A stretch of DNA of 64,000 bases from Dulcicalothrix desertica PCC 7102 (lineage in GTDB: Bacteria; Cyanobacteriota; Cyanobacteriia; Cyanobacteriales; Nostocaceae): contig NZ_RSCL01000026.1 of NCBI RefSeq assembly GCF_003991905.1, positions 62,001 through 126,000 of the forward strand, written 5' to 3'. Of the stretch, positions 1 to 64,000 are shown in pieces. The position numbers and the translations under genes are program-made. The notes below the pieces were generated by a model. It was given only the letters and a program-made list of their open reading frames with translations, made no database searches and was not told the DNA's origin. Positions within the stretch are counted from its first letter, which is position 1, and the number at the start of each line of letters is the position of its first letter.

Positions 1-813
1 GCCTATTCATTCCGTACAATTACAGATGCATATCGTCTAGAAGAACGTTTACGCATTTTAGAAGAATCTGATAAAGATAAAATTCGTATCGCTATTGTCG
101 GCGCCGGTTATAGCGGTGTGGAGTTAGCGTGTAAATTATCTGATAGACTTGGCGACCGAGGAAGATTTAGATTAGTTGAAGTCAGCGACCAAATTTTACG
201 CACTTCTCCCGAATTTAACCGCGAAGCAGCGCAAAAAGCTTTAGAAAAACATGGAGTCTTTCTCGACCTCGACACCAAGGTAGAGTCTATTAGCCAAGAT
301 AGCATCACCCTTGAATATAAAAATCAACTTGATACTATTCCTGTTGATTTGGTAATTTGGACTGTAGGGACAAGAGTGGCGCCTGTAGTTCGTGGTCTTC
401 CTTTAAAGCAAAACCAACGCGGTCAAATTATCGTTGAACCAACTTTACAGGCGCCTGACTATCCTGATATTTTTGCTTTGGGTGATTTAGCTGAATGTCA
501 CGATGCTCAAGGACAAAGAGTTCCAAGCACCGCTCAATCTGCTTTCCAACAAGCTGATTATACTGCGTGGAATATTTGGGCAAGTTTAACAAATCGTCCA
601 TTGTTACCTTTCCGTTACCAACCATTAGGCGAAATGATGACGTTGGGTGTTGATAATGCTACCCTCACAGGATTAGGTATTAAACTTTCTGGACCACTTG
701 CTAATATTGCCCGTCGTGCAGCTTATTTATATCGAATGCCTACATTAGACCACCAGTTAAAAGTTGGTTTCAACTGGCTCGCTCGTCCTATTATTGAAGT
801 ACTTTCAAGTTAA
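1..813 (+). CDS. type II NAD(P)H dehydrogenase-like FAD oxidoreductase (3' part)
   Basis: The reading frame is open from the first base, so this is the C-terminal part (270 residues) of a flavoprotein of the NDH-2 family, which passes electrons from NAD(P)H to a quinone at the membrane. Visible are the second Rossmann dinucleotide site (VGAGYSGVELA, about residues 35-45) and the late FAD motif with the acidic residue (DIFALGDLAE, about residues 155-164). The C-terminal region ends with a basic, hydrophobic tail as in membrane-associated NDH-2. The sequence recalls the NdbB class (demethylphylloquinone reductase) of cyanobacteria, but the N-terminus is missing, so the subclass is not certain. 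Confidence 0.85.
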   Translation, partial: AYSFRTITDAYRLEERLRILEESDKDKIRIAIVGAGYSGVELACKLSDRLGDRGRFRLVEVSDQILRTSPEFNREAAQKALEKHGVFLDLDTKVESISQDSITLEYKNQLDTIPVDLVIWTVGTRVAPVVRGLPLKQNQRGQIIVEPTLQAPDYPDIFALGDLAECHDAQGQRVPSTAQSAFQQADYTAWNIWASLTNRPLLPFRYQPLGEMMTLGVDNATLTGLGIKLSGPLANIARRAAYLYRMPTLDHQLKVGFNWLARPIIEVLSS

Positions 814-819
814 TCCCCC

Positions 820-842
820 AACCTCCCGAATTTCGGGGGGTT
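820..842 (+). terminator. hairpin after the NDH-2-like gene
   Basis: A 9-bp stem (820-828 with 834-842, one G-T pair) with loop AATTT starts seven bases after the stop codon. It has no long T tract, so termination is possible but not certain. Confidence 0.4.
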
Positions 843-860
843 ATAAGGAGTAAAATTGCT

Positions 861-1233
861 ATGCCTTCACCTTTTCCAGGGATGAATCCTTACTTAGAAA
901 ATCCCGCATTTTGGTCAGAATTTCATAACCTTTTAATTTCATCGATTTCTCAAACACTAAACCCAATATTAAGACCTAAATATCGAGTTGCTATAGAACA
1001 GCGAGTATATCAAACAACTGATGGAGATTCTCTTTTAGTTGGCGTTCCAGATGTAGCGGTGCAAAGTCACCAAACTGCAAATAATCAGGAAACAGGGAAT
1101 GTTGCTGTTGCTTCTCCTCCTACTCAAGCGGTTACTGTAACTATCCCAATGCCAGAAAGAGTACGAGAGACTTACTTGGAAGTGCGGGATGTTGCAACAA
1201 AGGAAGTAGTAACAGTTATTGAAGTATTATCTC
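861..1233 (+). pseudogene. DUF4058 family protein, 5' part, interrupted by the IscB element
   Basis: This is the N-terminal half of a DUF4058 protein (family of unknown function, common in cyanobacteria). It begins with the typical PSPFPGMNPYLE sequence and runs to the conserved IEVLS motif, where homology stops abruptly. Joining base 1233 to base 2922 restores the family motif EVLSPKNKRAGDGR and gives one frame of exactly 262 codons (261 residues plus stop), the usual family size. The interruption is therefore the IscB element. As it stands the gene would give a truncated 130-residue product ending in element sequence. Confidence 0.85.
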
Positions 1234-1505
1234 GTGACGACTCCACACGCTAACTGCTTGCAGTATAGCGTCGGCTTCTAGAAGGAAACTTTTAGAGGTT
1301 CGTCATTAGCCTCAGTATTCCGTAATGCAAGGGATACTACGTTTATTCAGAATGTATAGGCACTCCAGAATGTAAGGGGTAGCGCCCTGTCTTATAGTTT
1401 TGGACACTGCGGTTAGCGATTAAACATCCCTACTTGGTAGAGGGGAAGTGTTGCTGACAAGAAACCTGGGTAAACATTGGCGAAGAAGACCACCCACGAG
1501 GGATG
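1234..1505 (+). ncRNA. omega RNA (HEARO RNA) of the IscB element
   Basis: About 270 bases between the left boundary and iscB lack a convincing protein-coding frame and are rich in complementary segments. In known IscB systems the guide RNA scaffold is encoded just 5' of iscB, and its guide is the host sequence flanking the left end. The guide here would therefore be the DUF4058 sequence ending at about 1233. The exact 5' and 3' ends are estimates. Family knowledge (HEARO RNA = IscB omega RNA) supports the call; a covariance-model search was not possible. Confidence 0.7.
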
Positions 1506-1538
1506 AACTTTTTATTAGTTCAATTACAAACAACGAAA

Positions 1539-2867
1539 ATGAAAGTATTAGTTATCAACAAACATGGGCAACCCTTAATGCCCACATCACCCCGGAAAGC
1601 AAGGTTACTTCTATCTTCAGGAAAAGCCAAAATTGTTGGACGTGACCCTTTTACAATCCAATTAATTTACGGTTCTAGTGGTTACAAGCAAGAAGTAACG
1701 CTTGGAATTGATGCTGGTTATCAACATATCGGATTTAGCGCGATTACTGAAAAGGAAGAATTAATCGGCGGAGAATTGGAATTATTAGATGGTGTATCAG
1801 AACGTATTACTGAACGTTTTAAGTACCGCAGACAAAGAAGAAATAGATTAAGACATCGCGCACCAAGATTCGATAACCGCACACGGGAGGAAGGATGGTT
1901 AACTCCATCAGTCCAACATAAACTTGATACCCACATCAAAATCGTCGAACGTATTAAATCAATATTGCCAGTAACGAAAATTATCATTGAAACAGCAAAC
2001 TTTGATATTCAAAAAATAAAAAATCCCAAAATAGAAGGTAAGCAATATCAAGAAGGTGAGCAGTTAGGCTACTATAACTTAACATGTTACATTCGACATC
2101 GTGATGGTTATAAATGTCAAAATCCAAATTGTAAGGGAAAGTCAGAAGTTTTACAGATTCATCATATTGGTTACTGGAAAATTCCGCCAGACAGAAGTGA
2201 TAGACCTGGCAATCTAATTACCCTATGTGAGAAATGCCATACACCTGCAAATCATGAAAAAGGTAAATTATTGTTTGGTTGGGAACCAAAAGTTAAATCA
2301 TTTAAACCTGAAACTTTTATGTCTACGATTTATGGTAAACTTTTAAACATCCTAAATGCGGAACAAGCATATGGTTATGAAACCAAATTTAATCGCGAGC
2401 AATTACAATTACCAAAGACTCATCATAATGATGCCTTTGTAATAGCAGGTGGAAGTACTCAAATTAGAAGTACGCCATTAATACTAGAACAAATACGTCG
2501 GAATAAACGGTCGATGGAACAATTCTACGACGCGAAATATATTGATACCAAAACAAAAGAAAAAACATCAGGAAGCATCTTATCTTCTGGTAGACGCACT
2601 AGAAATAAAAATTTGAATAGTGAGAATTTAAGAGTTTATCGAGGTCACAAAGTGTCAAAAGGGCAGAGACGTATCAAGAAACAAAGATACCCCTATAATC
2701 CGAACGATTATATTGAGTTTGAAAACAACAAGTATAGAGTTATCGGTATGCAAAATCTTGGTACTGGTGTCAAGATAGCAAATTATCCGGGTGTAAATAA
2801 TAAAGTAGTGAGCGTTTCCAAGGTTAAACCAATTAAACGAAGGTCTGGAATATGCACATCCACGTAA
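1539..2867 (+). CDS. iscB: IscB RNA-guided endonuclease
   Basis: IscB is the transposon-encoded, omega-RNA-guided nuclease from which Cas9 descends. The order of domains is complete: N-terminal PLMP domain (GQPLMPTSPRKARLLL), RuvC-I with its Asp (GIDAGYQHIGFS), an arginine-rich bridge helix (RRQRRNRLRHR), RuvC-II with its Glu (IIIETANFD), an HNH domain with two CxxC-type pairs and the HH...N...H residues (LQIHHI, NLITLCEKCH), RuvC-III with its Asp (HHNDAFVIAGG), and a basic C-terminal domain. All catalytic residues seen in the family are present. I prefer the ATG at 1539 (MKVLVINK) over the in-frame ATG at 1503, because the protein aligned with the family begins there and the upstream bases belong to the omega RNA. 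The length is 442 residues. Confidence 0.92.
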   Translation: MKVLVINKHGQPLMPTSPRKARLLLSSGKAKIVGRDPFTIQLIYGSSGYKQEVTLGIDAGYQHIGFSAITEKEELIGGELELLDGVSERITERFKYRRQRRNRLRHRAPRFDNRTREEGWLTPSVQHKLDTHIKIVERIKSILPVTKIIIETANFDIQKIKNPKIEGKQYQEGEQLGYYNLTCYIRHRDGYKCQNPNCKGKSEVLQIHHIGYWKIPPDRSDRPGNLITLCEKCHTPANHEKGKLLFGWEPKVKSFKPETFMSTIYGKLLNILNAEQAYGYETKFNREQLQLPKTHHNDAFVIAGGSTQIRSTPLILEQIRRNKRSMEQFYDAKYIDTKTKEKTSGSILSSGRRTRNKNLNSENLRVYRGHKVSKGQRRIKKQRYPYNPNDYIEFENNKYRVIGMQNLGTGVKIANYPGVNNKVVSVSKVKPIKRRSGICTST

Positions 2868-2872
2868 TTCAT

Positions 2873-2905
2873 CCCAACACCAACTACCTTGTGTATGGTG
2901 TGGGG
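2873..2905 (+). repeat. right-end hairpin of the IscB element
   Basis: A 10-bp stem (2873-2882 with 2896-2905, one G-T pair) and a 13-base loop lie six bases after the iscB stop and 16 bases before the inferred right boundary. Subterminal hairpins of this kind are recognised by the TnpA of IS200/IS605 elements. Confidence 0.65.
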
Positions 2906-2921
2906 CTTCTTACTGATTAAG

Positions 2922-3334
2922 CTAAAAATAAACGTGCTGGGGATGGGCGTCAAACTTATAACAAAAAACGCTTACGAGTACTAGGTAGTCTAAGTCACTT
3001 AGTTGAAATTGATTTATTGCGTCACGGCAAACCAATGGCAATTGTTCAAAATGATATTCAAAGTAGTTACCGTATATTAGTCAGTCGCAGTGACTTCCGT
3101 CCAAAGGCAGATTTATACGCTTTTAATCTTCAAAATTCAATCCCATCTTTTCCATTGCCTTTACGTGAGAAAGACTCGGAACCGATATTTGATTTACAAA
3201 ATATATTGCACGATTTATATGACCGTGCTAGCTATGACTTAGTAATTGATTATACAAAAGACCCTGTACCTGCATTATCAAACACTGATAAAGATTGGCT
3301 TAATACCTTTTTGCGAGAAAATGGATTAAGATAA
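2922..3334 (+). pseudogene. DUF4058 family protein, 3' part
   Basis: This is the second half of the interrupted gene. From 2924 the frame reads KNKRAGDGRQTYNKKR, then the conserved LGSLSHLVEIDLLRHG block and a C-terminal domain ending at TAA 3332-3334. It has no start or ribosome site of its own at the junction; an internal ATG at 3017 could at best give a fragment. No other lesion is seen, so loss of the gene seems to be due only to the insertion. Confidence 0.85.
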
Positions 3335-3474
3335 ACGATTATTTTTTACATTTCCTTCATAATATTGGGTTTTATTTTTGATTCGCGTGTAAATACTTAT
3401 GGAGAGCGTTTATTTATTGGGAAAGGCAGAATATAATAATCAGTATTTACTCTGACCATAAGAAAAAACTTTAT

Positions 3475-4149
3475 ATGCCGAAACCGAGAGTTTTATTTCT
3501 CGATGCTGTTGGTACCTTATTCTCTGTCAAAGGCAGCGTTGGTGAAGTATATAGCCAAATAGCTAGTGAGTTTGGGGTTCATATATCATCGTCCGCTTTA
3601 AACCAAGCGTTTCTCCAAAGCTTCAAAGCTTCACCATCTCCCACATTCCCAGATGCGGAAGTTCACGATGTGCCCGACCTTGAGTATAAATGGTGGTTTG
3701 CTATTGTGCGCGAAACGTTTAACAAAGCAGGCGCCTTACACAAATTTACAGACTTTGATACATTCTTTGGCGAATTATATATCCATTTTGGTACTGCTCA
3801 ACCTTGGTTTGTTTACCCTGATGTTATTCCAGCTTTAAAAAATTGGCGCAGCAAAGGAATAGAGCTAGGTATAATATCTAATTTCGACTCCCGTATTTTC
3901 TCGGTACTACGAGCTTTAGAACTACAAGATTATTTTGATTCTATAACCATTTCTACTCAAGTCGGCGCCGCGAAACCTGAAGCCAAAATATTTGGTATAG
4001 CTTTAGCCAAGCACAACTGCCCTGCAGAGGAAGCTTGGCATGTTGGTGATAGTAAAAACGATGATTATTATGGTGCTTCTTCTGTTGGAATGCGCGGTGT
4101 ACTAATAACACGACCAAGTGAGCAAAAAGTCTTAGTTGGCGCCAATTGA
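3475..4149 (+). CDS. HAD-superfamily hydrolase, REG-2-like
   Basis: A 224-residue haloacid dehalogenase-type phosphohydrolase. Motif I is LFLDAVGTLF, with the nucleophile Asp and the D-x-V-G-T form usual for the REG-2-like HAD-IA subfamily. Motif II is IISNFDSR, motif III is the Lys in GAAKPEAKIF, and motif IV is HVGDSKNDDYYGA with acidic metal ligands. A helical cap lies between motifs I and II. The substrate is unknown; such enzymes dephosphorylate small metabolites in the cytosol. It lies about 80 bp before mdh on the same strand. Confidence 0.85.
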   Translation: MPKPRVLFLDAVGTLFSVKGSVGEVYSQIASEFGVHISSSALNQAFLQSFKASPSPTFPDAEVHDVPDLEYKWWFAIVRETFNKAGALHKFTDFDTFFGELYIHFGTAQPWFVYPDVIPALKNWRSKGIELGIISNFDSRIFSVLRALELQDYFDSITISTQVGAAKPEAKIFGIALAKHNCPAEEAWHVGDSKNDDYYGASSVGMRGVLITRPSEQKVLVGAN

Positions 4150-4229
4150 TGCTTCATTTATACAATTTTTGAACAGTAATACCCGTAAGGATATAGGATA
4201 AGGAAAGGTAAAGAATCGGAATCTCAATT

Positions 4230-5207
4230 ATGCTCTCTGACTCTTCTTCGCCGATTCTGTGTCATTCACCGCGCGTTAGTATTATTGGCGCTGGTCGGGT
4301 AGGTAGTACGCTTGCTCAAAGAATCGTTGAGAAAAACCTTGCGGATGTGGTATTGCTTGACATTATTCCGAAAATGCCGCAAGCGATAGCGCTGGATTTG
4401 ATGGAAGCACGCGCTTTAGAAAACCACACCCGCAGGATTATTGGTACCAACGATTATGCTGATATATATGGCTCAGAAATAGTAGTTATCGCAGCAGGTT
4501 TTCCGCGCAAAGCTGGTATGAGTCGCGATGACTTGCTGCAAAAAAATGCCGAAATAGTGAGAGAAGCTGCCACAAACGCAATTACTCACTCTCCACAAGC
4601 TATTTTTATTGTTGTCACAAATCCTTTGGATGTAATGACATATTTAGTTTGGCAAGCCACTAGTTTGTCAAGAGATAGAATTATGGGTATGGCTGGTGTG
4701 TTAGACTCTGCCCGCTTTGAAACTTATATTGCAATGGAATTAGGTGTTTCACCTCAAGATGTTAGCGCGATGGTTTTGGGAAGTCATGGTGATTCAATGC
4801 TACCTTTGCCCCGTTACTCTACAGTTAACGGTATTCCAATTACAGAATTAATGAATGCAGAAACTATTGAGCGTTTAGTAAACCGTACCCGTAAAGGTGG
4901 TACAGAAATAGTTGATTCTATTCAAACCGGTGGCGCCTTCTTTGCACCTGCTTCGGCTACTTGTATGATGATAGAAACAATACTGCGTAACCACTCACGA
5001 ATGTTACCTGTATCAGCACTCCTACAAGGGGAATATGGTCTGAATGATTTATTTATTGGTGTACCTTGCCGTTTAGGTTGCGGGGGAATTGAGAAAGTTA
5101 TTGAATTGAATTTAACTGACACAGAATTAGACACTTTGCGTATTTCCGCTACCTCTGTACGTCATAATATTGACAAAGTAAAAGATATATTAAACTTTGT
5201 TCAATAG
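4230..5207 (+). CDS. mdh: malate dehydrogenase
   Basis: A 325-residue NAD-dependent malate/lactate dehydrogenase. The Rossmann motif is IIGAGRVGSTLAQ (about residues 15-27), followed by AAGFPRKAGMSRDDLL, where the Arg pair marks malate rather than lactate as substrate. The active-site region is VLGSHGDSMLPL (catalytic His) and the conserved VTNPLDVMTYL follows the family pattern. It interconverts malate and oxaloacetate in the cytosol. The first 15 residues before the Rossmann fold are unusual, so translation could begin a little downstream, but no other ATG precedes the motif. Confidence 0.92.
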   Translation: MLSDSSSPILCHSPRVSIIGAGRVGSTLAQRIVEKNLADVVLLDIIPKMPQAIALDLMEARALENHTRRIIGTNDYADIYGSEIVVIAAGFPRKAGMSRDDLLQKNAEIVREAATNAITHSPQAIFIVVTNPLDVMTYLVWQATSLSRDRIMGMAGVLDSARFETYIAMELGVSPQDVSAMVLGSHGDSMLPLPRYSTVNGIPITELMNAETIERLVNRTRKGGTEIVDSIQTGGAFFAPASATCMMIETILRNHSRMLPVSALLQGEYGLNDLFIGVPCRLGCGGIEKVIELNLTDTELDTLRISATSVRHNIDKVKDILNFVQ

Positions 5208-5212
5208 ATACA

Positions 5213-5328
5213 TACATCTTGTGGAGCGGGCATCCCTGCCCGCCCTTCATAAAAATTAAATTCAAAAACTTATCTTCTTTTACCTTTAATAAACGGACGG
5301 GCAAGGATGCCCATCCCACAAGATGTAT
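5213..5328. repeat. TCTTGTGG-family inverted-repeat element
   Basis: A 116-bp element with complementary ends (TACATCTTGTGG at 5213-5224; CCACAAGATGTA at 5316-5327), each followed inward by a small palindrome around GGGCATCC. It lies between convergent genes. Related full copies are at 16555-16633, 47685-47788 and 52804-52890, and half copies at 26770-26800 and 42372-42399. It looks like a MITE or REP-type element. Confidence 0.75.
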
Positions 5329-5373
5329 AATTTAATTTTTCAAAATTCCTAGAGGATAAATTAAATATTTCTA

Positions 5374-5766
5374 CTAACGATAACCTTCGTCATCGGCAGG
5401 GTCGCCATATGGGTCTTCACTAGCTGGACGAACATCACCATATTGTCCATAACCAGCACTACCATATTGGTCACCGGGGTCGCCATATGGGTCTTCACTA
5501 GCTGGACGAAGATCACCATATTGTCCATAACCAGCACTGCCATATTGGTCGGCAGGGTCGCCATATGGGTCTTCACTAGCTGGACGAACGTCTCCATATT
5601 GTTCGTAACCCGCGCGCTCACCATAATATTGTTGGTCGGCAGGGTCGCCATATGGGTCTTCACTAGCTGGACGAACGTTTTCACCGTACTCGCGTTCCTC
5701 ATCCCTGTCGCTTTCAACACCGCTTGCTAAAAAATCTTTCGCTTTGCGGAAAAAATCGCCTACCAT
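5374..5766 (-). CDS. hypothetical protein with four RPASEDPYGDP repeats
   Basis: A 130-residue, very acidic, tyrosine- and glycine-rich protein. A short amphipathic start (MVGDFFRKAKDFLASG) is followed by four near-identical copies of the block RPASEDPYGDP, spaced about 21-26 residues apart and linked by QYGSAGYGQYGD segments. The repeat is also nearly exact at DNA level, which suggests recent unequal expansion. It has no recognisable catalytic domain and is probably largely disordered. It lies 38 bp downstream of a lipoprotein gene on the same strand, so the two may be co-transcribed. The other frames over the same repeats are shadows. Confidence 0.7.
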   Translation of the reverse strand: MVGDFFRKAKDFLASGVESDRDEEREYGENVRPASEDPYGDPADQQYYGERAGYEQYGDVRPASEDPYGDPADQYGSAGYGQYGDLRPASEDPYGDPGDQYGSAGYGQYGDVRPASEDPYGDPADDEGYR

Positions 5767-5804
5767 AACTTCTCTCCTTATTAAATTAGCCTTAAAAACT
5801 TTGG

Positions 5805-6299
5805 TTAAAACGTAGACCCTTGTGGCGCCAGTTCTCTTAAATCACGTCCTGTAGAGCGTCCGTTGTATCCTTGAAAATCACGGTATCTTTCTGCTTCTTC
5901 CGCTGGTACTTGAATACCTCCAGATGGTGGTGTTACCCATACTGGACGACCTTGGGCATCACGATAATAAACTCTTCCATTTTTAGAAAGATAATGTTTT
6001 CCCTGTGCCCCCTCACCTTTGGCATTTTTGCGCTGGTTGTAGAGATAGTAAAGTGCTGCGGCGCCTGCTAAGGTAATTAATACTTTATTGCGCGTTGAAA
6101 GTCCCGGTTTATTTTGAGCTTGTTGGTTCGCATTCGTTGGATAATTTACCTGTCTACCTGCTGCATCATTTATAGGAGGAGCTTCGGTTCGTGTCCCACC
6201 ACCACAACCATGTAACACTGGTGCTGCTAGTAAAGCTGAAAGAAAAATCGCTATCGGTAACGAGGCTCTTTTATTGTGTGTAATTATTTGGCTCATCAC
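5805..6299 (-). CDS. putative lipoprotein
   Basis: A 164-residue protein with a basic N-terminus, a hydrophobic segment and a lipobox-like LHGC at about residues 29-32, followed by glycines. It is therefore probably a lipidated outer-surface or periplasmic protein. A second hydrophobic stretch (VLITLAGAAALYYLY, about residues 73-87) may cross a membrane. The C-terminal half is polar (KNGRVYYRDAQGRPVWV). I do not recognise a named family. The start has two adjacent Met codons; either may be used. Confidence 0.65.
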   Translation of the reverse strand: MMSQIITHNKRASLPIAIFLSALLAAPVLHGCGGGTRTEAPPINDAAGRQVNYPTNANQQAQNKPGLSTRNKVLITLAGAAALYYLYNQRKNAKGEGAQGKHYLSKNGRVYYRDAQGRPVWVTPPSGGIQVPAEEAERYRDFQGYNGRSTGRDLRELAPQGSTF

Positions 6300-6439
6300 A
6301 TTCCACTACCCTGAAAAGCTTTATGCGCTGTAGTTATGCTCCAGCACAAGTCTTACAAAGGTAATAATGATTGAATACCTGCTTCTGTTACATCTTGCCT
6401 TTGAAGGAAACGCACTCTTTCTTTGGTGATATATATTAA

Positions 6440-6464
6440 AACCCAGAAACCGGGTTTCTGGGTT
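6440..6464 (-). terminator. perfect hairpin of the GAAACC/GGTTTC family
   Basis: A 12-bp perfect stem (6440-6451 with 6453-6464) lies eight bases after the stop of the zinc-ribbon gene on the minus strand. It may act as its terminator. It belongs to the dispersed GAAACC-GGTTTC palindromes also seen at 14731, 14798, 23322, 38054, 38104 and around 42200. Confidence 0.55.
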
Positions 6465-6471
6465 TTTGATT

Positions 6472-6651
6472 TTACTTACGTAATGGAATTCCTGGTGCGT
6501 AAGCTTCTATGACTCTGGCAGTACGAGTACACATAATCATTAAATAATCACAAGCTGGACACTGCGTCCTTTGTATTTGACTTTCTGAAATATAATGTCT
6601 TTCACCTTCACTACCGCAGTTAGGACAGCGTACTTTTTGTATAATTTGCAT
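6472..6651 (-). CDS. small zinc-ribbon protein
   Basis: A 59-residue frame with two CxxC knuckles (VRCPNCGSEG at residues 7-16 and TQCPACDYLM at 29-38), the pattern of a zinc ribbon. A further Cys follows at 41. The C-terminal part (ARVIEAYAPGIPL) is well formed and the gene ends just before a hairpin. Similar short replication-restart-like or nucleic-acid-binding zinc ribbons are common in cyanobacteria, but the function is unknown. The start is the ATG at 6651; no longer in-frame start is needed. Confidence 0.7.
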   Translation of the reverse strand: MQIIQKVRCPNCGSEGERHYISESQIQRTQCPACDYLMIMCTRTARVIEAYAPGIPLRK

Positions 6652-7534
6652 CTTAAAGCCCCTTTTAATAATCGTTTTAGTTTCTTAAAGTTTTACAAAT
6701 TCGGTAGTTTTCAGGCAAGCAATTACGTAAATTAAGTGCGGAATTAGATTCTATTTATCGAGTTTTATTATCTAAGTCGTATTCATCAAATTCACTAAGT
6801 TAATAGGATGACTTCTCAATAAAGGAGTAAGCAAATTATCCTAACTTACCTAGCTTTCAAATCAGTTTCTTGCGATATTGCATTGAAACAAGTCAATCAA
6901 CGCAAGTCGCTTTACATAAATACACAATCGGTGCCAACTGTTTTCCTGATACCTGCCTTCTGTAAAACTTATAGATATGTTTTTCTATTATGCTCAATAA
7001 AATTACAATTGCCTATATAACTTCAGACATATTAACTAATCATTGTTACTTATGACCTCAAAGGTTTTACGATGATCCCTAATGCGTAACCCTTGAGAAC
7101 AACCTATTTTCAATCGCACCTCTACCTGTGAAATATTATACTTTATATGAGTTTAGTTAAAAAAACAACTGATATTTTGTATCAAAATTTACTATTTATC
7201 CAGTTTACATAGCTGACATGGGAGATATCGGGACTATTTTCACAAAAAAATAGATTCTGACTTGAAATACGTACTGAAAGCTTCAATACATTACAAGAAA
7301 GAATCATTATGCGTTAAAAAGCTAAAATATTGTAAAAATCAGTACAGAAATTTTTAATAAACTTAAAAAAAGCAAGCTTAACCTAGGTATATTTTATCGA
7401 TGCGACTATACAAAACTTAATAATTAATTAATATTTTGTTAATTATGAGTAAAAATATTATTTTGTAAGAAAATTTAATCAAAAATTCCAATGTTAGACA
7501 TTAACAGTCTTTGAGAGATTTGCTAAGGTAGTGG
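6652..7534. other. gene-free, AT-rich spacer
   Basis: About 880 bases with no open frame of convincing composition and no tRNA-like structure. It is very AT-rich toward 7140-7500. The promoter of the zinc-ribbon gene should lie near its left end. I see nothing else in it. Confidence 0.5.
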
Positions 7535-7571
7535 TTGGTAATGGGTAATGGGTAATCGGTAATGGGTAATC
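7535..7571. repeat. heptameric short tandem repeat (TAATGGG)
   Basis: Five imperfect copies of the 7-mer GGTAATG/C stand in tandem, a short tandemly repeated sequence typical of filamentous cyanobacteria. It lies about 75 bp after the uvrC stop. Confidence 0.8.
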
Positions 7572-7643
7572 GAGAGTGGAATTTTCCAACTGTCAATTAC
7601 CCATCATTTCTTTTGTGAAAGCTGCATTTTTAAATACTATCCA

Positions 7644-9524
7644 TCAATTTGACGGGTGGAAATAATCGTAAATTTCTTGAGCTAAACGCTGACCAATACC
7701 TGGAACTTCACCCAGTTGTGCTGGTGTTGCTAAACGAATATAATCTACCGAGCGGAAGTGAGCCAACAGTTGTTTTTGACGGTGACTTCCTAAACCTGGT
7801 ATTTCGTCTAAACGTGACCGCTTCAATTTATCACTTCGTTGTTGACGGTGGAAGGTAACGGCAAAACGGTGTGCTTCATCGCGTAAGCGTCGTAAAAGTT
7901 GCACTCCTGGTTGTTCCGCGTCGGTTTCTACTGGTAAACTGGCGCCAGGTAAAAATATTTCTTCACGCTTTTTCGCCAAACTGACAACACGCACGTCTTC
8001 CATTAAATTCATTTCTTCTAAAACAGCGACAACGGCAGAAAGTTGTCCTTTACCACCATCTATCATTACTAAGTCAGGAAAATCAGGATTTCCCAAACGC
8101 TGTAATTGTGGGTCTTCGATGAATTTACGAAATCTTCGCTGTATAACCTCCGCAAGTGAGGCAAAGTCATCTGAGTGACCTGCTGTAACTGTAGGATTTT
8201 TAATTTTGTAATGACGGTAATGCTGTTTTGCAGGTAAACCATCGATAAATACCACCTGCGAAGCAACTGCATTAGAACCTTGAATATGGGAAATATCGTA
8301 ACCTTCGATGCGGTGGGGTAAGTCGGGTAAGTCTATTATTGCCGCTAAATCTTGCATTGCCTCCGAATTACGGTCTCCCAATTTTTGCATTCGTTCTAAC
8401 TCGTACTGAGCATTACGCTCTACCATATCGAGTAATTCTGCTTTGAGTTGACGTTGTGGCGCCACAATAGTAACTTTACGACCTTTACGTTGACTCAAAG
8501 CCGCAGCCAATATATCAGTATCGGGTAACTCGTGCTGTACCAATATTTCGGTAGGAATTTCTACATCATCAGCAGTTTGATAATGCTCTTCTAACACCCG
8601 TTGTATTATAGCTCCCGATTCTGCACTTCCATCCGCAACAAATGCTAGGCGCCCAACAAGCTGACCTGCACGAATCTGAAATAATTGAATACAAGCATGA
8701 CTATCATTTTTGGCCAAAGCAATGGCATCACGGGAAACAGTATCATCGGGAAGCGATACCTTTTGGTCTGCTGTTAACGACTTTAACCCATTAATTTGGT
8801 CGCGATAACGTGCGGCAGATTCAAAGTTTAACGCTTCTGCCTGCTTACACATCGCCTCAGTTAATATATCTACCAACTCATGTCCACGTCCCTGAAACAC
8901 CATCGCGACTTTTTGCACTGTCTTACGATATTCTTCTGGAGTCTCAAGTTTTTGACATACCCCAGGACAACGACCTAAATCGTAATTCAAACAAGGACGG
9001 TCTTTAAATAAAGGTTGCGGACGCTGACGTAAAGGAAAAATACGCTTACAAATGCGTAATATCTCTCTTAACAACCGCGAATCTGTGTAAGGTCCATAAA
9101 ATTTATCTTTCCCCTTACCAAGCTGTCGTTTGCGTGTGATAAAAATACGCGGATAATCTTCTGACCAAGTAATACAAACGTATGGATACTTTTTATCGTC
9201 TTTGAGCAGAACGTTAAAATAAGGCAAATGCTGCTTAATTAAGTTTGCTTCGAGTGCGAGTGCTTCGGTTTCGGTATCGGTGACAATAAACTCAATATCA
9301 GTTACTTGCTTAACCATTGTCGCGATGCGCTCAGTCAAACGCTGCGAGTCACGAAAATACGAACGAACTCTAGACCGCAGCTTGCGAGACTTACCAATGT
9401 ACATAATGCGGTCACTAGCATCGCGCATGAAATATACCCCAGGTTGCGGGGGAATTTCTTTGAGGCGATTTTCTAACCGTTCGGGGTCTTTTACGAGCGG
9501 TAATACTTTACCAGATATTGTCAC
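7644..9524 (-). CDS. uvrC: excinuclease ABC subunit C
   Basis: UvrC makes both incisions flanking a DNA lesion in nucleotide excision repair, together with UvrA and UvrB. All parts are present in 626 residues: the GIY-YIG nuclease for the 3' cut ([19 protein letters not shown], about residues 28-46), a cysteine cluster region (CPGVCQK), the UVR domain for UvrB contact (about 215-255), the RNase H-like nuclease for the 5' cut ([19 protein letters not shown]), and a C-terminal helix-hairpin-helix pair ([23 protein letters not shown]). Length and order are normal for the family. Confidence 0.97.
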
Positions 9525-9610
9525 AGTTAAAATTGCTTATTTTATAATATATCTATATATATTTTAATTTTTTGATGAACTATGGCGTATAGCGATACTA
9601 CCCAATTAGA

Positions 9611-9640
9611 TGTAGAGACGTTACATGTAACGTCTCTACA
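9611..9640. repeat. perfect 30-bp palindrome, TGTAGAGACG family
   Basis: TGTAGAGACG at 9611-9620 and its complement CGTCTCTACA at 9631-9640 enclose a palindromic centre, so all 30 bases form a perfect palindrome between the divergent uvrC and DUF3318 genes. Relatives are at 10370-10414, 10452-10480, 23369-23396 (shorter) and, inside smc, 49767-49796. Confidence 0.85.
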
Positions 9641-9710
9641 TAAATCGTTTTAAAATAGCTATACTCCAAAGTGATACTCTATTGTACTGATTTATTCTGG
9701 GGCTGGATAT

Positions 9711-10355
9711 ATGACATCCTATGCAACCTCTTCTGCGAAGGCAGAAATGAGCGAATTACGTCGATTAAAAGGTTTATTGCCACCTGAATTACAAAGTTGG
9801 GTCACGGTCGAAGGAACGACAGAAGTCAATCCACCCCTTGTTAGATGCGAAGAAATTGGTAAAGACCAAGTTGAAATTCAAATCGATTTGGTGAAATGGG
9901 ATTCTCTCGCTATCGACCAACGCAACTTGTTATTCTGGCATGAAGTCGCTCGCGTTCAAAATGATACTATTCCCAAAGATGGGTGGGAAATGGCGGCACT
10001 TGCTATTGGTTTAGGTGGCGCCGTTGGTGAACTTTGGGTACAAGATGGATTATTATTAATCCTCGCTTTAGCATTATGCGGTGTTTCTGGTTGGCGCCTG
10101 TATCAAAAAAATAGTGGCGAAAAAATCGCACGCGAACTAATTGAAGCAGATGAAAAGGCAATTGGACTTGCACAGCGTTTCGGTTACACTGTTCCCAACG
10201 CTTATAAAAGTCTTGGTAGTGCCCTAAAAACTTTGATTGATACCACTAACAGTAAGCGTGAACGCTCTAAATATGAAGCGCGTCTTTCAGCACTAAAACG
10301 CAGTGCCAATAAAGTTCGTGGCAAATCCCCTAGAAACGCCGATGACGATATGTAA
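9711..10355 (+). CDS. DUF3318 domain membrane protein
   Basis: A 214-residue protein of the cyanobacterial DUF3318 family. The N-terminal 100 residues are soluble and conserved (SELRRLKGLLPPELQSWV; LLFWHEVARVQNDTIP). Then come two hydrophobic segments (about residues 95-107 and 112-126) that should anchor it in a membrane, followed by a helical, charged tail (RELIEADEKAIGLAQRFGY). HEVARVQ resembles a degenerate HExxH-like helix, but I would not call it a protease from this. Function unknown. Confidence 0.8.
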   Translation: MTSYATSSAKAEMSELRRLKGLLPPELQSWVTVEGTTEVNPPLVRCEEIGKDQVEIQIDLVKWDSLAIDQRNLLFWHEVARVQNDTIPKDGWEMAALAIGLGGAVGELWVQDGLLLILALALCGVSGWRLYQKNSGEKIARELIEADEKAIGLAQRFGYTVPNAYKSLGSALKTLIDTTNSKRERSKYEARLSALKRSANKVRGKSPRNADDDM

Positions 10356-10369
10356 AAACGTGATAAATC

Positions 10370-10480
10370 TGTAGAGACGTGATTCATCACGTCTACAAAT
10401 ATCACGTCTCTACAAAAGTTTTGTGGTGTAGTTTTGAAAATACTGTAAAGCTGTAGAGACTTAGCGAGAAAGTCTCTACA
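10370..10480. repeat. cluster of TGTAGAGACG-family palindromes
   Basis: Two units stand side by side: TGTAGAGACG at 10370-10379 paired with CGTCTACA and again with CGTCTCTACA ending at 10414, and a second hairpin TGTAGAGAC 10452-10460 with GTCTCTACA 10472-10480. They lie between the convergent DUF3318 and queE genes and may stop transcription from both sides. Confidence 0.75.
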
Positions 10481-10517
10481 ATATGGAAAATTCGCTCGAT
10501 ATCGAGTAAATCTAGCT

Positions 10518-11321
10518 TTACAACTGGTTTAACATCTTATGGGTTTGAGGAACTACTCGCACATGCTTAACTATTCGCTTCATCATGGCTTGCCATACCA
10601 AAACTTGGTCGGGTTCTGGCGCCATTATTTCTTTTTCCGCATGTGTTGGCGATATTAACGGTGTTACAGGCTGCAAAAATATTGGAATTGATGGATTTAT
10701 GTCCGCGACTATTTGCGCTGCTTGCTTTAACTCCTCTACATCCGTCGAACTTGAAACAATAATCTTGACAAAAACTTCTACTTGTGAATCATAACAAAGT
10801 TGTAAAAAGCGTGCGTGTTCAACTAAACGCTTTTCACCACTGACGCTTTCAAGTTTAAAATCCATACCCACTGAGTCAAGATATGGTAACACCATTGCGA
10901 GTTGTTCGCTTCGATGTCCACCAGTCTCTAAATATATGGGTAATTTAGTTGCACTACGGACTTGCGGTAAAAATTCAACAAGGAAAGAGGCATGAAGAAG
11001 TGGTTCGCCACCTGTCAAGCTAATGCTATCGTGTAGCTGAGGTATATTTTGTCGCTCAACCCATTCGACTAACATAGATAATGTTACAGGGTTTGAATAT
11101 ACTTCAAAATCGCGTAAACCAGGGTAGCGTTCAATTCGACATGTTGTTGGTGCATTCCATGTATTGGAGCTATCGCAAAAGTGACAGCGCAGGTCACACA
11201 GTGCGAACCGGATAAAAATCTGACGAGTTCCAACGTTTAGTCCTTCCCCTTGGATGGCTGAAAACACCTCAACTAAGCGTGCATTAGTTGTAGCAGTTGT
11301 GACAGTTGTTTTTGCGGTCAT
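10518..11321 (-). CDS. queE: 7-carboxy-7-deazaguanine synthase
   Basis: QueE is the radical SAM enzyme that contracts 6-carboxytetrahydropterin to 7-carboxy-7-deazaguanine on the way to queuosine. The N-terminal substrate loop EVFSAIQGEGLNVG precedes the cluster motif CDLRCHFC (CX3CX2C, about residues 42-49). The glycine-rich SAM motif is SLTGGEPLLH. The length, 267 residues, is somewhat above the minimal enzyme but normal for cyanobacterial forms. Neighbouring queuosine genes are not in the window. Confidence 0.92.
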   Translation of the reverse strand: MTAKTTVTTATTNARLVEVFSAIQGEGLNVGTRQIFIRFALCDLRCHFCDSSNTWNAPTTCRIERYPGLRDFEVYSNPVTLSMLVEWVERQNIPQLHDSISLTGGEPLLHASFLVEFLPQVRSATKLPIYLETGGHRSEQLAMVLPYLDSVGMDFKLESVSGEKRLVEHARFLQLCYDSQVEVFVKIIVSSSTDVEELKQAAQIVADINPSIPIFLQPVTPLISPTHAEKEIMAPEPDQVLVWQAMMKRIVKHVRVVPQTHKMLNQL

Positions 11322-11617
11322 ACTATCGATATATCAAAGAACGTGACTAAAAACACAGCTAAGATAAGACTGTAATAAAATTGACATTGTAGTATCGAAT
11401 ATGTTTTAACTTTGAGCAAAACTACATGAACCAATATTAAGTACAGGAGGCGCCATAGTAAAAAAACTATAGTTATAGACAAGAGCATGTGAACGAATGA
11501 TTATGATGCCATCGTAGTAGTTATATATTAAGTACACTAAGAACGGTAAAGTATTTATTACAACATAATCATGTTTAGGAAAATTAATAATTACAGCAAG
11601 TTTCAGTACAAAGTTTC

Positions 11618-12616
11618 ATGACAAGCCAACCCACAGAGGCAGATTTTTCCGTTAAATACCAAGCGGATACCGCAATAATTCAGGTTCCTGCAAGGTTGAG
11701 CGTACTTGAAGCTATAGCTTTCAAGCAAACCTGCCAAGACCTAACCCAAAAAGATAACGTATTGAAACAAATTATTATTGCTTTTGACAATACTATTTTT
11801 ATGGATAGTAGTGGGTTAGGTGCTTTGGTGAGTAATTTCAAAATTGCTCAACAACAAGGAATTTCGATGACGTTGCGGAATGTCACACCACAGGTGATGG
11901 CAGTATTAAATTTGACCGGATTAGATCAAGTTTTCCCAATTGAATCAAAGTCCGAACCTGTATCGCGAGTAGATCAGTTAGAAGAAAACTTACCCACAAC
12001 TCATCTAAGCGTCAAATCTTGGATGAAGCGCTTTATCGATATCGTTGGAGCTATTGTAGGTTTGGTAATTACCGCTATCTTGGCAATTCCCATTATAATT
12101 GCTATCCAAATCGATGACCCAGGTCCAATTTTCTTTGCTCAAACGCGCTGTGGTTGGATGGGTAAACATTTCCGAATGTGGAAATTTCGTTCGATGTGCG
12201 TTGATGCAGAAGCCAAAAAGGCTGAACTACTAAAGCAAAACCAAGTCCAAGGTGCATTTTTTAAAATTGATAACGACCCGCGAGTTACAAGAGTCGGACG
12301 TTTTTTACGACGAACTTCGCTTGACGAACTGCCACAATTTTTAAATGTACTCAAAGGCGAAATGAGTTTGGTTGGTACTAGACCTCCTACACCCGATGAA
12401 GTTGCACGTTACGAAGTGCCCGAATGGCAACGTTTAGACGTGAAACCAGGGATGACTGGAGAGTGGCAAGTAAACGGTCGCTCTAGTATACGCAGTTTCG
12501 AGGATGTAATTCGTCTCGACTTGCAATACCAAAAAAATTGGACTTTGCTATACGACCTCAAGCTGATTTTCAGAACCATCACAATTTTGTTCAAGAAAAA
12601 CAGCGGCGCCGTCTAA
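11618..12616 (+). CDS. STAS domain fused to initiating sugar (phosphoglycosyl) transferase
   Basis: Two domains in 332 residues. Residues about 10-110 are a STAS (anti-sigma-antagonist) domain with the phosphorylatable-serine motif MDSSGLGAL (Ser64/Ser65). After a linker comes a WcaJ/EpsL-type monotopic phosphoglycosyl transferase: one membrane helix (about 140-160), the DPGPIFFAQTRCG segment, KFRSM, and the catalytic D-E pair in RRTSLDELPQFLNVL, then GTRPP and the PGMTGEWQVNGRS block. Such enzymes load the first sugar phosphate onto undecaprenyl phosphate for exopolysaccharide. The STAS part suggests control by a partner-switching kinase and phosphatase. A WcaI-like glycosyltransferase follows on the same strand. 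Confidence 0.88.
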   Translation: MTSQPTEADFSVKYQADTAIIQVPARLSVLEAIAFKQTCQDLTQKDNVLKQIIIAFDNTIFMDSSGLGALVSNFKIAQQQGISMTLRNVTPQVMAVLNLTGLDQVFPIESKSEPVSRVDQLEENLPTTHLSVKSWMKRFIDIVGAIVGLVITAILAIPIIIAIQIDDPGPIFFAQTRCGWMGKHFRMWKFRSMCVDAEAKKAELLKQNQVQGAFFKIDNDPRVTRVGRFLRRTSLDELPQFLNVLKGEMSLVGTRPPTPDEVARYEVPEWQRLDVKPGMTGEWQVNGRSSIRSFEDVIRLDLQYQKNWTLLYDLKLIFRTITILFKKNSGAV

Positions 12617-12636
12617 AATACAACTAATCATCACTC

Positions 12637-12674
12637 AAAAACCTGGTTTCGTAGAAGTTACCAGGTTTTTTTTT
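12637..12674 (+). terminator. rho-independent terminator after the sugar transferase
   Basis: An 11-bp perfect stem (AAAAACCTGGT at 12637-12647; ACCAGGTTTTT at 12660-12670), a 12-base loop and a run of nine T. Confidence 0.85.
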
Positions 12675-13113
12675 ACGTAGAAACCTTAAAGTCATTTTAG
12701 CTTGTTAATGGGGGAATTTGTTAAAGATGTCTCGGTTAATACCAATAATTTAGATTCGATTTGCAATTTGCAATTACTAATTTAAACAGCAAATAATGAC
12801 GATTACAAGCGTAAATACTGAATATTATGTTTGTATAGCTTAGTTATATAAATATTTTCGCCTCTAAAAGCGAGGGTATTCACGGAGATAAATTACTCTA
12901 AGTAAACATAAAATAAACAAGTGCAAGTAAAAAAAGTATTACGCACTATGTAAAGAGTTGACTTCAAGTTTACTCAATCTTCAACGAAAAAAAACGGACA
13001 TTAATAAACTCTGAAGAGAAAATTAATAGTAACCAGCGTTTTTTAGGTAAGGGATAACAAAATAAAACTTGCCTTTAAATCACCGACCAGGGCTGTTCAA
13101 ACTTACTATATTT
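12675..13113. other. gene-free leader region
   Basis: About 440 bases without a supported gene between the terminator and the glycosyltransferase start. It presumably holds the promoter and a long leader of the latter. I see no conserved riboswitch. Confidence 0.4.
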
Positions 13114-14502
13114 ATGAGAATTTTAATTTACTCTTACAACTATCACCCCGAACCCATTGGTATTGCTCCGCTAATGACCGAGCTAGCAGAGGGTTTAGTA
13201 AAGCGTGGACATGAGGTGCGTGTAGTTACAGCAATGCCTAATTATCCTCAGCGTCAAATTTATAAAGAGTATCGTGGTAAATTTTTTGTTACAGAAGAGA
13301 AAAACGGCGTTAAGATTCAACGTAGTTTCGTTTGGATACGTCCTCAGCCAAACTTACTCGACCGGATTTTGCTCGACGCTAGTTTTGCACTTACCAGTTT
13401 TGTCCCAGCATTATCTGGCTGGCGCCCAGATGTTATACTAACAACCTCACCATCGCTTCCCTGCTGTGTACCCGCTGCTTTATTAGGATGGTGGAACCGT
13501 TGCCCAGTAGTTTTAAACCTTCAAGATATTCTTCCAGACGCTGCAATTCACGTTGGTTTACTCAAGAACAAATATTTAATCAAAGTTTTTCAGACGCTGG
13601 AAAAATTTGCTTACCGCACCGCAACCAAAATCAGCGTCATTGCTGATGGATTCGTTGATAATTTATTACAAAAGGGCGTTGCAGCCGATAAAATGGTCAA
13701 AATACCCAATTGGGTAGATGTAAATTTTATTCGTTCCTTGTCTAAAGAAGATAATGAATTTCGTCGTACCCACAACCTCAACGGTAAGTTTGTGGTGATG
13801 TACTCAGGGAATATTGCTTTAACTCAAGGTTTAGAGACTGTCGTCAAAGCCGCAAGTCAGGTGCGGCACATCCGTGATATTGTCGTAGTAATTGTTGGAG
13901 AAGCAAAAGGTTTACAGCGCTTGCAACTTGAATGCGACAAATACGGCGCCGACAATGTGATATTGCTACCATTTCAAAAACGTGAAACTTTACCAACAAT
14001 GTTGGCTGCTGCAGATGTAAGCTTGGTAGTACAAAAGAAAAATGTTATTTCGTTCAATATGCCGTCTAAAATTCAGGTAGCGCTAGCAAGTGGACGTGCC
14101 ATTATAGCATCAGTACCCGATACAGGCACAGCGGCAAAGGCAATATCTAGTAGTGGTGGTGGTATTGTCGTTCCTCCAGAAGACCCCGACGCATTAGCCA
14201 ACTCTATTTTGCAATTGTACTCGGCGCCAGAACTTGTTAACTCACTTGGCTACAACAGTCGAAAGTACGCAGTAGAAAACTACTCGTTTGATAACGCCTT
14301 GAATCAATACGAGAACTTATTTTACGCAATTACAGAGCCAGCCACAAGCCCAGCTGTTCAAGCAGTTATTGATAAGAGCGTTCAACCAATAGTCCAACCT
14401 GTTGTGATTCAGCCAAGATACGAGCCTATATTTTATACCGTTAGTGAAAATGAAGTGACTCGAAAACCAAAAACAGTTTCTAAACGAACACTCACAGAGT
14501 AA
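13114..14502 (+). CDS. WcaI-like family 4 glycosyltransferase
   Basis: A GT-B fold enzyme of 462 residues. The N-terminal acceptor domain has ILIYSYNYHPEPIGIAPLM and VRVVTAMPNYPQRQIY, typical of WcaI (colanic acid glycosyltransferase). The C-terminal donor domain has YSGNIALTQGLETVV and the sugar-nucleotide site with VPPEDPDALA. It should add a sugar to a lipid-linked exopolysaccharide intermediate at the inner membrane. I chose ATG 13114 (MRILIYSYNY) because the family begins there; an upstream in-frame ATG at 13069 adds 15 unconserved residues. After about residue 405 a low-complexity tail rich in Val, Gln and Pro (VQPIVQPVVIQPRYEP) extends beyond the domain. Confidence 0.88.
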   Translation: MRILIYSYNYHPEPIGIAPLMTELAEGLVKRGHEVRVVTAMPNYPQRQIYKEYRGKFFVTEEKNGVKIQRSFVWIRPQPNLLDRILLDASFALTSFVPALSGWRPDVILTTSPSLPCCVPAALLGWWNRCPVVLNLQDILPDAAIHVGLLKNKYLIKVFQTLEKFAYRTATKISVIADGFVDNLLQKGVAADKMVKIPNWVDVNFIRSLSKEDNEFRRTHNLNGKFVVMYSGNIALTQGLETVVKAASQVRHIRDIVVVIVGEAKGLQRLQLECDKYGADNVILLPFQKRETLPTMLAAADVSLVVQKKNVISFNMPSKIQVALASGRAIIASVPDTGTAAKAISSSGGGIVVPPEDPDALANSILQLYSAPELVNSLGYNSRKYAVENYSFDNALNQYENLFYAITEPATSPAVQAVIDKSVQPIVQPVVIQPRYEPIFYTVSENEVTRKPKTVSKRTLTE

Positions 14503-14503
14503 T

Positions 14504-14704
14504 TTAATCGACTTTAACAACGCGAAACCCCATCGCACACTGATACTGTTCGGGCTGCTCTGTTGTAATTTTATCAATAGCCCGACCACAGTACAGTTGT
14601 CCTTCGCGCCAACGCGGTTGACCACTTGCATCTGCCAGCATACATGACTGACAAACTTTAGACGGCGCCAAAATTTGGTTTTCTGTTAAAATCGCTGCTA
14701 ACAT
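14504..14704 (-). CDS. small conserved four-cysteine protein
   Basis: A 66-residue protein with cysteines at about 18, 21, 39 and 55 (KVCQSCMLAD, LYCGRAID, YQCAMGFRV). The CxxC and two further single Cys could bind zinc or an iron-sulfur cluster. Composition is normal for a real gene and it ends one base from the convergent glycosyltransferase stop. Family and function are not recognised. Confidence 0.6.
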   Translation of the reverse strand: MLAAILTENQILAPSKVCQSCMLADASGQPRWREGQLYCGRAIDKITTEQPEQYQCAMGFRVVKVD

Positions 14705-14730
14705 ACCATTCCCCTATTTTGAAATATCTT

Positions 14731-14812
14731 AGAAACCGGGTTTCTTTACCGATAACTTGTAATAAAAATCACGATTTGTCTGCGACAATGAACGGGTAGA
14801 AACCCGGTTTCT
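14731..14812. repeat. two GAAACC/GGTTTC palindromes
   Basis: AGAAACCGGGTTTCT (14731-14745) and AGAAACCCGGTTTCT (14798-14812) stand 52 bp apart upstream of the small four-cysteine gene. They belong to the same family as 6440-6464. Confidence 0.75.
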
Positions 14813-15028
14813 TTGCGATGATAAATTTTTCAAAAAACATTCCTAATTCTTACCCAGTAAGAATTAGTAGTATTCGTTATAACACATAGGTTATTATTTG
14901 TAATCATTTAATAATAAAAATTATTCTTAACAATCTTCTAATGTTAAATATATTAAGAATCTAATCCCTTTGTGACAATGAATACAGAAATTAATTAAAC
15001 ACATCAATACTTGACAACTCGATTTCAC

Positions 15029-15161
15029 ACCTAGTGGTTTGTGTCATTAAATTTGGTGTGATATATTTTTTACCACAGAGGCACAGAGAGACAGAGGTAA
15101 GAGTTAAGAGAGTGAGAGTTCGGCGCCTACACCCCAAAACTATTGACATGAACCACTAGGG
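15029..15161. mobile_element. MITE-like element with CCTAGTGGTT ends
   Basis: The left end ACCTAGTGGTTTGTGTCA and the complement of the right end CCCTAGTGGTTCATGTCA match, and similarity continues inward to about 30 bases. The 133-bp interior carries an ACCACAGAGGCACAGAGAG motif that recurs near 53695. It is non-coding, in the glyA upstream region. It may be a MITE; target duplications are not clear. Confidence 0.55.
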
Positions 15162-15266
15162 TAGCAAAAGAACGTTATCATAGTTTACGCAATTGTAGAT
15201 GGCTCGAATCCCTAGGATTTATAGTAGGGAGTCGAATAAAATAGCTACATGCTCAACTTAAAGACT

Positions 15267-16550
15267 ATGACTAAGACAAATTCTGATTTTTTGGCAACTT
15301 CTGACCCAGCCGTTGCGGAGTTAATAGGTGACGAACTGCAACGTCAGCGTGACCACTTAGAGTTAATCGCAAGTGAGAACTTTACTTCAGCTGCGGTACT
15401 TGCTGCTCAAGGTTCGGTACTAACAAACAAATACGCTGAAGGTTTACCCGGCAAACGCTACTACGGTGGCTGTGAATATGTGGATAAAATTGAACAGTTA
15501 GCTATTGACCGCGTTAAAGAATTATTCGGCGCCGCACATGCTAACGTTCAACCTCACTCAGGCGCCCAAGCGAACTTTGCTGTTTTTCTAACTCTACTAT
15601 CTCCTGGTGACAAAATCATGGGGATGGATTTATCGCATGGTGGACACCTAACTCATGGTTCACCAGTAAACGTCTCAGGTAAATGGTTTGAAGTTTCCCA
15701 TTATGGTGTAGACCAACAAACCGAACAGTTGAACTACGACGCTATCCGTGAGCAGGCGCTTAGGGAGCGTCCTAAGCTCATCATTTGCGGTTATTCAGCA
15801 TATCCAAGAATTATAGACTTTGAAAAATTCCGTAGCATTGCTTCGGAAGTCGGCGCCTACTTGCTAGCAGATATTGCTCATATCGCCGGATTAGTAGCAA
15901 CTGGACACCACCCCAACCCTATCCCTTATTGTGATGTTGTCACAACAACAACTCACAAAACCTTACGCGGACCTCGTGGTGGTTTAATTATGACCCGTGA
16001 CGCGGAACTAGGTAAAAAACTCGACAAATCAGTTTTTCCAGGTACCCAAGGCGGTCCATTAGAACATGTAATTGCGGGTAAAGCTGTTGCCTTTGGCGAA
16101 GCACTCAAACCTGAATTTAAAGCTTATTCTGCCCAAGTTATCGAAAACGCCCGTGCAATGGCTAACCAATTGCAACAGCGTGGTTTAAAAATTGTCTCCA
16201 ATGGCACAGATAATCACTTAATGTTAGTAGATTTGCGTAGCGTTGGAATGACAGGAAAACAGGCAGACCAACTAGTTAGTACAGTGAATATAACTGCTAA
16301 CAAAAATACAGTGCCATTTGACCCAGAGTCACCATTTGTAACCAGTGGTTTACGACTAGGTTCACCAGCAATGACGACACGTGGAATGGGAGCAGCAGAA
16401 TTTGTTGAAATTGCCAATATTATTGCTGACTGCTTGACTAACCCTGAGTCTAATAGTGTAGCTGATGATTGTCGGCGCCGAGTAGCTTCTTTGTGCGCGC
16501 GCTTCCCATTGTATCCACATATTCAAATTCCTGTACCAGCTTTGGTATAA
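15267..16550 (+). CDS. glyA: serine hydroxymethyltransferase
   Basis: GlyA interconverts serine and glycine with tetrahydrofolate, supplying one-carbon units. The sequence carries the N-terminal [17 protein letters not shown] block, the [15 protein letters not shown] segment and the PLP-lysine site [16 protein letters not shown]. Length is 427 residues, normal for the family. I chose ATG 15267 ([14 protein letters not shown]), the usual cyanobacterial start, over the in-frame ATG at 15249. No glycine riboswitch is recognisable upstream. Confidence 0.95.
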
Positions 16551-16554
16551 AAAG

Positions 16555-16633
16555 TCTTGTGGAATGGGCATCCTTGCCCGTTATAAATATAGAGGGAATA
16601 TAGAGGGCGGGCAGGGATGCCCGCTCCACAAGA
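16555..16633. repeat. TCTTGTGG-family inverted-repeat element
   Basis: A 79-bp copy of the element described at 5213: TCTTGTGG at 16555 and CCACAAGA ending at 16633, with internal palindromes around GGGCATCC and GGATGCCC. It begins four bases after the glyA stop and may end its transcript. Confidence 0.75.
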
Positions 16634-16827
16634 CACAAGACAACAGGAAAAATTAAATTCTTTTAGTTTAAATATTAAGCCCAATATTATATCTAAATTA
16701 AGATTACGTAGATTAAAAACACTATACTGATTAGCATTTAAAGTTTAGTATATATATAAAGTTAAGAGTGTATCTGAAATAAAATTCAATTGAAAACTGT
16801 TGTATACATTACTAGTTAAATATACTA

Positions 16828-17877
16828 ATGCTTGCCCAGATATATCATCTGATTGCTTTTCTTGTTGCCGCAGTAGTCGTTCTCTGGACTACACCAGATG
16901 TTAGAAATATTGGTATCAAAAGCGGAAAACTTGATAAGCCTGGAGAAAGAAAAGTCCATCAACGTCCAATGGTTCGTCTTGGAGGTGTGAGCATTTTTGC
17001 TGGCGCCATGCTTTCATTAATTATTGTGTGGTGGTTAGGTGGATTTGGAAATTTGCCTCCAGACAAAGAATGGCAAGTTATTGGTGTAATTTTAGGAGGA
17101 ATAGGCTTTTTCTCAATTGGCTTTGCAGATGACTTATTAAACTTGTCACCATTTATACGTTTATTATTACAAGTAATTGTAGCTTCCTGTGTTTGGAAAG
17201 CTGGTGTAAGTATAGATTTTGTTACGATTCCAATGTTTGGTATCGTTCATCTTGGGTGGTTAAGTTTACCAATCACGGTTATTTGGCTGGCTGGAATGGT
17301 AAACGCCATTAACTGGATTGACGGATTAGATGGATTAGCAGCAGGTGTATCGGGAATTGCCGCTGTTGTACTACTTGTCGTTTCGTTATATATGAAGCAA
17401 CCTGCTGCCGCATTAATTGCTGCCGCACTTGCTGGAGCTTCATTAGGATTTTTACGATATAACTTTAACCCGGCTCAAATTTTTATGGGTGACGGTGGCT
17501 CATATTTTATGGGCTTTACTCTTGCTGCCGTTAGTATTATTGGTCTAGTAAAAATTCCTGCTGTGACTGCGGTATTGCTGCCGTATGTAATTTTAGCAGT
17601 ACCCATTTTTGATATGTCCGCTGTAATTCTTTTGCGTTTACGTCAAGGTAAATCACCTTTCAGTGCCGATAAACGTCATTTACATCACCGCTTACTCAAT
17701 GCTGGACTCTCTCATCGCTGGGCAGTTTTATTTATTTACTCCTTAACATTGTGGTTGGGTAGTTTGGCGGTGGCAATTGTTGGAATTCCTAGTGGCGCCA
17801 TTTTTGCCTGTGCTGCGACATCTTTACTCAGTTATACTTCTTGGAAAGTCTGGAAAAGATCAAGAGTTAGGAGTTAG
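16828..17877 (+). CDS. WecA/TagO-like undecaprenyl-phosphate sugar-1-phosphate transferase
   Basis: A 349-residue polytopic membrane enzyme of the MraY/WecA family with about ten hydrophobic segments. Diagnostic motifs are KVHQRPMVRLGG (substrate loop), FADDLLNLSPF (metal-binding DD), NAINWIDGLDGLAAG, FMGDGGSYFMGF and the basic cytoplasmic loop DKRHLHHRLLNAGLSHR typical of the WecA type rather than MraY. It transfers a HexNAc-1-phosphate to undecaprenyl phosphate, starting a surface polysaccharide or wall polymer. Its last residues (RSRVRS) and its stop codon lie in a TTAGGAG heptamer repeat. Confidence 0.9.
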   Translation: MLAQIYHLIAFLVAAVVVLWTTPDVRNIGIKSGKLDKPGERKVHQRPMVRLGGVSIFAGAMLSLIIVWWLGGFGNLPPDKEWQVIGVILGGIGFFSIGFADDLLNLSPFIRLLLQVIVASCVWKAGVSIDFVTIPMFGIVHLGWLSLPITVIWLAGMVNAINWIDGLDGLAAGVSGIAAVVLLVVSLYMKQPAAALIAAALAGASLGFLRYNFNPAQIFMGDGGSYFMGFTLAAVSIIGLVKIPAVTAVLLPYVILAVPIFDMSAVILLRLRQGKSPFSADKRHLHHRLLNAGLSHRWAVLFIYSLTLWLGSLAVAIVGIPSGAIFACAATSLLSYTSWKVWKRSRVRS

Positions 17878-17887
17878 GAGTTAGGAG
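17865..17887. repeat. heptameric short tandem repeat (AGTTAGG)
   Basis: Three copies of AGTTAGG straddle the stop codon of the WecA-like gene. The same heptamer is at 35263-35297 and 60090. Confidence 0.8.
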
Positions 17888-17963
17888 AGGCGGGTTTACG
17901 AAATTTTTCTTTATAACTAGGATATGGGTTAACCCGCCCGTACTTAGGAGTTAATTTTTTAAA

Positions 17964-19211
17964 ATGAGCGCAGAAATTATTTGTGTTGGTACTGAGCTAT
18001 TACTAGGGGATATTCTTAATAGTAATTCTCAATACCTTGCCCAGGAATTAGCAAAATTAGGTATTCCTCATTACTATCAAACTGTTGTTGGTGACAATAC
18101 AGAACGTTTACTTGATGTAATTAAAATTGCTTGTTCTCGTTCGCAAATTCTAATATTTACAGGTGGTTTAGGACCGACACCTGATGATTTAACGTGTGAA
18201 ACAATTGCACATTATTTTGGCGCCCCCCTGATCGAACGGGCTGATATAATTGAGGACATAACCAAAAAATATACTGCTCGTAACCGGGTGATGACACCCA
18301 GCAACCGTAAGCAAGCTTTAATTCCCCAAGGTGCCGATATTCTACCAAATCCAACAGGCACGGCGCCTGGTATTATATGGCAGCCTAAACCAGGTTTAAT
18401 AATTCTGACTTTTCCTGGTGTTCCGTATGAGATGCATCGAATGTGGCTTCAAAGTGCTGTTCCATACTTAAAAAGCCAAGGTTGGGGTCAAGAAATTATT
18501 TATAGTCGAATGTTAAGGTTTTGGGGTGTTGCAGAATCTGCTTTAGCCGAAAAAGTTAGTTCGTATTTGAACTTGCCCAACCCAACAGTGGCGCCATATG
18601 CTTCTAAAGGCGAAGTGAAATTAAGAGTTGCAGCAAAAGCAACATCTAATATCGAAGCACAAAAAATTATTGCTCCAGTCGAAAAACAACTCAAAGAAAT
18701 CGCTGGACTTGATTATTACGGCGCCGATGATGATACCTTAGCTTCTGTAGTTGGTGAATTATTACGAACCACAAATCAAACCGTTTCTGTGGCAGAATCG
18801 TGTACTGGTGGCATGTTAGGACAAATGCTAACAGAAATGTCAGGAAGCTCTGACTATTTTTGGGGTGGTGTAATATCATACGACAACTCAGCAAAAATTA
18901 ATTTACTAGGTGTTAATGCTTCTGACTTAGACAAGTATGGTGCAGTAAGTGCAATAGTTGCCGAACAAATGGCCCTTGGTGTCAAAGACCGTTTGGGGAC
19001 AACTTGGGGAATAAGTATAACAGGTATTGCTGGGCCAACAGGCTCTACTGAGACCAAACCAGTAGGGTTGGTTTATATTGGAATTGCAGGGTCAAATGGC
19101 GTTGATGTTACTGAAAATAAATTTGGCGTCACACGTGGACGTAGTTTAATTCGTCATGTTAGTGCTTGTACAGCATTAGACCAGCTACGGCGTAAATTGC
19201 TTGCCCAATAA
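17964..19211 (+). CDS. cinA: CinA-like protein (nicotinamide-nucleotide amidase/pyrophosphatase)
   Basis: Two domains in 415 residues: an N-terminal MoaB/CinA-type COG1058 domain (AEIICVGTELLLGDI; FTGGLGPTPDDLT) and a C-terminal PncC amidase domain (SVAESCTGGMLGQML; ISITGIAGPTGSTE). The second domain deamidates NMN in NAD recycling; the first cleaves ADP-ribose or FAD-like nucleotides in characterised homologues. The full length and both active-site regions are intact. Confidence 0.93.
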   Translation: MSAEIICVGTELLLGDILNSNSQYLAQELAKLGIPHYYQTVVGDNTERLLDVIKIACSRSQILIFTGGLGPTPDDLTCETIAHYFGAPLIERADIIEDITKKYTARNRVMTPSNRKQALIPQGADILPNPTGTAPGIIWQPKPGLIILTFPGVPYEMHRMWLQSAVPYLKSQGWGQEIIYSRMLRFWGVAESALAEKVSSYLNLPNPTVAPYASKGEVKLRVAAKATSNIEAQKIIAPVEKQLKEIAGLDYYGADDDTLASVVGELLRTTNQTVSVAESCTGGMLGQMLTEMSGSSDYFWGGVISYDNSAKINLLGVNASDLDKYGAVSAIVAEQMALGVKDRLGTTWGISITGIAGPTGSTETKPVGLVYIGIAGSNGVDVTENKFGVTRGRSLIRHVSACTALDQLRRKLLAQ

Positions 19212-19305
19212 TATTGTCGTTCGGCAATGTTGTATTGTATGTGCCTGCATTGAACCGCATATCGAGTTAGAATTAAATATTGAAAATGGTATCACCCGTT
19301 TCAAA

Positions 19306-19695
19306 ATGAATCGCTTCATATCCTTGCCTACTCAAAACGAAAGTACAGTTACGATTTGTGTAACTGACATCCTCGGAGATAGATTCTGTGTAGTGTGTGA
19401 AGACGGAAAGCGGGTTTACGAACACGTAGCCACAGCTTTAAGAGCGGGTAAAAAGGTTCATCTCTCCTTTAGAGGTGGCGAAGACATTACCTCAGCGTTT
19501 TTGGCTGAAGCTTTTTCTCGGTTATACACAAATTTCTCAGAAGAATATATAGAGAACAGTTTAACTTTTACCGACATCGACCCTGATGATGCAGCCGATA
19601 TTGAATGTGTCATCAAAGATGTGAAAGACTACCTTAATAATCCGCAACAATTTAAAAATGCGATTATTCAAGCTATGGGTGAAGATAGTATATGA
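19306..19695 (+). CDS. STAS-like domain (DUF4325) protein
   Basis: A 129-residue protein resembling the STAS-like DUF4325 family: an alternating strand-helix core with the conserved KKVHLSFRGGEDITSAFLAE segment, where the Ser-Phe-x-Gly-x-x-x-Ile-Thr-Ser pattern resembles the DSSG loop of STAS domains. An in-frame TTG at 19201 would add 35 residues and overlap cinA; I prefer ATG 19306. Its end overlaps the start of a PIN-domain gene by four bases (ATGA), so the two are translationally coupled. DUF4325 proteins are often partners of ATPases or nucleases. The function here is unknown. Confidence 0.7.
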   Translation: MNRFISLPTQNESTVTICVTDILGDRFCVVCEDGKRVYEHVATALRAGKKVHLSFRGGEDITSAFLAEAFSRLYTNFSEEYIENSLTFTDIDPDDAADIECVIKDVKDYLNNPQQFKNAIIQAMGEDSI

Positions 19696-20276
19696 CCAAA
19701 CAAGTGTACCCCATTGATACATATCATTTTAAATCCCATGATGGGGTACTGTTTGACGCGAATATTTGGATGTATATATATGGTCCTCCCAGTCATATAT
19801 CGTCACAGTATAGATACGCTTATACTTCTGCCTTACGTCGAATACGTGGCGCCGGATGTCAAATTGTGTTAGATGCTTTAGTACTATCAGAATTTATAAA
19901 CGCTTACGCCAGATTTTTTTATAATAAACTGCCATCTGAATTAAAACCGGGTGATTTTAAATTGTTCCGTAACAGTTCTAGTTTTAAACCTGTTGCCGAA
20001 CAAATTGCTCGACGTGCGCGTAAAATTCTTGAAAAATCTGAACCAGCTAAAACCCGATTTGAATCAGCAGAAATTGTTTCAATACTAAGTGAATATGCAG
20101 GTGGAGAAGCTGATTTTAATGACCAAGTATTAGCAGAATTATGTCGGGTAAACAATTTAAAGTTAGTTACTCATGATGCTGATTTTAGCGGCACAAATTT
20201 AACTATTTTGACCGCAAATCCGAAATTATTACTATTAAAACAAGGACTACTGGCAACGGATGATGAACGGATGTAA
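19692..20276 (+). CDS. PIN-domain ribonuclease-like protein
   Basis: A 194-residue PIN domain with the acidic residues of the fold: Asp in GVLFDANIWMY, Glu in ALVLSEFINAY, Asp in EADFNDQVLAE and Asp in KLVTHDADFSG. These four would bind the metal ions for RNA cleavage. It is larger than typical VapC toxins (about 130 residues), with an extra helical insert around residues 85-120. Its partner is the overlapping STAS-like gene rather than a classical antitoxin. The tail of the gene forms part of a long hairpin. Confidence 0.78.
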   Translation: MTKQVYPIDTYHFKSHDGVLFDANIWMYIYGPPSHISSQYRYAYTSALRRIRGAGCQIVLDALVLSEFINAYARFFYNKLPSELKPGDFKLFRNSSSFKPVAEQIARRARKILEKSEPAKTRFESAEIVSILSEYAGGEADFNDQVLAELCRVNNLKLVTHDADFSGTNLTILTANPKLLLLKQGLLATDDERM

Positions 20277-20353
20277 CGGATGGCTGATTTTATTTAACAA
20301 GTTTTCCCTTGTAAAAATAACTTATCCGTTACATCCGTTGCATCCGTTGCCAG
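20250..20353. terminator. long inverted repeat with CGGATG units between convergent genes
   Basis: The left arm begins at CTGGCAACGGATG (20250) inside the PIN coding sequence and contains three GGATG units. The right arm ends with the complementary CATCCGTTGCCAG (20341-20353). The arms pair over nearly 30 bases with a small bulge. A likely two-way transcription stop. Confidence 0.65.
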
Positions 20354-20364
20354 CCAGCTAACCC

Positions 20365-21249
20365 TTAATAAGGAGGATACCCGAATTCATCATCATCCGC
20401 GTAGACGTAAGAAGCGCTTGCAACTCCTGCCATTGCCATTTTGTTGTTATGATTTTCTTTTTCTGCACGAACTTGTTCTTTACCGAACTCTTTATACTCT
20501 TCAAATGTTTTATTAATAATTTGAGATTCGGGAGAATCAGAGGCGATTAAGAATTGCGTTAAATTGGAAACTGTGGGATGTTTATAATCTATTGTGGAGG
20601 AAACTAGAACTGTATTTGGTTGAATTCCTCGTTCTTCACAGTCGATAATTGGGCAGAAAATGCCATGAGCGTGAAATAAAGGTCCTTTGGGTGTAAAAGG
20701 TAGTTTCCGAAAAGCTGCATATGACCGTTCGAGTTCTACTACAAACCCACCAGATGCTCTTCCTTGTTGATATTCGCAGTAAGTTTTACTAAAACTTGCA
20801 CCTGCGGCGCCGTGAAGTGTTAATTGTAAGGGTTTTTCGTGCAAGAATTGTTTATTCTCACCGACTAAAAAAACAAGATAGCGGATAAAGGTTTTAAATT
20901 TTAGTTTATCTGCTAAAAATGCATCATAATTATCACGAAGTGTACCAAGCTTGTTTCCTGTTTCTCGGTCTTTAACCGACAACGGTCCGCGACGCACTAT
21001 CACTATTTTTGGAGTTGTGGTTAGATACACCGTTTCGACCCCAGAAGTGAATTCATGTTCAATTTGCTGCCAATTTGAATCAGGTTCAAAGCCTACAGCT
21101 TGGGCATTATCGAGCTTTACTGCTAACCCATAGGCTTGCATACCATCGGTGCCATAGCGTGGATTTATCATTTGGCACCAAGGAATGACCTGAGACGGTG
21201 GTGCATTAAACTTCTCGTCTTCAAAGTCGAATTTTGCTGAAGCTTTCAT
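20365..21249 (-). CDS. cyanobacterial DUF5895-like hypothetical protein
   Basis: A 294-residue soluble protein. It starts with an acidic segment and IPWCQMINPRYG, has a central conserved block (VGENKQFLHEKPLQLTLHG) and a C-terminal Asp/Tyr-rich tail. I believe it belongs to the DUF5895 family, which is abundant in filamentous cyanobacteria and sometimes found on plasmids, but no activity is known to me. No signal peptide or membrane segment. It stands alone on its strand. Confidence 0.6.
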   Translation of the reverse strand: MKASAKFDFEDEKFNAPPSQVIPWCQMINPRYGTDGMQAYGLAVKLDNAQAVGFEPDSNWQQIEHEFTSGVETVYLTTTPKIVIVRRGPLSVKDRETGNKLGTLRDNYDAFLADKLKFKTFIRYLVFLVGENKQFLHEKPLQLTLHGAAGASFSKTYCEYQQGRASGGFVVELERSYAAFRKLPFTPKGPLFHAHGIFCPIIDCEERGIQPNTVLVSSTIDYKHPTVSNLTQFLIASDSPESQIINKTFEEYKEFGKEQVRAEKENHNNKMAMAGVASASYVYADDDEFGYPPY

Positions 21250-21651
21250 TTTTAAGAGCTTTGGAAGGGTTGGATGAAAGGACTGTGCATTTTGGATGAT
21301 AGATTAGGCGCCTCAGATACGTTGGCTGTTTGTTTTTGCTCCACATGTGAGATGCCCCATCAAAAAAATGCTGTTAGGTTTTTGTATTGAATAATAACTT
21401 TTTTACCACTTTGATTGGGCAATGAGTGTGACACTTAAGTACTTTTAACATCTTAAGTTTTACAAATTAAATTTTGTTCATTTAACCAATACTAGTTTAC
21501 TATTATAAATTATTTATGGTTAGATTGTACTATGAAATATAGAATATATAGAATAAATATATAAATGTTAATGTAGGTGAGCTAGAATTTACCAACTCAC
21601 CCCAGCCGACCGATAAATTTGTCAATAACGCTGCTACCGTAATTAAGCTAG
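21250..21651. other. gene-free spacer
   Basis: About 400 AT-rich bases between two minus-strand genes, with one GGCGCC at 21307. It presumably holds the promoter of the DUF5895-like gene. I see nothing else. Confidence 0.4.
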
Positions 21652-23259
21652 TTACTCCTGCGGCGATAAGCGCTGCTCATAACAATCGATAATTTTGGCT
21701 GTGACATCAGAAATATCTAAACCATCGGTTTGAATTTCGACGGCATCGGGGGCTTTGCGTAGTGGAGAAACCTTACGGGTACTGTCTTTCCAGTCGCGTT
21801 CGGCAATGTCTTTTTCTAACTGCTCTAGGTTTATTTGTGGTAAACCTTGCTTTGTAAAGTCAGATTGGCGCCGACGTGCGCGCTCACTGACAGATGCAGT
21901 TAGGTAAATTTTGACTTCAGCATCAGGAAAAACTTGGGTACCAATATCACGACCTTCAGCGACTAACCCACCTTTTTTGCCCCAAACTTGTTGCTGTTTG
22001 ACTAACGAAAGACGAACAGCAGTTTGTGCGGCAATCGCTGATACGTTTGACGTTACATCAGGAGTTCTGATTTTTTGGGTAACATCATGGCCATTGATGC
22101 ATACCTGAACTGGGGAACTTAGATTTTGGCTTGGCGCCAGCTCAATAACGCACTGACTAACCAACTCAGCAATAGCGCATTCGTCCGAAATAGAAATACC
22201 TGATTGCTGCACTAACCATGTAACTGCTCGATACATAGCTCCAGTATCTAAATAAATCAAACCGAGATTAGCTGCCACTTGACGAGCAACAGTCGATTTT
22301 CCAGCACCAGCAGGACCATCGATAGCAATAATCGGTTTGCGATCGCGTAGTATGGTGTTGTCGATTAAGCGTGTAGAACCAAGACGAGCAGCGATCGCGA
22401 GCATTCCTTCCTCCTGAATTAATTCCAATGGCATCAAAGTAGTCGGTTCAACCAATTCAATATATTCGACTTTTACAGAACTAACTACCGCCAAACATTG
22501 CTTAACTAAAGCAATTAATTTGTTGGCGTCGCGAGTTCCTGCTTTAAATGCAGTTTGAGCGCGCTGTAAACTTTGGTATAAGATGGCAGCTTGTTCTTTT
22601 TCAGGTTCGCTCAAATATTTGTTGCGCGAACTCATCGCAAGACCAGATGCTTCTCGTACCGTAGAACAGGTAACAATCTCAACCGGCAAGTTCAGGTCAC
22701 ACGCGAGCTTTTTAATAACAGCTAACTGTTGACCGTCTTTTTGACCGAAATAAGCTCGGTCGGGCTGTACCAAATTAAAAAGTTTGGTAACAATTGTTGT
22801 CACACCCTGAAAGTGACCAAGCCGAGAACGACCACACAAGCCAGATATCATAGCAGATGGAGGGATAACCTGTGTTACTTTTGACTCTTGTATATTCTTC
22901 CCGATTATTCCCATCTGTTCCGGAGTTGGTGCAAAAATTGCATCGACTCCAGCCTCCTCGCACAATTTTCGGTCTTGGTCTAACGTCCGAGGATAGTGTT
23001 GGTAATCTTCCTCTGGACCAAATTGTAAGGGATTGACGAAAATGCTTACTATTACAGTGGCATTTTCCGCCCGTGCCCGTTGAATTAAGCTGAGATGCCC
23101 TTGATGTAAAGCTCCCATCGTTGGCACTAAACCTACTGCTGTTCGATGAGAGCTTGTTACTTCAAATTGTAGCGGCTCTGAATGGTTCAAATCATCTTGT
23201 TTATCACCGCATTTCTTTATATAGCAGCGCAAAGCTGCAATTGTCGTGATACAACGCAC
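21652..23259 (-). CDS. panC-cmk: bifunctional pantoate-beta-alanine ligase/cytidylate kinase
   Basis: A fusion typical of cyanobacteria, 535 residues. The N-terminal part (to about residue 310) is PanC, which joins pantoate and beta-alanine: VPTMGALHQGHLSLI (ATP motif), FVNPLQFGPEEDYQHYPR, and FQGVTTIVTKLFNLVQP. The C-terminal part is cytidylate kinase, with the P-loop IDGPAGAGKSTVARQ and the GRDIGTQVFPDAEVKI segment. Unusual residues 1-45 contain an insert (KKCGDKQDDLNHSEP) before the ligase core. The two HIP1 octamers seen in the window lie at the domain junction. Confidence 0.95.
   Translation of the reverse strand: MRCITTIAALRCYIKKCGDKQDDLNHSEPLQFEVTSSHRTAVGLVPTMGALHQGHLSLIQRARAENATVIVSIFVNPLQFGPEEDYQHYPRTLDQDRKLCEEAGVDAIFAPTPEQMGIIGKNIQESKVTQVIPPSAMISGLCGRSRLGHFQGVTTIVTKLFNLVQPDRAYFGQKDGQQLAVIKKLACDLNLPVEIVTCSTVREASGLAMSSRNKYLSEPEKEQAAILYQSLQRAQTAFKAGTRDANKLIALVKQCLAVVSSVKVEYIELVEPTTLMPLELIQEEGMLAIAARLGSTRLIDNTILRDRKPIIAIDGPAGAGKSTVARQVAANLGLIYLDTGAMYRAVTWLVQQSGISISDECAIAELVSQCVIELAPSQNLSSPVQVCINGHDVTQKIRTPDVTSNVSAIAAQTAVRLSLVKQQQVWGKKGGLVAEGRDIGTQVFPDAEVKIYLTASVSERARRRQSDFTKQGLPQINLEQLEKDIAERDWKDSTRKVSPLRKAPDAVEIQTDGLDISDVTAKIIDCYEQRLSPQE
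22339..22398. repeat. two HIP1 octamers (GCGATCGC)
   Basis: GCGATCGC occurs at 22339-22346 and 22391-22398, the only two I saw in 64 kb. Both lie in panC-cmk at the domain junction. Confidence 0.8.
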
Positions 23260-23321
23260 ACAATACCCCTAATTTTATCAGTTCCCTGCCTACGTTAGTT
23301 TATCGTTCTTATTCGATGACG

Positions 23322-23354
23322 AGAAACCAGGTTTTTTGAAAAAACCTGGTTTCT
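23322..23354. terminator. perfect hairpin, GAAACC/GGTTTC family
   Basis: A 16-bp perfect inverted repeat (23322-23337 with 23339-23354) with A and T runs inside the stem. It lies downstream of rlpA on the minus strand and upstream of panC-cmk, and could stop rlpA transcripts. Confidence 0.7.
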
Positions 23355-23368
23355 ATTAAAAATGATAA

Positions 23369-23396
23369 AGAGACCGTACATGTATGTACGGTCTCT
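23369..23396. repeat. palindrome AGAGACCGTACAT / ATGTACGGTCTCT
   Basis: A 13-bp perfect inverted repeat with a two-base centre, related to the TGTAGAGACG family. It lies 15 bp from the previous hairpin. Confidence 0.7.
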
Positions 23397-23533
23397 ACAT
23401 TGTCGAATAAGTATTTATACTGATTCGATTGAAGTGAAAGCGGATGAAGTAAATTAAGATTTTATTGATGCGTGTAATAAGAAAGTTTTATGTTTTTCCA
23501 GCATCAACTTATTTGTTATTGGTGCGAAGGTAA

Positions 23534-24568
23534 CTATCTGCCTAGTACCTCAATTTTGACAGGCGCCAAACCTTTGCCAAGCATACCAATAACACGAGCG
23601 GCGCCGTAGGAGAGGTCAATAACTCGACCGCGAATAAATGGTCCTCGGTCGTTGATTCGCACGACTACAGAACGACCATTACGAGTGTTAGTGACACGTA
23701 CTCGTGTTCCAAACGGCAAACTGCGGTGGGCAGCGGTCATATGTTCAGGGTTAAACCGTTGTCCCGATGCGGTACGAGTGCCCGAACCATCGTAGCCATA
23801 GAACGAAGCTATTCCACGCATCGCTACTTTGACTGGCTCTACAATTTCGTTGGGCAATTTGGGTATTGACAATGATGGCGTACTGAGCGGGAAATTTGCG
23901 ATTTCGTCTATTGGCGCCGCATTTCCGATTAGTCTCCGCAAACGATTAGTTGCCATCAGTGCATCAGCAGCGCGATTTTTTGTTGCATCTGGCGCCTGGG
24001 TTTCATTATCAATCGCTACAAGTTCTCGACCGTCAACTTTGATGACGTAGCGACCGTTGGATTCATTGTTAGACAAGCTTTTAGTTTGGGCAGTATCCGC
24101 ACTCGCATCAACGGCTTGTTGCCAGCTTACCGTAATCTTCGACGCATCAACTTTTTGCCGAATTAAATCGTTCACGCGAGCAGCTACTACACTTGCTCTT
24201 TGAACTGGGTCGTTGCTTTTAACCTGGTTATCAGTAATGACAGTGGATTGTGGGTTGCTAGTAGCAATTGCACCAACTTTAGTTTCAGTACTAACGTTTG
24301 CTTGTTGACCCACAAAAGTCAAAACCGGAATATTACGAATGTAAAGCGTTGCTGCTTGTCGTCCAGATACATTATGGGTATGTATTTCTGTAGCCGCAGT
24401 TGTTTCTGGGTTACTTGTTTGATACTCTCCCACTTTCGTCACGGATGGTAATGTCCGTGAAGTTGTTTCTGGAGCTACTTGGTTGTTCGTTTGACTTCGA
24501 GCAATCGAAGGTGTGCTTAAAACAGCACAGAACATTGCAACAACGGTCAATATATATCTATGGTTCAT
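23534..24568 (-). CDS. rlpA: RlpA-like septal-ring lytic transglycosylase family protein
   Basis: A 344-residue exported protein. The N-terminus ([20 protein letters not shown]) is a signal peptide, cut near SIARSQ. A long variable region follows, then a C-terminal double-psi beta-barrel of about 90 residues: [42 protein letters not shown] with the catalytic-type Asp, and [14 protein letters not shown]. RlpA homologues cleave denuded peptidoglycan glycan strands or bind it during division. There is no SPOR domain at the end. Start: the ATG that begins the signal peptide. Confidence 0.88.
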
Positions 24569-25413
24569 GTTGTCCGAATTTAAAGCGACATAAGATAGAG
24601 TCAGAAACTGACATCTGGTACTGCACGAAGGCAGCGCAAAAAGCAGAGCATATCGAACTCATTCCGCTTTCACTTTTTGATTGTGACTGCAACAGACTAA
24701 CACGAAATTTTGCACTTGGGGATCAGGGTTTTATCGTAAACTTTGGTAAATTTGGTAATTTCAAAAAAAAATGACAAAGGTCTAACTTAAGCACAAAGCG
24801 ACTTTGGGCTATGTAACAATTTTTTTGCAAAGTCGTAAAATTTTTTTTCAAAACTTAACAGCTTTTGGGAACTAAAACAACACTCGCATCATCAATAATT
24901 ATCCACTCTTCAAAGTCTCAAATCCTTTTCATTCATACACTTCAGTACACATCACCCAGTTAGTTATTTTGGCAAGATGGCTTGTAACAACCCTCTAAAA
25001 CCAGAGGTGCCCAAGTGGGTTAAGTATGTGACACGGCGCCACAATAAACACAAGGCAAGCTGTAAACAATCATGTTAAGGGTAACACACACTTACGTAAG
25101 TGATATTACTAATACTTAAGTATATTTACTAACGAGAAAATAAATAATGTTTGATACTTAAGTTTATTTTATATAAGTAAAAATAATAAGCTCTAAAAAG
25201 TTAGTATTGAACGAGAATTTTTTGGCGCCAAGTGTGCATATAAATAGTAATAAAAGTATTGGCGCGCTTTGTATGTTTACCGTTCGAGCAGATAGTAAGG
25301 ATACGTTAGATTCATAAATTGGCATCCAAACAGCCCGAATAATGGGACAATTGAATATCACATTTTTATGTTGTGAGTTTCCCGTTTTTCCTTTCGCCTT
25401 TTCCCTTCCAATA
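24569..25413. other. gene-free region between divergent rlpA and glsA
   Basis: About 845 bases without a supported gene. It contains long T and A runs near 24760-24850, a palindrome ACTTACGTAAGT at about 25090, and two GGCGCC sites (25036, 25222). Promoters of rlpA and glsA should lie here. Short open frames on either strand have no family features. Confidence 0.45.
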
Positions 25414-26409
25414 ATGACAGACACGAAAAACACCGACATAAGTGCATCTTCGCTATCGGAATTTATGAATGATTTATATTCCAAATACAAATCATTGCGA
25501 ACTGGTGCGGTAGCAGATTATATTCCAGAACTGGCAAAAGTAAACCCTGACTTATTTAGTATTTGCACCGTTACCGTTAACGGTGACGTGTTACAAGTGG
25601 GTGACTTTGAGCATTTATTTACAATTCAATCAATATCGAAAGTGTTTGTTCATGGACTTGCATTAGAAGACCACGGCAGGGACTATGTGTTAAAGCGGGT
25701 TGGAGTCGAGCCAACAGGAGATGCATTTAACTCAATTATTTTAGACGAGCAATCGAAGCGACCTTATAACCCGATGGTAAACGCAGGCGCCATTGCCACT
25801 ACAGGTTTAATCAAAGGTAAAGGCGCCACCGAACGTTTGAACAGATTACTCGAAATGTTCCAACGTTATGTAGGTAAAGATGTATTTGTTGATATATCTG
25901 TATTTACATCAGAACGCAGCACAGGACATCGCAACAGAGCAATGGCGTATTTAATGCTCAACTTTGGCATGATAGATGGACAAATTGACGAATCATTAGA
26001 TTTATATTTTCAACAATGTGCAGTCATGGTCAACTGTCGTGACTTAGCAGTAATGGCAGCAGCATTAGCAAACAAAGGTGTTAACCCACTCACAAAAGAG
26101 CAAGCAGTCGATAGTCAATATATAAAAGATATTTTAAGTGTGATGTACACCTGCGGAATGTATAACTTTGCCGGAGAATGGGCATATAAAGTTGGACTAC
26201 CAGCAAAAAGTGGTGTTAGTGGTGGAATTATTGCCGTAGTTCCCGGTCAAATGGGAATAGCAGTGTTTTCTCCTTTATTAGACGCACGAGGTAACAGCAT
26301 TCGTGGCGTCAAAGTTTGCGAAGAATTATCACAACAATTTGGTTTACATTTATTCGACTGCGTTGACAGGCGCCTTCCCCATGCCATGCTGAGGAACGAA
26401 GCATCTTAA
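25414..26409 (+). CDS. glsA: glutaminase
   Basis: A serine-dependent glutaminase with a beta-lactamase-like fold, converting glutamine to glutamate and ammonia. The catalytic SxxK is in [10 protein letters not shown], and the family segments [29 protein letters not shown] and [28 protein letters not shown] are all present. I chose ATG 25414 ([10 protein letters not shown]), since an earlier in-frame ATG at 25342 adds an unconserved hydrophobic stretch. The family C-terminus ends near the sequence FDCV; the last dozen residues ([13 protein letters not shown]) and the stop are read from a dispersed repeat. Confidence 0.92.
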
Positions 26410-26483
26410 AAACCCCCATTGTCATGCTGAGGAACGAAGCATCTTAAAAATCCCCCATGTCATGCTGAGGAACGAAGCATCTC
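26384..26483. repeat. three tandem copies of a CATGCTGAGGAACGAAGCATCT repeat
   Basis: Copies start at 26384, 26422 and 26460 with a 38-bp period and C-rich spacers. The first overlaps the glsA 3' end. Single copies in the other orientation are near 43786, 43856 (partial) and 56674. Only three units and no stable spacer length or diversity, so not a CRISPR. Confidence 0.8.
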
Positions 26484-26535
26484 AATAATTTTCACGCTCA
26501 CAAATAAAGTTGAATGGCACAAACTTTGCGTAACT

Positions 26536-26612
26536 GTAGGTTGGGTGGAGGCTTTGCGTTTACGTAGTATGCCGAAGGCACAACCCAACGCAACGTTAAA
26601 ATTTGTTGGGTT
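26536..26612. repeat. GGTTGGGT / AACCCAAC inverted repeat
   Basis: TAGGTTGGGTGGAGGC (from 26537) and CACAACCCAACGC (from 26579), followed by TTGTTGGGTTCC near 26605, can form hairpins. This is a common type of intergenic cyanobacterial repeat. Confidence 0.55.
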
Positions 26613-26769
26613 CCTTTAATTTTATTTACCAATTCTACAATTATGCCCATACCCGCCGTGCGTGTTAAAACCCGTAGGCGTTGGGGCTTAAGTTCATTTA
26701 AAATGAACTAAATTAATCAGTAATATAGTATTGTTCAACCAAGTAAGCTACAAATGAAGTTAATAAAAC

Positions 26770-26800
26770 TCTTGTGGAACGGGCATCCCTGCCCGTCCGA
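26770..26800. repeat. half copy of the TCTTGTGG-family element
   Basis: CTCTTGTGGAACGGGCATCC and the following TGCCCGTCC match the left half of the element at 5213; the right half is absent. Confidence 0.65.
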
Positions 26801-26860
26801 AGTGTATTTAATTTGAATAAAAACCGCTATATTAAAAACATGCTTATATAAAATAAAGAA

Positions 26861-27170
26861 TTTGGGTGCGGCTCTTTTAAGAAGACAATTTTTATCTTTG
26901 TATAAAGCCTAAACTTGATACAGGCTAATACTTATAGGTTTTAAGCATTCTTCAAATAGGTTGGCTAAAATTTCAAAAACGAAATCATAACTTTTCTGTA
27001 GTATTGTATTACATCTTGAAAGGGGGTTTTTACGTTTATTTTTTCTGCGACCACTTGATTATAACTTTTTAAGCTAGAAAATAAAGAAAACAGAAATCTA
27101 GATATAGCTTGAGTTCTAAGCATGTAATACGAATGCTACATTCTGTCTTTTGAGAAGAGCTGCACCCAAA
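26861..27170. mobile_element. 310-bp MITE-like element with 28-bp terminal inverted repeats
   Basis: The left end (26861-26888, starting TTTGGGTGCGGCTCTTTT) and the complement of the right end (27143-27170, starting TTTGGGTGCAGCTCTTCT) match at 23 of 28 positions. GAA flanks both sides and may be a 3-bp target duplication. The interior has no coding frame, so the element is non-autonomous. It stands at the left border of the accessory region. Confidence 0.65.
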
Positions 27171-27270
27171 GAATTTATACGTAGAGGCGCCTTATATGAG
27201 CTAGAGCGCGGAAAATAACGTAAAAAAATGCTCAAAACAAAGTAAAAACGACTAAGAGGCTAGATAGCTT

Positions 27271-27345
27271 ATGACTCAAGCCCCACCGAAACTAGTAACC
27301 TTTGAACAATTTGCTGCATGGCGCCCAGAATTTCCGCGTTCTTGA
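27271..27345 (+). pseudogene. remnant of a Uma2-family (DUF820) nuclease-like gene
   Basis: A 24-codon frame reading TQAPPKLVTFEQFAAWRPE followed quickly by a stop. This matches the typical N-terminus of cyanobacterial Uma2 proteins (TFEEF-x-W-x-PE followed by GRYELHDG), but the remainder of the gene is missing. Confidence 0.6.
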
Positions 27346-27420
27346 CCTAGTTTATTTGTCCATTGACCGTTAGGCAATTGCCTTGCAACATGTTTTGGTA
27401 TTTTATTTGAATCAGTATAT
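27342..27420 (-). pseudogene. remnant of a small cyanobacterial hypothetical gene
   Basis: On the minus strand the frame reads NKIPKHVARQLPNGQWTNK and then LGQE. This resembles an internal part of a widespread cyanobacterial hypothetical protein with the VAxxLPxGxWTSKLG motif. It has neither start nor end and abuts two other remnants. Confidence 0.5.
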
Positions 27421-27422
27421 AT

Positions 27423-28001
27423 ATGATGGGTTCGCCAGAGAATGAGGATGAAGGAAGTGAAACAGAGCGTCCACAGCACCAAGTTACTGTTCCAAGCTTT
27501 TTTATTGGTAAGTTCGCCATTACTCAAGAACAATACCAAGTAATAACGGGCGAAAGTCCTTCTAAATTTTCAGGCATCAAACGACCCGTAGAAAGAGTAA
27601 GTTGGCATGATGCCTCTAACTTTTGCGCTAAAATTTCTCAAAAAACTGGCAAAAATTATCGTTTGCCAAGTGAAGCAGAGTGGGAATATGCTTGTAGGGC
27701 TGGGACAGTAACTCCATTTCACTTTGGCGAGACAATCACCACAGAGCTTGTAAATTATGACAGTAATTATACATATGGTTCCGCTCCCAAAGGAGAGTAT
27801 TTTCAACAAACCACAAGAGTAGGAAGTTACCCTGCTAATCAATTTGGTTTATATGACATGCACGGTAATGTTTGGGAATGGTGCCAAGATTATTGGCATG
27901 AGAATTATAAGGGGGTGCCTTCAGATGGTAATGTATGCCTAAATAATGATAATCCTTATCGACTGCCGCGCGGTGGTGCGTGGAACAGTCTTTCGCAATA
28001 A
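27423..28001 (+). pseudogene. truncated SUMF1 (formylglycine-generating-enzyme-like) domain
   Basis: The frame starts in the middle of the family motif (MMGSPENED, normally preceded by IPGGxF) and runs through PQHQVTVPSFFIGKF, YRLPSEAEWEYACRAGT and LYDMHGNVWEWCQD. It stops at RGGAWNSLSQ, so it lacks the C-terminal RSAYR/GFR block. Both ends are missing, which leaves 192 residues. It is close in sequence to the SUMF1 domain at 30271 and is probably a decayed duplicate. Confidence 0.75.
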
Positions 28002-28046
28002 TATAGAATATATGTATATTTTACTTTTATATTATCTTAAAACGCC

Positions 28047-28277
28047 ATGACCGAACTTCTTCAGCAAGTTATTACAGAAATTCAAAAACTTCCTGCCGAC
28101 CAGCAAGATGCGATTGCTTCCCGTCTAATGGCTGAATTAAAAGATGAACAAAGATGGACGCAGCAGTTTGAATCAACGACTGATAAGCAATGGGATGATA
28201 TAGCAAACATGGTGCGACAAGAAATCACTAGTGGCGAAACGGTTCCATTAGATGAGGTTTTCCCAATTAAGCCATGA
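28047..28277 (+). CDS. antitoxin-like small protein
   Basis: A 76-residue acidic helical protein (ELLQQVITEIQKLPADQQDA, then a polar linker and PLDEVFPIKP at the end). Such short proteins upstream of RelE/ParE-like toxins in cyanobacteria act as antitoxins: the helical half dimerises and the tail covers the toxin. The end overlaps the toxin gene by four bases. Confidence 0.7.
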   Translation: MTELLQQVITEIQKLPADQQDAIASRLMAELKDEQRWTQQFESTTDKQWDDIANMVRQEITSGETVPLDEVFPIKP

Positions 28278-28546
28278 AATCCAGTGTTACAAAAACATTC
28301 CGTAAAAAACTCGAAGAGCTTCCAGCATCAGTTCAAGAGCAGGCTGAAAAAGCCTATCAACTTTGGCGTGAAGATCCTTACCATAATAGTTTACAGTTTA
28401 AACAAGTGAGTCAACGTCAACCAATTTATTCTGCTCGTGTCAGCCTAAATTATAGAGTTTTGGGATTACTTGAGTCAGATAACCATATTTATTGGTTTTG
28501 GATTGGGGGACATGATGAATATGATGAGTTATTGAAAAGACTATAA
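28274..28546 (+). CDS. RelE/ParE-like toxin
   Basis: A 90-residue basic protein with the compact RelE/ParE/HigB fold pattern: a helical N-half (VTKTFRKKLEELPASVQEQA), then strands PIYSARVSLNYRVLGLL and IYWFWIGGHDEYDELL. The order R-V-S...YR-V...W-I-G-x-H-x-x-Y is characteristic of mRNA-interferase or gyrase-directed toxins. It is coupled to the preceding antitoxin-like gene. Which target it has cannot be read from the sequence. Confidence 0.78.
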   Translation: MKSSVTKTFRKKLEELPASVQEQAEKAYQLWREDPYHNSLQFKQVSQRQPIYSARVSLNYRVLGLLESDNHIYWFWIGGHDEYDELLKRL

Positions 28547-28564
28547 TTACGATTGCAATTTTTG

Positions 28565-28978
28565 TTAACATATATAACCTTTTGCTCTTCCCCATTCCAA
28601 CCAAGCTTTAATCATCTCCGAAGTTTTTCCTCTATGTTCTAGGGGAACGGGATCTTCTCTTGTAATCGACTTTAGTGCCCAAAACCATTGTCCTGATTTT
28701 TTTTCAAGTTCTCTGAGTAATAAAGGTATTGCAGCTTCACCCATACCAATAATTTGTTGATACGCAGGGTGCATTGACATTTGATTAGTAGAAGAGACTC
28801 CATGATTTTCCTCACGCCACTGTTTAACCAGTTTTGTAAAAGTCGCTGTCTTATCCAACTGCTTTAAAGCAGGAGCTAATTTACTTTCTATATCCAATTT
28901 TTCTGACAAAAGAAAGCGCTCATCTTCAGAAAGAGATAAAATAGCTTGTGCTAAAGAATCAACTAATTTAGTATTCAT
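28565..28978 (-). CDS. conserved cyanobacterial hypothetical protein
   Basis: A 137-residue soluble protein. An N-terminal helix (VDSLAQAILSLSEDERFLL) resembles antitoxin dimerisation helices. The C-terminal block MGEAAIPLLLRELEKKSGQW and FWALKSITREDPVP, then AWLEWGRAKGYI, is a pattern I have seen in accessory regions of many cyanobacteria next to toxin-antitoxin genes. No catalytic motif is recognised. It converges on the toxin gene, 18 bp apart. Confidence 0.65.
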   Translation of the reverse strand: MNTKLVDSLAQAILSLSEDERFLLSEKLDIESKLAPALKQLDKTATFTKLVKQWREENHGVSSTNQMSMHPAYQQIIGMGEAAIPLLLRELEKKSGQWFWALKSITREDPVPLEHRGKTSEMIKAWLEWGRAKGYIC

Positions 28979-29205
28979 AAATATTGATAAATCTTAAATT
29001 AGATGTAACGTACTTTAATTCAATTGTATCAGTTTAGGTGGAAGAAGAGGTGCCTCTTACATACCATTCTCGCGCTTTAGGGGTTAGATAGACTAATAGT
29101 CATTAACAACCAGTACCTAGAAATACGTGCGAAAAATATGCTACAACCAAACTAAAGTAATTATTATTATCAAAACTCCTCTAATTTCAAACTGCAAGCT
29201 TAAAA

Positions 29206-30222
29206 ATGAAACTTTGGCAACCCGACCAACCACTTGATAATGGCAGGTTCATAGTTCAAAAATTCATTGCTCGCGGTGGTTATGGTGCTACCTATAGTGC
29301 AATCGAACTACGTACAAATAAATTAGTTGTAATCAAAACGCTTAACCTTGAACTACAAAGTAAACCAGATTTCCCACAGCAGCAGGTAAAGTTTGTCAAC
29401 GAAGGACTGCGGTTAGCACAATGCAGTCACCCCAATGTTGTAAAAGTTCATGAACTGATACAGGAAGATGGACTTTGGGGAATGGTAATGGAATATATAG
29501 ATGGGGAAGATTTAGGCAATTATGTCTCAGAACATGGAAAATTGCCTGAAGATGAAGCTTTGCAGTATATAACCCAAGTTGGGCAAGCGTTAGAATACGT
29601 TCATTCCAAAGGATTTTTACATCGCGATGTCAAACCGAATAACATTATTCTACGTCAGGAAACCAAAGAAGCTGTCTTAATTGATTTTGGTTTAACGAGA
29701 GAATATAGTATTGGTCAACTCGGAAGCATGACGAACGCGAAAACAGATGGTTATGCACCGATTGAACAGTATGAACGAAAGGGAGAATTTGCTCCTTATA
29801 CTGATGTTTACGCTTTAGCTGCAACGTTATATAGTTTGCTAACTCAAGAAATACCATTCCCAGCAAATTTTAGAAAGACTGGTATTCCTTTACCACCACC
29901 GAAGCAATTTAATGACAAGATTAGCGATAGGGTGAATGATGCAATATTAGCAGGAATGGCACTGGAACCAAGTGGGCGCCCGCAAACTGTGCGTGAATGG
30001 TTAGAATTACTGTTAGCAATTATTGACAAGCCAACGCCAGACCTTGTTGAGGAAGAAAGCTCGCAGGAAAACTTAGAACCTACCATATTTGTTTCTCCTT
30101 CGGGCGGAATTGGTATAGGTGAATCAAAAAATTCAATTGTTTCAAAAAATTTATTTGTATTTGAATCTGTAAATTTAACGATTACAGCTAAAGGAAAAAG
30201 TTCGATTAAGCGTTATAAATGA
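29206..30222 (+). CDS. Hanks-type Ser/Thr protein kinase, separated from a SUMF1 domain by one in-frame stop
   Basis: A 338-residue kinase. The glycine loop is ARGGYGATYSA, the ATP lysine is in VVIKTLN, the catalytic loop is LHRDVKPNNII, the metal loop is LIDFGLT, and the activation segment ends in TDGYAPIEQY. All catalytic residues are intact. The kinase domain ends near residue 275; the tail runs to a TGA at 30220-30222. The same frame continues without another stop into the SUMF1 domain to 30966, so the original product was probably one kinase-SUMF1 protein of about 586 residues, a known cyanobacterial architecture. Confidence 0.88.
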   Translation: MKLWQPDQPLDNGRFIVQKFIARGGYGATYSAIELRTNKLVVIKTLNLELQSKPDFPQQQVKFVNEGLRLAQCSHPNVVKVHELIQEDGLWGMVMEYIDGEDLGNYVSEHGKLPEDEALQYITQVGQALEYVHSKGFLHRDVKPNNIILRQETKEAVLIDFGLTREYSIGQLGSMTNAKTDGYAPIEQYERKGEFAPYTDVYALAATLYSLLTQEIPFPANFRKTGIPLPPPKQFNDKISDRVNDAILAGMALEPSGRPQTVREWLELLLAIIDKPTPDLVEEESSQENLEPTIFVSPSGGIGIGESKNSIVSKNLFVFESVNLTITAKGKSSIKRYK

Positions 30223-30966
30223 CAAGCAGAGTTTTTCAAAGAGCATCTGGGCAATAGCATAGTTTTAGAGATGGTAAAAATTCCAGGTGGTGTATTTATG
30301 ATGGGTTCACCAGAAAATGAAGGAGAAAATAGTGAACGTCCACAACATCAAGTTACTGTTCCAGCTTTTTTCATGGCAAAGTTCCCCATCACCCAAGAAC
30401 AATATCAAGCAGTTATGGGTAGTAATCCTTCGTGCTTCATAGGCGCCAAACGACCTGTAGAAAGTGTTATTTGGAATAATGCGGTAAACTTTTGTACGAA
30501 AATTTCCCGCATATCTGGGAAAAGCTATCGACTACCAACTGAAGCAGAATGGGAATATGCTTGCAGGGCTGGAACTATTACCCCATTTAACTTTGGCAAG
30601 ACCATAACTACTGACTTAGTAAATTATGATGGTAATTATGTTTATGCATCTATTTTTAAAGGTCGTTATCGCCAACAAACTACAGATGTAGGTAGCTTTC
30701 CTGCTAATGACTTTGGTTTATATGACATGCATGGTAATGTTTGGGAATGGTGTCAAGATAAACGTCATGATAATTATGATGGGGTGCCTACCGATGGCAG
30801 TGCTTGGTTAGATTCAAATGCTTCATATGCCAACGAATATTCTCAAATACTGCGCGGTGGTTCGTGGAACAATAATCCTGGACTTTGCCGTTCTGCATAT
30901 CGCAATTGGAACCACCCAGGCAACGACCTTAGCACTCTTGGTTTTCGGGTTGTGTGTAATATTTAG
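30223..30966 (+). CDS. SUMF1 (formylglycine-generating-enzyme-like) domain, 3' part of a split kinase fusion
   Basis: The frame is the same as that of the kinase. Directly after the TGA it reads QAEFFKEHLGNSIVLEMVKI, which is the normal linker of kinase-SUMF1 fusions, then PGGVFMMGSPENEGE, RLPTEAEWEYACRAGT, YDMHGNVWEWCQD and the C-terminal LCRSAYRN and LGFRVVCNI. The domain is full length. The first of the two active-site cysteines of true FGE is absent (only the Cys of LCRSAYR is present), as is usual for this subgroup, so sulfatase activation is not implied. If translated separately, ATG 30271 is a possible start. Confidence 0.82.
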   Translation, partial: QAEFFKEHLGNSIVLEMVKIPGGVFMMGSPENEGENSERPQHQVTVPAFFMAKFPITQEQYQAVMGSNPSCFIGAKRPVESVIWNNAVNFCTKISRISGKSYRLPTEAEWEYACRAGTITPFNFGKTITTDLVNYDGNYVYASIFKGRYRQQTTDVGSFPANDFGLYDMHGNVWEWCQDKRHDNYDGVPTDGSAWLDSNASYANEYSQILRGGSWNNNPGLCRSAYRNWNHPGNDLSTLGFRVVCNI

Positions 30967-31004
30967 GAATATAAGCGACATTAAGCACCTAGTACCATAT
31001 TGAA

Positions 31005-31468
31005 ATGAAACTTTGGCAACCCAATCAACCACTTGATAATGGCAGGTTTGTAATTCAAAAATTTATTGCCCGTGGTGGTTATGGTGCTACCTACAGTGCA
31101 ATTGAACTACGTACAAATAAATTAGTTGTTATCAAAACTCTCAACCTTGAGCAGCAAGGTAAACCAAATTTTAAGCAACACGAGGTAAAATTTGTCAACG
31201 AAGGGCTACGTTTAGCACAATGCAGTCACCCCCATGTAGTTAAAGTTCATGAACTGATACAAGAAGATGAACTGTGGGGAATGGTAATGGAATATATAGA
31301 TGGACAAGACTTAGGCAGTTATGTCTCAGAACATGGGCAACTACCAGAAGATGAAGCTCTACAATACATAACCCAAGTTGGGCAAGCATTAGAATACGTT
31401 CATTCCAAGGGATTTTTACATCGCGATGTCAAGCCAAATAATATTATTCTACGCGCGGCAACAAAAGA
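31005..31468 (+). pseudogene. N-terminal part of a second kinase, frameshifted
   Basis: This is a near-copy of the kinase at 29206 (starts MKLWQPNQPLDNGRF, same glycine loop and HRDVKPNNIILR). Identity ends at the codons for TKE at about 31460-31468, just before the place of the DFG motif. The frame then runs into unrelated residues and a stop at 31557-31559. The kinase is therefore dead: no metal loop in frame. Confidence 0.8.
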
Positions 31469-31818
31469 AGGATTTTGCTGGTTTAAGCGGTCAAACTCTC
31501 AGTGGTACTCAAGCTGGTACTCCTGTTTTTATTCCTCGTCAACAACTATTAGATTTTAAATATACTCAACCTGATGTAGATATTTGGGCTATTGCGGCTT
31601 GTCTATATAATATGCTCACAGGGTGTTACCCACGGAATTTTATGGGTGGGGATCAATTTTTAGCAGTTTTACAAAATGACCCTGTACCCATTCGTCAGCG
31701 CGATTCAAGTATATCTCAAAGGTTGGCTGAGGTGATTGATTTGGCGTTGGTGGAGAAACCAGAGATTTATTTTAAGAGTGCGGCAGAGTTTAAGAAAGCT
31801 TTGTTGAGTGTTGTTTAA
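31469..31818 (+). pseudogene. C-terminal part of a different kinase, joined out of frame
   Basis: In the +1 frame the sequence reads DFAGLSGQTLSGTQAGTPVF, then KYTQPDVDIWAIAACLYNML and a C-terminal lobe ending at 31818. This is the activation segment and C-lobe of another kinase subfamily (the AGLSGQT type), not that of the preceding N-lobe. The join looks like a deletion between two kinase genes. The N-lobe of this second type is absent. Confidence 0.75.
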
Positions 31819-31932
31819 AGTTAGACTCTGTTTTTACATAGCTCACCGGAATGCTCCAACGTATTAATAGTTAATTTTTACATTTTCAATAAACATGCAT
31901 TTTTATCAAAAATATGAAAAATTAGCGTTTTT

Positions 31933-31950
31933 AGCCTGCGTAGGCAGGCT
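31933..31950. repeat. AGCCTGCGTAGGCAGGCT palindrome
   Basis: A short inverted repeat (AGCCTGC...GCAGGCT) followed by a few T, then a second small hairpin CACCCTTCTAGGGTG at 31966-31980. It is a common cyanobacterial intergenic repeat and could terminate the kinase-fragment transcript. Confidence 0.6.
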
Positions 31951-32119
31951 TTGTTCGTATAGTCTCACCCTTCTAGGGTGTAGGTGTAAAATATAAGATA
32001 GGTCGCATTCTTAATTTTATCAAAAAGTTTCATGATTTCCTCAGTTAAGCATCTCGTAAATATTGAAATTTATCAGATTCTTCGCTGCGCTCAGAATGAC
32101 AATTTATATTTTCGCTTAT

Positions 32120-33064
32120 ATGTACTATGTTTTAGGTATTGATGGTGGTGGGACTAAGACTATTTGTCTTGTCATGAATGAGCAAAGGCAAATATTGGGT
32201 CGCGGTGAAGCAGGCGCCTCAAATTACCAAAGTATCGGCGCTAATGCTGCTTTAATATCTATTGAGTCAGCAATTAAAGCAGCTATTGAACAAACAGGAA
32301 AAATTCAAGTTCAAGCAATATGTTTAGGATTAGCAGGCGCCGGACGTTCTAAGGATATCGAAGTTATACAAGGTATAATTAGAGATTTACAACAAAGTCC
32401 TAATTTACCGATTGAGTGGATATTACCTAATAATATAATTATTTGCCATGATGCTTTAACTGCATTGGTTGGTGGTATTGGTAATGATGTTGGTGTTGTT
32501 GTTGCTGCGGGTACTGGAACAATTGTATTTGGACGTAATCAACAAGGACAAACTAAGCGTGTTGGTGGATGGGGTTATATTTTAGGTGATGAAGGTGGCG
32601 CCTATAATATTGCTGTTGCTGGAATGAAAGCTGCGATGCGTGCGTATGATGGACGCGAACTCTCAACTTGTTTGGTTGAAGATTTTAAAAATCAACTTGG
32701 GTTAGAAAGTATTGAGGATTTAATTGAAGTTGTTTATCGACGTGGGTGGGGTGTAAGGGAAATTGCTAGTTTGGCGCCTGTCGTTGATAATGCAGCAGTA
32801 AATGGTGATGAGGTTGCAAGGGAAATTATTGATGAGGGTGTGCGAGAGTTGGTAAAGGCAACAAGAGTGGTGGTTACAGAATTAGTAGGCGATGATTTTG
32901 AAATTGTGACTGTGGGTAGTGTTTGGAAAGCAAAGTCTAATATACGTAAGAAGTTTATGGAATCTATTTGTGCTGAGTTTGGTAATGTAAGAGTTATTTT
33001 GCCACGGTATGAGCCTGCTTATGGCGCCTGTTTGTTAGCATTAAAACAACTGCATTTCTCATAA
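32120..33064 (+). CDS. N-acetylglucosamine-kinase-like protein (BadF/BadG/BcrA/BcrD ATPase family)
   Basis: A 314-residue ASKHA-fold kinase. Phosphate 1 motif: LGIDGGGTKTICLVM; middle GLAGAGRSKDIEV; CHDALTALVGG with the catalytic-type Asp; phosphate 2 VAAGTGTIVFG; and VGGWGYILGDEGGAYNIA, typical of GlcNAc kinases. The probable role is phosphorylation of amino sugars from wall turnover. I chose ATG 32120 (MYYVLGIDGG); the in-frame ATG at 32063 adds residues read from a dispersed repeat (the FFAALRMT translation). A VOC gene follows after eight bases, perhaps one operon. Confidence 0.85.
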   Translation: MYYVLGIDGGGTKTICLVMNEQRQILGRGEAGASNYQSIGANAALISIESAIKAAIEQTGKIQVQAICLGLAGAGRSKDIEVIQGIIRDLQQSPNLPIEWILPNNIIICHDALTALVGGIGNDVGVVVAAGTGTIVFGRNQQGQTKRVGGWGYILGDEGGAYNIAVAGMKAAMRAYDGRELSTCLVEDFKNQLGLESIEDLIEVVYRRGWGVREIASLAPVVDNAAVNGDEVAREIIDEGVRELVKATRVVVTELVGDDFEIVTVGSVWKAKSNIRKKFMESICAEFGNVRVILPRYEPAYGACLLALKQLHFS

Positions 33065-33072
33065 ACTACTAT

Positions 33073-33504
33073 ATGAAAACTATATTTCATCTGGCTTTTC
33101 CAATTACTGATGTTGCCCAGGCTAAAGCTTACTATGTGGATGGTTTGGGCTGTATTCCTGGTCGCGAAAATAGACATGCGCTTATTCTTAATTTGTATGG
33201 TCATCAATTAGTGGCGCATACTACTAAGGAACCTTTAGAACCTCAACGCGGTATTTACCCAAGACATTTTGGGCTTGTGTTTACTGAGGAGAAGGATTGG
33301 GAAGAGTTGTTAGATAGGGCACTTCGGCGCCAGCTTTTGTTTCGAGAGGAGGCTAAGGAGCGTTTTGTTGGTAGTCCTTTGGAACACAAAACTTTCTTTT
33401 TGGAAGACCCTTTTTATAATTTGATGGAGTTTAAATTTTATCGTGACTCGGAGGCGATTTTTGGTAGTCCTGAGTTTGGTTTGATTGGTGAGAGGGGTTT
33501 GTAA
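33073..33504 (+). CDS. VOC-fold (glyoxalase/dioxygenase-like) protein
   Basis: A 143-residue protein of the vicinal-oxygen-chelate superfamily with two beta-alpha-beta-beta-beta modules: FHLAFPITDVAQAKAYYVDG with a first-strand His, and HFGLVFTEEKDWEELLDRA with a second. FFLEDPFYNLMEFKFY carries the third metal Glu. The pattern H...H...E suggests a metal site; the substrate is unknown. Its stop codon lies at the edge of a palindromic repeat, and the gene overlaps the convergent hydrolase gene. Confidence 0.83.
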   Translation: MKTIFHLAFPITDVAQAKAYYVDGLGCIPGRENRHALILNLYGHQLVAHTTKEPLEPQRGIYPRHFGLVFTEEKDWEELLDRALRRQLLFREEAKERFVGSPLEHKTFFLEDPFYNLMEFKFYRDSEAIFGSPEFGLIGERGL

Positions 33505-34159
33505 GCACTGAAGTGCTTATTACGAGGTGCTGGGGGTGCTGGGGGTGTTGGGGGTGCTGGGGGTGTTGGGGGTGTTGGGGCGTTTGTAGTGCTTCGGCTA
33601 CTGTTTTAATTGTTCGGATGTCGGTTAATATCCACGGGTGAGTTAATGCGGGTATTATTACTTCGTTTCCAAATGGCAGCACTGAACTGTTGGGTGGCAC
33701 TATCATTAGGTCGTATGGTGTCCAGATGGAAGTGAAGCTGAGTTGTTTCAATATTTCAACGTCGCTGTTCAGGTCTTTGAGAAATAAAGTATCTGGACGC
33801 ATTTGCACGCAACCAGGACGTTCTGACGCATAAGCAACTACGGTTCCGTTGTGTGGTGAGGAGATAGTTATAAACCTTTGTGTGCGAAAAATTCCTCCTA
33901 GTCGCTGGATGTAGTATCTGCTAACTAGTCCTCCCATACTAAAGCCAACTATATCTATGGGTTGGTCTGGTGCAAAGGTTGTTGATATGTATTTGGCTAC
34001 TTGCCTAGCTAGGTTTTCTAGTACGACATCCCCGTTATTGGGAATCATATCGAGTGTGTATACTGACCACCCCTCTTTTTTCAGAAAGGTCGCCATTTTA
34101 TTAAACACGGCGCCTGTATCATTGATTCCGTGTACTAGTATTACTGGGTTGCGTTTCAT
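33431..34159 (-). CDS. lipase-like alpha/beta hydrolase
   Basis: A 242-residue hydrolase. VILVHGINDTGAVFNKM forms the oxyanion-hole region, VGFSMGGLVSRYY is the nucleophile elbow (GxSxG) and SSPHNGTVVAY a lipase-typical segment; PALTHPWIL may carry the catalytic His. This resembles EstA/LipA-type triacylglycerol lipases, here without signal peptide. I start at ATG 34159 (MKRNPVILVHG); the in-frame ATG at 34201 adds 14 residues. The C-terminus is abnormal: after residue about 195 there are six Gln-His-Pro repeats and a polar tail that overlaps the convergent VOC gene by 74 bp. Confidence 0.83.
   Translation of the reverse strand: MKRNPVILVHGINDTGAVFNKMATFLKKEGWSVYTLDMIPNNGDVVLENLARQVAKYISTTFAPDQPIDIVGFSMGGLVSRYYIQRLGGIFRTQRFITISSPHNGTVVAYASERPGCVQMRPDTLFLKDLNSDVEILKQLSFTSIWTPYDLMIVPPNSSVLPFGNEVIIPALTHPWILTDIRTIKTVAEALQTPQHPQHPQHPQHPQHPQHLVISTSVLTNPSHQSNQTQDYQKSPPSHDKI
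33501..33526. repeat. GTAAGCACTGAAGTGCTTAT palindromic repeat
   Basis: A hairpin AAGCACT-GA-AGTGCTT with flanks GT and ATTACGAG. Relatives are at 36427-36447, 36501-36526 and 52684-52708 (opposite orientation). Confidence 0.7.
33528..33586. repeat. minisatellite of GGTGYTGGG units
   Basis: About six 9-bp units GGTGCTGGG/GGTGTTGGG in tandem inside the 3' part of the hydrolase gene. On the minus strand they encode the (Gln-His-Pro)n run. Confidence 0.85.
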
Positions 34160-34750
34160 GTCAATAATTTTACTGCTGTTGCTAGGTAAAAAAGATAACA
34201 CACTGGCTTATATAATATCTCAAGCGTAACTGGAAACTAATGTCTAAGAGCACTTTTGCTTGAGATATCATTAGATTCTCATGCTAATTCGAGGATAGAA
34301 ATCGATTTACAGGATAAACTTATGTAAATTTTTGTAAAGAATAATGATAAAAATGATTGCCTTAAACAGAAATAAATCTCATAATAATCTCGTAGGGTAT
34401 TGCGTATTTTGTGGAGGTTATATTCTGGTATTATTTTTAGTGTGAACTTTTTAGTGAAGAAACACTGTGCTTTTAAGAACTGGAGTTAACTAAGTACCTA
34501 GTTATAGGAAGTAAACTTAAGTCAAAGAGCAGTAACAATTTAACGAGCAAATTAAAAGTTAGGTAATTCCCCTAGTTTTATGAGTTAATTTTTATTAGAA
34601 TAGAGGCAAAGTTGGTCAAATTAAATTTTGCCTGTTGTTTGTTAAGCTGAAGCTAGCAACATCAATTAATTATTCAAAAGGGTAAGAATTTACCTGATTT
34701 TTTACGGTTTTAATCGATTAGCAAATAGAGCAAACGGAGAGTTAATAATC
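34160..34750. other. gene-free spacer between divergent genes
   Basis: About 590 AT-rich bases. One inverted repeat is seen: ATATCTCAAGC near 34215 with GCTTGAGATAT near 34258-34268. No supported gene. The promoter of the charged protein at 34751 lies near the right end. Confidence 0.4.
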
Positions 34751-35257
34751 ATGTTCGGATTTATCAAAAATTTAGCAAAAAGAAGCGACAACAACTTTTT
34801 TCTAGAACTCAAGGAAGAAGTAGAAGAGAAAATTGCTGACGTAAAGGAAGAGGTAGGAAACAAAATTTCTGATGTCAAAGAAGATATCGGGAACAAAAAA
34901 GAAAAGGTTGCTGCAAAAGTAAAAGAAGTAAAACAAGAAACAAAACAAGAAGCAAAACAAGCAGCGACGAAACAAGAACCAAAACCCGCACCCGAAATGG
35001 CGCCTGCCGCTGCTTCATCAAATGGTAAAATGAGCAGAAAAGAAACAACGGCAGCAGCAGCTAAACCGAAAGACCCATCAGAACTAGCAGCAGCAGCAGT
35101 AGCGAAAAAGGCTGAAGTACAATTACCTAAAGAAACCAACTTTGCGACAAAATATTTGATGACTCCAAGTTCTAATGGTCGTCGTCGTCCAGGTCCAAAC
35201 ATGAACTCATTCTTGGAAATGGCAAGCAAAGTCAAAACACCAACCGAGAAGAAGTAA
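34751..35257 (+). CDS. highly charged coiled-coil hypothetical protein
   Basis: A 168-residue protein. After MFGFIKNLAKRS it has heptad-like Lys/Glu repeats (ELKEEVEEKIADVKEEVGNK and similar to residue 80), an Ala/Pro/Lys linker, and a more specific C-terminal block (NFATKYLMTPSSNGRRRPGP). The middle part resembles LEA or apolipoprotein-like amphipathic helices. The C-terminal block looks conserved in cyanobacteria, but I cannot name the family. Confidence 0.65.
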   Translation: MFGFIKNLAKRSDNNFFLELKEEVEEKIADVKEEVGNKISDVKEDIGNKKEKVAAKVKEVKQETKQEAKQAATKQEPKPAPEMAPAAASSNGKMSRKETTAAAAKPKDPSELAAAAVAKKAEVQLPKETNFATKYLMTPSSNGRRRPGPNMNSFLEMASKVKTPTEKK

Positions 35258-35262
35258 TTAAA

Positions 35263-35327
35263 AGTTAGGAGTTAGGAGTTAGGAGTTAGGAGTTAGGACT
35301 CAGCACTCAGCACTCATCACTCAGCAC
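35263..35327. repeat. two arrays of heptamers, GTTAGGA then CTCAGCA
   Basis: Five GTTAGGA units (35263-35297) are followed by four CTCAGCA-like units (35299-35327). The second array contains the stop codon of the convergent TPR gene. Confidence 0.85.
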
Positions 35328-36398
35328 TTTTAAAAAAACTAATCCACTATATAACTGAAATGCTGAGTCCCAGTTACTTGCTTCTTTACGAAAGAGATGC
35401 ACATTAGACTGAATATGACTCAGCATTTCGTTTTGGTCTAACGCTGTTTCAGCAAATGGAGTAAAATCAGACCAAATTTTTACTTGTGGTAATTGTTCAT
35501 CAAGCCAACTAGACAAATTATTCCAATTGATACGAACAGTATTTTGACTATTTGGTAGAGTAATTTCGATTCCTTTCTTCCACTCGTATCCACCATCAAA
35601 AATTCTTAAAATACATTTTCTACCAGGAATATGTAAATCAGAAAATTGTGCATAGTCTAGAGTTTGAGTTTTACGCTCAAGTTTTCCTCGTGCATTACGG
35701 TCTACAACTTCTTCAAATATAGGTAGTAACCCGGTAACACGTGCTTTTACTTCGTTCCATTCAAACGTCAGGGAACCAAGTTGTTTACTTTGGTTATGAC
35801 AAACAACGGTAACTTCCCTACTATTTGACTCACTCTTCTGAAAATAATCTACTTGAAAAACCTGAATTTGCTGTAATGCTGCGAGCGTTGACCAAAAACA
35901 AGGAATCTCAGCTTGCTGTAATTGCTCCCCATAATATTTTAACTCCCCTATTGCCCCAGTTCGATACAGGCGCCAACCCCGACTAGGCAATAACAACCTC
36001 GCACTATAAGCATCCATCTGAGTAACTTTAGCAAATCTTTGTGCAGCTTGTGTTTTTAACTCGTTACTTATAGGTTCTAAAATCAACACACCAGCTTCAT
36101 TACCGTGAGTATCTCCCATCGCTTCAGAAATACCGCGTTTACGTTCTTCCTCCTCAAACTCGCGCAGTCGCTGTAAACCTTGACGTGCTTGAGCCACTAT
36201 TTTACTATTCGTTTCGTCGCGAAGCAGGCGCCGATAAATTTTTTCAGCATCTTGATATTTTCTCGATACCTCTTGGAGTCTTCCTACATAAAACTTAACC
36301 CAAGGGTCTTTTGGTGATTCTTGTAAAAGCTGTTTAAGTAATTTACCAGCAGTTTTATAATCTTGTTGTTCAAAGGCAGCTGCAACAGATTCAATCAT
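35307..36398 (-). CDS. tetratricopeptide-repeat protein
   Basis: A 363-residue cyanobacterial protein. Residues 1-85 form two or three TPR units (AAAFEQQDYKTAGKLLKQLL; DPWVKFYVGRLQEVSRKYQD; AEKIYRRLLRDE), followed by a charged helix and a globular domain (about 105-350) with strand-rich sequence (CILRIFDGGYEWKKGIEITL). The latter is unknown to me. TPRs bind partner proteins. The last residues (VLSDEC) and the stop are read from the heptamer array. Confidence 0.7.
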   Translation of the reverse strand: MIESVAAAFEQQDYKTAGKLLKQLLQESPKDPWVKFYVGRLQEVSRKYQDAEKIYRRLLRDETNSKIVAQARQGLQRLREFEEEERKRGISEAMGDTHGNEAGVLILEPISNELKTQAAQRFAKVTQMDAYSARLLLPSRGWRLYRTGAIGELKYYGEQLQQAEIPCFWSTLAALQQIQVFQVDYFQKSESNSREVTVVCHNQSKQLGSLTFEWNEVKARVTGLLPIFEEVVDRNARGKLERKTQTLDYAQFSDLHIPGRKCILRIFDGGYEWKKGIEITLPNSQNTVRINWNNLSSWLDEQLPQVKIWSDFTPFAETALDQNEMLSHIQSNVHLFRKEASNWDSAFQLYSGLVFLKVLSDEC

Positions 36399-36426
36399 AT
36401 ATATAGTATGTTACGTTACATCACGT

Positions 36427-36447
36427 TGTAAGCACTTTAGTGCTTTT
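36427..36447. repeat. AAGCACTTTAGTGCTT palindrome
   Basis: A copy of the GTAAGCACT repeat, between the TPR gene start and rsmE. Confidence 0.65.
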
Positions 36448-36500
36448 CCCCCCAAAACTAAAACGTAGAAATTTCGGATATTTATTTAGAGGTGCTGATG

Positions 36501-36526
36501 GTAAGGACTGAAGTCCTTATTACGAG
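36501..36526. repeat. GTAAGGACTGAAGTCCTTAT palindromic repeat
   Basis: A hairpin AAGGACT-GA-AGTCCTT with flank TACGAG. It overlaps the last seven bases of rsmE, including the stop codon. Confidence 0.75.
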
Positions 36527-37242
36527 TTGTTTTCCATCTCGGCAGCCAAAATAGACAAAACAACAAAAGGCGCCGTTACAGCACGTAAAATTCTTCTACC
36601 TAGCGAAACCATTTTAAATCCAGCATTCACAGCATTTTCTAACTCTTCCTGACTCCACCCACCTTCGGGCCCAATGGCAATAACAATCTTTAGCTGACCT
36701 TCACCAACTTGGCGCCAACACTTTAATAAATGTGGATTATCACCACGTCCCTCGCAAATGTACTTTTGTTCAGCTTCAAATAAATTCAACCCCTGAGTAA
36801 AACTAACTGGTTCATAAATAGTTGGAACAAACGCACGTTCGGATTGCTCTGCCGCTTCTGCTGCTATTCGGCGCCAACGCTCAAGTTTTTGCGAACTAGG
36901 GTTTAAAAGAGTACGCTCACTTATTATCGGAACAATAGTATCAACTCCTAACTCAGTGCAAATACGTACTACGTCATCAAATCCGTTACCTTTGGGCAGT
37001 GCTAACAATAAGCTGATAGATACTTTTAACTCTGTCTGTACCTCTAAAGCTTCTAATATCTCACCGTACTCAGACTGTAAGGAAGTTAACCACCATTTTC
37101 CCACCCCATCCATGACAATGAATTTATCACCATCAGATAACCGTAGAACCCTGGTTAGGTAATGAAGCTGTTCTTTTTCCAATACAACCTGATTATCTCT
37201 AATTTGCTGCGGAGAAATAGTAATACGTTGTAGTTGCGCCAT
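36520..37242 (-). CDS. rsmE: 16S rRNA (uracil-1498-N3)-methyltransferase
   Basis: A 240-residue SPOUT methyltransferase that modifies U1498 of 16S rRNA. The N-terminal PUA-like domain (about 1-70) has HYLTRVLRLSDGDKFIVMDG. The trefoil-knot domain has GNGFDDVVRICTELGVDTIV, AIGPEGGWSQEELENA and SLGRRILRAVTAPFVVLSIL, the SAM-binding knot. Length is normal. The stop codon is part of a dispersed palindrome. Confidence 0.93.
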   Translation of the reverse strand: MAQLQRITISPQQIRDNQVVLEKEQLHYLTRVLRLSDGDKFIVMDGVGKWWLTSLQSEYGEILEALEVQTELKVSISLLLALPKGNGFDDVVRICTELGVDTIVPIISERTLLNPSSQKLERWRRIAAEAAEQSERAFVPTIYEPVSFTQGLNLFEAEQKYICEGRGDNPHLLKCWRQVGEGQLKIVIAIGPEGGWSQEELENAVNAGFKMVSLGRRILRAVTAPFVVLSILAAEMENNS

Positions 37243-37354
37243 AAAAATTTATTTAGTCCAGTATAATATCTGACACATACGTCAATACATTACCCTCAAG
37301 AACAAATTACAGTAGTTATGACAGAGCAAAATAATTATCCTTTATATACAATCT

Positions 37355-38083
37355 ATGTTTAGCCAAGTATTAGAAATAGAATATTTATCACATCAGCAAA
37401 AAGATGCCATGTATTTGTTGCTTGGCAACCATTTTGATGGGGTAAGGCGAGATGTGTTTGAATCAGATTTGAGTAAGAAAAATTGGGTTATTTTGCTTGA
37501 AGACGAGAAAACTCAACAACTCAAAGGTTTTTCGACATTATTAATATACACTACGCAATTTAATAATGAAAATATTAATATAGTTTATTCTGGAGATACG
37601 ATTGTAGACCCTAGTGCTTGGTCGAGTTCCACACTGTCTCGCACTTGGATAACTTCTGTTCAGAAAATTAGGCGCCATTACCCAGAAGGTAAATTATACT
37701 GGTTGTTAATTTCAGGTGGTTTTCGTACCTATAGATTTTTACCGATATTTTGGCAGGAGTTTTATCCGCGATATGATAAAGCTACACCAGAAAATATCTC
37801 TGACTTAATGCACTTTTTAGGTTATCAGCGCTTTGGTGAGTCTTATAAACATATAGCAGGAATAGTTCGTTTTCCACATCCTCATGTACTTCGCGACGAG
37901 TTAAAAGAAATTCCATTAGAACGTTTACAAGACCCACATATCGAATTCTTTGCCAAATATAACCCAGGTTATATACGAGGTGATGAGTTAGTTTGTTTAG
38001 CTGAAATTAGCGAAGAAAATTTAACAAAAGCTGGTAGAAGAATTTGGTTTTCTAGAAACCTGGTTTCTTCTCAAAAATTCTAA
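37355..38083 (+). CDS. hypothetical, possibly GNAT-like acyltransferase
   Basis: A 242-residue soluble protein beginning MFSQVLEIEYLSHQQKDAMY. The alternating pattern with KGFSTLLIYTT, VYSGDTIVDPSAW and a helix SRTWITSVQKIRRHYPEGK resembles an N-acyltransferase (GNAT) fold, but no clear acyl-CoA loop is visible, so this is tentative. It lies 36 bp upstream of the first Rieske gene on the same strand and may be the first gene of the oxygenase cluster. Its last residues (RNLVSSQKF) and stop are read from a GAAACC/GGTTTC palindrome. Confidence 0.55.
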   Translation: MFSQVLEIEYLSHQQKDAMYLLLGNHFDGVRRDVFESDLSKKNWVILLEDEKTQQLKGFSTLLIYTTQFNNENINIVYSGDTIVDPSAWSSSTLSRTWITSVQKIRRHYPEGKLYWLLISGGFRTYRFLPIFWQEFYPRYDKATPENISDLMHFLGYQRFGESYKHIAGIVRFPHPHVLRDELKEIPLERLQDPHIEFFAKYNPGYIRGDELVCLAEISEENLTKAGRRIWFSRNLVSSQKF

Positions 38084-38118
38084 TAAAAATTAATTTATCG
38101 AATAGAAACCAGGTTTCT
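38054..38118. repeat. two GAAACC/GGTTTC palindromes flanking the gene junction
   Basis: AGAAACCTGGTTTCT (38054-38068) is inside the end of the preceding gene. AGAAACCAGGTTTCT (38104-38118) ends one base before the ATG of the first Rieske gene and occupies the place of a ribosome site. Confidence 0.8.
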
Positions 38119-38119
38119 T

Positions 38120-39121
38120 ATGTTTAATAAAATATTTAATAGCCCAGAATATTTTATCGAAGGGTGGTACTGGGCATTACCTTCACATCATCTCAAAAAA
38201 GGTCAAGTTAAACCTGTAACTCTTATGGGTCGAGACTTAGCAATATTTCGAGGACAAGACAGCTCAGTTACTGCTGTTGATGCATATTGTCCACATATGG
38301 GCGCCCATTTAGCAGAAGGAAAAGTAGAAGGTAACGCACTGCGCTGTTTTTTCCACAACTGGAAATTTGATGTTGACGGGACATGTATAGAAGTACCTTG
38401 TATGGGTGAAGCATTACCCGTCAAAATAAATACTTGGCAAACAGCAGAAAAGTACGGGATGATTTGGGTGTGGACAGGAAAAACGGCGCCCCCTGAGCGC
38501 TTACCCTTACCTTTCGTTCCTGAGTTAGAACACGAAGAATGTGATAGTGTTCTAGCAAAAAGATTTATCAAGAACTGTCACCCAAATGTTGTCATGGTGA
38601 ATGCTATAGATGCTCACCATTTCAACACAGTTCACAACTTTCCTGTAAAAATAGTATTTGAAAAAAACGAAATACAAAACGCTATCACTTTTAGCAATAT
38701 TACACGAGGAGGAGAAAATTCATTATTCCTGAAATTAATTCGTCCCTTTTATAAAAAAGCTGTGACATATAATATGTGTTACTGGTATGGAAGTACAGGT
38801 GTAGTTACAGTTGGTCCCGACTTCTTGCACTTCCATATTATGTTTACGTTGCGACTATTAGAAGGAGGAAAAACTGAAGGGCAAACAATTCTAATTACTA
38901 AAAAGCGCGCGGGAATACTTGGTTGGATTTTTAATAGAATAATATTGGCTTTAACTAATGCAGTCGGTAATTACTTTGCTAAAGGTGATACTAAAATCTT
39001 CCAAACGATTAAATTCGATTTGAAAACACCAACCAAAGCTGATAACTCCATCATGCAATTTATTCACCACGCAGAAAAACAAAAACCGCGAGTATGGTCA
39101 ACATGGGAAAAAAGTATTTAA
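38120..39121 (+). CDS. Rieske-type non-heme iron oxygenase A
   Basis: A 333-residue oxygenase alpha-subunit-like protein. The Rieske [2Fe-2S] ligands are Cys57/His59 (AYCPHMGAHL) and Cys76/His79 (CFFHNW), CxH-16-CxxH. The mononuclear iron ligands are probably Asp164, His167 and His172 in NAIDAHHFNTVHNF. These enzymes use O2 and two electrons to hydroxylate, demethylate or desaturate. Short for a dioxygenase alpha subunit; it resembles single-component oxygenases that take electrons from a ferredoxin, and a ferredoxin gene is in the cluster. The next gene starts after ten bases. Confidence 0.88.
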   Translation: MFNKIFNSPEYFIEGWYWALPSHHLKKGQVKPVTLMGRDLAIFRGQDSSVTAVDAYCPHMGAHLAEGKVEGNALRCFFHNWKFDVDGTCIEVPCMGEALPVKINTWQTAEKYGMIWVWTGKTAPPERLPLPFVPELEHEECDSVLAKRFIKNCHPNVVMVNAIDAHHFNTVHNFPVKIVFEKNEIQNAITFSNITRGGENSLFLKLIRPFYKKAVTYNMCYWYGSTGVVTVGPDFLHFHIMFTLRLLEGGKTEGQTILITKKRAGILGWIFNRIILALTNAVGNYFAKGDTKIFQTIKFDLKTPTKADNSIMQFIHHAEKQKPRVWSTWEKSI

Positions 39122-39131
39122 TATTAAAAGT

Positions 39132-40040
39132 ATGAATTATAAAATTACTGGTTTTGATATTCCTCATACTCACAAAGAAGATAAGCTGCGTCGAATATTA
39201 GACTCTGCGCTTCAAAGTAAAATAGGGAAAATAAAATCTTCTACAGACTTAATTTACTGGGATGCAGAACATTTTGATTTACACAAAGTCGATATTTTCG
39301 CAGATAGTACTTTAGAAGAACAAACCCAAATTTTACACCTTTGTAACCAAACACTGTTGGAAGAAGCTTACTTTATTGAAAAAGCTGGTATTGGTTACAT
39401 GTCAAAAATGGTTATGCTCGCAGAAACCACTGAAGAACGAATGCTCTACGCATTATTTAGCGCAGATGAAGTAACTCACCTTGCTAAAATAAGTTCTTTT
39501 TTACCAAACCCCGAATTAGTTTCTACAAATAACCCTTTCTTACATTTACTTGCTGATGTCGCAGAAACTTCTGACAAAGCTGTACTAATATTTGTACTGC
39601 AAATAATACTCGAAGGATGGGGGTTAACGCATTACCGAAACTTGGCAAAAAATTGTATAAGTACAGAACTCAAAGCAGTATTACAAAGCTTTTTAGAAGA
39701 CGAAAGTCGTCACCATGCAACTGGTGTTAGGTTATGCGAGCAAGTTTTGATAGAACATCAAAGTGAAAAAACCATTATTGAAGTACTCGCATCTTTTCTA
39801 CAAATGGTACAAGTCGGACCACAGGGAGTTGTCGCAGCAGTCGAGCAAGTTAAAGGTAGTTTATCACGACAGCAGAAAATAACCGTATTTCAACAATTAG
39901 GCGCCGAATATCATAGTAGCAGTCGTTTGAACTTACTACGTGGCTTAATGACAAACCCGCAAACACTCTCAATAGTTCAACAACTAGACGAACACAACGC
40001 TTTTACACCTTTTTCAGTAGAACAGTGTGCAAGCTTATAA
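39132..40040 (+). CDS. ferritin-like diiron protein
   Basis: A 302-residue, all-helical protein. The carboxylate-bridged diiron pattern is visible: Glu77/Glu78 or Glu84 (LLEEAYFIEKA), Glu113-x-x-His116 (ADEVTHL), Glu161 (ILEGWG) and Glu191-x-x-His194 (EDESRHH). Two ExxH motifs separated by a lone Glu are typical of four-helix-bundle diiron oxygenases and oxidases. The substrate is unknown. Ten-base gaps on both sides suggest co-translation with its Rieske and AurF-like neighbours. Confidence 0.75.
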   Translation: MNYKITGFDIPHTHKEDKLRRILDSALQSKIGKIKSSTDLIYWDAEHFDLHKVDIFADSTLEEQTQILHLCNQTLLEEAYFIEKAGIGYMSKMVMLAETTEERMLYALFSADEVTHLAKISSFLPNPELVSTNNPFLHLLADVAETSDKAVLIFVLQIILEGWGLTHYRNLAKNCISTELKAVLQSFLEDESRHHATGVRLCEQVLIEHQSEKTIIEVLASFLQMVQVGPQGVVAAVEQVKGSLSRQQKITVFQQLGAEYHSSSRLNLLRGLMTNPQTLSIVQQLDEHNAFTPFSVEQCASL

Positions 40041-40050
40041 ATAAAACATT

Positions 40051-41208
40051 ATGAATACAATTATAGAAAATCAAAAAGTCAACCGTAGGCTAGAAATAAA
40101 CCACAAACGTAACAAACAGCAAGACCACACCGCACTACTCGATGCTGCATCTGCTGCTTTCAATTACGAAGACTGTAAAAACGAATACTGGAACCCTGAA
40201 GAATTTTCCTTAATGTATGGCACTCCCTTATGGGAACAAGCGACTCCTAGCCAACGCATTATTTTAAATCAACTTTACTGGGTAGCATATTACTCGCAAA
40301 TCATCTCCGCAGAAATTGCTACCATTTATTTTAACCAAACTAGTGCAGCAGGACTTTACGCCCAAGAAGATTTTCGCATAGTTTGCGACACGCTTGATTT
40401 AGAATCGAGTCAAGAGCGCGCGCACATCAATGCTTTTAAAACGGTAGCGAACGAAGTTGAAACAGCATTATTTGGTAAACGTATATTTAGCTATCCTATG
40501 CGTAGTCCGTTTGCCGAAACAATGGTTTTTGCCGACACCAACTACTTCAAGCGCAAATGGAAAGAACTACAGTTAAAAGCTTTTGGGTTACTTTCAGCAG
40601 ATAACACCTTTTTGGCTTGTCAGTATTTTACAGTACGGGGAGTTAGAACACTCAACGGTAAACTCGTACAGCACAAGCTAAGTAACTACTACCAAAAACA
40701 TCCCCACCAAGAACAGGCGCCTATACCAGCCAAAATATCTTACTATCACTTCATGGACGAGAGTTTTCATTTTAACAGTTCGACAATTATCTCCCATGAT
40801 GTGATTGATTGTCTCAAACCACCAACAGAATTTGAAAAGTTAGTAGCAAACCTCGGTTTACAAGGTTGTCAAAAAGACCATTATCACTTTTCTTGTGTTA
40901 TCAACGGCATTTTTTGGTATGACCCCGCTTTATATAGTGCAGTTTACCAAATGTTGTGTTCACCTGTGTTTAGTATGGATGGCGCCGAAGCAAAAGAAAT
41001 GATGCGACGCTGTTTCACCGAAGAAAGCGAAGGACTACATCGTAGCTACAACACACATACCGAAGCAATGGAATCTTATAAAGTTTACCTAGAAAAACTC
41101 GATTATGTATGGAAAAGTAACAAAGAAATGACGTTGATGGGGTCTAACAACATTTCTAAATATTTAGCACATCAAACTAAAAAATTCAAACAGTTCGCAT
41201 CATCATGA
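40051..41208 (+). CDS. AurF-like diiron oxygenase
   Basis: A 385-residue helical protein. Candidate iron ligands are Glu88 (SAEIA), Glu122-x-x-His125 (QERAH) and the signature His233-x3-Glu237-x2-His240 (YYHFMDESFH). The last matches the HxxxExxH spacing of AurF, the p-aminobenzoate N-oxygenase; the 34-residue spacing of the first two Glu also fits. The fifth carboxylate may be Asp184. AurF-type enzymes oxidise amines to hydroxylamine or nitro groups, so N-oxidation is a plausible but unproved role. The stop overlaps the next start by four bases. Confidence 0.72.
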   Translation: MNTIIENQKVNRRLEINHKRNKQQDHTALLDAASAAFNYEDCKNEYWNPEEFSLMYGTPLWEQATPSQRIILNQLYWVAYYSQIISAEIATIYFNQTSAAGLYAQEDFRIVCDTLDLESSQERAHINAFKTVANEVETALFGKRIFSYPMRSPFAETMVFADTNYFKRKWKELQLKAFGLLSADNTFLACQYFTVRGVRTLNGKLVQHKLSNYYQKHPHQEQAPIPAKISYYHFMDESFHFNSSTIISHDVIDCLKPPTEFEKLVANLGLQGCQKDHYHFSCVINGIFWYDPALYSAVYQMLCSPVFSMDGAEAKEMMRRCFTEESEGLHRSYNTHTEAMESYKVYLEKLDYVWKSNKEMTLMGSNNISKYLAHQTKKFKQFASS

Positions 41209-42221
41209 AAATATTCAATAACCCCAACATCATAGCTAAAGGATGGTATATAGCTTGCCCAAGTAAAGACATCCCAAAAGGCAGAGTAAAATCTTTAACA
41301 TTATGCGGGCAAAAAATCGTCATCTTTCGTACAGCAAACGGACAACTCCACGCACTTGATGCATATTGTCCACACTTAGGAACCGACCTAGGAATAGGAA
41401 AAGTAGAAGGTAACTTTATTCGCTGTTACTTTCATCATTGGGCATTTGACGGTGAAGGAACTTGTCAAGATATTCCCTGTCAAAAAGAAATTCCTGCAAA
41501 AGCTAAATTACAAGCTTACAGTACAGATGAAAAATATGGCTTTATTTGGGTTTATCCTGATGCCAAGGCGCCAGAAGGTGTAGTAGAATTTGACGAACTC
41601 AAAGGTAAAACATTAATGGCAATGTTCGATAAACCCTTTGAACGAGGTTGTCATCACCACATTTGTATGATGAACGGTATCGATGCTCAACATTTACAAA
41701 CCGTGCATAAATTAAACATCGATATGAAATTATCCTTACAAGCAAATGCCAGAGGTGACATTATAGATTTTACTTTAAATGGTGAATTTCCTAATACAAC
41801 CCCTAGAGAAAGACTCGCACGGCAAATTTTAGGAAACTATTACGAATACACCATGAGGTACGCACACGGATGTATAGGACTTTTAACAATTATGAAGAAA
41901 GTCAAATTTGTGGCGCCATTACACATGATTTATGCTTACACCCTTATAGATAAAGGAACGCGCATTCAACCTATATATATAGCAGAAAAAAGAAAAGGAA
42001 TATTAGGCGCCTTCAAAACAAAAATATTACTATTACTAACAAAAGCCGCTTACTACTTCCTAAGAGACGAAGACGGCATGATTTACGACAATATAAATTA
42101 TAACCCTAACGCCCTCTTAAGCATAGATGAACCATTAGTAAAATACATGCACTACGTAGACCAACTTCAACCCTCAATATGGTCGAAAGAAAGCCCAGAA
42201 ACCCGGTTTCCCCATCACTGA
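41205..42221 (+). CDS. Rieske-type non-heme iron oxygenase B
   Basis: A 338-residue paralogue of oxygenase A. Rieske ligands: Cys55/His57 (AYCPHLGTDL) and Cys74/His77 (CYFHHW). Mononuclear iron ligands: Asp160, His163, His168 (GIDAQHLQTVH). Similar C-terminal half with a hydrophobic KTKILLLLTKAAYYF segment that may touch the membrane. It is translationally coupled (ATGA) to the AurF-like gene. The extreme C-terminus (PETRFPHH) is read from a GAAACC/GGTTTC repeat. Confidence 0.88.
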   Translation: MKIFNNPNIIAKGWYIACPSKDIPKGRVKSLTLCGQKIVIFRTANGQLHALDAYCPHLGTDLGIGKVEGNFIRCYFHHWAFDGEGTCQDIPCQKEIPAKAKLQAYSTDEKYGFIWVYPDAKAPEGVVEFDELKGKTLMAMFDKPFERGCHHHICMMNGIDAQHLQTVHKLNIDMKLSLQANARGDIIDFTLNGEFPNTTPRERLARQILGNYYEYTMRYAHGCIGLLTIMKKVKFVAPLHMIYAYTLIDKGTRIQPIYIAEKRKGILGAFKTKILLLLTKAAYYFLRDEDGMIYDNINYNPNALLSIDEPLVKYMHYVDQLQPSIWSKESPETRFPHH

Positions 42222-42270
42222 ATAAAACAACCCAACACTAAGTACCAAAGGAAACCGGGTTTCTCAACAG
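42200..42270. repeat. GAAACC/GGTTTC repeats at the end of oxygenase B
   Basis: AGAAACCCGGTTTC at about 42199-42212 lies inside the coding end of oxygenase B, and GGAAACCGGGTTTCTC follows at about 42250, so the two can pair with each other as a terminator-like hairpin. Confidence 0.6.
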
Positions 42271-42371
42271 CAACGAAAAATTATCAAAAACCAAAAGGCG
42301 CCAATTTAAAGATAACTCCTCTGTGAACTAGTTAGGCTCTGTGGTGAAAATAAAAAAATTAAATTAGTAGA

Positions 42372-42399
42372 GGCGGGCAGGGATGCCCGCTCCACAAGA
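42372..42399. repeat. half copy of the TCTTGTGG-family element before the ferredoxin gene
   Basis: GGCGGGCAGGGATGCCCGC followed by TCCACAAGA ends nine bases before the ferredoxin ATG (42409). It replaces the expected ribosome-site region and may affect translation or mark a former insertion. Confidence 0.65.
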
Positions 42400-42408
42400 G
42401 ATATAACA

Positions 42409-42696
42409 ATGAATAAAAAACTTTGTAAAATTAGTTTTGAACAAAATTATCCTGATATACATCTGAACAAAAACGATAATCTTTCTGAATACCTAACCAT
42501 CCAAAACTCTCCTATATTATTTGGATGTCGAACAGGAATTTGCGGAACCTGCCTTGTATCTATAAAAGGAGATATACCTCCCCCAAGTGAAGAAGAAAAA
42601 GAAATCTTAGAAATCTTCGCACCAGAAAATCCACAAGCGAGACTAGCTTGTCAAATACAACTTACAAATGATATTGAAATATCCCCCTTAACATAA
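42409..42696 (+). CDS. plant-type [2Fe-2S] ferredoxin
   Basis: A 95-residue ferredoxin. Cluster ligands are in FGCRTGICGTCLV (C-x4-C-x2-C, residues about 40-48) with the fourth Cys in RLACQIQL (about 81). The N-terminal strand part is shorter than in photosynthetic PetF, and the PPPSEEEKEILE segment is like ferredoxins serving oxygenases. Its position between three Rieske enzymes suggests it delivers their electrons. No reductase gene is in the cluster, so a housekeeping ferredoxin reductase or photosystem I would have to supply it. Confidence 0.9.
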   Translation: MNKKLCKISFEQNYPDIHLNKNDNLSEYLTIQNSPILFGCRTGICGTCLVSIKGDIPPPSEEEKEILEIFAPENPQARLACQIQLTNDIEISPLT

Positions 42697-42698
42697 AC

Positions 42699-43721
42699 AT
42701 GAAATTCGAGGATTTTTGGTACATAGTTTGTGAAAGCAAACAACTCAAAACAAATACCGTTCTTTCACGTACAATCTTAAACGAGTGGTTAGTAATATTC
42801 CGAGACCCAGACGGAAAACCTGTGGCACTACGAGATAAATGTATGCACAGAAACAGTCGTCTATCCAAAGGAAAAGTTCATCAAGGACAAATACACTGTC
42901 CATACCACGGTTGGGTATATGACAAAAACGGCAAAGTCGTAACCATCCCCTCCGAAGCGAACAACCCCCGTATATGTAACGCACGTCAAACACTCACCTA
43001 CAACACCACAGAACAAGATGGTTTTGTATACGTCAAACTATCACGCAACTCATCTGAAGATTTTAAACCTTTTGTGATGCCCAACTACCAAAAACCAGGA
43101 TGGGAAACAGTGCGTGTAATAAACCGTTTTCAAAACAACGTCACCAACTGCGCTGAAAATTTTATTGATATCCCCCATACAGTTAGCGTTCACCCAGGAG
43201 TCTTTCGCACACCTCGTCAACAAAAACTAGAAATGTTGGTAGAAAGAAAAAACGGTACAGTTATTGCCCAATACCAAAACGAAACCAATAACCTAGGATG
43301 GTTCGCGCGCTTTCTCAACCGCAAAGCATCACAAATACATCATATAGATACATTTCATATGCCCAATATTACCAGCGTTGAATACGATATGGGCAAACAC
43401 CGAAAACTTTTTATAACGAGTCAGTCAATACCAGAAACCGAAAACTCAACGTTAGTATACACCGATGTCACATATAACTACGGCATTTGGAACAAACTCG
43501 CACGTCCCTTTGTACATTGGACAGCTCAATATATTATCCATCAAGATATAAAAGCATTAAAAATACAATCAGAAGTCATAGAAAAATATGGCGCCCAATT
43601 TGCCAACACACCCGCTGATACCATTCATGTATTCGTCGAATCAATACGTAATACTATCACAGCAGGAGAAGACCCTCGTAAATTACCGAATAAATCAGTA
43701 AGCGTAGAATTTTGGGTATAA
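42699..43721 (+). CDS. Rieske-type non-heme iron oxygenase C
   Basis: A 340-residue oxygenase less similar to A and B. Rieske ligands: Cys48/His50 (DKCMHRNSRL) and Cys67/His70 (CPYHGW). Iron ligands: Asp157, His160, His165 (ENFIDIPHTVSVHPG), the classic form of ring-hydroxylating and monooxygenase alpha subunits. It starts two bases after the ferredoxin stop, so the two probably work together. The mRNA after this gene passes through REP-like repeats before the next gene. Confidence 0.9.
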   Translation: MKFEDFWYIVCESKQLKTNTVLSRTILNEWLVIFRDPDGKPVALRDKCMHRNSRLSKGKVHQGQIHCPYHGWVYDKNGKVVTIPSEANNPRICNARQTLTYNTTEQDGFVYVKLSRNSSEDFKPFVMPNYQKPGWETVRVINRFQNNVTNCAENFIDIPHTVSVHPGVFRTPRQQKLEMLVERKNGTVIAQYQNETNNLGWFARFLNRKASQIHHIDTFHMPNITSVEYDMGKHRKLFITSQSIPETENSTLVYTDVTYNYGIWNKLARPFVHWTAQYIIHQDIKALKIQSEVIEKYGAQFANTPADTIHVFVESIRNTITAGEDPRKLPNKSVSVEFWV

Positions 43722-43739
43722 AAAATCTAAATATAATTT

Positions 43740-43880
43740 GTCATTCTGAGCGTAGCGAAGAATCTCGATTATATTTAAACTTTTCAAGATGCTTCGTTCC
43801 TCAGCATGACAAGAGAGATTGTAAGATGCTACCCTGCGGGAAAACTGCGTTAACGTTCCTCAGCATGACAAGAGAGGATG
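43740..43880. repeat. REP-like repeats (TCATTCTGAGCGTAGCGAAG and CTTCGTTCCTCAGCATGAC)
   Basis: One copy of the TCATTCTGAGCGTAGCGAAG repeat (43741-43760) is followed by two copies of the family seen at 26384, in opposite orientation. They fill the 196-bp gap between oxygenase C and the hydroxylase gene. Confidence 0.75.
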
Positions 43881-43917
43881 ACAAGATACACAAAGAATAA
43901 ACCTTATATTTAATTTT

Positions 43918-44646
43918 ATGATAGTTTTTCCTGCTTTTATAATTTTGTTATCTCTAACCTTTGCTAATCAAAATATTATAACTCTGCTGGTTAGCAAAAA
44001 TCGTCAAGATTGGCTTGTGGATATTATTGGTTTATTTTTTCAAGGAATAATTATCCCTATATTACAAATCACGATTGTTTTTCAATTTTATCATTACTTA
44101 TTCCCTAGCTTAAAATCCACACTTACATTACATCCATTAATAGTATTTAGTCTTAGCTTTATTTGTGTAGACTACCTGTACTACTGGAATCATCGTTTAT
44201 TCCACACACCTTGGTTATGGTCGGTGCATAAAGTTCACCACACAGTAACAACAATGGACGTAGTAGGAACTTCGCGCAATACATTATGGACAAGCTTTTT
44301 GATTATATACCTATGGGTTCACTCTTTGTTTATATACTTACTCCAAGACCCAACTTGGTATATTTTTGGCGCCAGTTTAACCTCTGCTTTAGATTTATGG
44401 CGCCATAGTAAATTTACACCAAAACCAACATCTATAATTTACCATTTACTTGCACCTTGGTTAATTTTACCGCAAGACCATGCATGGCATCACGCGCGTA
44501 ATTATAAAGGTGGTAACTATGGAGCAAACTTTAAAATATGGGATAAAATGCATGGTACTTATTCAGATAATGAAAAACAACCAGAAAATTTAGGTGCCGT
44601 ATCAAATCTAAGTTTATCACAAAAACTTTTCTTTCCTTTTATATGA
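43918..44646 (+). CDS. membrane fatty acid hydroxylase/sterol desaturase family protein
   Basis: A 242-residue membrane diiron enzyme with four or more hydrophobic segments. The histidine boxes are HRLFH (92-96), HKVHH (104-108) and HAWHH with a fourth His region (WDKMHGTY). The family hydroxylates or desaturates lipid chains, sterols or carotenoids in the membrane using O2. The substrate here is probably a lipid-like intermediate of the cluster. The stop overlaps the next gene by four bases. Confidence 0.87.
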   Translation: MIVFPAFIILLSLTFANQNIITLLVSKNRQDWLVDIIGLFFQGIIIPILQITIVFQFYHYLFPSLKSTLTLHPLIVFSLSFICVDYLYYWNHRLFHTPWLWSVHKVHHTVTTMDVVGTSRNTLWTSFLIIYLWVHSLFIYLLQDPTWYIFGASLTSALDLWRHSKFTPKPTSIIYHLLAPWLILPQDHAWHHARNYKGGNYGANFKIWDKMHGTYSDNEKQPENLGAVSNLSLSQKLFFPFI

Positions 44647-45242
44647 CTTTACTAAGTACAGTACTTTCTTTTTTTCCAACTTTAGTTATGCTAATGATAT
44701 TCGGTTCATTTCTAGGAATTTGCTATCAACCTGGAATTATTAGTGTACTAAGTTTATTCTTTTCTATTTATATCTTCCCTTTACTTATTTATCAAATACA
44801 TAATTACTTTTTACCGATAAAAGAAGATATTAGTTATCTTTGTGGCAAAGAATATTCACCTTGGTGGGGAAGTCATCAAATTCAATCTATTTATATAACG
44901 TTTCCTGTGTTTGAAGCCATATTGCGCTTAATACCAGGAGCATTTTCTCTATGGTTAAGATTATGGGGTTCAACAGTTGGTAAAAAAGTTTATTGGACAC
45001 CAAAATTAGAAATCGCTGACAGAGGATTATTAGAAATAGGTGATAATGTTATTTTTGGATATGGTGTTGGAATTTATTCCCATATAATTAAACCCAAAAA
45101 ACAAGATTTATTACTATACGTCAAAAAAGTAAAAATTGGTAGCAATGTATTTGTAGGCGCCGGAAATAATATTGCACCAGGGGTAAATATTAACGATAAC
45201 ACATACATACCTATATCTACCACACTTCCAGTAGTAAAATAA
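44643..45242 (+). CDS. membrane-linked hexapeptide-repeat acyltransferase-like protein
   Basis: A 199-residue protein. Two N-terminal hydrophobic helices (about 3-28 and 30-50) are followed by a left-handed beta-helix of hexapeptide repeats (LEIADRGLLEIGDNVIFGYG; VKIGSNVFVGAGNNIAPG). HII after GVGIYS could give the catalytic His. Similar domains occur at the ends of some cyanobacterial NRPS proteins and in O-acyltransferases. It may move an acyl group onto or off the cluster product at the membrane. Confidence 0.75.
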   Translation: MTLLSTVLSFFPTLVMLMIFGSFLGICYQPGIISVLSLFFSIYIFPLLIYQIHNYFLPIKEDISYLCGKEYSPWWGSHQIQSIYITFPVFEAILRLIPGAFSLWLRLWGSTVGKKVYWTPKLEIADRGLLEIGDNVIFGYGVGIYSHIIKPKKQDLLLYVKKVKIGSNVFVGAGNNIAPGVNINDNTYIPISTTLPVVK

Positions 45243-45244
45243 TT

Positions 45245-46726
45245 ATGAATATATTTATACAAATTTTTGGGAAAATTATTGCACCTGCTGCAAATAGATT
45301 TAATCGCGCGCTGAAAAAACCAGAAATCACGCAAAAAAATCTCCAAAAAGAACTTTTTCGACGTTTTACTCAAAGTGAATATGGAAAATCTTTAAATATT
45401 ATACACTGGCGCCAAATACCTATTGTTGAGTACCAAGATATTGAAAGCTGTATAAACAACCTGACTTCTGAACCAATTATTTTTTACGAAAAAACATCAG
45501 GAAGTCGGAGTGCAGCAAAATTAATACCTTATACAAAAGCTTTGCGTCGTTCGTTTAATCATATGTTCTGTGTTTGGGCACATGACTTAATTGTCAATGG
45601 TCCAAAATTCTCAACAGGAAGAATTTACTTTTGTATATCACCACAGTTAACTCCACCCGCAGATGTTACAACTTTACAAGATGACTCTCAATATCTTGAT
45701 GGTTGGTTACGCGCTATTCTCAGCCATTTTTTAGTGTCACCTCCTGGAATACAGCATATACACAATGCTGAAGAATTTAAACACAAACTTTCTCAAGCGC
45801 TACTACTCGCAGAAGACTTAGAAATTATCTCAATATGGAGTCCTAGTTTTCTCAAAGTCATTCTTGACTATATATACTCTCATCACAAACAACTCGCTGA
45901 GTCGTTAAAAACTAAAATATCAGCCGAACGCTACAACTTACTATTGGCGCCACCAGAATATAGTAAACTCTGGCGCCATCTCAAACTAATTTCATGTTGG
46001 GACAGTGCAAACGCTGCGGATGGCGCCCAAACATTACGAAAGCTTTTCCCAGGTGTATTAGTACAGGGTAAAGGACTTTTAGCAACTGAGGCGCCAATGA
46101 CTATTCCCCTGATACCAGCGAAAGGATGTGTACCAATGTTGGATGAAGTATTTTTCGAGTTTGAAGACGAAAAAGGTAATATACATCTTCTCCACGAACT
46201 TAAAAAAGCAGAAGTATACGAAATTATTATTTCTCAAAAAGGTGGGTTATACCGTTACCGTATTAAAGACCGAGTTCGCGTTACCCACTTTTATCACGCT
46301 ACTCCTTGTCTAGAATTTATAGGACGTACACAAGAAATTAGTGATTTAGTTGGAGAAAAACTGCACTCTGAGTTCGTCCGTCAAGTACTTGATAATTTAC
46401 CTTTGGCTGAAACCAACTTTAAAACTTTCATACCTACACACATCCCAACAGCCAGATATATCCTTTTACTAGATACAGCGAATACAGATACGTTGGAACT
46501 TGCAGAAAAATTAGATACACTGCTGCAACAGTCTCCTCAATATCGTCATGCAAGACTTTTGGATCAACTGGCGCCAGCTTCCATAATAGTAAATCCTCAT
46601 GCGGCTGAAATTCTCAGTTTACATAAAACACGCGAAGGAAAAAAATGGGGTGACTTGAAACATGATATTTTGAATACGGTGCCTATTAATAGAGAATTAT
46701 TAAGCGAATTGAGTAATGTTTTTTAG
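45245..46726 (+). CDS. GH3-family acyl-acid-amido synthetase-like enzyme
   Basis: A 493-residue member of the GH3 family within the ANL adenylating superfamily. The ATP motif is EKTSGSRSAAKLIPYTKA, and a second nucleotide motif is GGLYRYRIKDRVRV (Tyr, Arg and Asp conserved). In plants GH3 enzymes link jasmonate or auxin to amino acids through acyl-adenylates; bacterial members join acids to amines. It is probably the amide- or ester-forming step of this cluster. It begins two bases after the acyltransferase stop and is the last gene of the run. Confidence 0.85.
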   Translation: MNIFIQIFGKIIAPAANRFNRALKKPEITQKNLQKELFRRFTQSEYGKSLNIIHWRQIPIVEYQDIESCINNLTSEPIIFYEKTSGSRSAAKLIPYTKALRRSFNHMFCVWAHDLIVNGPKFSTGRIYFCISPQLTPPADVTTLQDDSQYLDGWLRAILSHFLVSPPGIQHIHNAEEFKHKLSQALLLAEDLEIISIWSPSFLKVILDYIYSHHKQLAESLKTKISAERYNLLLAPPEYSKLWRHLKLISCWDSANAADGAQTLRKLFPGVLVQGKGLLATEAPMTIPLIPAKGCVPMLDEVFFEFEDEKGNIHLLHELKKAEVYEIIISQKGGLYRYRIKDRVRVTHFYHATPCLEFIGRTQEISDLVGEKLHSEFVRQVLDNLPLAETNFKTFIPTHIPTARYILLLDTANTDTLELAEKLDTLLQQSPQYRHARLLDQLAPASIIVNPHAAEILSLHKTREGKKWGDLKHDILNTVPINRELLSELSNVF

Positions 46727-46786
46727 AATACTTGTTATAAGTACAAGAATTTAAGACACTAGCCTGTAACGTTTAATTAGTTACAT

Positions 46787-47341
46787 ATGAATTTGTTGAA
46801 GAATACAGGCGTTGCTTTAGGCTTGTCACTTATTACAGGCACCAGTCAAGTTACAGAAAGCACATTCGCTATACCAACCAAACCTCAGCAAACGGCACAA
46901 TCAACATCAAAAATTAAATCTAACGCAGTTTTTGCGCCTATATTGCCTAAATTAAAGAAAAATAGCAAAATTGCAATCTTACTACCTAAGCAAATTCCTG
47001 GCTCAGAAAGCGAAAATAAATTATACGCAGTTGTTGAAACCGCAACACCTAACAAGTATGGAATAATACTTGGATTTACTCCAGATTGTAATGGTGGAAC
47101 AGCCTGCCGTTATGGTTTTGTCGGTGCTGAATCTGTTACAAATAAAACACCACGTCAAAGAGGTAAAGTTGTATCGTTACAAAATCGCACAACTGCTTAT
47201 TTTACAGAATCACAATGTGGCGCCAATTGTTCTGATGGAATATTAACTTGGCGCCGAAGGGGTGTTCAATATAGTGCTGGTTTAAAAGCTGGTAAATTAA
47301 ACGATGTGTTACAAATGGCTAATTCTTTTGTGGCGCCGTGA
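46787..47341 (+). CDS. exported hypothetical protein
   Basis: A 184-residue protein. The N-terminus (MNLLKNTGVALGLSLITG) is signal-peptide-like. The mature part has SKIAILLPKQIPGSESE, a Cys-containing centre (TPDCNGGTACRYGFVG; SQCGANCSDGILTW) that could form two disulfides, and a final helix. This looks like a conserved periplasmic cyanobacterial protein without known function. It lies 60 bp after the GH3 gene but has its own leader, so cluster membership is doubtful. Confidence 0.65.
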   Translation: MNLLKNTGVALGLSLITGTSQVTESTFAIPTKPQQTAQSTSKIKSNAVFAPILPKLKKNSKIAILLPKQIPGSESENKLYAVVETATPNKYGIILGFTPDCNGGTACRYGFVGAESVTNKTPRQRGKVVSLQNRTTAYFTESQCGANCSDGILTWRRRGVQYSAGLKAGKLNDVLQMANSFVAP

Positions 47342-47684
47342 TGTAGAGGCGGATTAACTTGCTCTGACTGCGGTTATAACAGACTCTATCAGTAAGTCTC
47401 CTGTTTTAACACGTAAATCTTAAATTGCTTGGTTAAAAATTGTAACAGCATGGATTTTTAGAATTATAATTAATGTCTCTATCTATATAGTGACATTATA
47501 TTTATATTAATAATATGACGCATTAGAAGACAGTTCTAATACCTAGCAAAAAATATACTTAAATTTCATTAATTTTGTAATATTAAACTTAACGACTTTT
47601 TAGTACATACATATTTAAATAATAAGGCAATGGCGCCTAAGAATCAATATGCCATAGAAAATTTCACTTATCTTGTGAAATGTA
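47342..47684. other. gene-free spacer
   Basis: About 340 AT-rich bases between the exported protein and the repeat at 47685. I see no supported gene. Confidence 0.4.
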
Positions 47685-47788
47685 TCTTGTGGGATGGGCA
47701 TCCTCGCCCGTCCGAAAAAGTCCGGACTCAAAAACTCCCAAAAAGTCCTAAAATTGAAAGAACAGGCAGGGATGCCTGTTCCACAAGA
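47685..47788. repeat. TCTTGTGG-family inverted-repeat element
   Basis: TCTTGTGGGATGGGCATCC at the left and GGATGCCTGTTCCACAAGA at the right enclose a core that also contains a small GTCCGGAC palindrome. It lies just after the PRC-barrel gene stop. Confidence 0.75.
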
Positions 47789-47804
47789 GTTTTTCAACCT
47801 GACC

Positions 47805-48773
47805 TTACTCTTCGTATTCGGGTTGTTTTTGTCTGACTTTTTCGGGGATGTTCAGGGGGGTTGGCGCCTCGTCGTCATCCCAGGCATCACGGTCTAGGTC
47901 TTCGTCTTCGTATTGTATGACTGGTTTTGGTAGTTCGTAACTGGCTGATTTTTCGTATTTATCTTTGCCAGATGCTTCACTCCAGTTATCGTCTTCGTCG
48001 TCGTCATCGTAGCGGGGTGCTGGCTCATAACTGGCGCGCGCTTCCATGACTTGGCGCCTTGGTGCTGGTATCGGTTCGTAGTCGTCTTCGTCCCATGCTG
48101 GTTCTTCGACTCTTTCGGGAGCGCGAACTTTTGCCATTGGTGCTTCGAGTGGTATACCGCTGGGAAGTTGTTTGTCTGCGGCAACTGTACGAGGTTGAGC
48201 GTAGTATTCTTCGTCACCGCTTCTATCCCAAGGCGCCCGACCAATACCCAAGCGTTCGAGTAAACCTACAGATAATTGTGTGAGACGTTCTTCGGCGCCT
48301 TCAAATACAATTAAACGGTTTGGGCCTGTGCTGACAATTTCTTCGATTGATAGTTCGTATGTGCTTAAAACTTGTTCGGGTAGTTGAGGTAGTCCTACTG
48401 ATGCAATAACTATTGTTAATAGTTTGCCGTTTGCTGTATCAAATTTAAAGCCGCGTACTCGACCCAAAGCTTCACCTGTTTCGGTGATAACTTCCCAGTT
48501 GACGAGATTACTATAAGCTTCAACGTCAATATCTTCGATTGCGTCTTCGTTCTCTACTAAGATGACGTCAGCGATTTTTCTGATGCTATCTAAGTACATG
48601 TAACGGGGCACACCGGAAACGGAAATCAGGCTATCTCGTAGGCTAAATGCCACAACCTCGCGTTGGTCAACGTCTACCCATACCTGACTAATAATACCGA
48701 GTCGCCTAGCGTCGCTGGTGACTACCTGTGTGTTTAAAATATCCGAGCGTCTAATAGTTTGTTCTGAGGTCAT
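47805..48773 (-). CDS. PRC-barrel domain protein
   Basis: A 322-residue protein with two PRC-barrel-type modules: residues about 8-75 (RSDILNTQVVTSDARRLGII...VWVDVDQREVVAFSLRD) and about 85-160 (VNWEVITETGEALGRVRGFK). PRC barrels occur in RNA-processing (RimM) and photosynthetic proteins. The C-terminal 150 residues are acidic and low-complexity (YDDDDEDDNW). It is upstream of smc in the same minus-strand direction order, 60 bp after smc, and may be co-transcribed with it. Function unknown. Confidence 0.8.
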   Translation of the reverse strand: MTSEQTIRRSDILNTQVVTSDARRLGIISQVWVDVDQREVVAFSLRDSLISVSGVPRYMYLDSIRKIADVILVENEDAIEDIDVEAYSNLVNWEVITETGEALGRVRGFKFDTANGKLLTIVIASVGLPQLPEQVLSTYELSIEEIVSTGPNRLIVFEGAEERLTQLSVGLLERLGIGRAPWDRSGDEEYYAQPRTVAADKQLPSGIPLEAPMAKVRAPERVEEPAWDEDDYEPIPAPRRQVMEARASYEPAPRYDDDDEDDNWSEASGKDKYEKSASYELPKPVIQYEDEDLDRDAWDDDEAPTPLNIPEKVRQKQPEYEE

Positions 48774-48833
48774 TCTAATACCGAGTCCTGAATCTCGAAT
48801 CCGGTTAATCTATACACTATTATTAACAAAAAC

Positions 48834-51800
48834 TCAAGCCGATGTATGTTCCGATTTGAGCTTGATTCCCAAAACTTGAGTATAAGCTCCTCTCGCTTGA
48901 GTTACGCCGATTGTGCGTTCGGCTGATTCTATCATTGGGCGCCGTAAACTAACAACTATAAATTGTGCAGATTGCGCCTGTTGTTTAACCATTTTAGCTA
49001 ATCGTTCTACATTTGCTCCATCTAAAAACATATCTACTTCGTCAAAAGCATAAAAAGGTGATGGACGGTACTTTTGCAGGGCGAAAATAAAGCTTAATGC
49101 TGTTAAAGATTTTTCTCCCCCCGACATTGAAGCTAGACGCTGTACAGGTTTACCTTTGGGATGTGCCACAAGGTTCAAACCGCTGATGAATGGGTCTTCG
49201 GGGTTATCTAATTGTAAATAACCATCACCATCTGAGAGTGTTGCGAAAATTGATTGAAAGTTTTCATTTACAGCATCGAATGATTCTTTAAACGCACGCT
49301 GACGCAATGTAGTGAAATTTTCAATTCTAAATAGTAGTTCTGTACGTTCACCTTCTAAAGTTTCGAGTTTTTGCGTTAATTCCTGCAAGCGGTTTTGGGT
49401 ACGGTCGTATTGTTCGAGCGCGAGCATGTTAACTGGTTCCATTGCTTGCATTCGCTTGCTGAGACTTTTGAGTTCTTTTTGCAGTTCCTCTAAATCGACC
49501 GTTACCGGTACTTCGGGTAATGGGTTAGGTAAATCTGGGGCAATCGTTCGCAACTGCTCTTGAACATTAGTTAGTTCTTCTCGACGTGCGAGTTGAGACT
49601 CCTGTAATTTTTGGACTTCCCACTCAAGTTGCTGCTGACGTAATAAATGCGCGCGTAGTTCTGCTTCGAGTGCATCGCGTTTTTTCTTCTCTTCCCCTAG
49701 GTTTGCTTCTAATTCAGTTAATTTAGCGCGTGTTTGTTCTATAGAAGTGCTGAGTGCGGTTAATTCTGTAGAGACGCGATTAATCGCGTCTCTACAATTG
49801 GTTTGGTCTTGTTGGTATTGGGTTATACGTGTTTCTGATTCCTGAATACGTTCTGTTAAACGAGTAAACTGTGATTCCAAATTAGTTAAGCGCTGTTCGG
49901 CTTCACGTAGTGCGGTTTCCCGTTGTTTTAATTGTTGCTCGTTATTTTTGATGACTGCTTGGACTTGCTGCCATTCGCTTGGTGTTTGTTCTGCTTCTAA
50001 TGTTGCTAAAGTTTGCCGTAACTGTGCTAATTGTTCTTCTTGACCAGGTAATGAGTTATTTAATATTTCTAAGCGCGATTGAGCAGTGGTAAATTTGTTT
50101 TGGTTTTGTGAGAGTTGAGATTTTGTACTTTCTACTTGTGCTGTTAAGGTTTTAACTTCACGCTGTAGCTGTTCTAACCGCAATTGTTGTTCACGTTTGG
50201 CTTGACGACTTTCTGTTAATTCTTGTGACAATTGCTTGACGCGGGCGCCCATTGATAAAATTGCATCGCTACATCTTTCTAAAACGCGCTCAATCTCTGT
50301 TAAACGTTGCTTTAATAATCTTACTTCTTCGGTTTCTCCTGTTTCTGGCGCCCCAAATCGTAATTGCGAACGTTGTCCAGTACTACCCCCGGTCATCGCT
50401 CCACTGGGTTCGAGCAATTCTCCATCAAGAGTAACTATACGATATCTACCTAAATGCGCGCGGGCTTGGTTTAAAGTTTCAAAAATCACCGTTCCACCAA
50501 ACACATAACCAAAAACATCGCGGTAACGGTTCTCTGTCTCAACTAAATTAACTGCTAAATCAATAAAACCGTTTGCATTCCGTAAATCACTAACAGATGG
50601 TGTTCTTGCTGCTTGAATTTTATTCAATGGTAGAAAAGTTGCCCTTCCTGCACGACGCTGTTTGAGTAATTCAATCCCAGCGGCGCCTACAGAGTCATCT
50701 TCTACTACAATATTAGCCAATCTGGCGCCAGCAGCTATTTCTAAAGCAAGCTGATACTGTGGTTCTACTCGTCCTAACTCGGCAACCAGACCGCAAACCC
50801 CAGGTAAACCCGATTGTAATATTAACTTACTGGCGCCTGTTCCTTGGGCATCTTGTTGTGCTTGTGCTTGCGCTTCTAGTTTATCTAATTGCCTGGTTTT
50901 ATCACGCTGTTCTGCTAAAAGACGCTTTTGTGTTTCCTGCTGTAACTGTAATTCCTGCTCTGTTGCGCTAAGGTTTTGTGCTAATTCTTGAATTGGTTGA
51001 TTTGAACTATTAAATTCTTCTTGAATTGAATTTAACTGACTTTGTTTTTCAGCTAATTCTGGCTCAATACGCTGTAATAAATCGCTTTGTTCTTGAATTT
51101 GTGTTCTTAGCTGTGAATTACGCTCGCTTAACTGCGCTTGTTCTGTACGCTGCGGTTCGAGAGTTTGTAGCAAAGTCTCTACTTGACGGTTAAGTGCAGT
51201 TTGCTGTTGTACCCAAGCTTCAGAAGCTTCGGCAACTTGAGCAGCAGTTTCGCGAGATTCTTCTAAAGCTGTTTGAACTAACGCGCGTTGCTGCTGACAA
51301 TATAATATAGATTGTTGCTCTACAGTTTGCGCTTCGGTAATTTGCTGCAAGTTTTTTCTATGCTGCTCAATTTCTAACTGTGTAGTTTGTAACTTTCTAG
51401 AAGTTTCTTGCTGTGCTGCGTTTAACTCACTAGCTCTGCGAGTTAGCTGTTTTCGTTCAGCTTCCTGGTTTGCTAGCTGTGACTGTGCAGCTAATAACTC
51501 TTCACCACCCAAAGTTTTGAGGAGTAAGTTGAGTTCTTCGAGTTCAATATTTTTTGCAGCAATTTGATTATTTACATTGGTCAACTGCTCAGTTAGCTCT
51601 AAACTTTGCTTATCTCCAGCTTGAATTTGTGTTTGTAAGCGTTCCTGCTGATTTTGTAACGTTCGCCATGATAATACAGCTTCCCACTTTTGCTTTTCCA
51701 GAAATTCTACACGAAATTTTTGATATCTTTCGGCTTTAGCTTTATCTTGCGCTAACCTTTCGCACTGCGCTACTAACTCCGACTCAATAATGCGGCAATT

Positions 51801-52511
51801 ATCTTCTTTTTCTTTAACTTCCTCTAAAGTCTTTTTCGCTTGGTTAATTTTTCTATCGAATGCTCCCACACCCGCTAACTCATCAATAATTTCTCGACGC
51901 TCGCGTGCGTTCATCGAGATAATACTCGTAACGTCCCCTTGGAGTACAACATTATAACCTTCAGGGTGAACCCGCAGCCGTTCCAGTTCTTCATGTAACT
52001 CAGTTAAAGTACAAGAAATACCATTTATATAATAGTTAGAAGTATAAGTACCTTGCTGCGTTACACGTAATCTTCGCGTCACACACCAATCTTCACCCGG
52101 TTTCGCGCGAATTTTTTCCTTACGGTTTTTATCGTCTTCGCTAACTTCTTCTTCCTCTGGTTCCTCTTCTTCCGGAGGCAGCAAGTCGTCTTCAATAACC
52201 GTAACAGTTAAATCTTCATCTAAAACAGCATCCGGTTCATGGTCAGAAAGGTCAAAGGTAACGGTAACACTAGCTTCAACCGTCGAACGTCCTTTTGACA
52301 CTTGTGTTGTATTAACCAAATCAGGAAGTCTATCTGCACGCATCCCTTTAGAACCTGCCAAACCAAGGCAAAACAGTAGCGCGTCCAGAATGTTCGACTT
52401 ACCAGAACCATTGGGCCCAGATATGACGGTAAAACCTGTCAATAGAGGAACTGAAGTTGTGCCGCCGAACGATTTAAAATTTGTAAGTTCAACGCGCTTG
52501 ATGTGAACCAT
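48834..52511 (-). CDS. smc: chromosome segregation protein SMC
   Basis: The SMC ATPase that compacts and segregates chromosomes. It has Walker A (ISGPNGSGKSNILDALLFCL), a long coiled coil, a hinge (GLPGVCGLVAELGRVEPQYQ and following glycines, about residues 580-700), a second coiled coil, the ABC signature (MSGGEKSLTALSF) and Walker B (FYAFDEVDMFLD). I start at ATG 52511 (MVHIKRVELTNFKSF), the family start; an in-frame ATG 165 bases upstream adds unconserved residues. The length of 1,225 residues is normal. A 30-bp dispersed palindrome is inserted in frame in the second coiled coil. Confidence 0.96.
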   Translation of the reverse strand: MVHIKRVELTNFKSFGGTTSVPLLTGFTVISGPNGSGKSNILDALLFCLGLAGSKGMRADRLPDLVNTTQVSKGRSTVEASVTVTFDLSDHEPDAVLDEDLTVTVIEDDLLPPEEEEPEEEEVSEDDKNRKEKIRAKPGEDWCVTRRLRVTQQGTYTSNYYINGISCTLTELHEELERLRVHPEGYNVVLQGDVTSIISMNARERREIIDELAGVGAFDRKINQAKKTLEEVKEKEDNCRIIESELVAQCERLAQDKAKAERYQKFRVEFLEKQKWEAVLSWRTLQNQQERLQTQIQAGDKQSLELTEQLTNVNNQIAAKNIELEELNLLLKTLGGEELLAAQSQLANQEAERKQLTRRASELNAAQQETSRKLQTTQLEIEQHRKNLQQITEAQTVEQQSILYCQQQRALVQTALEESRETAAQVAEASEAWVQQQTALNRQVETLLQTLEPQRTEQAQLSERNSQLRTQIQEQSDLLQRIEPELAEKQSQLNSIQEEFNSSNQPIQELAQNLSATEQELQLQQETQKRLLAEQRDKTRQLDKLEAQAQAQQDAQGTGASKLILQSGLPGVCGLVAELGRVEPQYQLALEIAAGARLANIVVEDDSVGAAGIELLKQRRAGRATFLPLNKIQAARTPSVSDLRNANGFIDLAVNLVETENRYRDVFGYVFGGTVIFETLNQARAHLGRYRIVTLDGELLEPSGAMTGGSTGQRSQLRFGAPETGETEEVRLLKQRLTEIERVLERCSDAILSMGARVKQLSQELTESRQAKREQQLRLEQLQREVKTLTAQVESTKSQLSQNQNKFTTAQSRLEILNNSLPGQEEQLAQLRQTLATLEAEQTPSEWQQVQAVIKNNEQQLKQRETALREAEQRLTNLESQFTRLTERIQESETRITQYQQDQTNCRDAINRVSTELTALSTSIEQTRAKLTELEANLGEEKKKRDALEAELRAHLLRQQQLEWEVQKLQESQLARREELTNVQEQLRTIAPDLPNPLPEVPVTVDLEELQKELKSLSKRMQAMEPVNMLALEQYDRTQNRLQELTQKLETLEGERTELLFRIENFTTLRQRAFKESFDAVNENFQSIFATLSDGDGYLQLDNPEDPFISGLNLVAHPKGKPVQRLASMSGGEKSLTALSFIFALQKYRPSPFYAFDEVDMFLDGANVERLAKMVKQQAQSAQFIVVSLRRPMIESAERTIGVTQARGAYTQVLGIKLKSEHTSA
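49767..49796. repeat. 30-bp perfect palindrome inside smc
   Basis: TGTAGAGACGCG and its complement CGCGTCTCTACA around ATTAAT form a perfect palindrome of the same family as 9611-9640. On the coding strand it encodes CRDAINRVST at about residue 905, in the coiled coil. Confidence 0.9.
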
Positions 52512-52683
52512 AAGCGGGTATTTGTCTTGGGTAGGTGTGTGAGGAACGTGTTTTAGTGGCGCCGCTTCCAAATAAAATTTATTCAAGCGAGCCAATAAGG
52601 TATAAGTGTACCAACTATAGTGATATTTGCAACAGGGAAATATTATAATCAAAGAAAAATTTTTGTGAAGCTCCAACCCCTCC

Positions 52684-52708
52684 CCGTAATAAGGACTTCA
52701 GTCCTTAC
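52684..52708. repeat. CGTAATAAGGACTTCAGTCC palindromic repeat
   Basis: The inverse copy of the repeat at 36501 (AAGGACT-TC-AGTCCTT) in the smc upstream region. Confidence 0.7.
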
Positions 52709-52803
52709 CCTGACTGCCTCAAACTTTAAACCATAGCACAAAGCCTTGTAAATACTACAATATTATTCAACCCATAGGAAATTTCCAATAATTAAATTAA
52801 TCA

Positions 52804-52890
52804 TCTTGTGGAACAGGCATCACGAACTGTTCTTCATTTAGGGCGGGCATTTATCAGTCAGGGCGGGCAAGGATGCCCACCCCACAAGAT
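52804..52890. repeat. TCTTGTGG-family inverted-repeat element
   Basis: TCTTGTGGAACAGGCATC at the left and GGATGCCCACCCCACAAGA at the right; the left internal palindrome is degraded. Confidence 0.7.
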
Positions 52891-53002
52891 ATTCCTATAA
52901 TTATGTTAAGATTTATGTATAAAGTAAAAATAAACCTTAAGACTTCTCCGTCATTTAGTACTATTTAAGTCTATTTATAGAATTAAAATAATCAGTGGTG
53001 CT

Positions 53003-53197
53003 GTGACCTCAGAAGCATTAATCCAAGCCAAAGACTCGGAATCAGCAATTAATAAGCCTTATAACTTTTTGAATAAAAAAACACGCAAACAAATCAAGGA
53101 AACAATAAGGTTAGCGTCGGAATTAGGAAAGCGTGCGGAATTTTGGTTCCAAAATAAACCACATCCTGAAGTTCGTAAATATATAGAAGATAGGTAA
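53003..53197 (+). CDS. small hypothetical protein
   Basis: A 64-residue frame starting with GTG (53003): SEALIQAKDSESAINKPY, then a basic helix KKTRKQIKETIRLASELGKR. The amphipathic helical pattern suggests a real peptide, and the next gene follows within 35 bp on the same strand. No family recognised; the start codon is uncertain. Confidence 0.4.
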   Translation: MTSEALIQAKDSESAINKPYNFLNKKTRKQIKETIRLASELGKRAEFWFQNKPHPEVRKYIEDR

Positions 53198-53231
53198 GGA
53201 ATCGTTATTGTATGGAGTAAGGAGTAGTATT

Positions 53232-53600
53232 ATGTCATACTTTTTTTCCCTACGTGGTTGGTTAGAAGCCGAACCAGAAAAGTTTGATAAAGCAACTCAA
53301 CTAATAGAGTCATTACAGCGTACTTATGAGCAAGATAGTAAAATGGGTTTTTATCTACAGGGGTGGTCTTGGAATAGAAACCCCATAAATTGGACAGCTT
53401 ATTTATTTTACGGCGCCGACGTAACTGAATCTGGTTTAGAATTATTTGAAGATACACTAGATAAATTAATCAATACACATCTCAATTTATCAGGGTATTT
53501 TCATGCTCAAGGAGAGGATGGAGAGAGAAATTTAGTTTATCACATTACTGATGATGAATTAAGTACAAAAGTCAGTGACGTATTAGTGAAAGTGACGTAG
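53232..53600 (+). CDS. small hypothetical protein
   Basis: A 122-residue acidic protein starting MSYFFSLRGWLEAEPEKFDK, with aromatic-rich strands (GFYLQGWSWNRNPINWTAYL) and FHAQGEDGERNLVYHI near the end. Composition and alternating pattern recall small immunity-type proteins, but this is only an impression. I prefer ATG 53232 over 53208. Its stop adjoins an inverted repeat. Confidence 0.55.
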   Translation: MSYFFSLRGWLEAEPEKFDKATQLIESLQRTYEQDSKMGFYLQGWSWNRNPINWTAYLFYGADVTESGLELFEDTLDKLINTHLNLSGYFHAQGEDGERNLVYHITDDELSTKVSDVLVKVT

Positions 53601-53660
53601 GGTGTGTGACGCTACGACAAAATATCACTGAAAACGATAAGACCTGTAGCGTCACGCACC
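53601..53660. repeat. GGTGTGTGACGCTAC inverted repeat
   Basis: GGTGTGTGACGCTAC (53601-53615) pairs with GTAGCGTCACGCACC (53646-53660), 14 of 15 bases. It follows the stop codon directly; a known type of cyanobacterial intergenic repeat. Confidence 0.75.
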
Positions 53661-54019
53661 GACTATAAATAATGCCTGTTAATAATCTTTATTTTACCAC
53701 AGAGACCACGAGAGAAACAGAGTCAGACAAAAATAGGCGCCATTTTAGACTGAGAAAACTTTTTAATCCTACCAAAAAGACCAAATTTTAGATTCAAGTA
53801 AAACCTGAGCAAGATTTTTTAACGTTTGTACACCCTGGTCAACAATATCGTAACAATATTATTAGCTACTTCCCAAAGTAATCTTTCGTAATTTACCTGT
53901 ATATTATATTGAATTAATAAAGCATCTATCTCACTTTTGTGAAGATTCATTGTTGTAGCTAGAAAAATATTTCCCTATTGGTACTATTATATCATACAGG
54001 TAGGGAAAGGTTTTAGACA
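53661..54019. other. gene-free spacer
   Basis: About 360 bases with an ACCACAGAGACCACGAGAG motif (53696) related to that at 15073, and one GGCGCC. A TATCATACAGGTAGGGAAAGG stretch just before 54020 may hold the ribosome site of the next gene. Confidence 0.4.
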
Positions 54020-54673
54020 ATGACTACAACCCTTGATGCAAGTAATCTCACGTTAAATCAAGTCAAAGCGCTCTTAAAATTTCAATCAACTTTTAACAAC
54101 TCCTTTACGTCTTTGTTGACTTTGGAACCTTTAACTGAATCTGAGCAGGAGGAATTAGAGGAAATTAGGAAGTTGTTTGACTGCTACTATGGAGATGGAA
54201 AAATTAGTGAAGGGCAAATAAGATTTTTATTTTTGGCGCCTCTACTTAGACTAGCAGGATTTTATATTCCTCGCATTAAAATACTTTTAGAAGAAAAAAT
54301 CGCCGATATCTTAGTAGAAGATAATGACAGGCTGATTAAAGGGCGTATGGATATATTAGCTTTAAATAGACAGATCGAAGAAACTGAAGTAACGCCATTT
54401 TGGGTTTTGGTTATCGAAACCAAGAATAGTAGTATAAATGCATTGGAAGGATTACCTCAATTGCTTACCTACGCATATGATGCGATTAAAGAACAATCAT
54501 CAGTGTGGGGGTTGTGTACAAATGGTATGGATTATCAATTTGTTTATATTCAGCAAGCAAATTCACCTGTCTACCAGTTATTGCCAAAGTTGGATATAAC
54601 TCGTGCTAGTTCATCTGTTGAATTGCTACAAGTCCTCAAAGCTATTCGCAAACAGTATTTTGGCATGAATTAA
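54020..54673 (+). CDS. PD-(D/E)XK nuclease-like protein (restriction subunit R-like)
   Basis: A 217-residue protein. The nuclease core pattern is visible: Glu in EKIADILVEDND, Asp in KGRMDILALN, and Glu-x-Lys in WVLVIETKNSS, followed by QLLTYAYDA. This matches the stand-alone N-terminal-domain-like proteins annotated as type I restriction R subunits, without helicase or partner M/S genes here. An antiphage or DNA-repair role is possible. It stands alone. Confidence 0.72.
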   Translation: MTTTLDASNLTLNQVKALLKFQSTFNNSFTSLLTLEPLTESEQEELEEIRKLFDCYYGDGKISEGQIRFLFLAPLLRLAGFYIPRIKILLEEKIADILVEDNDRLIKGRMDILALNRQIEETEVTPFWVLVIETKNSSINALEGLPQLLTYAYDAIKEQSSVWGLCTNGMDYQFVYIQQANSPVYQLLPKLDITRASSSVELLQVLKAIRKQYFGMN

Positions 54674-54951
54674 CTTGCTATTGGTTTGGGGGCGCCATAA
54701 GTGCCTTGTTTGAGGTAGGCGACACGACACCCGCTTTATAAGAAAGAAATATTTGAACTAATAATCTTGACTATAAGAACTGGTTATGAAAAGCTATGTC
54801 TTTGTGAAGATTGACAGAAATGCATAAGAGTAGGCACAGTTGTATTTATAAAGTTAAGTAAAGGTTATTTAAGAATTAAGTCTTTTTAATGTGTAAGAAT
54901 ACGCAGGTTGTTATTGTAAGTACATCGTCAAAAATTCATGGTATTAGAAAT

Positions 54952-55053
54952 ATGAACTCATCAAATCCAGGTCAATTGGGTGTTTCAATCGCTATGGGTG
55001 TTGCTGTAATGTTGACCAGCGTCAGCGTTATTACGATTATGAGCATGTTTTAA
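54952..55053 (+). CDS. 33-residue single-pass membrane peptide
   Basis: The frame reads NSSNPGQLGVSIAMG followed by a hydrophobic helix (VAVMLTSVSVITIM) to the end. A polar N-terminus and one membrane span resemble the small subunits of photosystem or cytochrome complexes, though it matches none that I know. A strong terminator 40 bp downstream and a 280-bp free leader upstream suggest a separate transcription unit. The ribosome site is weak. Confidence 0.55.
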   Translation: MNSSNPGQLGVSIAMGVAVMLTSVSVITIMSMF

Positions 55054-55092
55054 ATAACTGTATCAACAATCATTTTGGTCATAAAACTTAAT

Positions 55093-55122
55093 AAAGCCTC
55101 TCTCTTCACTGAGGGAGGCTTT
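55093..55122 (+). terminator. rho-independent terminator after the small peptide gene
   Basis: A 12-bp stem (AAAGCCTCTCTC with GAGGGAGGCTTT, one G-T pair), a six-base loop and a short T run. Confidence 0.85.
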
Positions 55123-55148
55123 TACATTTACATATATATAAGATTTTT

Positions 55149-56028
55149 ATGACTGATAAAGCTCAATACTTATTGGAATTACTAAAACGTAATGTTAAAG
55201 CTTATATTGCCAACCCGAAAACGAAAGCTGTAATGGTTACAGGTTCCGTTGCAGAAGGTTTATGTGATGAATACTCAGATTGCGATGTGATGCTTTATTA
55301 CGATGAATTGCCTTCTGAAGAAGAATTGCGCCTCGCGCGTGAGCAAAATCAAGGTGTAGAGTTAATTGGGGTTTTGGGTGATAGACAAGAGGGCGCCGAG
55401 GAGCGAGACTTTCGTTGTAAACGGGGTTGAATGTCAATTCGCTCATGCGACGATAGCACAATGGGAAAAAGAAATTTCAAGCATCTTAGAAGAGTTTGAT
55501 GTTAAATCTCCTATTATGAAAGCGATGTCAGGAACGCTGGTTGGGATTCCGTTGTACGGGGAAACGTTGATTGAGCAGTGGAAAGCAAAAATTGCGGATT
55601 TTCCGGATGGACTCGCGCAAACAATGGTCGAGCATTATCTCAAGTTTGTACCTATTTGGGGAATGCAGTCTAAGCTTGCGAAAAGAGATACAACGCTTTG
55701 GTACTACCAAATAATGGTTGAATCATCCCAAAATCTTCTTGGTGTGTTATCTGGATTAAACCGCTTGTATTATTCAACGTTTCAATTTAAGCGGATGAAC
55801 AGATTTATTGAGCAAATGGAGATTGCCCCTGTTAATCTTGCCTCTCGTCTCGAAGGTTTGTTTAATCATGAAGCTACCATTGCAGTTGATGAACTTGAAG
55901 CATTAGTTCAAGAAACTCTAGAACTTGTGGAGATTCATATGCCCGAAGTTGATACTTTTAAAGTAAAACGGAAGTTAAAGTGGAGACAGCAACCGTGGAA
56001 ACAGGCGCCTTCCTCAAGCCCTCTCTAG
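55149..56028 (+). pseudogene. nucleotidyltransferase-like gene with a frameshift
   Basis: The first frame (55149-55430) has a nucleotidyltransferase motif VTGSVAEGLCDEYSDCDVML (G-S-x10-D-x-D pattern). Near 55385-55400 the coding continues in the +1 frame (ETFVVNGVECQFAHATIAQW) to 56028, with a helical C-terminal half (LLGVLSGLNRLYYSTFQFKR). The first frame alone ends in meaningless residues at 55430. A single-base gain or two-base loss in the GC-rich stretch around GAGGGCGCCGAGGAG would explain it. It may be a true lesion or a sequencing error. The intact product would be about 292 residues and resembles aminoglycoside-type nucleotidyltransferase-like proteins. Confidence 0.75.
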
Positions 56029-56391
56029 CTGCTCTCTCTGTACCCTCTGCGCCTCTGTTAATTCACTTTCATCTGTTACAATTTTCCCCAATATATCGCT
56101 AAAATAAACAACTTCGTAATTAGGTGCCAGTTCTATTTGCAGTTGCTTCCAAAGTTTAATTGCCTCTTCATCAAAATCTGCTTCTACTTCTGGGCTAGAA
56201 AAGCCAGGTGAGTTTGTGGGGTCATCCCAGTTTAATGTTGTGTTGTAAACTGCTGCCCATTTATACAATCTGCTTATAGTTTCTTGACTTAAAGGCAGTT
56301 TTGCAGGGTCGATATTACCAACTAGGTCTCCCGATGCCCACCATAAAGGGTAACATCCGTAGTCTGCCATTAGTTTAATTTTGGTTGACAT
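56014..56391 (-). CDS. conserved hypothetical protein
   Basis: A 125-residue acidic protein with MADYGCYPLWWASGDLVGNI, PLSQETISRLYKWAAVYNTT and LNWDDPTNSPGFSS; the middle segment DFDEEAIKLWKQLQIEL is helical. I recognise the pattern as a widely conserved bacterial hypothetical, perhaps immunity-like, but no function is known. It overlaps the end of the convergent nucleotidyltransferase gene by 15 bp. Confidence 0.65.
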   Translation of the reverse strand: MSTKIKLMADYGCYPLWWASGDLVGNIDPAKLPLSQETISRLYKWAAVYNTTLNWDDPTNSPGFSSPEVEADFDEEAIKLWKQLQIELAPNYEVVYFSDILGKIVTDESELTEAQRVQREQLERA

Positions 56392-56729
56392 AGATGTTTT
56401 AATTGATTTTATATTAAATTTTAGAACAGACGTGCTATTACAAATTTACGTCTCCACAGTCCTTTAGTTTATACAGATTTTTTCCAATATATGTATACGA
56501 ACAAAACTCTATGTAATGTTACGTTAGAAATAGCACGCATCAGTTTATTAGACTTAATCTTTTGTAAAACAGAACTCAAGTATAAAAAATGTCATCCTCG
56601 TTAATAATTTATACGAGTTCTTAATAAGCAATTGCATATTTTTGGTCGTTCATAAATTTGGTAAAAATCTTAAAGATGCTTCGTTCCTCAGCATGACAAT
56701 AGTGTGGATTTTATTCGTTTGCGGTAGAG
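56392..56729. other. gene-free spacer with one REP-like repeat
   Basis: About 340 AT-rich bases. The only recognisable item is one copy (56674-56698) of the AGATGCTTCGTTCCTCAGCA repeat, the inverse of the family at 26384. Confidence 0.6.
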
Positions 56730-56942
56730 TTAACCTCCGCCAACAATTGTGACTATTTCTAGGTTGTCGTTGGCTTTGATTTTTGTGGTTTCCCAGTGTT
56801 GTCTGTGTAAGATTTCGCCGTTGTATTCAACGGCAACGAGACGGGGGTTAAAGCCTAGTTGTTGAAGTAAGTCAGGTAAAGGGGTTTGCTCTGTACATGT
56901 ACGGGGTTCGCCGTTTACCTGAAGTGTTATTTGCTTTGACAT
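56730..56942 (-). CDS. thiS: sulfur carrier protein ThiS
   Basis: A 70-residue ubiquitin-like protein ending in the diagnostic Gly-Gly (IVTIVGGG), the site of thiocarboxylation in thiazole synthesis. QITLQVNGEPRTC, LPDLLQQLGFNPRLVAVEYN and LEIVTIV follow the family. It starts one base from the end of the thiE-type gene on the same strand, so the two are an operon. Confidence 0.92.
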   Translation of the reverse strand: MSKQITLQVNGEPRTCTEQTPLPDLLQQLGFNPRLVAVEYNGEILHRQHWETTKIKANDNLEIVTIVGGG

Positions 56943-56943
56943 A

Positions 56944-58002
56944 TTACTTGCGTTCAGATTGAATGCGGTTCAACTGCGATAGTAAATATTGTGTTACTAA
57001 GGTTGGTTGTTCTGCTTGCATTAAACTTCGTACTACTGCGACTCGACTGGCGCCTGCGTCGATAACATCATTAATATTACTAGTATCGATTCCACCAATC
57101 GCGAACCAGGGTATTGTGCTATGCTGGGCTGCATATTGTACATATTCTAAACCCGCTGCGGCTTTCCCTTCTTTGGTAGGTGTTTCATATACTGGCCCTA
57201 CACCGATATAATCGGCGCCATCTGCAATTGCCTGTTGCATTTCTTGCGGATTTGTGGTAGAACGACCTATCAAGCGCTGTGGTCCGAGTAGCTGACGCGC
57301 TACTGAAATGGGCATATCTTGTTGCCCTAAATGTACTCCATCTGCATCTACCGCTAACGCTAAATCAACGCGGTCATTGACTATAAACAGGGCGCCGTAA
57401 TTGCGACATAAATCTCGTAGTGATACAGCTAAATCAAGACGTAGCGTATCGTCGGCATTTTTGTCACGGTACTGTATCAAAGTCAATCCACCTTTAAGTG
57501 CGGCTTCGACGGTTCCAATTAAATTTTCTGACGGGGAGGTTACAAGGTAAAGACGCGCACGCAAAAGCATTTGATGCCGCTCATAACCCATTAAATTCGT
57601 TTCTAGGGTGTAAACTCGATAACGCATCTGCTTAAAAGCAATTCCCATATTGGAATTGACGAGCTTGCCATACTCTTCTAAAACTCGCAACGCTTCTTGA
57701 ACGCGACAAAAGTTAGCTTGCAAAAGTGCCCTGATACCAGAACGTGTTTCTTCTTGTGGGTGAGTAATTTCTGTCCCTGTATCACATAAAGTATCACGCG
57801 CTGCACGTAATTCAGCAGTATGCCAACTAGCGATTTCTTGCCGTAGTTGCTTGCATTCAGAAGTCATTTGGACGTTGTTTAACCCAAAGCGACACCATTC
57901 TTCTATGACTCGCAACCCTTCGCGCGCACGGTCTAAGTTAGCATCTAAAATGCGGTAAACAACTTGCTGTATCTGCTGTTTCTGGCTGTATGGCTCGACC
58001 AT
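56944..58002 (-). CDS. thiE: thiamine-phosphate synthase with cyanobacterial N-terminal extension
   Basis: ThiE joins HMP-pyrophosphate and thiazole phosphate to thiamine phosphate. The C-terminal TIM barrel (from about residue 145) has YLVTSPSENLIGTVEAALKG, LIQYRDKNADD, LFIVNDRVDLALAVDADGVH, GRSTTNPQEMQQA, DYIGVGPVYETPTKEG and AIGGIDTSNI. The N-terminal 140 residues (YRILDANLDRAREGLRVIEE) are a helical domain found fused to ThiE in cyanobacteria; its role is unknown. I start at ATG 58002 (MVEPYSQKQQ), the usual family start, rather than 58098. No TPP riboswitch is recognisable upstream. Confidence 0.93.
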   Translation of the reverse strand: MVEPYSQKQQIQQVVYRILDANLDRAREGLRVIEEWCRFGLNNVQMTSECKQLRQEIASWHTAELRAARDTLCDTGTEITHPQEETRSGIRALLQANFCRVQEALRVLEEYGKLVNSNMGIAFKQMRYRVYTLETNLMGYERHQMLLRARLYLVTSPSENLIGTVEAALKGGLTLIQYRDKNADDTLRLDLAVSLRDLCRNYGALFIVNDRVDLALAVDADGVHLGQQDMPISVARQLLGPQRLIGRSTTNPQEMQQAIADGADYIGVGPVYETPTKEGKAAAGLEYVQYAAQHSTIPWFAIGGIDTSNINDVIDAGASRVAVVRSLMQAEQPTLVTQYLLSQLNRIQSERK

Positions 58003-58321
58003 TACAACAACCCCATTAGTGCTTTCATCGTAATAGCCAGCCTGTTTCATATTGGCAACGTGTTTCGCATTCGTGTAAAGGTTTGTTATCGTCTTCAAGT
58101 TAATAAACGCAGGTTGGCGAAACCCAAAGATATAAGCAAAGTGCTTACCTTCCTACTTTGTATCAAAAATAGCCAATTGGTCAATATGTCCTCTGGTTTA
58201 CTTGACTCCGTAACTTTACGTAGTCAAGAATAAAGAGTTTTAAAAACTATGTAATAAACATCATCGACATATTGACAATAAAAGTATAAAAAAGTCTTGT
58301 TGGTTAAAGGAGTGCAAAAAA
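58003..58321. other. spacer between divergent thiE and the DUF1565 gene
   Basis: About 320 bases without a supported gene. AAAGGAG (58305-58311) lies ten bases before the TTG start of the following gene. Confidence 0.5.
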
Positions 58322-60091
58322 TTGATTAACTCTTACTCTTTCCCTAAATCGTCTCGGTCGGGCAATTTGCCAAATAGTTCCGCATTTTGTCATTATCCAT
58401 CATATTGGTTCCTCAAAATTAACGAGATTACTTCGGTATTCCGTTCGTCAGTACTATTACTTGGCTTAACCATTACTGTCGCATCGACTATATTGTCAAG
58501 CGCTTTTTCTAGCACTGCCGTTGCTCAAACTCAATCGTCGCAACTTAGAACAGTTCAGGGTGAACAAACAATCTCTCAGGTTAATGTCCTATTTGTCAAC
58601 CCAAGTGCTGGAGATGACAAAACCGGAAATGGGAGTGAACGTACTCCATTTAAGACTATTACCCAAGCTTTGCATGTTGCAGCGCCACAAAGCACGATTA
58701 TGCTTGCTCCTGGTACATATACTGAGCAAACAGGTGAAGTCTTTCCTTTGATACTCAAACCAGGAGTTTCTATTCAAGGCGATGCTAGTACTAAAGGACG
58801 CGGTATTGTAATTCAAGGTGGCGATGATTATCTTAGCCGTACCTTTGGTAAACAAAACGCTGCAATTGTTGGCGCCAATCAAGCATCTATTACTGGTATC
58901 ACAGTAATGAATCCCAAACCACGTGGATACGGGATTTTGATTGAGTCAACCAACCCTACAATTAGTGAGAATACCTTTGCAGGCAGTACCCAGGACGGAA
59001 TTTCGATCACAGGTAATGCCACACCAGTTATAAGCAAAAATTATTTTTATCAAAATAAAGCAAACGGACTGACAGTTTCTGGTTTTGCTCGTCCCGAAAT
59101 TAGAGATAATATTTTTCAACAAACAGGATTTGGTATTAATATTGCTCAAAGCGCGGAACCATTAATTATTGGTAATCAAATACAATTCAACCGAGCAGGA
59201 ATTGTTGTCCAAGCATCCTCACGTCCGAAATTGCGTAATAATTCAATTCAAAGTAACCGTGAAGATGGGTTAGTCGTAATTGCTCAAGCAGTACCTGACT
59301 TGGGTAGTGCAACAGAACCAGGTGGTAACGAGTTCCGCAACAACGGACGTTATGATATCAACGCTTCGGCATCGAAGCAGTTATTTTCTGCCGTTGGTAA
59401 TTCTATAGCAAGTAACCGTATTGCGGGTAAAGTTGATATTAGTGGCAATACAACTCCTGTAGCCACTGCCCAATCTGTTTCAACTCCAACAGAATCTAGT
59501 AACGAGATTACGTTTACTGCGCCATCCTCAACTACTAACATTGCCCGCAATAATATTATTAGCAACCGTACTTCTAGACAACCTTTAAACAGTCAGTTAA
59601 CGCCGTTGCGACCAATAAACTCACAACTTGGTGCATCATTGGCGCCTCAAGTTGCCACTAATGATACACCCCAAATTAATTATGTCCGCATTAGCCCAGA
59701 AACTGTAGAATTTACGGCGCCTGCTTCTGCATCAACTCAGCTATCAGCACCTCAACCCTTACAACCCATTCAAACAATCAATCCCAATACCAACACCAAC
59801 ACCAGCAATATAATTCAAATGCCAACATCTACAATGGCGCCGATGCCTAATAACCAGTCGTCACAAATTGCCACTGCATCTACAGGCATAAGATACCGAG
59901 TGATAGTACCCACATCAAACGAACGAGACGAAGATGTAATTCGTTTCCTTGCTCCTGGAGCTTTCCGCACTACTGTACGTGGACAAGGAGTAGTTCAAGT
60001 GGGAGTATTCAGCAACACTTTCAACGCCGAACAAATGTTAAGAGTTCTTAACAATAATGGCTTGAAAGGAATGATTGAACCTCTGAATTAG
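58322..60091 (+). CDS. exported DUF1565 right-handed beta-helix protein
   Basis: A 589-residue exported protein starting at TTG 58322 behind a good AAAGGAG. Residues about 1-75 contain a long signal or anchor (VLLLGLTITVASTILSSAFS, then AVAQT). The beta-helix domain (about 90-360) begins VLFVNPSAGDDKTGNGSERT and has repeated N-x-I/F turns (NPTISENTFAGSTQDGISI). A Pro/Thr/Gln-rich linker follows, then a SPOR-like C-terminal domain (VQVGVFSNTFNAEQMLRVLN) that may bind peptidoglycan. It is paralogous to the protein at 61015. Role unknown, perhaps polysaccharide or cell-surface related. Confidence 0.8.
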   Translation: MINSYSFPKSSRSGNLPNSSAFCHYPSYWFLKINEITSVFRSSVLLLGLTITVASTILSSAFSSTAVAQTQSSQLRTVQGEQTISQVNVLFVNPSAGDDKTGNGSERTPFKTITQALHVAAPQSTIMLAPGTYTEQTGEVFPLILKPGVSIQGDASTKGRGIVIQGGDDYLSRTFGKQNAAIVGANQASITGITVMNPKPRGYGILIESTNPTISENTFAGSTQDGISITGNATPVISKNYFYQNKANGLTVSGFARPEIRDNIFQQTGFGINIAQSAEPLIIGNQIQFNRAGIVVQASSRPKLRNNSIQSNREDGLVVIAQAVPDLGSATEPGGNEFRNNGRYDINASASKQLFSAVGNSIASNRIAGKVDISGNTTPVATAQSVSTPTESSNEITFTAPSSTTNIARNNIISNRTSRQPLNSQLTPLRPINSQLGASLAPQVATNDTPQINYVRISPETVEFTAPASASTQLSAPQPLQPIQTINPNTNTNTSNIIQMPTSTMAPMPNNQSSQIATASTGIRYRVIVPTSNERDEDVIRFLAPGAFRTTVRGQGVVQVGVFSNTFNAEQMLRVLNNNGLKGMIEPLN

Positions 60092-60096
60092 TTAGG

Positions 60097-60151
60097 AGTG
60101 CTGAGTGCTGAGTGCTGAGTACTCCTCACTCAGCACTCAGCACTCAGCACT
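60097..60151. repeat. 24-bp perfect hairpin of GTGCTGA/CTCAGCA heptamers
   Basis: Three AGTGCTG units (60097-60120) and their inverted counterparts (60128-60151) are separated by seven bases. It lies between convergent genes, probably a two-way terminator, and supplies the stop codon of the gene at 60137. Confidence 0.85.
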
Positions 60152-60922
60152 TTCCACTCTGACAATGGATTTTAATTTCGATGCGAAAGATTCAGAGACT
60201 TTGGTTTTTTCGGGAGTGAATTGTTCAATAGCAGGGTGATGAGTTGCTGGTGGCAACATTTTGACCAGCTGTGTTGCTACATGGGACTGAGATTTATGTT
60301 CGACTAGTTCAATATTTGGTATTGGTGGTCGGCGAACAGCTGTCCAGTCTAGCATTGTATTATTTTTTTCGCCTTGATACGAATTCCCACTATCAGTACG
60401 ATTTCTATTAGATTGATTATTAGTATCTTTTTTATCTAATTCAACACTCAAGTTGTTTTCGGTTCGAGAATTTTGGATATATGTATTTTGATAGTTGTTC
60501 GTTTGGGGAACAGGTGGTAATGCTGGCAGTTGTTGCGATGTTGATGTGGGTGTTGTTAAAATTTGAGGAAATTTGCTGCAAATCAAACGCTCAAATTCCA
60601 TGTTGAAATGGAACGATGCTTGCCCACGTCGCAACCAAATATTAAGAATTTGCTCAACTGAAATGGCTTTGTATCGACCTTGATATAAGGCTTCTACCAC
60701 TGCTAAGTGTAGCCAATGCAATGGAAATTGCACCTGCCAGCGCGCGATTAACTCGTTTGCTTTGTAGCCACCTAGGTCAAAACTGTAATGAGTTAATAAG
60801 CTTACTGCTAGGTTTGTGTAGTTTCCATAATAGTTCTCGTAGCTGTCATAGTTGTCCGGTATGGAAGCGGACATCTGACTTTCAGCTTTGGGTATTAAGC
60901 AGAGATTGGTCTCCCGTCGCAT
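60137..60922 (-). CDS. conserved cyanobacterial hypothetical protein
   Basis: A 261-residue soluble protein. The N-terminal half holds a conserved helical block: LAVSLLTHYSFDLGGYKANE, WLHLAVVEALYQGRYKAISV, EQILNIWLRRGQASFHFNMEFE. The second half is low-complexity Asn/Thr/Ser-rich with a helical end. The helical block resembles small DNA-binding domains, but I would not assign one. The final residues VESAEC and the stop are read from the heptamer hairpin. Confidence 0.65.
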   Translation of the reverse strand: MRRETNLCLIPKAESQMSASIPDNYDSYENYYGNYTNLAVSLLTHYSFDLGGYKANELIARWQVQFPLHWLHLAVVEALYQGRYKAISVEQILNIWLRRGQASFHFNMEFERLICSKFPQILTTPTSTSQQLPALPPVPQTNNYQNTYIQNSRTENNLSVELDKKDTNNQSNRNRTDSGNSYQGEKNNTMLDWTAVRRPPIPNIELVEHKSQSHVATQLVKMLPPATHHPAIEQFTPEKTKVSESFASKLKSIVRVESAEC

Positions 60923-61014
60923 ATAGCTGGTTGTGCTTTTAGCTACAGTTAAGTATTTCTAAGTAGTTCTTTTATGTAAAAGAAGTGTTCTTAATTCTAC
61001 CTGTAACAATGAAA

Positions 61015-63090
61015 TTAAGAAACGATATACGGTGAATTTATTTTCGGTACCCGATTTAAGGCTACTAGCGCTTGGTATACCATAGCTGCTACTTCACCTC
61101 GTGTTGCCTCCCGGTTTGGCTCTATTTTTTTGATACTTGGATAGTTGACGACAATATTATTCGCTGTAGCTATAGCCACCGCAGCGCGCGCACTTGAAGG
61201 AACTGTATTTATATCGCTGTATAACCCTAAATTATCACGACTGGCGCCTGAAGTCCCAATTCCGCTCACCAACGAAACAATTACTTGTAACCTAAGAACA
61301 TTTTGGTTGGGTCGAAAGCTTCCATCGCTCAACCCACTCACAAATCCCCCACTCGCAGCCACCTTTATTGCACTATAACCCCAAAACTCTTTCGGTACAT
61401 CCGAAAATTCCGGTGTAGACCTTTTCGCAACTGGATTAAATGCAGCAGCTACTAGTGCCGCATACTGAGCGCGCGTCATCGGTTTATCTGGTTGATATGT
61501 ACCATCCGCAAACCCATTCGTTAAATTAATACTCACTAAAGCACGAATAAAGTCTTCTGCCCAATGTCCCGTTAAATCACTAAATGAAGCTACATCCGTC
61601 ACTGGCGCCACAATATAAGCTGATGCAATCGGTTTTAAATTTCCTTGTGTCACCAAACCTTGACAAATTAATGCAGCAACTTCTGCACGGGTGATATCGC
61701 GCATTGGTTGGATTTCATCAGGAGTCGGATAATTTACTACAAGTAAATTCTGTGTGGCAATTGCGACGGCAGAAGTGGCATAACTAGGAATTTGGGCACG
61801 GTCACTATATGCCATTAGTAAGTTAGAATTACCACCGCTCAACTTTAACCCGTTGACCATTGATACTAGTGCTTGGACTTTAGTCAAATTTTGCGCGGGT
61901 CGAAATGTTCCATCTGGGAAACCGCTAATAAACCCCATATTCGCAGCAGCAGCAATTGCTGGAGCTGCCCAAAAGTCTCGTTTTATATCTGTAAAATTGG
62001 GAATTTGGTTTTTTGATTGAATATTAAAGGCTTTAGCTACTAATGCTGCGTATTGAGCGCGGTTGATTGGTGCATTTGGTTCAAAGTTACGATTAGGTAA
62101 ACCACTTATGAAACCCTTTGTAACTAATAACTCTATAAAAGGCGCCGCCCAATGTCCACCAATATCAGGAAAAAGGCTATTGTCTCCGGTATCAACATCA
62201 TCACTAACTGCTGCGACAAACTCTACTAGTCCCTTTACTTGCACGGGGTTGACTTGGTTGCCAGCACTATTAATTGTACTAGAAGTGGCATTTTGAATAT
62301 CAAATTCACCATTGCCACGAAAAATATTTGCTGCTTGGTCTTGTGAGCTACCTAAATCTGGAATCGCGTTACCATTGACCAATAATCCACCCTGCGAGTT
62401 GTTCTCTATCAAATTGCTTCGCAGTACTGGACGTGCTTCGCGAGACAATGCAATGCCAGTTTTATTATCTATAAATTTATTACCTGCGACTAAAGGCGCC
62501 GAAAAATCACTAATCGCTAAACCCAAACCGTTTTTCTGAAAAGTATTTCGCAGTATCTCGCCTTTACTATTACGTGCTATTACTATTCCACCAGCATTAT
62601 TTTGTATAAAATTGTTACCTGATATCAAAGGCTTGGCTGTACCACTAACAAAGATTCCCTCTCTACCACAGTTGTTAAATGTACAGTTAGTTATACTAGG
62701 TGTGCTGGACTCAATCCAAATACCAGTCCCTCTACTAGTATTATTAGTTACTGTTACACCCGATAGACTTGCGTCATCAAGTAGTAGCAAGGTAATATTC
62801 TGGGCGCCGAAACTAGGACTGTTGTATTCACCGCTTCCGGTTATAACAATACCTTGACCGAGAGTAGCTTCATTACCAATGACGATAACCCCTTTCGGTA
62901 TGACTAATGGAAACTTTTCACCTGCTTTATCGTTGTAAGTACCAACAGCAAGTCGAATTACGGCAGATTTTGCCACTTGCAAGGCACGAGTAATACTTTT
63001 ATAGGGAGATTGCCGTGACCCCGCATTGGCATCATTTCCAGTCACGGGGTTGACGTAGAGTGTTGCGACAACAAGGGTAGAGTTTACCAT
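61015..63090 (-). CDS. DUF1565 beta-helix protein with SLH domains
   Basis: A 691-residue protein. The N-terminal DUF1565 beta helix (about 8-285) starts TLYVNPVTGNDANAGSRQSP and is clearly paralogous to the protein at 58322 (AIPDLGSS near its end in both). The C-terminal half has two sets of SLH modules (FPDIGGHWAAPFIELLVTKG, NRAQYAALVAKAF; and FSDLTGHWAEDFIRALVSIN, TRAQYAALVAAAF), each followed by further SLH-like units, which bind wall polymers. No normal signal peptide precedes the helix at the ATG chosen (63090), which is odd for a surface protein. Confidence 0.8.
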   Translation of the reverse strand: MVNSTLVVATLYVNPVTGNDANAGSRQSPYKSITRALQVAKSAVIRLAVGTYNDKAGEKFPLVIPKGVIVIGNEATLGQGIVITGSGEYNSPSFGAQNITLLLLDDASLSGVTVTNNTSRGTGIWIESSTPSITNCTFNNCGREGIFVSGTAKPLISGNNFIQNNAGGIVIARNSKGEILRNTFQKNGLGLAISDFSAPLVAGNKFIDNKTGIALSREARPVLRSNLIENNSQGGLLVNGNAIPDLGSSQDQAANIFRGNGEFDIQNATSSTINSAGNQVNPVQVKGLVEFVAAVSDDVDTGDNSLFPDIGGHWAAPFIELLVTKGFISGLPNRNFEPNAPINRAQYAALVAKAFNIQSKNQIPNFTDIKRDFWAAPAIAAAANMGFISGFPDGTFRPAQNLTKVQALVSMVNGLKLSGGNSNLLMAYSDRAQIPSYATSAVAIATQNLLVVNYPTPDEIQPMRDITRAEVAALICQGLVTQGNLKPIASAYIVAPVTDVASFSDLTGHWAEDFIRALVSINLTNGFADGTYQPDKPMTRAQYAALVAAAFNPVAKRSTPEFSDVPKEFWGYSAIKVAASGGFVSGLSDGSFRPNQNVLRLQVIVSLVSGIGTSGASRDNLGLYSDINTVPSSARAAVAIATANNIVVNYPSIKKIEPNREATRGEVAAMVYQALVALNRVPKINSPYIVS

Positions 63091-63257
63091 AATTTGGAGG
63101 GGTTAAGGGGTAAATAAAGAATACCGAGAAAAGAATAAATTATAAACAGCAAAAACATTCAATTTATACTAAAACCCCAATGTCAAATACTTTCCCCTTT
63201 ACCTCTAGCCTTTATAATTAGTGCTTTAATTATTTCTGGAGATTGCCGAAGCGTAAA

Positions 63258-64000
63258 ATGATTGAAGTTGAACATCTGAGTAAGGTATATGGCTCTACTA
63301 GAGCTATTTCTGATGTGACGTTTAACGTCGATAAGGGTGAAATACTGGGATTCCTTGGTCCCAACGGCGCCGGAAAAACTACTACTATGCGGATTTTAGC
63401 TGGATATTTACCAGCTACTAAGGGTACAGCACGTATTGCTGGACTTGATGTACACGAAAATTCTCTTTCAGTTCGGCGCCAAATTGGCTATTTACCAGAA
63501 AATCCGCCATTATACCCAGAGATGACGGTGGAAGGGTTTTTATATTTTGTTGCGCGCATTAAAGGAGTAAGTGCTGCGCGGAGGAAGGAAAAAGTTGAGA
63601 CGGCACTGTCCAAATGTAACCTTATAGACAGGCGCCATACAATTATTCGCAAGCTTTCTAAGGGGTACAAACAACGTGTTGGCATCGCACAAGCAATCGT
63701 TCATGACCCACCAGCAATAATTCTTGATGAACCAACAGTTGGTTTAGACCCCCGGCAAATAATAGATGTGCGAAACTTAATCAAAAGTTTGGCAGGAGAC
63801 CACACAATAATTCTCTCTACACATATTTTGCCCGAAGTCAGTATGACCTGTAGCCGCGTTGCAATTATTAACCAGGGTAAAATTGTAGCAACAAACACCC
63901 CAGAAAATCTGATGACACAGTTGACAGGTGGTTCGGGTTATGAATTGGAAATTAGGGGTGAAGCGTCTCTAGCTAAACAAGTATTGCAAAACGTTACAGC
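63258..64000 (+). CDS. GldA-like ABC transporter ATP-binding protein (5' part)
   Basis: The gene starts at ATG 63258 and runs out of the window after 247 codons. It has Walker A (GFLGPNGAGKTTTMRILAGY), a Q-loop (IGYLPENPPLYPEMTV), the signature LSKGYKQRVGIAQA, Walker B (PAIILDEPTVGLDP) and the switch His (ILSTHILPEV). The LSKGYKQR signature and overall pattern are those of the GldA/multidrug exporter subfamily; the permease gene would be expected downstream. Confidence 0.9.
   Translation, partial: MIEVEHLSKVYGSTRAISDVTFNVDKGEILGFLGPNGAGKTTTMRILAGYLPATKGTARIAGLDVHENSLSVRRQIGYLPENPPLYPEMTVEGFLYFVARIKGVSAARRKEKVETALSKCNLIDRRHTIIRKLSKGYKQRVGIAQAIVHDPPAIILDEPTVGLDPRQIIDVRNLIKSLAGDHTIILSTHILPEVSMTCSRVAIINQGKIVATNTPENLMTQLTGGSGYELEIRGEASLAKQVLQNVT

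What the first reader, a model, noticed from the sequence alone, without database searches (positions are those of the whole stretch)
37355..46726. Cryptic oxygenase-rich biosynthetic cluster: three Rieske, two diiron, hydroxylase, ferredoxin, hexapeptide acyltransferase, GH3
Ten same-strand genes with gaps of 2-200 bp and three ATGA or near-ATGA overlaps encode six oxygen-activating enzymes of three classes, their ferredoxin, and two acyl-handling enzymes. There is no PKS, NRPS or terpene synthase gene, so standard cluster finders may miss it. An AurF-like N-oxygenase signature with a GH3 amide-former and a lipid hydroxylase suggests a heavily oxidised, possibly N-oxidised, acyl-amide or lipid-like metabolite. 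This is the best candidate for an undescribed system in the window.
Basis: partly seen in the sequence, partly recalled or inferred. Interest (0 to 1): 0.85.

Follow-up and report, generated by a model that had tools for sequence, protein, structure and literature searches.

The report
Orphan CylC-Rieske lipid-tailoring gene cluster
This is a well-preserved ten-gene pathway of a cyanobacterial type that was catalogued in 2021 but whose product is still unknown; its key enzyme resembles enzymes that put chlorine on fatty chains rather than the nitrogen-oxidising enzyme first proposed.

Summary
Ten same-strand genes (37355-46726) encode three Rieske oxygenases, two ferritin-like diiron proteins, a ferredoxin, a membrane fatty-acid-hydroxylase-family enzyme, a hexapeptide acyltransferase, a GH3 amide synthetase and a GNAT-fold protein without a Pfam family. 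The cluster is strongly conserved: in 292 sampled genomes of the phylum, the same 18 carry close homologues of the AurF-like gene and of the GH3 gene, even where genes lie scattered. It is not undescribed: it fits the 'Rieske-containing' CylC-homologue clusters of Eusebio et al. 2021 (36 of 95, product unknown). The 'AurF-like N-oxygenase' is a CylC-type dimetal enzyme, with the QExxH and HxxDExxH motifs of diiron halogenases and not AurF's Asp. At the one variable active-site position this clade has Gln in 93 of 93 distinct sequences, against Glu in 11 of 11 sampled genes of other CylC types. Best reading: carrier-free (possibly cryptic) chlorination and multiple oxidation of a fatty or lipid chain, then amide formation by GH3. 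The chemistry is inferred. Added here: the GH3 and GNAT components, persistence of the genes sought when dispersed, and the Glu/Gln split by clade. Moderate interest; new member of a known kind.

The parts
37355..38083 (+). g1: GNAT-fold protein (242 aa), putative N-acyltransferase; no Pfam/NCBIfam family
   Evidence: No family; AlphaFold2 model pLDDT 90.4; Foldseek vs PDB: 133 matches at E<=0.001, led by GNAT acetyltransferases (50 listed)
38120..39121 (+). g2: Rieske oxygenase 1 (nearest solved relatives SxtDIOX/SxtT and KshA, N-terminal half)
   Evidence: PF00355 E 1e-23; C57/H59/C76/H79 and D164/H167/H172/D290 in 73 of 73 aligned copies
39132..40040 (+). g3: ferritin-like diiron protein (302 aa)
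   Evidence: Ferritin_2 E 0.0004, below cut-off; E78, E83, E113xxH116, E161, E191xxH194 in 74 of 74 aligned copies
40051..41208 (+). g4: CylC-type dimetal (diiron) halogenase homologue, Gln207 clade; the 'AurF-like' gene of the finding
   Evidence: QExxH 121-125, HxxDExxH 233-240, E88; Gln207 in 98 of 98 sequences, 93 distinct; model pLDDT 87.5, best fold match CmlI at E 0.053
41205..42221 (+). g5: Rieske oxygenase 2 (KshA-like N-terminal part); ATGA overlap with g4; moved or absent in some holders
   Evidence: PF00355 E 3.5e-24; ligands in 59 of 59 aligned copies; only 30-38% matches in G119 and G278
42409..42696 (+). g6: plant-type [2Fe-2S] ferredoxin
   Evidence: PF00111 E 4.7e-9; C40, C45, C48, C81 in 69 of 69 aligned copies
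42699..43721 (+). g7: Rieske oxygenase 3 (VanA_C; nearest solved relatives SxtDIOX/SxtT and dicamba demethylase)
   Evidence: PF00355 E 1.4e-25, VanA_C E 1.2e-7; ligands in 61 of 61 aligned copies
43918..44646 (+). g8: membrane fatty-acid-hydroxylase / sterol-desaturase superfamily enzyme
   Evidence: PF04116 E 1.7e-24; nine histidines in 57 of 57 aligned copies; hydrophobic segments
44643..45242 (+). g9: hexapeptide-repeat acyltransferase with a hydrophobic N-terminal part
   Evidence: PF00132 E 2.4e-7; hydrophobic 1-53; His147 in 54 of 54 aligned copies
45245..46726 (+). g10: GH3-family ATP-dependent acyl-amide synthetase
   Evidence: PF03321/PF23571/PF23572; motifs TSGSxxxxK, ATE, GLYRYRxxD, with 4 single exceptions at two positions in 48 copies; nearest solved structure JAR1

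Best explanation
The ten genes are one orphan biosynthetic pathway, a member of the 'Rieske-containing' CylC-homologue cluster class of cyanobacteria (class membership about 0.97). The most likely mechanism is as follows. A fatty or lipid-like chain from primary metabolism, not held on a dedicated carrier protein, is functionalised at unactivated carbons. The CylC-type diiron enzyme g4 chlorinates an sp3 C-H (inferred; the product may keep the chlorine, or a later enzyme may displace it). The ferritin-like diiron protein g3, the membrane hydroxylase g8 and the three Rieske oxygenases g2, g5, g7 hydroxylate, desaturate or oxidise other positions. The ferredoxin g6 supplies electrons, fed by the host's ferredoxin/photosystem pool, because no reductase is among the ten. 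GH3 (g10) activates the acid with ATP and joins it to an amine or amino acid. The GNAT-fold g1 and the hexapeptide enzyme g9 add one or two further acyl groups. The product would be a heavily oxidised, possibly chlorinated, acyl-amide or amino lipid. Shown: gene set, fold or family, conserved candidate catalytic residues, co-occurrence. Inferred: substrate, order of steps, chlorination, amide partner.
For: Catalogue match: Rieske-containing CylC clusters encode 2-4 Rieske proteins, mostly a sterol-desaturase-family protein and a single CylC homologue, occur chiefly in Nostocales and Oscillatoriales, and have no known product (PMC8406957). g4 motifs and the nine active-site positions. NocO, a CylC homologue, is a diiron halogenase assayed with ferredoxin and ferredoxin reductase. 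Linkage: 18 of 18 g4-orthologue genomes among 292 have a GH3 match at E<=1e-85 and no other genome has (threshold chosen after seeing the list, next best 3e-72); g3 is in the same 18 plus 3 others. Seven of the 18, the window's genome included, hold all ten genes within 20 kb; in 12 of the 18 whose set looked split, rearranged or incomplete near g4, g7, g8 and g9 are found in 12 of 12 and g5 in 10 of 12. Protein distances of the other nine genes follow g4's (r 0.85-0.96, 0 of 999 permutations as high). GH3 motifs intact, and the bacterial GH3-like OlsH makes N-acyl ornithine with ATP (PMC12493201).
Against: I found no assay of any member of this CylC clade in the passages read; Eusebio et al. 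say that some CylC homologues may perform other oxidations. The Glu-to-Gln change falls on a residue whose Ala variant was inactive in NocO, so this clade might not halogenate. GH3 enzymes also act on other acids (jasmonate, benzoates, auxin). The nearest solved Rieske relatives include steroid, aromatic and saxitoxin-pathway enzymes, so a ring-shaped or terpenoid substrate is not excluded. No CylK-like gene is seen among the ten by Pfam. Six of 49 full-length loci show no g7 and twelve no g10 within 10 kb; g1, g2 and g6 were not sought genome-wide.
Confidence: 0.5

Rival explanations
1. g4 is not a halogenase: with Gln in place of the variable Glu, this clade uses the CylC scaffold for another C-H oxidation (hydroxylation, desaturation or cyclisation) in a pathway for a non-halogenated oxidised acyl amide.
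For: Gln is fixed in 98 of 98 orthologue sequences (93 distinct) and Glu in 12 of 12 loci (11 genes) of other CylC types, so the groups differ at the active site; E252A inactivates NocO; no carrier protein among the ten; the survey's authors allow other oxidations.
Against: The six predicted metal ligands, the signature Gln of QExxH and the Asp of HxxDExxH are all kept. In the predicted CylC structure the variable Glu already lies outside the primary metal sphere, leaving a site for chloride, so Gln there need not abolish halide binding.
Confidence: 0.33
2. The pathway acts on a terpenoid (hopanoid, sterol-like or carotenoid) skeleton rather than a fatty chain, the Rieske enzymes oxidising methyl groups and GH3 conjugating the resulting acid.
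For: All three Rieske proteins match the 4beta-methylsterol monooxygenase SdmA model best in NCBIfam, though far below its cut-off; KshA is among the nearest solved relatives of g2 and g5; g8 is in the FA_hydroxylase superfamily, which I recall as including sterol and carotenoid enzymes.
Against: Scores are 70-94 bits against a cut-off of 600, over roughly the N-terminal half; no terpene synthase hit among the ten; CylC and NocO, the relatives assayed in the paper read, act on fatty acyl chains.
Confidence: 0.12
3. One reading: g4 is an AurF-type N-oxygenase and the product carries an oxidised nitrogen (nitro, N-hydroxy).
For: Pfam AurF is the only family hit (E 0.00035, below cut-off); the fold matches with the highest TM-scores listed are the N-oxygenases CmlI (rank 1) and AurF (rank 30).
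Against: AurF has Asp before ExxH and a seventh ligand Glu196; g4 has Gln at both places. Full-length relatives are CylC types, about 27-32% identical, while the AurF model matches only residues 45-137.
Confidence: 0.04
4. Chance neighbourhood of unrelated oxygenases without a common pathway.
For: Some holders have the genes dispersed, and some full-length loci hold only part of the set.
Against: Order and co-occurrence across 80 named loci, the 18-of-18 profile and persistence of the genes sought when dispersed.
Confidence: 0.01

Closest known systems
'Rieske-containing' CylC-homologue gene clusters (Eusebio et al. 2021, PMC8406957)
   Same: Two to four Rieske proteins, mostly a sterol-desaturase-family protein, one CylC homologue, acyltransferases in most, no carrier protein, chiefly Nostocales and Oscillatoriales, product unknown (and passages).
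   Different: Nothing found that excludes membership. 'GH3' has 0 occurrences in that paper by search count, and a GNAT is not named in the parts read; both belong to the set by the evidence here.
'PriA-containing' clusters of Synechocystis (same paper)
   Same: A CylC homologue with a Rieske and a ferritin-like gene beside PriA and a diguanylate cyclase, other functions dispersed. Two sampled genomes (G076, G093) look like this, and all five further genes sought (g5, g7-g10) lie elsewhere in them.
   Different: Ours is one contiguous block of ten.
CylC / NocO dimetal halogenases (PMC12101540)
   Same: QExxH, HxxDExxH and the helix-1 Glu conserved; best fold match is an AurF-family structure.
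   Different: About 27-32% identical to the other CylC-type genes sampled here; Gln instead of Glu at the NocO E252 position; no FAAL, ACP or PKS among the ten.
AurF / CmlI N-oxygenases
   Same: Fold (weak E-values).
   Different: No Asp before ExxH and no seventh ligand Glu; different partners.
GH3-like OlsH ornithine-lipid pathway of planctomycetes (PMC12493201)
   Same: GH3 amide synthetase in a lipid context; nucleotide-binding motifs.
   Different: g10 scores 15.9 bits against OlsH's cut-off of 620; no alpha/beta-hydrolase hit like OlsI among the ten.

Membership tests
Rieske-containing CylC-homologue BGC | A CylC homologue | tested here: met
   Motifs and nine-position table; the published primer CF for one CylC group reads AATCAWCTTTAYTGGGTRGC and g4 at about 40267 reads aatcaactttactgggtagc
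Rieske-containing CylC-homologue BGC | Two to four proteins with Rieske domains | tested here: met
   Three
Rieske-containing CylC-homologue BGC | Mostly a sterol-desaturase-family protein, acyltransferases, and no carrier protein | tested here: met
   FA_hydroxylase g8, Hexapep g9, GNAT-fold g1; no PP-binding hit in the ten
Rieske-containing CylC-homologue BGC | CylC homologue falls in the paper's Rieske/PriA clade | tested here: inconclusive
   The paper's own sequences were not aligned and no tree was built; here the PriA-type genes are 58-59%, the other orthologues 56-98% and other CylC types 27-32% identical to g4
CylC dimetal halogenase | QExxH and HxxDExxH motifs plus a helix-1 Glu | tested here: met
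   98 of 98 sequences examined, 93 distinct
CylC dimetal halogenase | Glu at the ninth, variable position (NocO E252) | tested here: not met
   Gln207 in 98 of 98; the 2025 paper says a small subset of CylC homologues has Gln there, so this does not by itself exclude the family
CylC dimetal halogenase | Halogenating activity with ferredoxin-type electron supply | not testable with these tools
   Needs protein; a ferredoxin gene (g6) is in the cluster
AurF-type N-oxygenase | Asp before ExxH and seventh ligand Glu196 | tested here: not met
   Gln121 and Gln207; definition from PMC12101540
Rieske non-haem iron oxygenase (g2, g5, g7) | CxH...CxxH cluster motif and 2-His-1-Asp mononuclear site | tested here: met
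   73 of 73, 59 of 59, 61 of 61 aligned copies; which Asp is the third ligand is recalled from the family and not shown by a structure
GH3 acyl-amide synthetase (g10) | Three nucleotide-binding motifs | tested here: met
   TSGS....K, ATE and GLYRYRxxD in the window, compared with the motifs printed in PMC12493201; exceptions S87T in 1 and R339K/Q in 3 of 48 copies
OlsH lyso-ornithine-lipid synthetase | NCBIfam NF052613 cut-off of 620 bits | tested here: not met
   15.9 bits

The most novel reading that the evidence does not exclude
A separate, carrier-independent branch of diiron halogenases: loss of the variable active-site carboxylate (Glu to Gln, fixed in this clade) hard-wires an open halide site, much as the missing Asp ligand does in the mononuclear-iron halogenases. 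It would serve a widespread, unseen family of chlorinated or cryptically chlorinated oxidised amino lipids shared by cyanobacteria and, by the sampled genomes, by another class of the same phylum.
Probability: 0.3. Interest if true: 0.78.

Novelty: new member of a known kind. Interest (0 to 1): 0.47.

Why it matters
The pathway is spread over several orders of cyanobacteria and one other class of the phylum, and the genes sought are kept even when scattered, which suggests a product of general use rather than a one-strain curiosity. Its product is unknown, and my four searches of the open-licence library found none reported. If g4 chlorinates a substrate that is not tied to a carrier protein, it could be a handier C-H halogenation catalyst than CylC, as Eusebio et al. 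remark. The clade-wide Glu/Gln split offers a natural test of what the ninth active-site residue does.

Tried and rejected
Plasmid tblastn with g4 found 4 records, all at 27-30% identity. A viral-contig scan found no relative among 25 pattern matches. No tRNA in the window and no Rfam match at the gathering threshold in 35000-50000. Promoter and terminator scans gave counts near or below shuffled expectation (24 vs 34.8; 8 vs 6.9), so they say nothing. PDB sequence profiles found nothing for g4 at E<=1 and nothing for g8 at E<=0.1; for g3 the two weak matches were not useful. Genes recurring next to the cluster elsewhere (called amidohydrolase-like and glycosyltransferase-like by eye, not by a search, and an ORF of about 140 aa before g5) were grouped but are not in the window's cluster and were not pursued. 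A saxitoxin-type reading was rejected: SxtT/SxtDIOX are the nearest solved Rieske structures of g2 and g7, over about the N-terminal half, and the ten genes show no PKS hit. An ornithine-lipid reading was considered because g8, g10 and a GNAT recall OlsE, OlsH and an N-acyltransferase; scores for OlsE and OlsH are far below cut-off.

The geometry of the metal site in the model was not measured, because the model is not among the files given to the Python box (one search listed them). A second structural look (pdb_via) was unavailable. No tree was built. Homologues outside the phylum were not sought beyond the one named scan.


Full report
WHAT IS THERE. The window holds ten + strand ORFs at 37355-46726 with gaps of 36, 10, 10, -4, 187, 2, 196, -4 and 2 bp. 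Upstream lie two ORFs on the other strand (35307-36398, and 36520-37242, which I recall as RsmE-like); downstream a small + strand ORF (46787-47341) and then ORFs on the other strand from 47805. Of four flanking ORFs tested, the two upstream ones recur in 3, and the downstream ones in 2 and 4, of 49 full-length loci, all in Calothrix records; so the conserved unit is g1-g10. Family hits: g2, g5, g7 Rieske; g6 Fer2; g8 FA_hydroxylase; g9 Hexapep; g10 GH3; g3 Ferritin_2 and g4 AurF below cut-off; g1 none. The host is close to Calothrix sp. PCC 7103 and PCC 7716 by g4 (98%); G000 has 11.4 Mb.

WHAT g1 IS. An AlphaFold2 model from 16 sequences (pLDDT 90.4) matches GNAT-superfamily structures in the PDB (133 matches at E<=0.001, 50 listed; top hits AAC(2')-Ia). 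A sequence profile alone gave only a hint (E 0.6). TM-scores by query length are about 0.35-0.43, so one GNAT domain is matched; 'N-acyltransferase' is a reading of the fold, not an activity.

WHAT g4 IS. The 2025 study of NocO and CylC (PMC12101540; passages, and parts 1-2 of 3 of its main section) defines nine active-site residues of diiron halogenases, seven of them in QExxH and HxxDExxH. In AurF an Asp stands in place of that Gln, and a seventh ligand, Glu196, binds metal. g4 has SQERAH and HFMDESFH. Over 80 named loci, 17 phylum-sample loci and the window (98 sequences, 93 distinct; five genomes appear in both sets) eight of nine positions never vary (E88, Q121, E122, H125, H233, D236, E237, H240). 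The ninth, which I align with NocO E252 / CylC E283 / AurF E196, is Gln207 in 98 of 98. In 12 loci of other CylC-type genes (11 genes, since L019 and L030 lie in one) it is Glu in 12 of 12. Of these, the one whose neighbours I checked as L050 (the gene of L019/L030) has the FAAL-ACP-CylC-PKS layout, while a Synechocystis-like one (L048, the gene of L027) lies near an RTX protein and transporter genes. The 2025 paper notes that a small subset of homologues has Gln there; that this subset is the Rieske-cluster clade is my inference, since its supplement was not read. The predicted fold (pLDDT 87.5) has CmlI as best match, but no match reaches E<=0.001: CmlI E 0.053, AurF rank 30 with E 0.39; these two have the highest TM-scores of the 50 listed (0.43-0.44 by query).

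WHAT THE OTHERS ARE. Candidate catalytic residues were checked in the named loci with an aligned copy covering at least 85% of the query at 38% identity or more: g2 73 of 73, g5 59 of 59, g7 61 of 61, g3 74 of 74, g6 69 of 69, g8 57 of 57, g9 (one His) 54 of 54, with no exception; g10 48 copies with four single exceptions at two positions. The choice of residues rests on recalled family knowledge plus invariance. g10's nearest solved relatives are plant GH3 amide synthetases, JAR1 first; the bacterial GH3-like OlsH joins fatty acids to ornithine with ATP (PMC12493201, passages). g8 and g9 have hydrophobic segments, so part of the route is probably at the membrane.

CONSERVATION. One scan of named genomes found 159 stretches with a relative of g4, of which the best 80 were kept. 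Held with g4 in these loci (up to 10 kb each side): g3 in 75, g2 in 73, g6 in 71, g7 in 64, g1 in 63, g5 in 62, g8 in 59, g9 in 54 and g10 in 50 of 80, many contigs being short. In the 49 loci of at least 21,000 bases the counts are 48, 48, 48, 43, 45, 45, 43, 40 and 37 in the same order; so six full-length loci lack g7 and twelve lack g10 nearby, and one (L068) shows only g4 and g5. All ten genes, partial matches counted, are in 33 of 80, 15 of these in exactly the window's order and 16 with g5 moved to the front; in 75 of 80 all cluster genes found lie on one strand. Protein distances of each other gene follow those of g4 (r 0.85-0.96; 0 of 999 permutations). This shows shared inheritance but does not separate vertical descent from transfer of the block, and related genomes alone would give high values.

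PHYLETIC PROFILE. In 292 sampled genomes of the phylum g4 orthologues (E<=1e-150) are in 18. GH3 matches at E<=1e-85 are in the same 18 and in no other genome; weaker ones are in 7 more, the best at 3e-72, so the cut was set after seeing the list. g3 is in the same 18 and in 3 others. If independent, 18 of 18 would have a probability near 1e-28, an overstatement because genomes are related. Seven of the 18 (with the window's) have all ten genes within a stretch of at most 20 kb, one of them, G004, on both strands. I then searched 12 of the 18 whose set looked split, rearranged or incomplete near g4, G004 among them: g7, g8 and g9 were found in 12 of 12, and g5 in 10 of 12: G278 and G119 have only 30-38% matches, and G038's best (46%) is partial. 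In two Synechocystis-like genomes (G076, G093: g1-g4 beside an 831-aa protein that I take for PriA from the paper's description) g5, g7, g8-g9 and g10 lie at separate places. g1, g2 and g6 were not sought genome-wide. Three holders (G004, G018, G038) are of another class of the phylum, probably Vampirovibrionia (inferred from the paper's mention of Melainabacteria and from genome size). One locus is from a bin named Planctomycetota (L126; 63% to g4, nearest neighbour 66%); mis-binning is not excluded.

KNOWN OR NEW. Eusebio et al. 2021 (PMC8406957; abstract, part 1 of 2 of the Results, the Discussion and passages read) sorted 95 CylC-encoding clusters and named the largest group (36) 'Rieske-containing', with no known product. 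[quoted passage not shown] In the 'PriA-containing' clusters of Synechocystis the other functions are dispersed. Our cluster meets each architectural feature I could test. 'GH3' has 0 occurrences in that paper by search count. Searches for a later product (open-licence PMC library only) found none. The nostochloroside (ngl) cluster of PMC10849952 is a different one, with PKS genes (passages).

MECHANISM. Committed reading: a carrier-free acyl chain is chlorinated by g4, oxidised by g3, g8 and the Rieske enzymes with electrons through g6, amidated by g10 and further acylated by g1 and g9. Shown: the parts and their co-occurrence. Inferred: everything about substrate and order. The Gln207 state can be read two ways: as a hard-wired open halide site, or as a departure from halogenation; E252A in NocO is inactive, which does not decide about Gln. 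I put about 0.5 on the full statement and 0.33 on the non-halogenase rival.

SCORE. The finding is real and worth testing, but it is a new member of a catalogued, still unexplained kind; interest 0.47.

Noticed in passing
window 1-64000: GGCGCC occurs 119 times (about 6 expected from a first-order model) while the cyanobacterial HIP1 word GCGATCGC (name recalled) occurs 2 times: a different highly iterated palindrome.
   Followed up: partly
window 38055, 42198 and 14799: Palindrome GAAACCYGGTTTC lies near the 3' ends of g1 and g5 and once elsewhere in the window; a 26-base element GTCATTCTGAGCGTAGCGAAGAATCT lies in the g7-g8 gap at 43740.
   Followed up: partly
L144:8237-15135: A g1 homologue at 59% identity beside a GH3 (33%), a fatty-acid desaturase and a VanA-like Rieske protein in genome G199, which lacks a close g4 orthologue: a related GNAT-GH3 module with other oxidases.
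   Followed up: partly
L143:4409-13636: A g1-like protein (31%) near a GH3 protein and two B12-binding radical-SAM proteins in genome G077, of another class of the phylum: another GNAT-GH3 module.
   Followed up: partly
L133:8108-10509: A reduced set g1-g3-g9 without g4 in genome G058.
   Followed up: partly
L131:8546-9514: A second g3-like gene (44-46%) elsewhere in the window's own genome, on another contig than the cluster.
   Followed up: no
L048:751-12674: A second, CylC-type gene in a Synechocystis-like genome (G076) lies near a 2453-aa RTX-repeat protein and ABC-transporter/FtsX genes.
   Followed up: no
window 29206-31818: Two tandem ORFs that look like serine/threonine kinases (by eye, no search), the second split between two frames (31005-31559 and 31426-31818): possible frameshift or sequencing error.
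   Followed up: no
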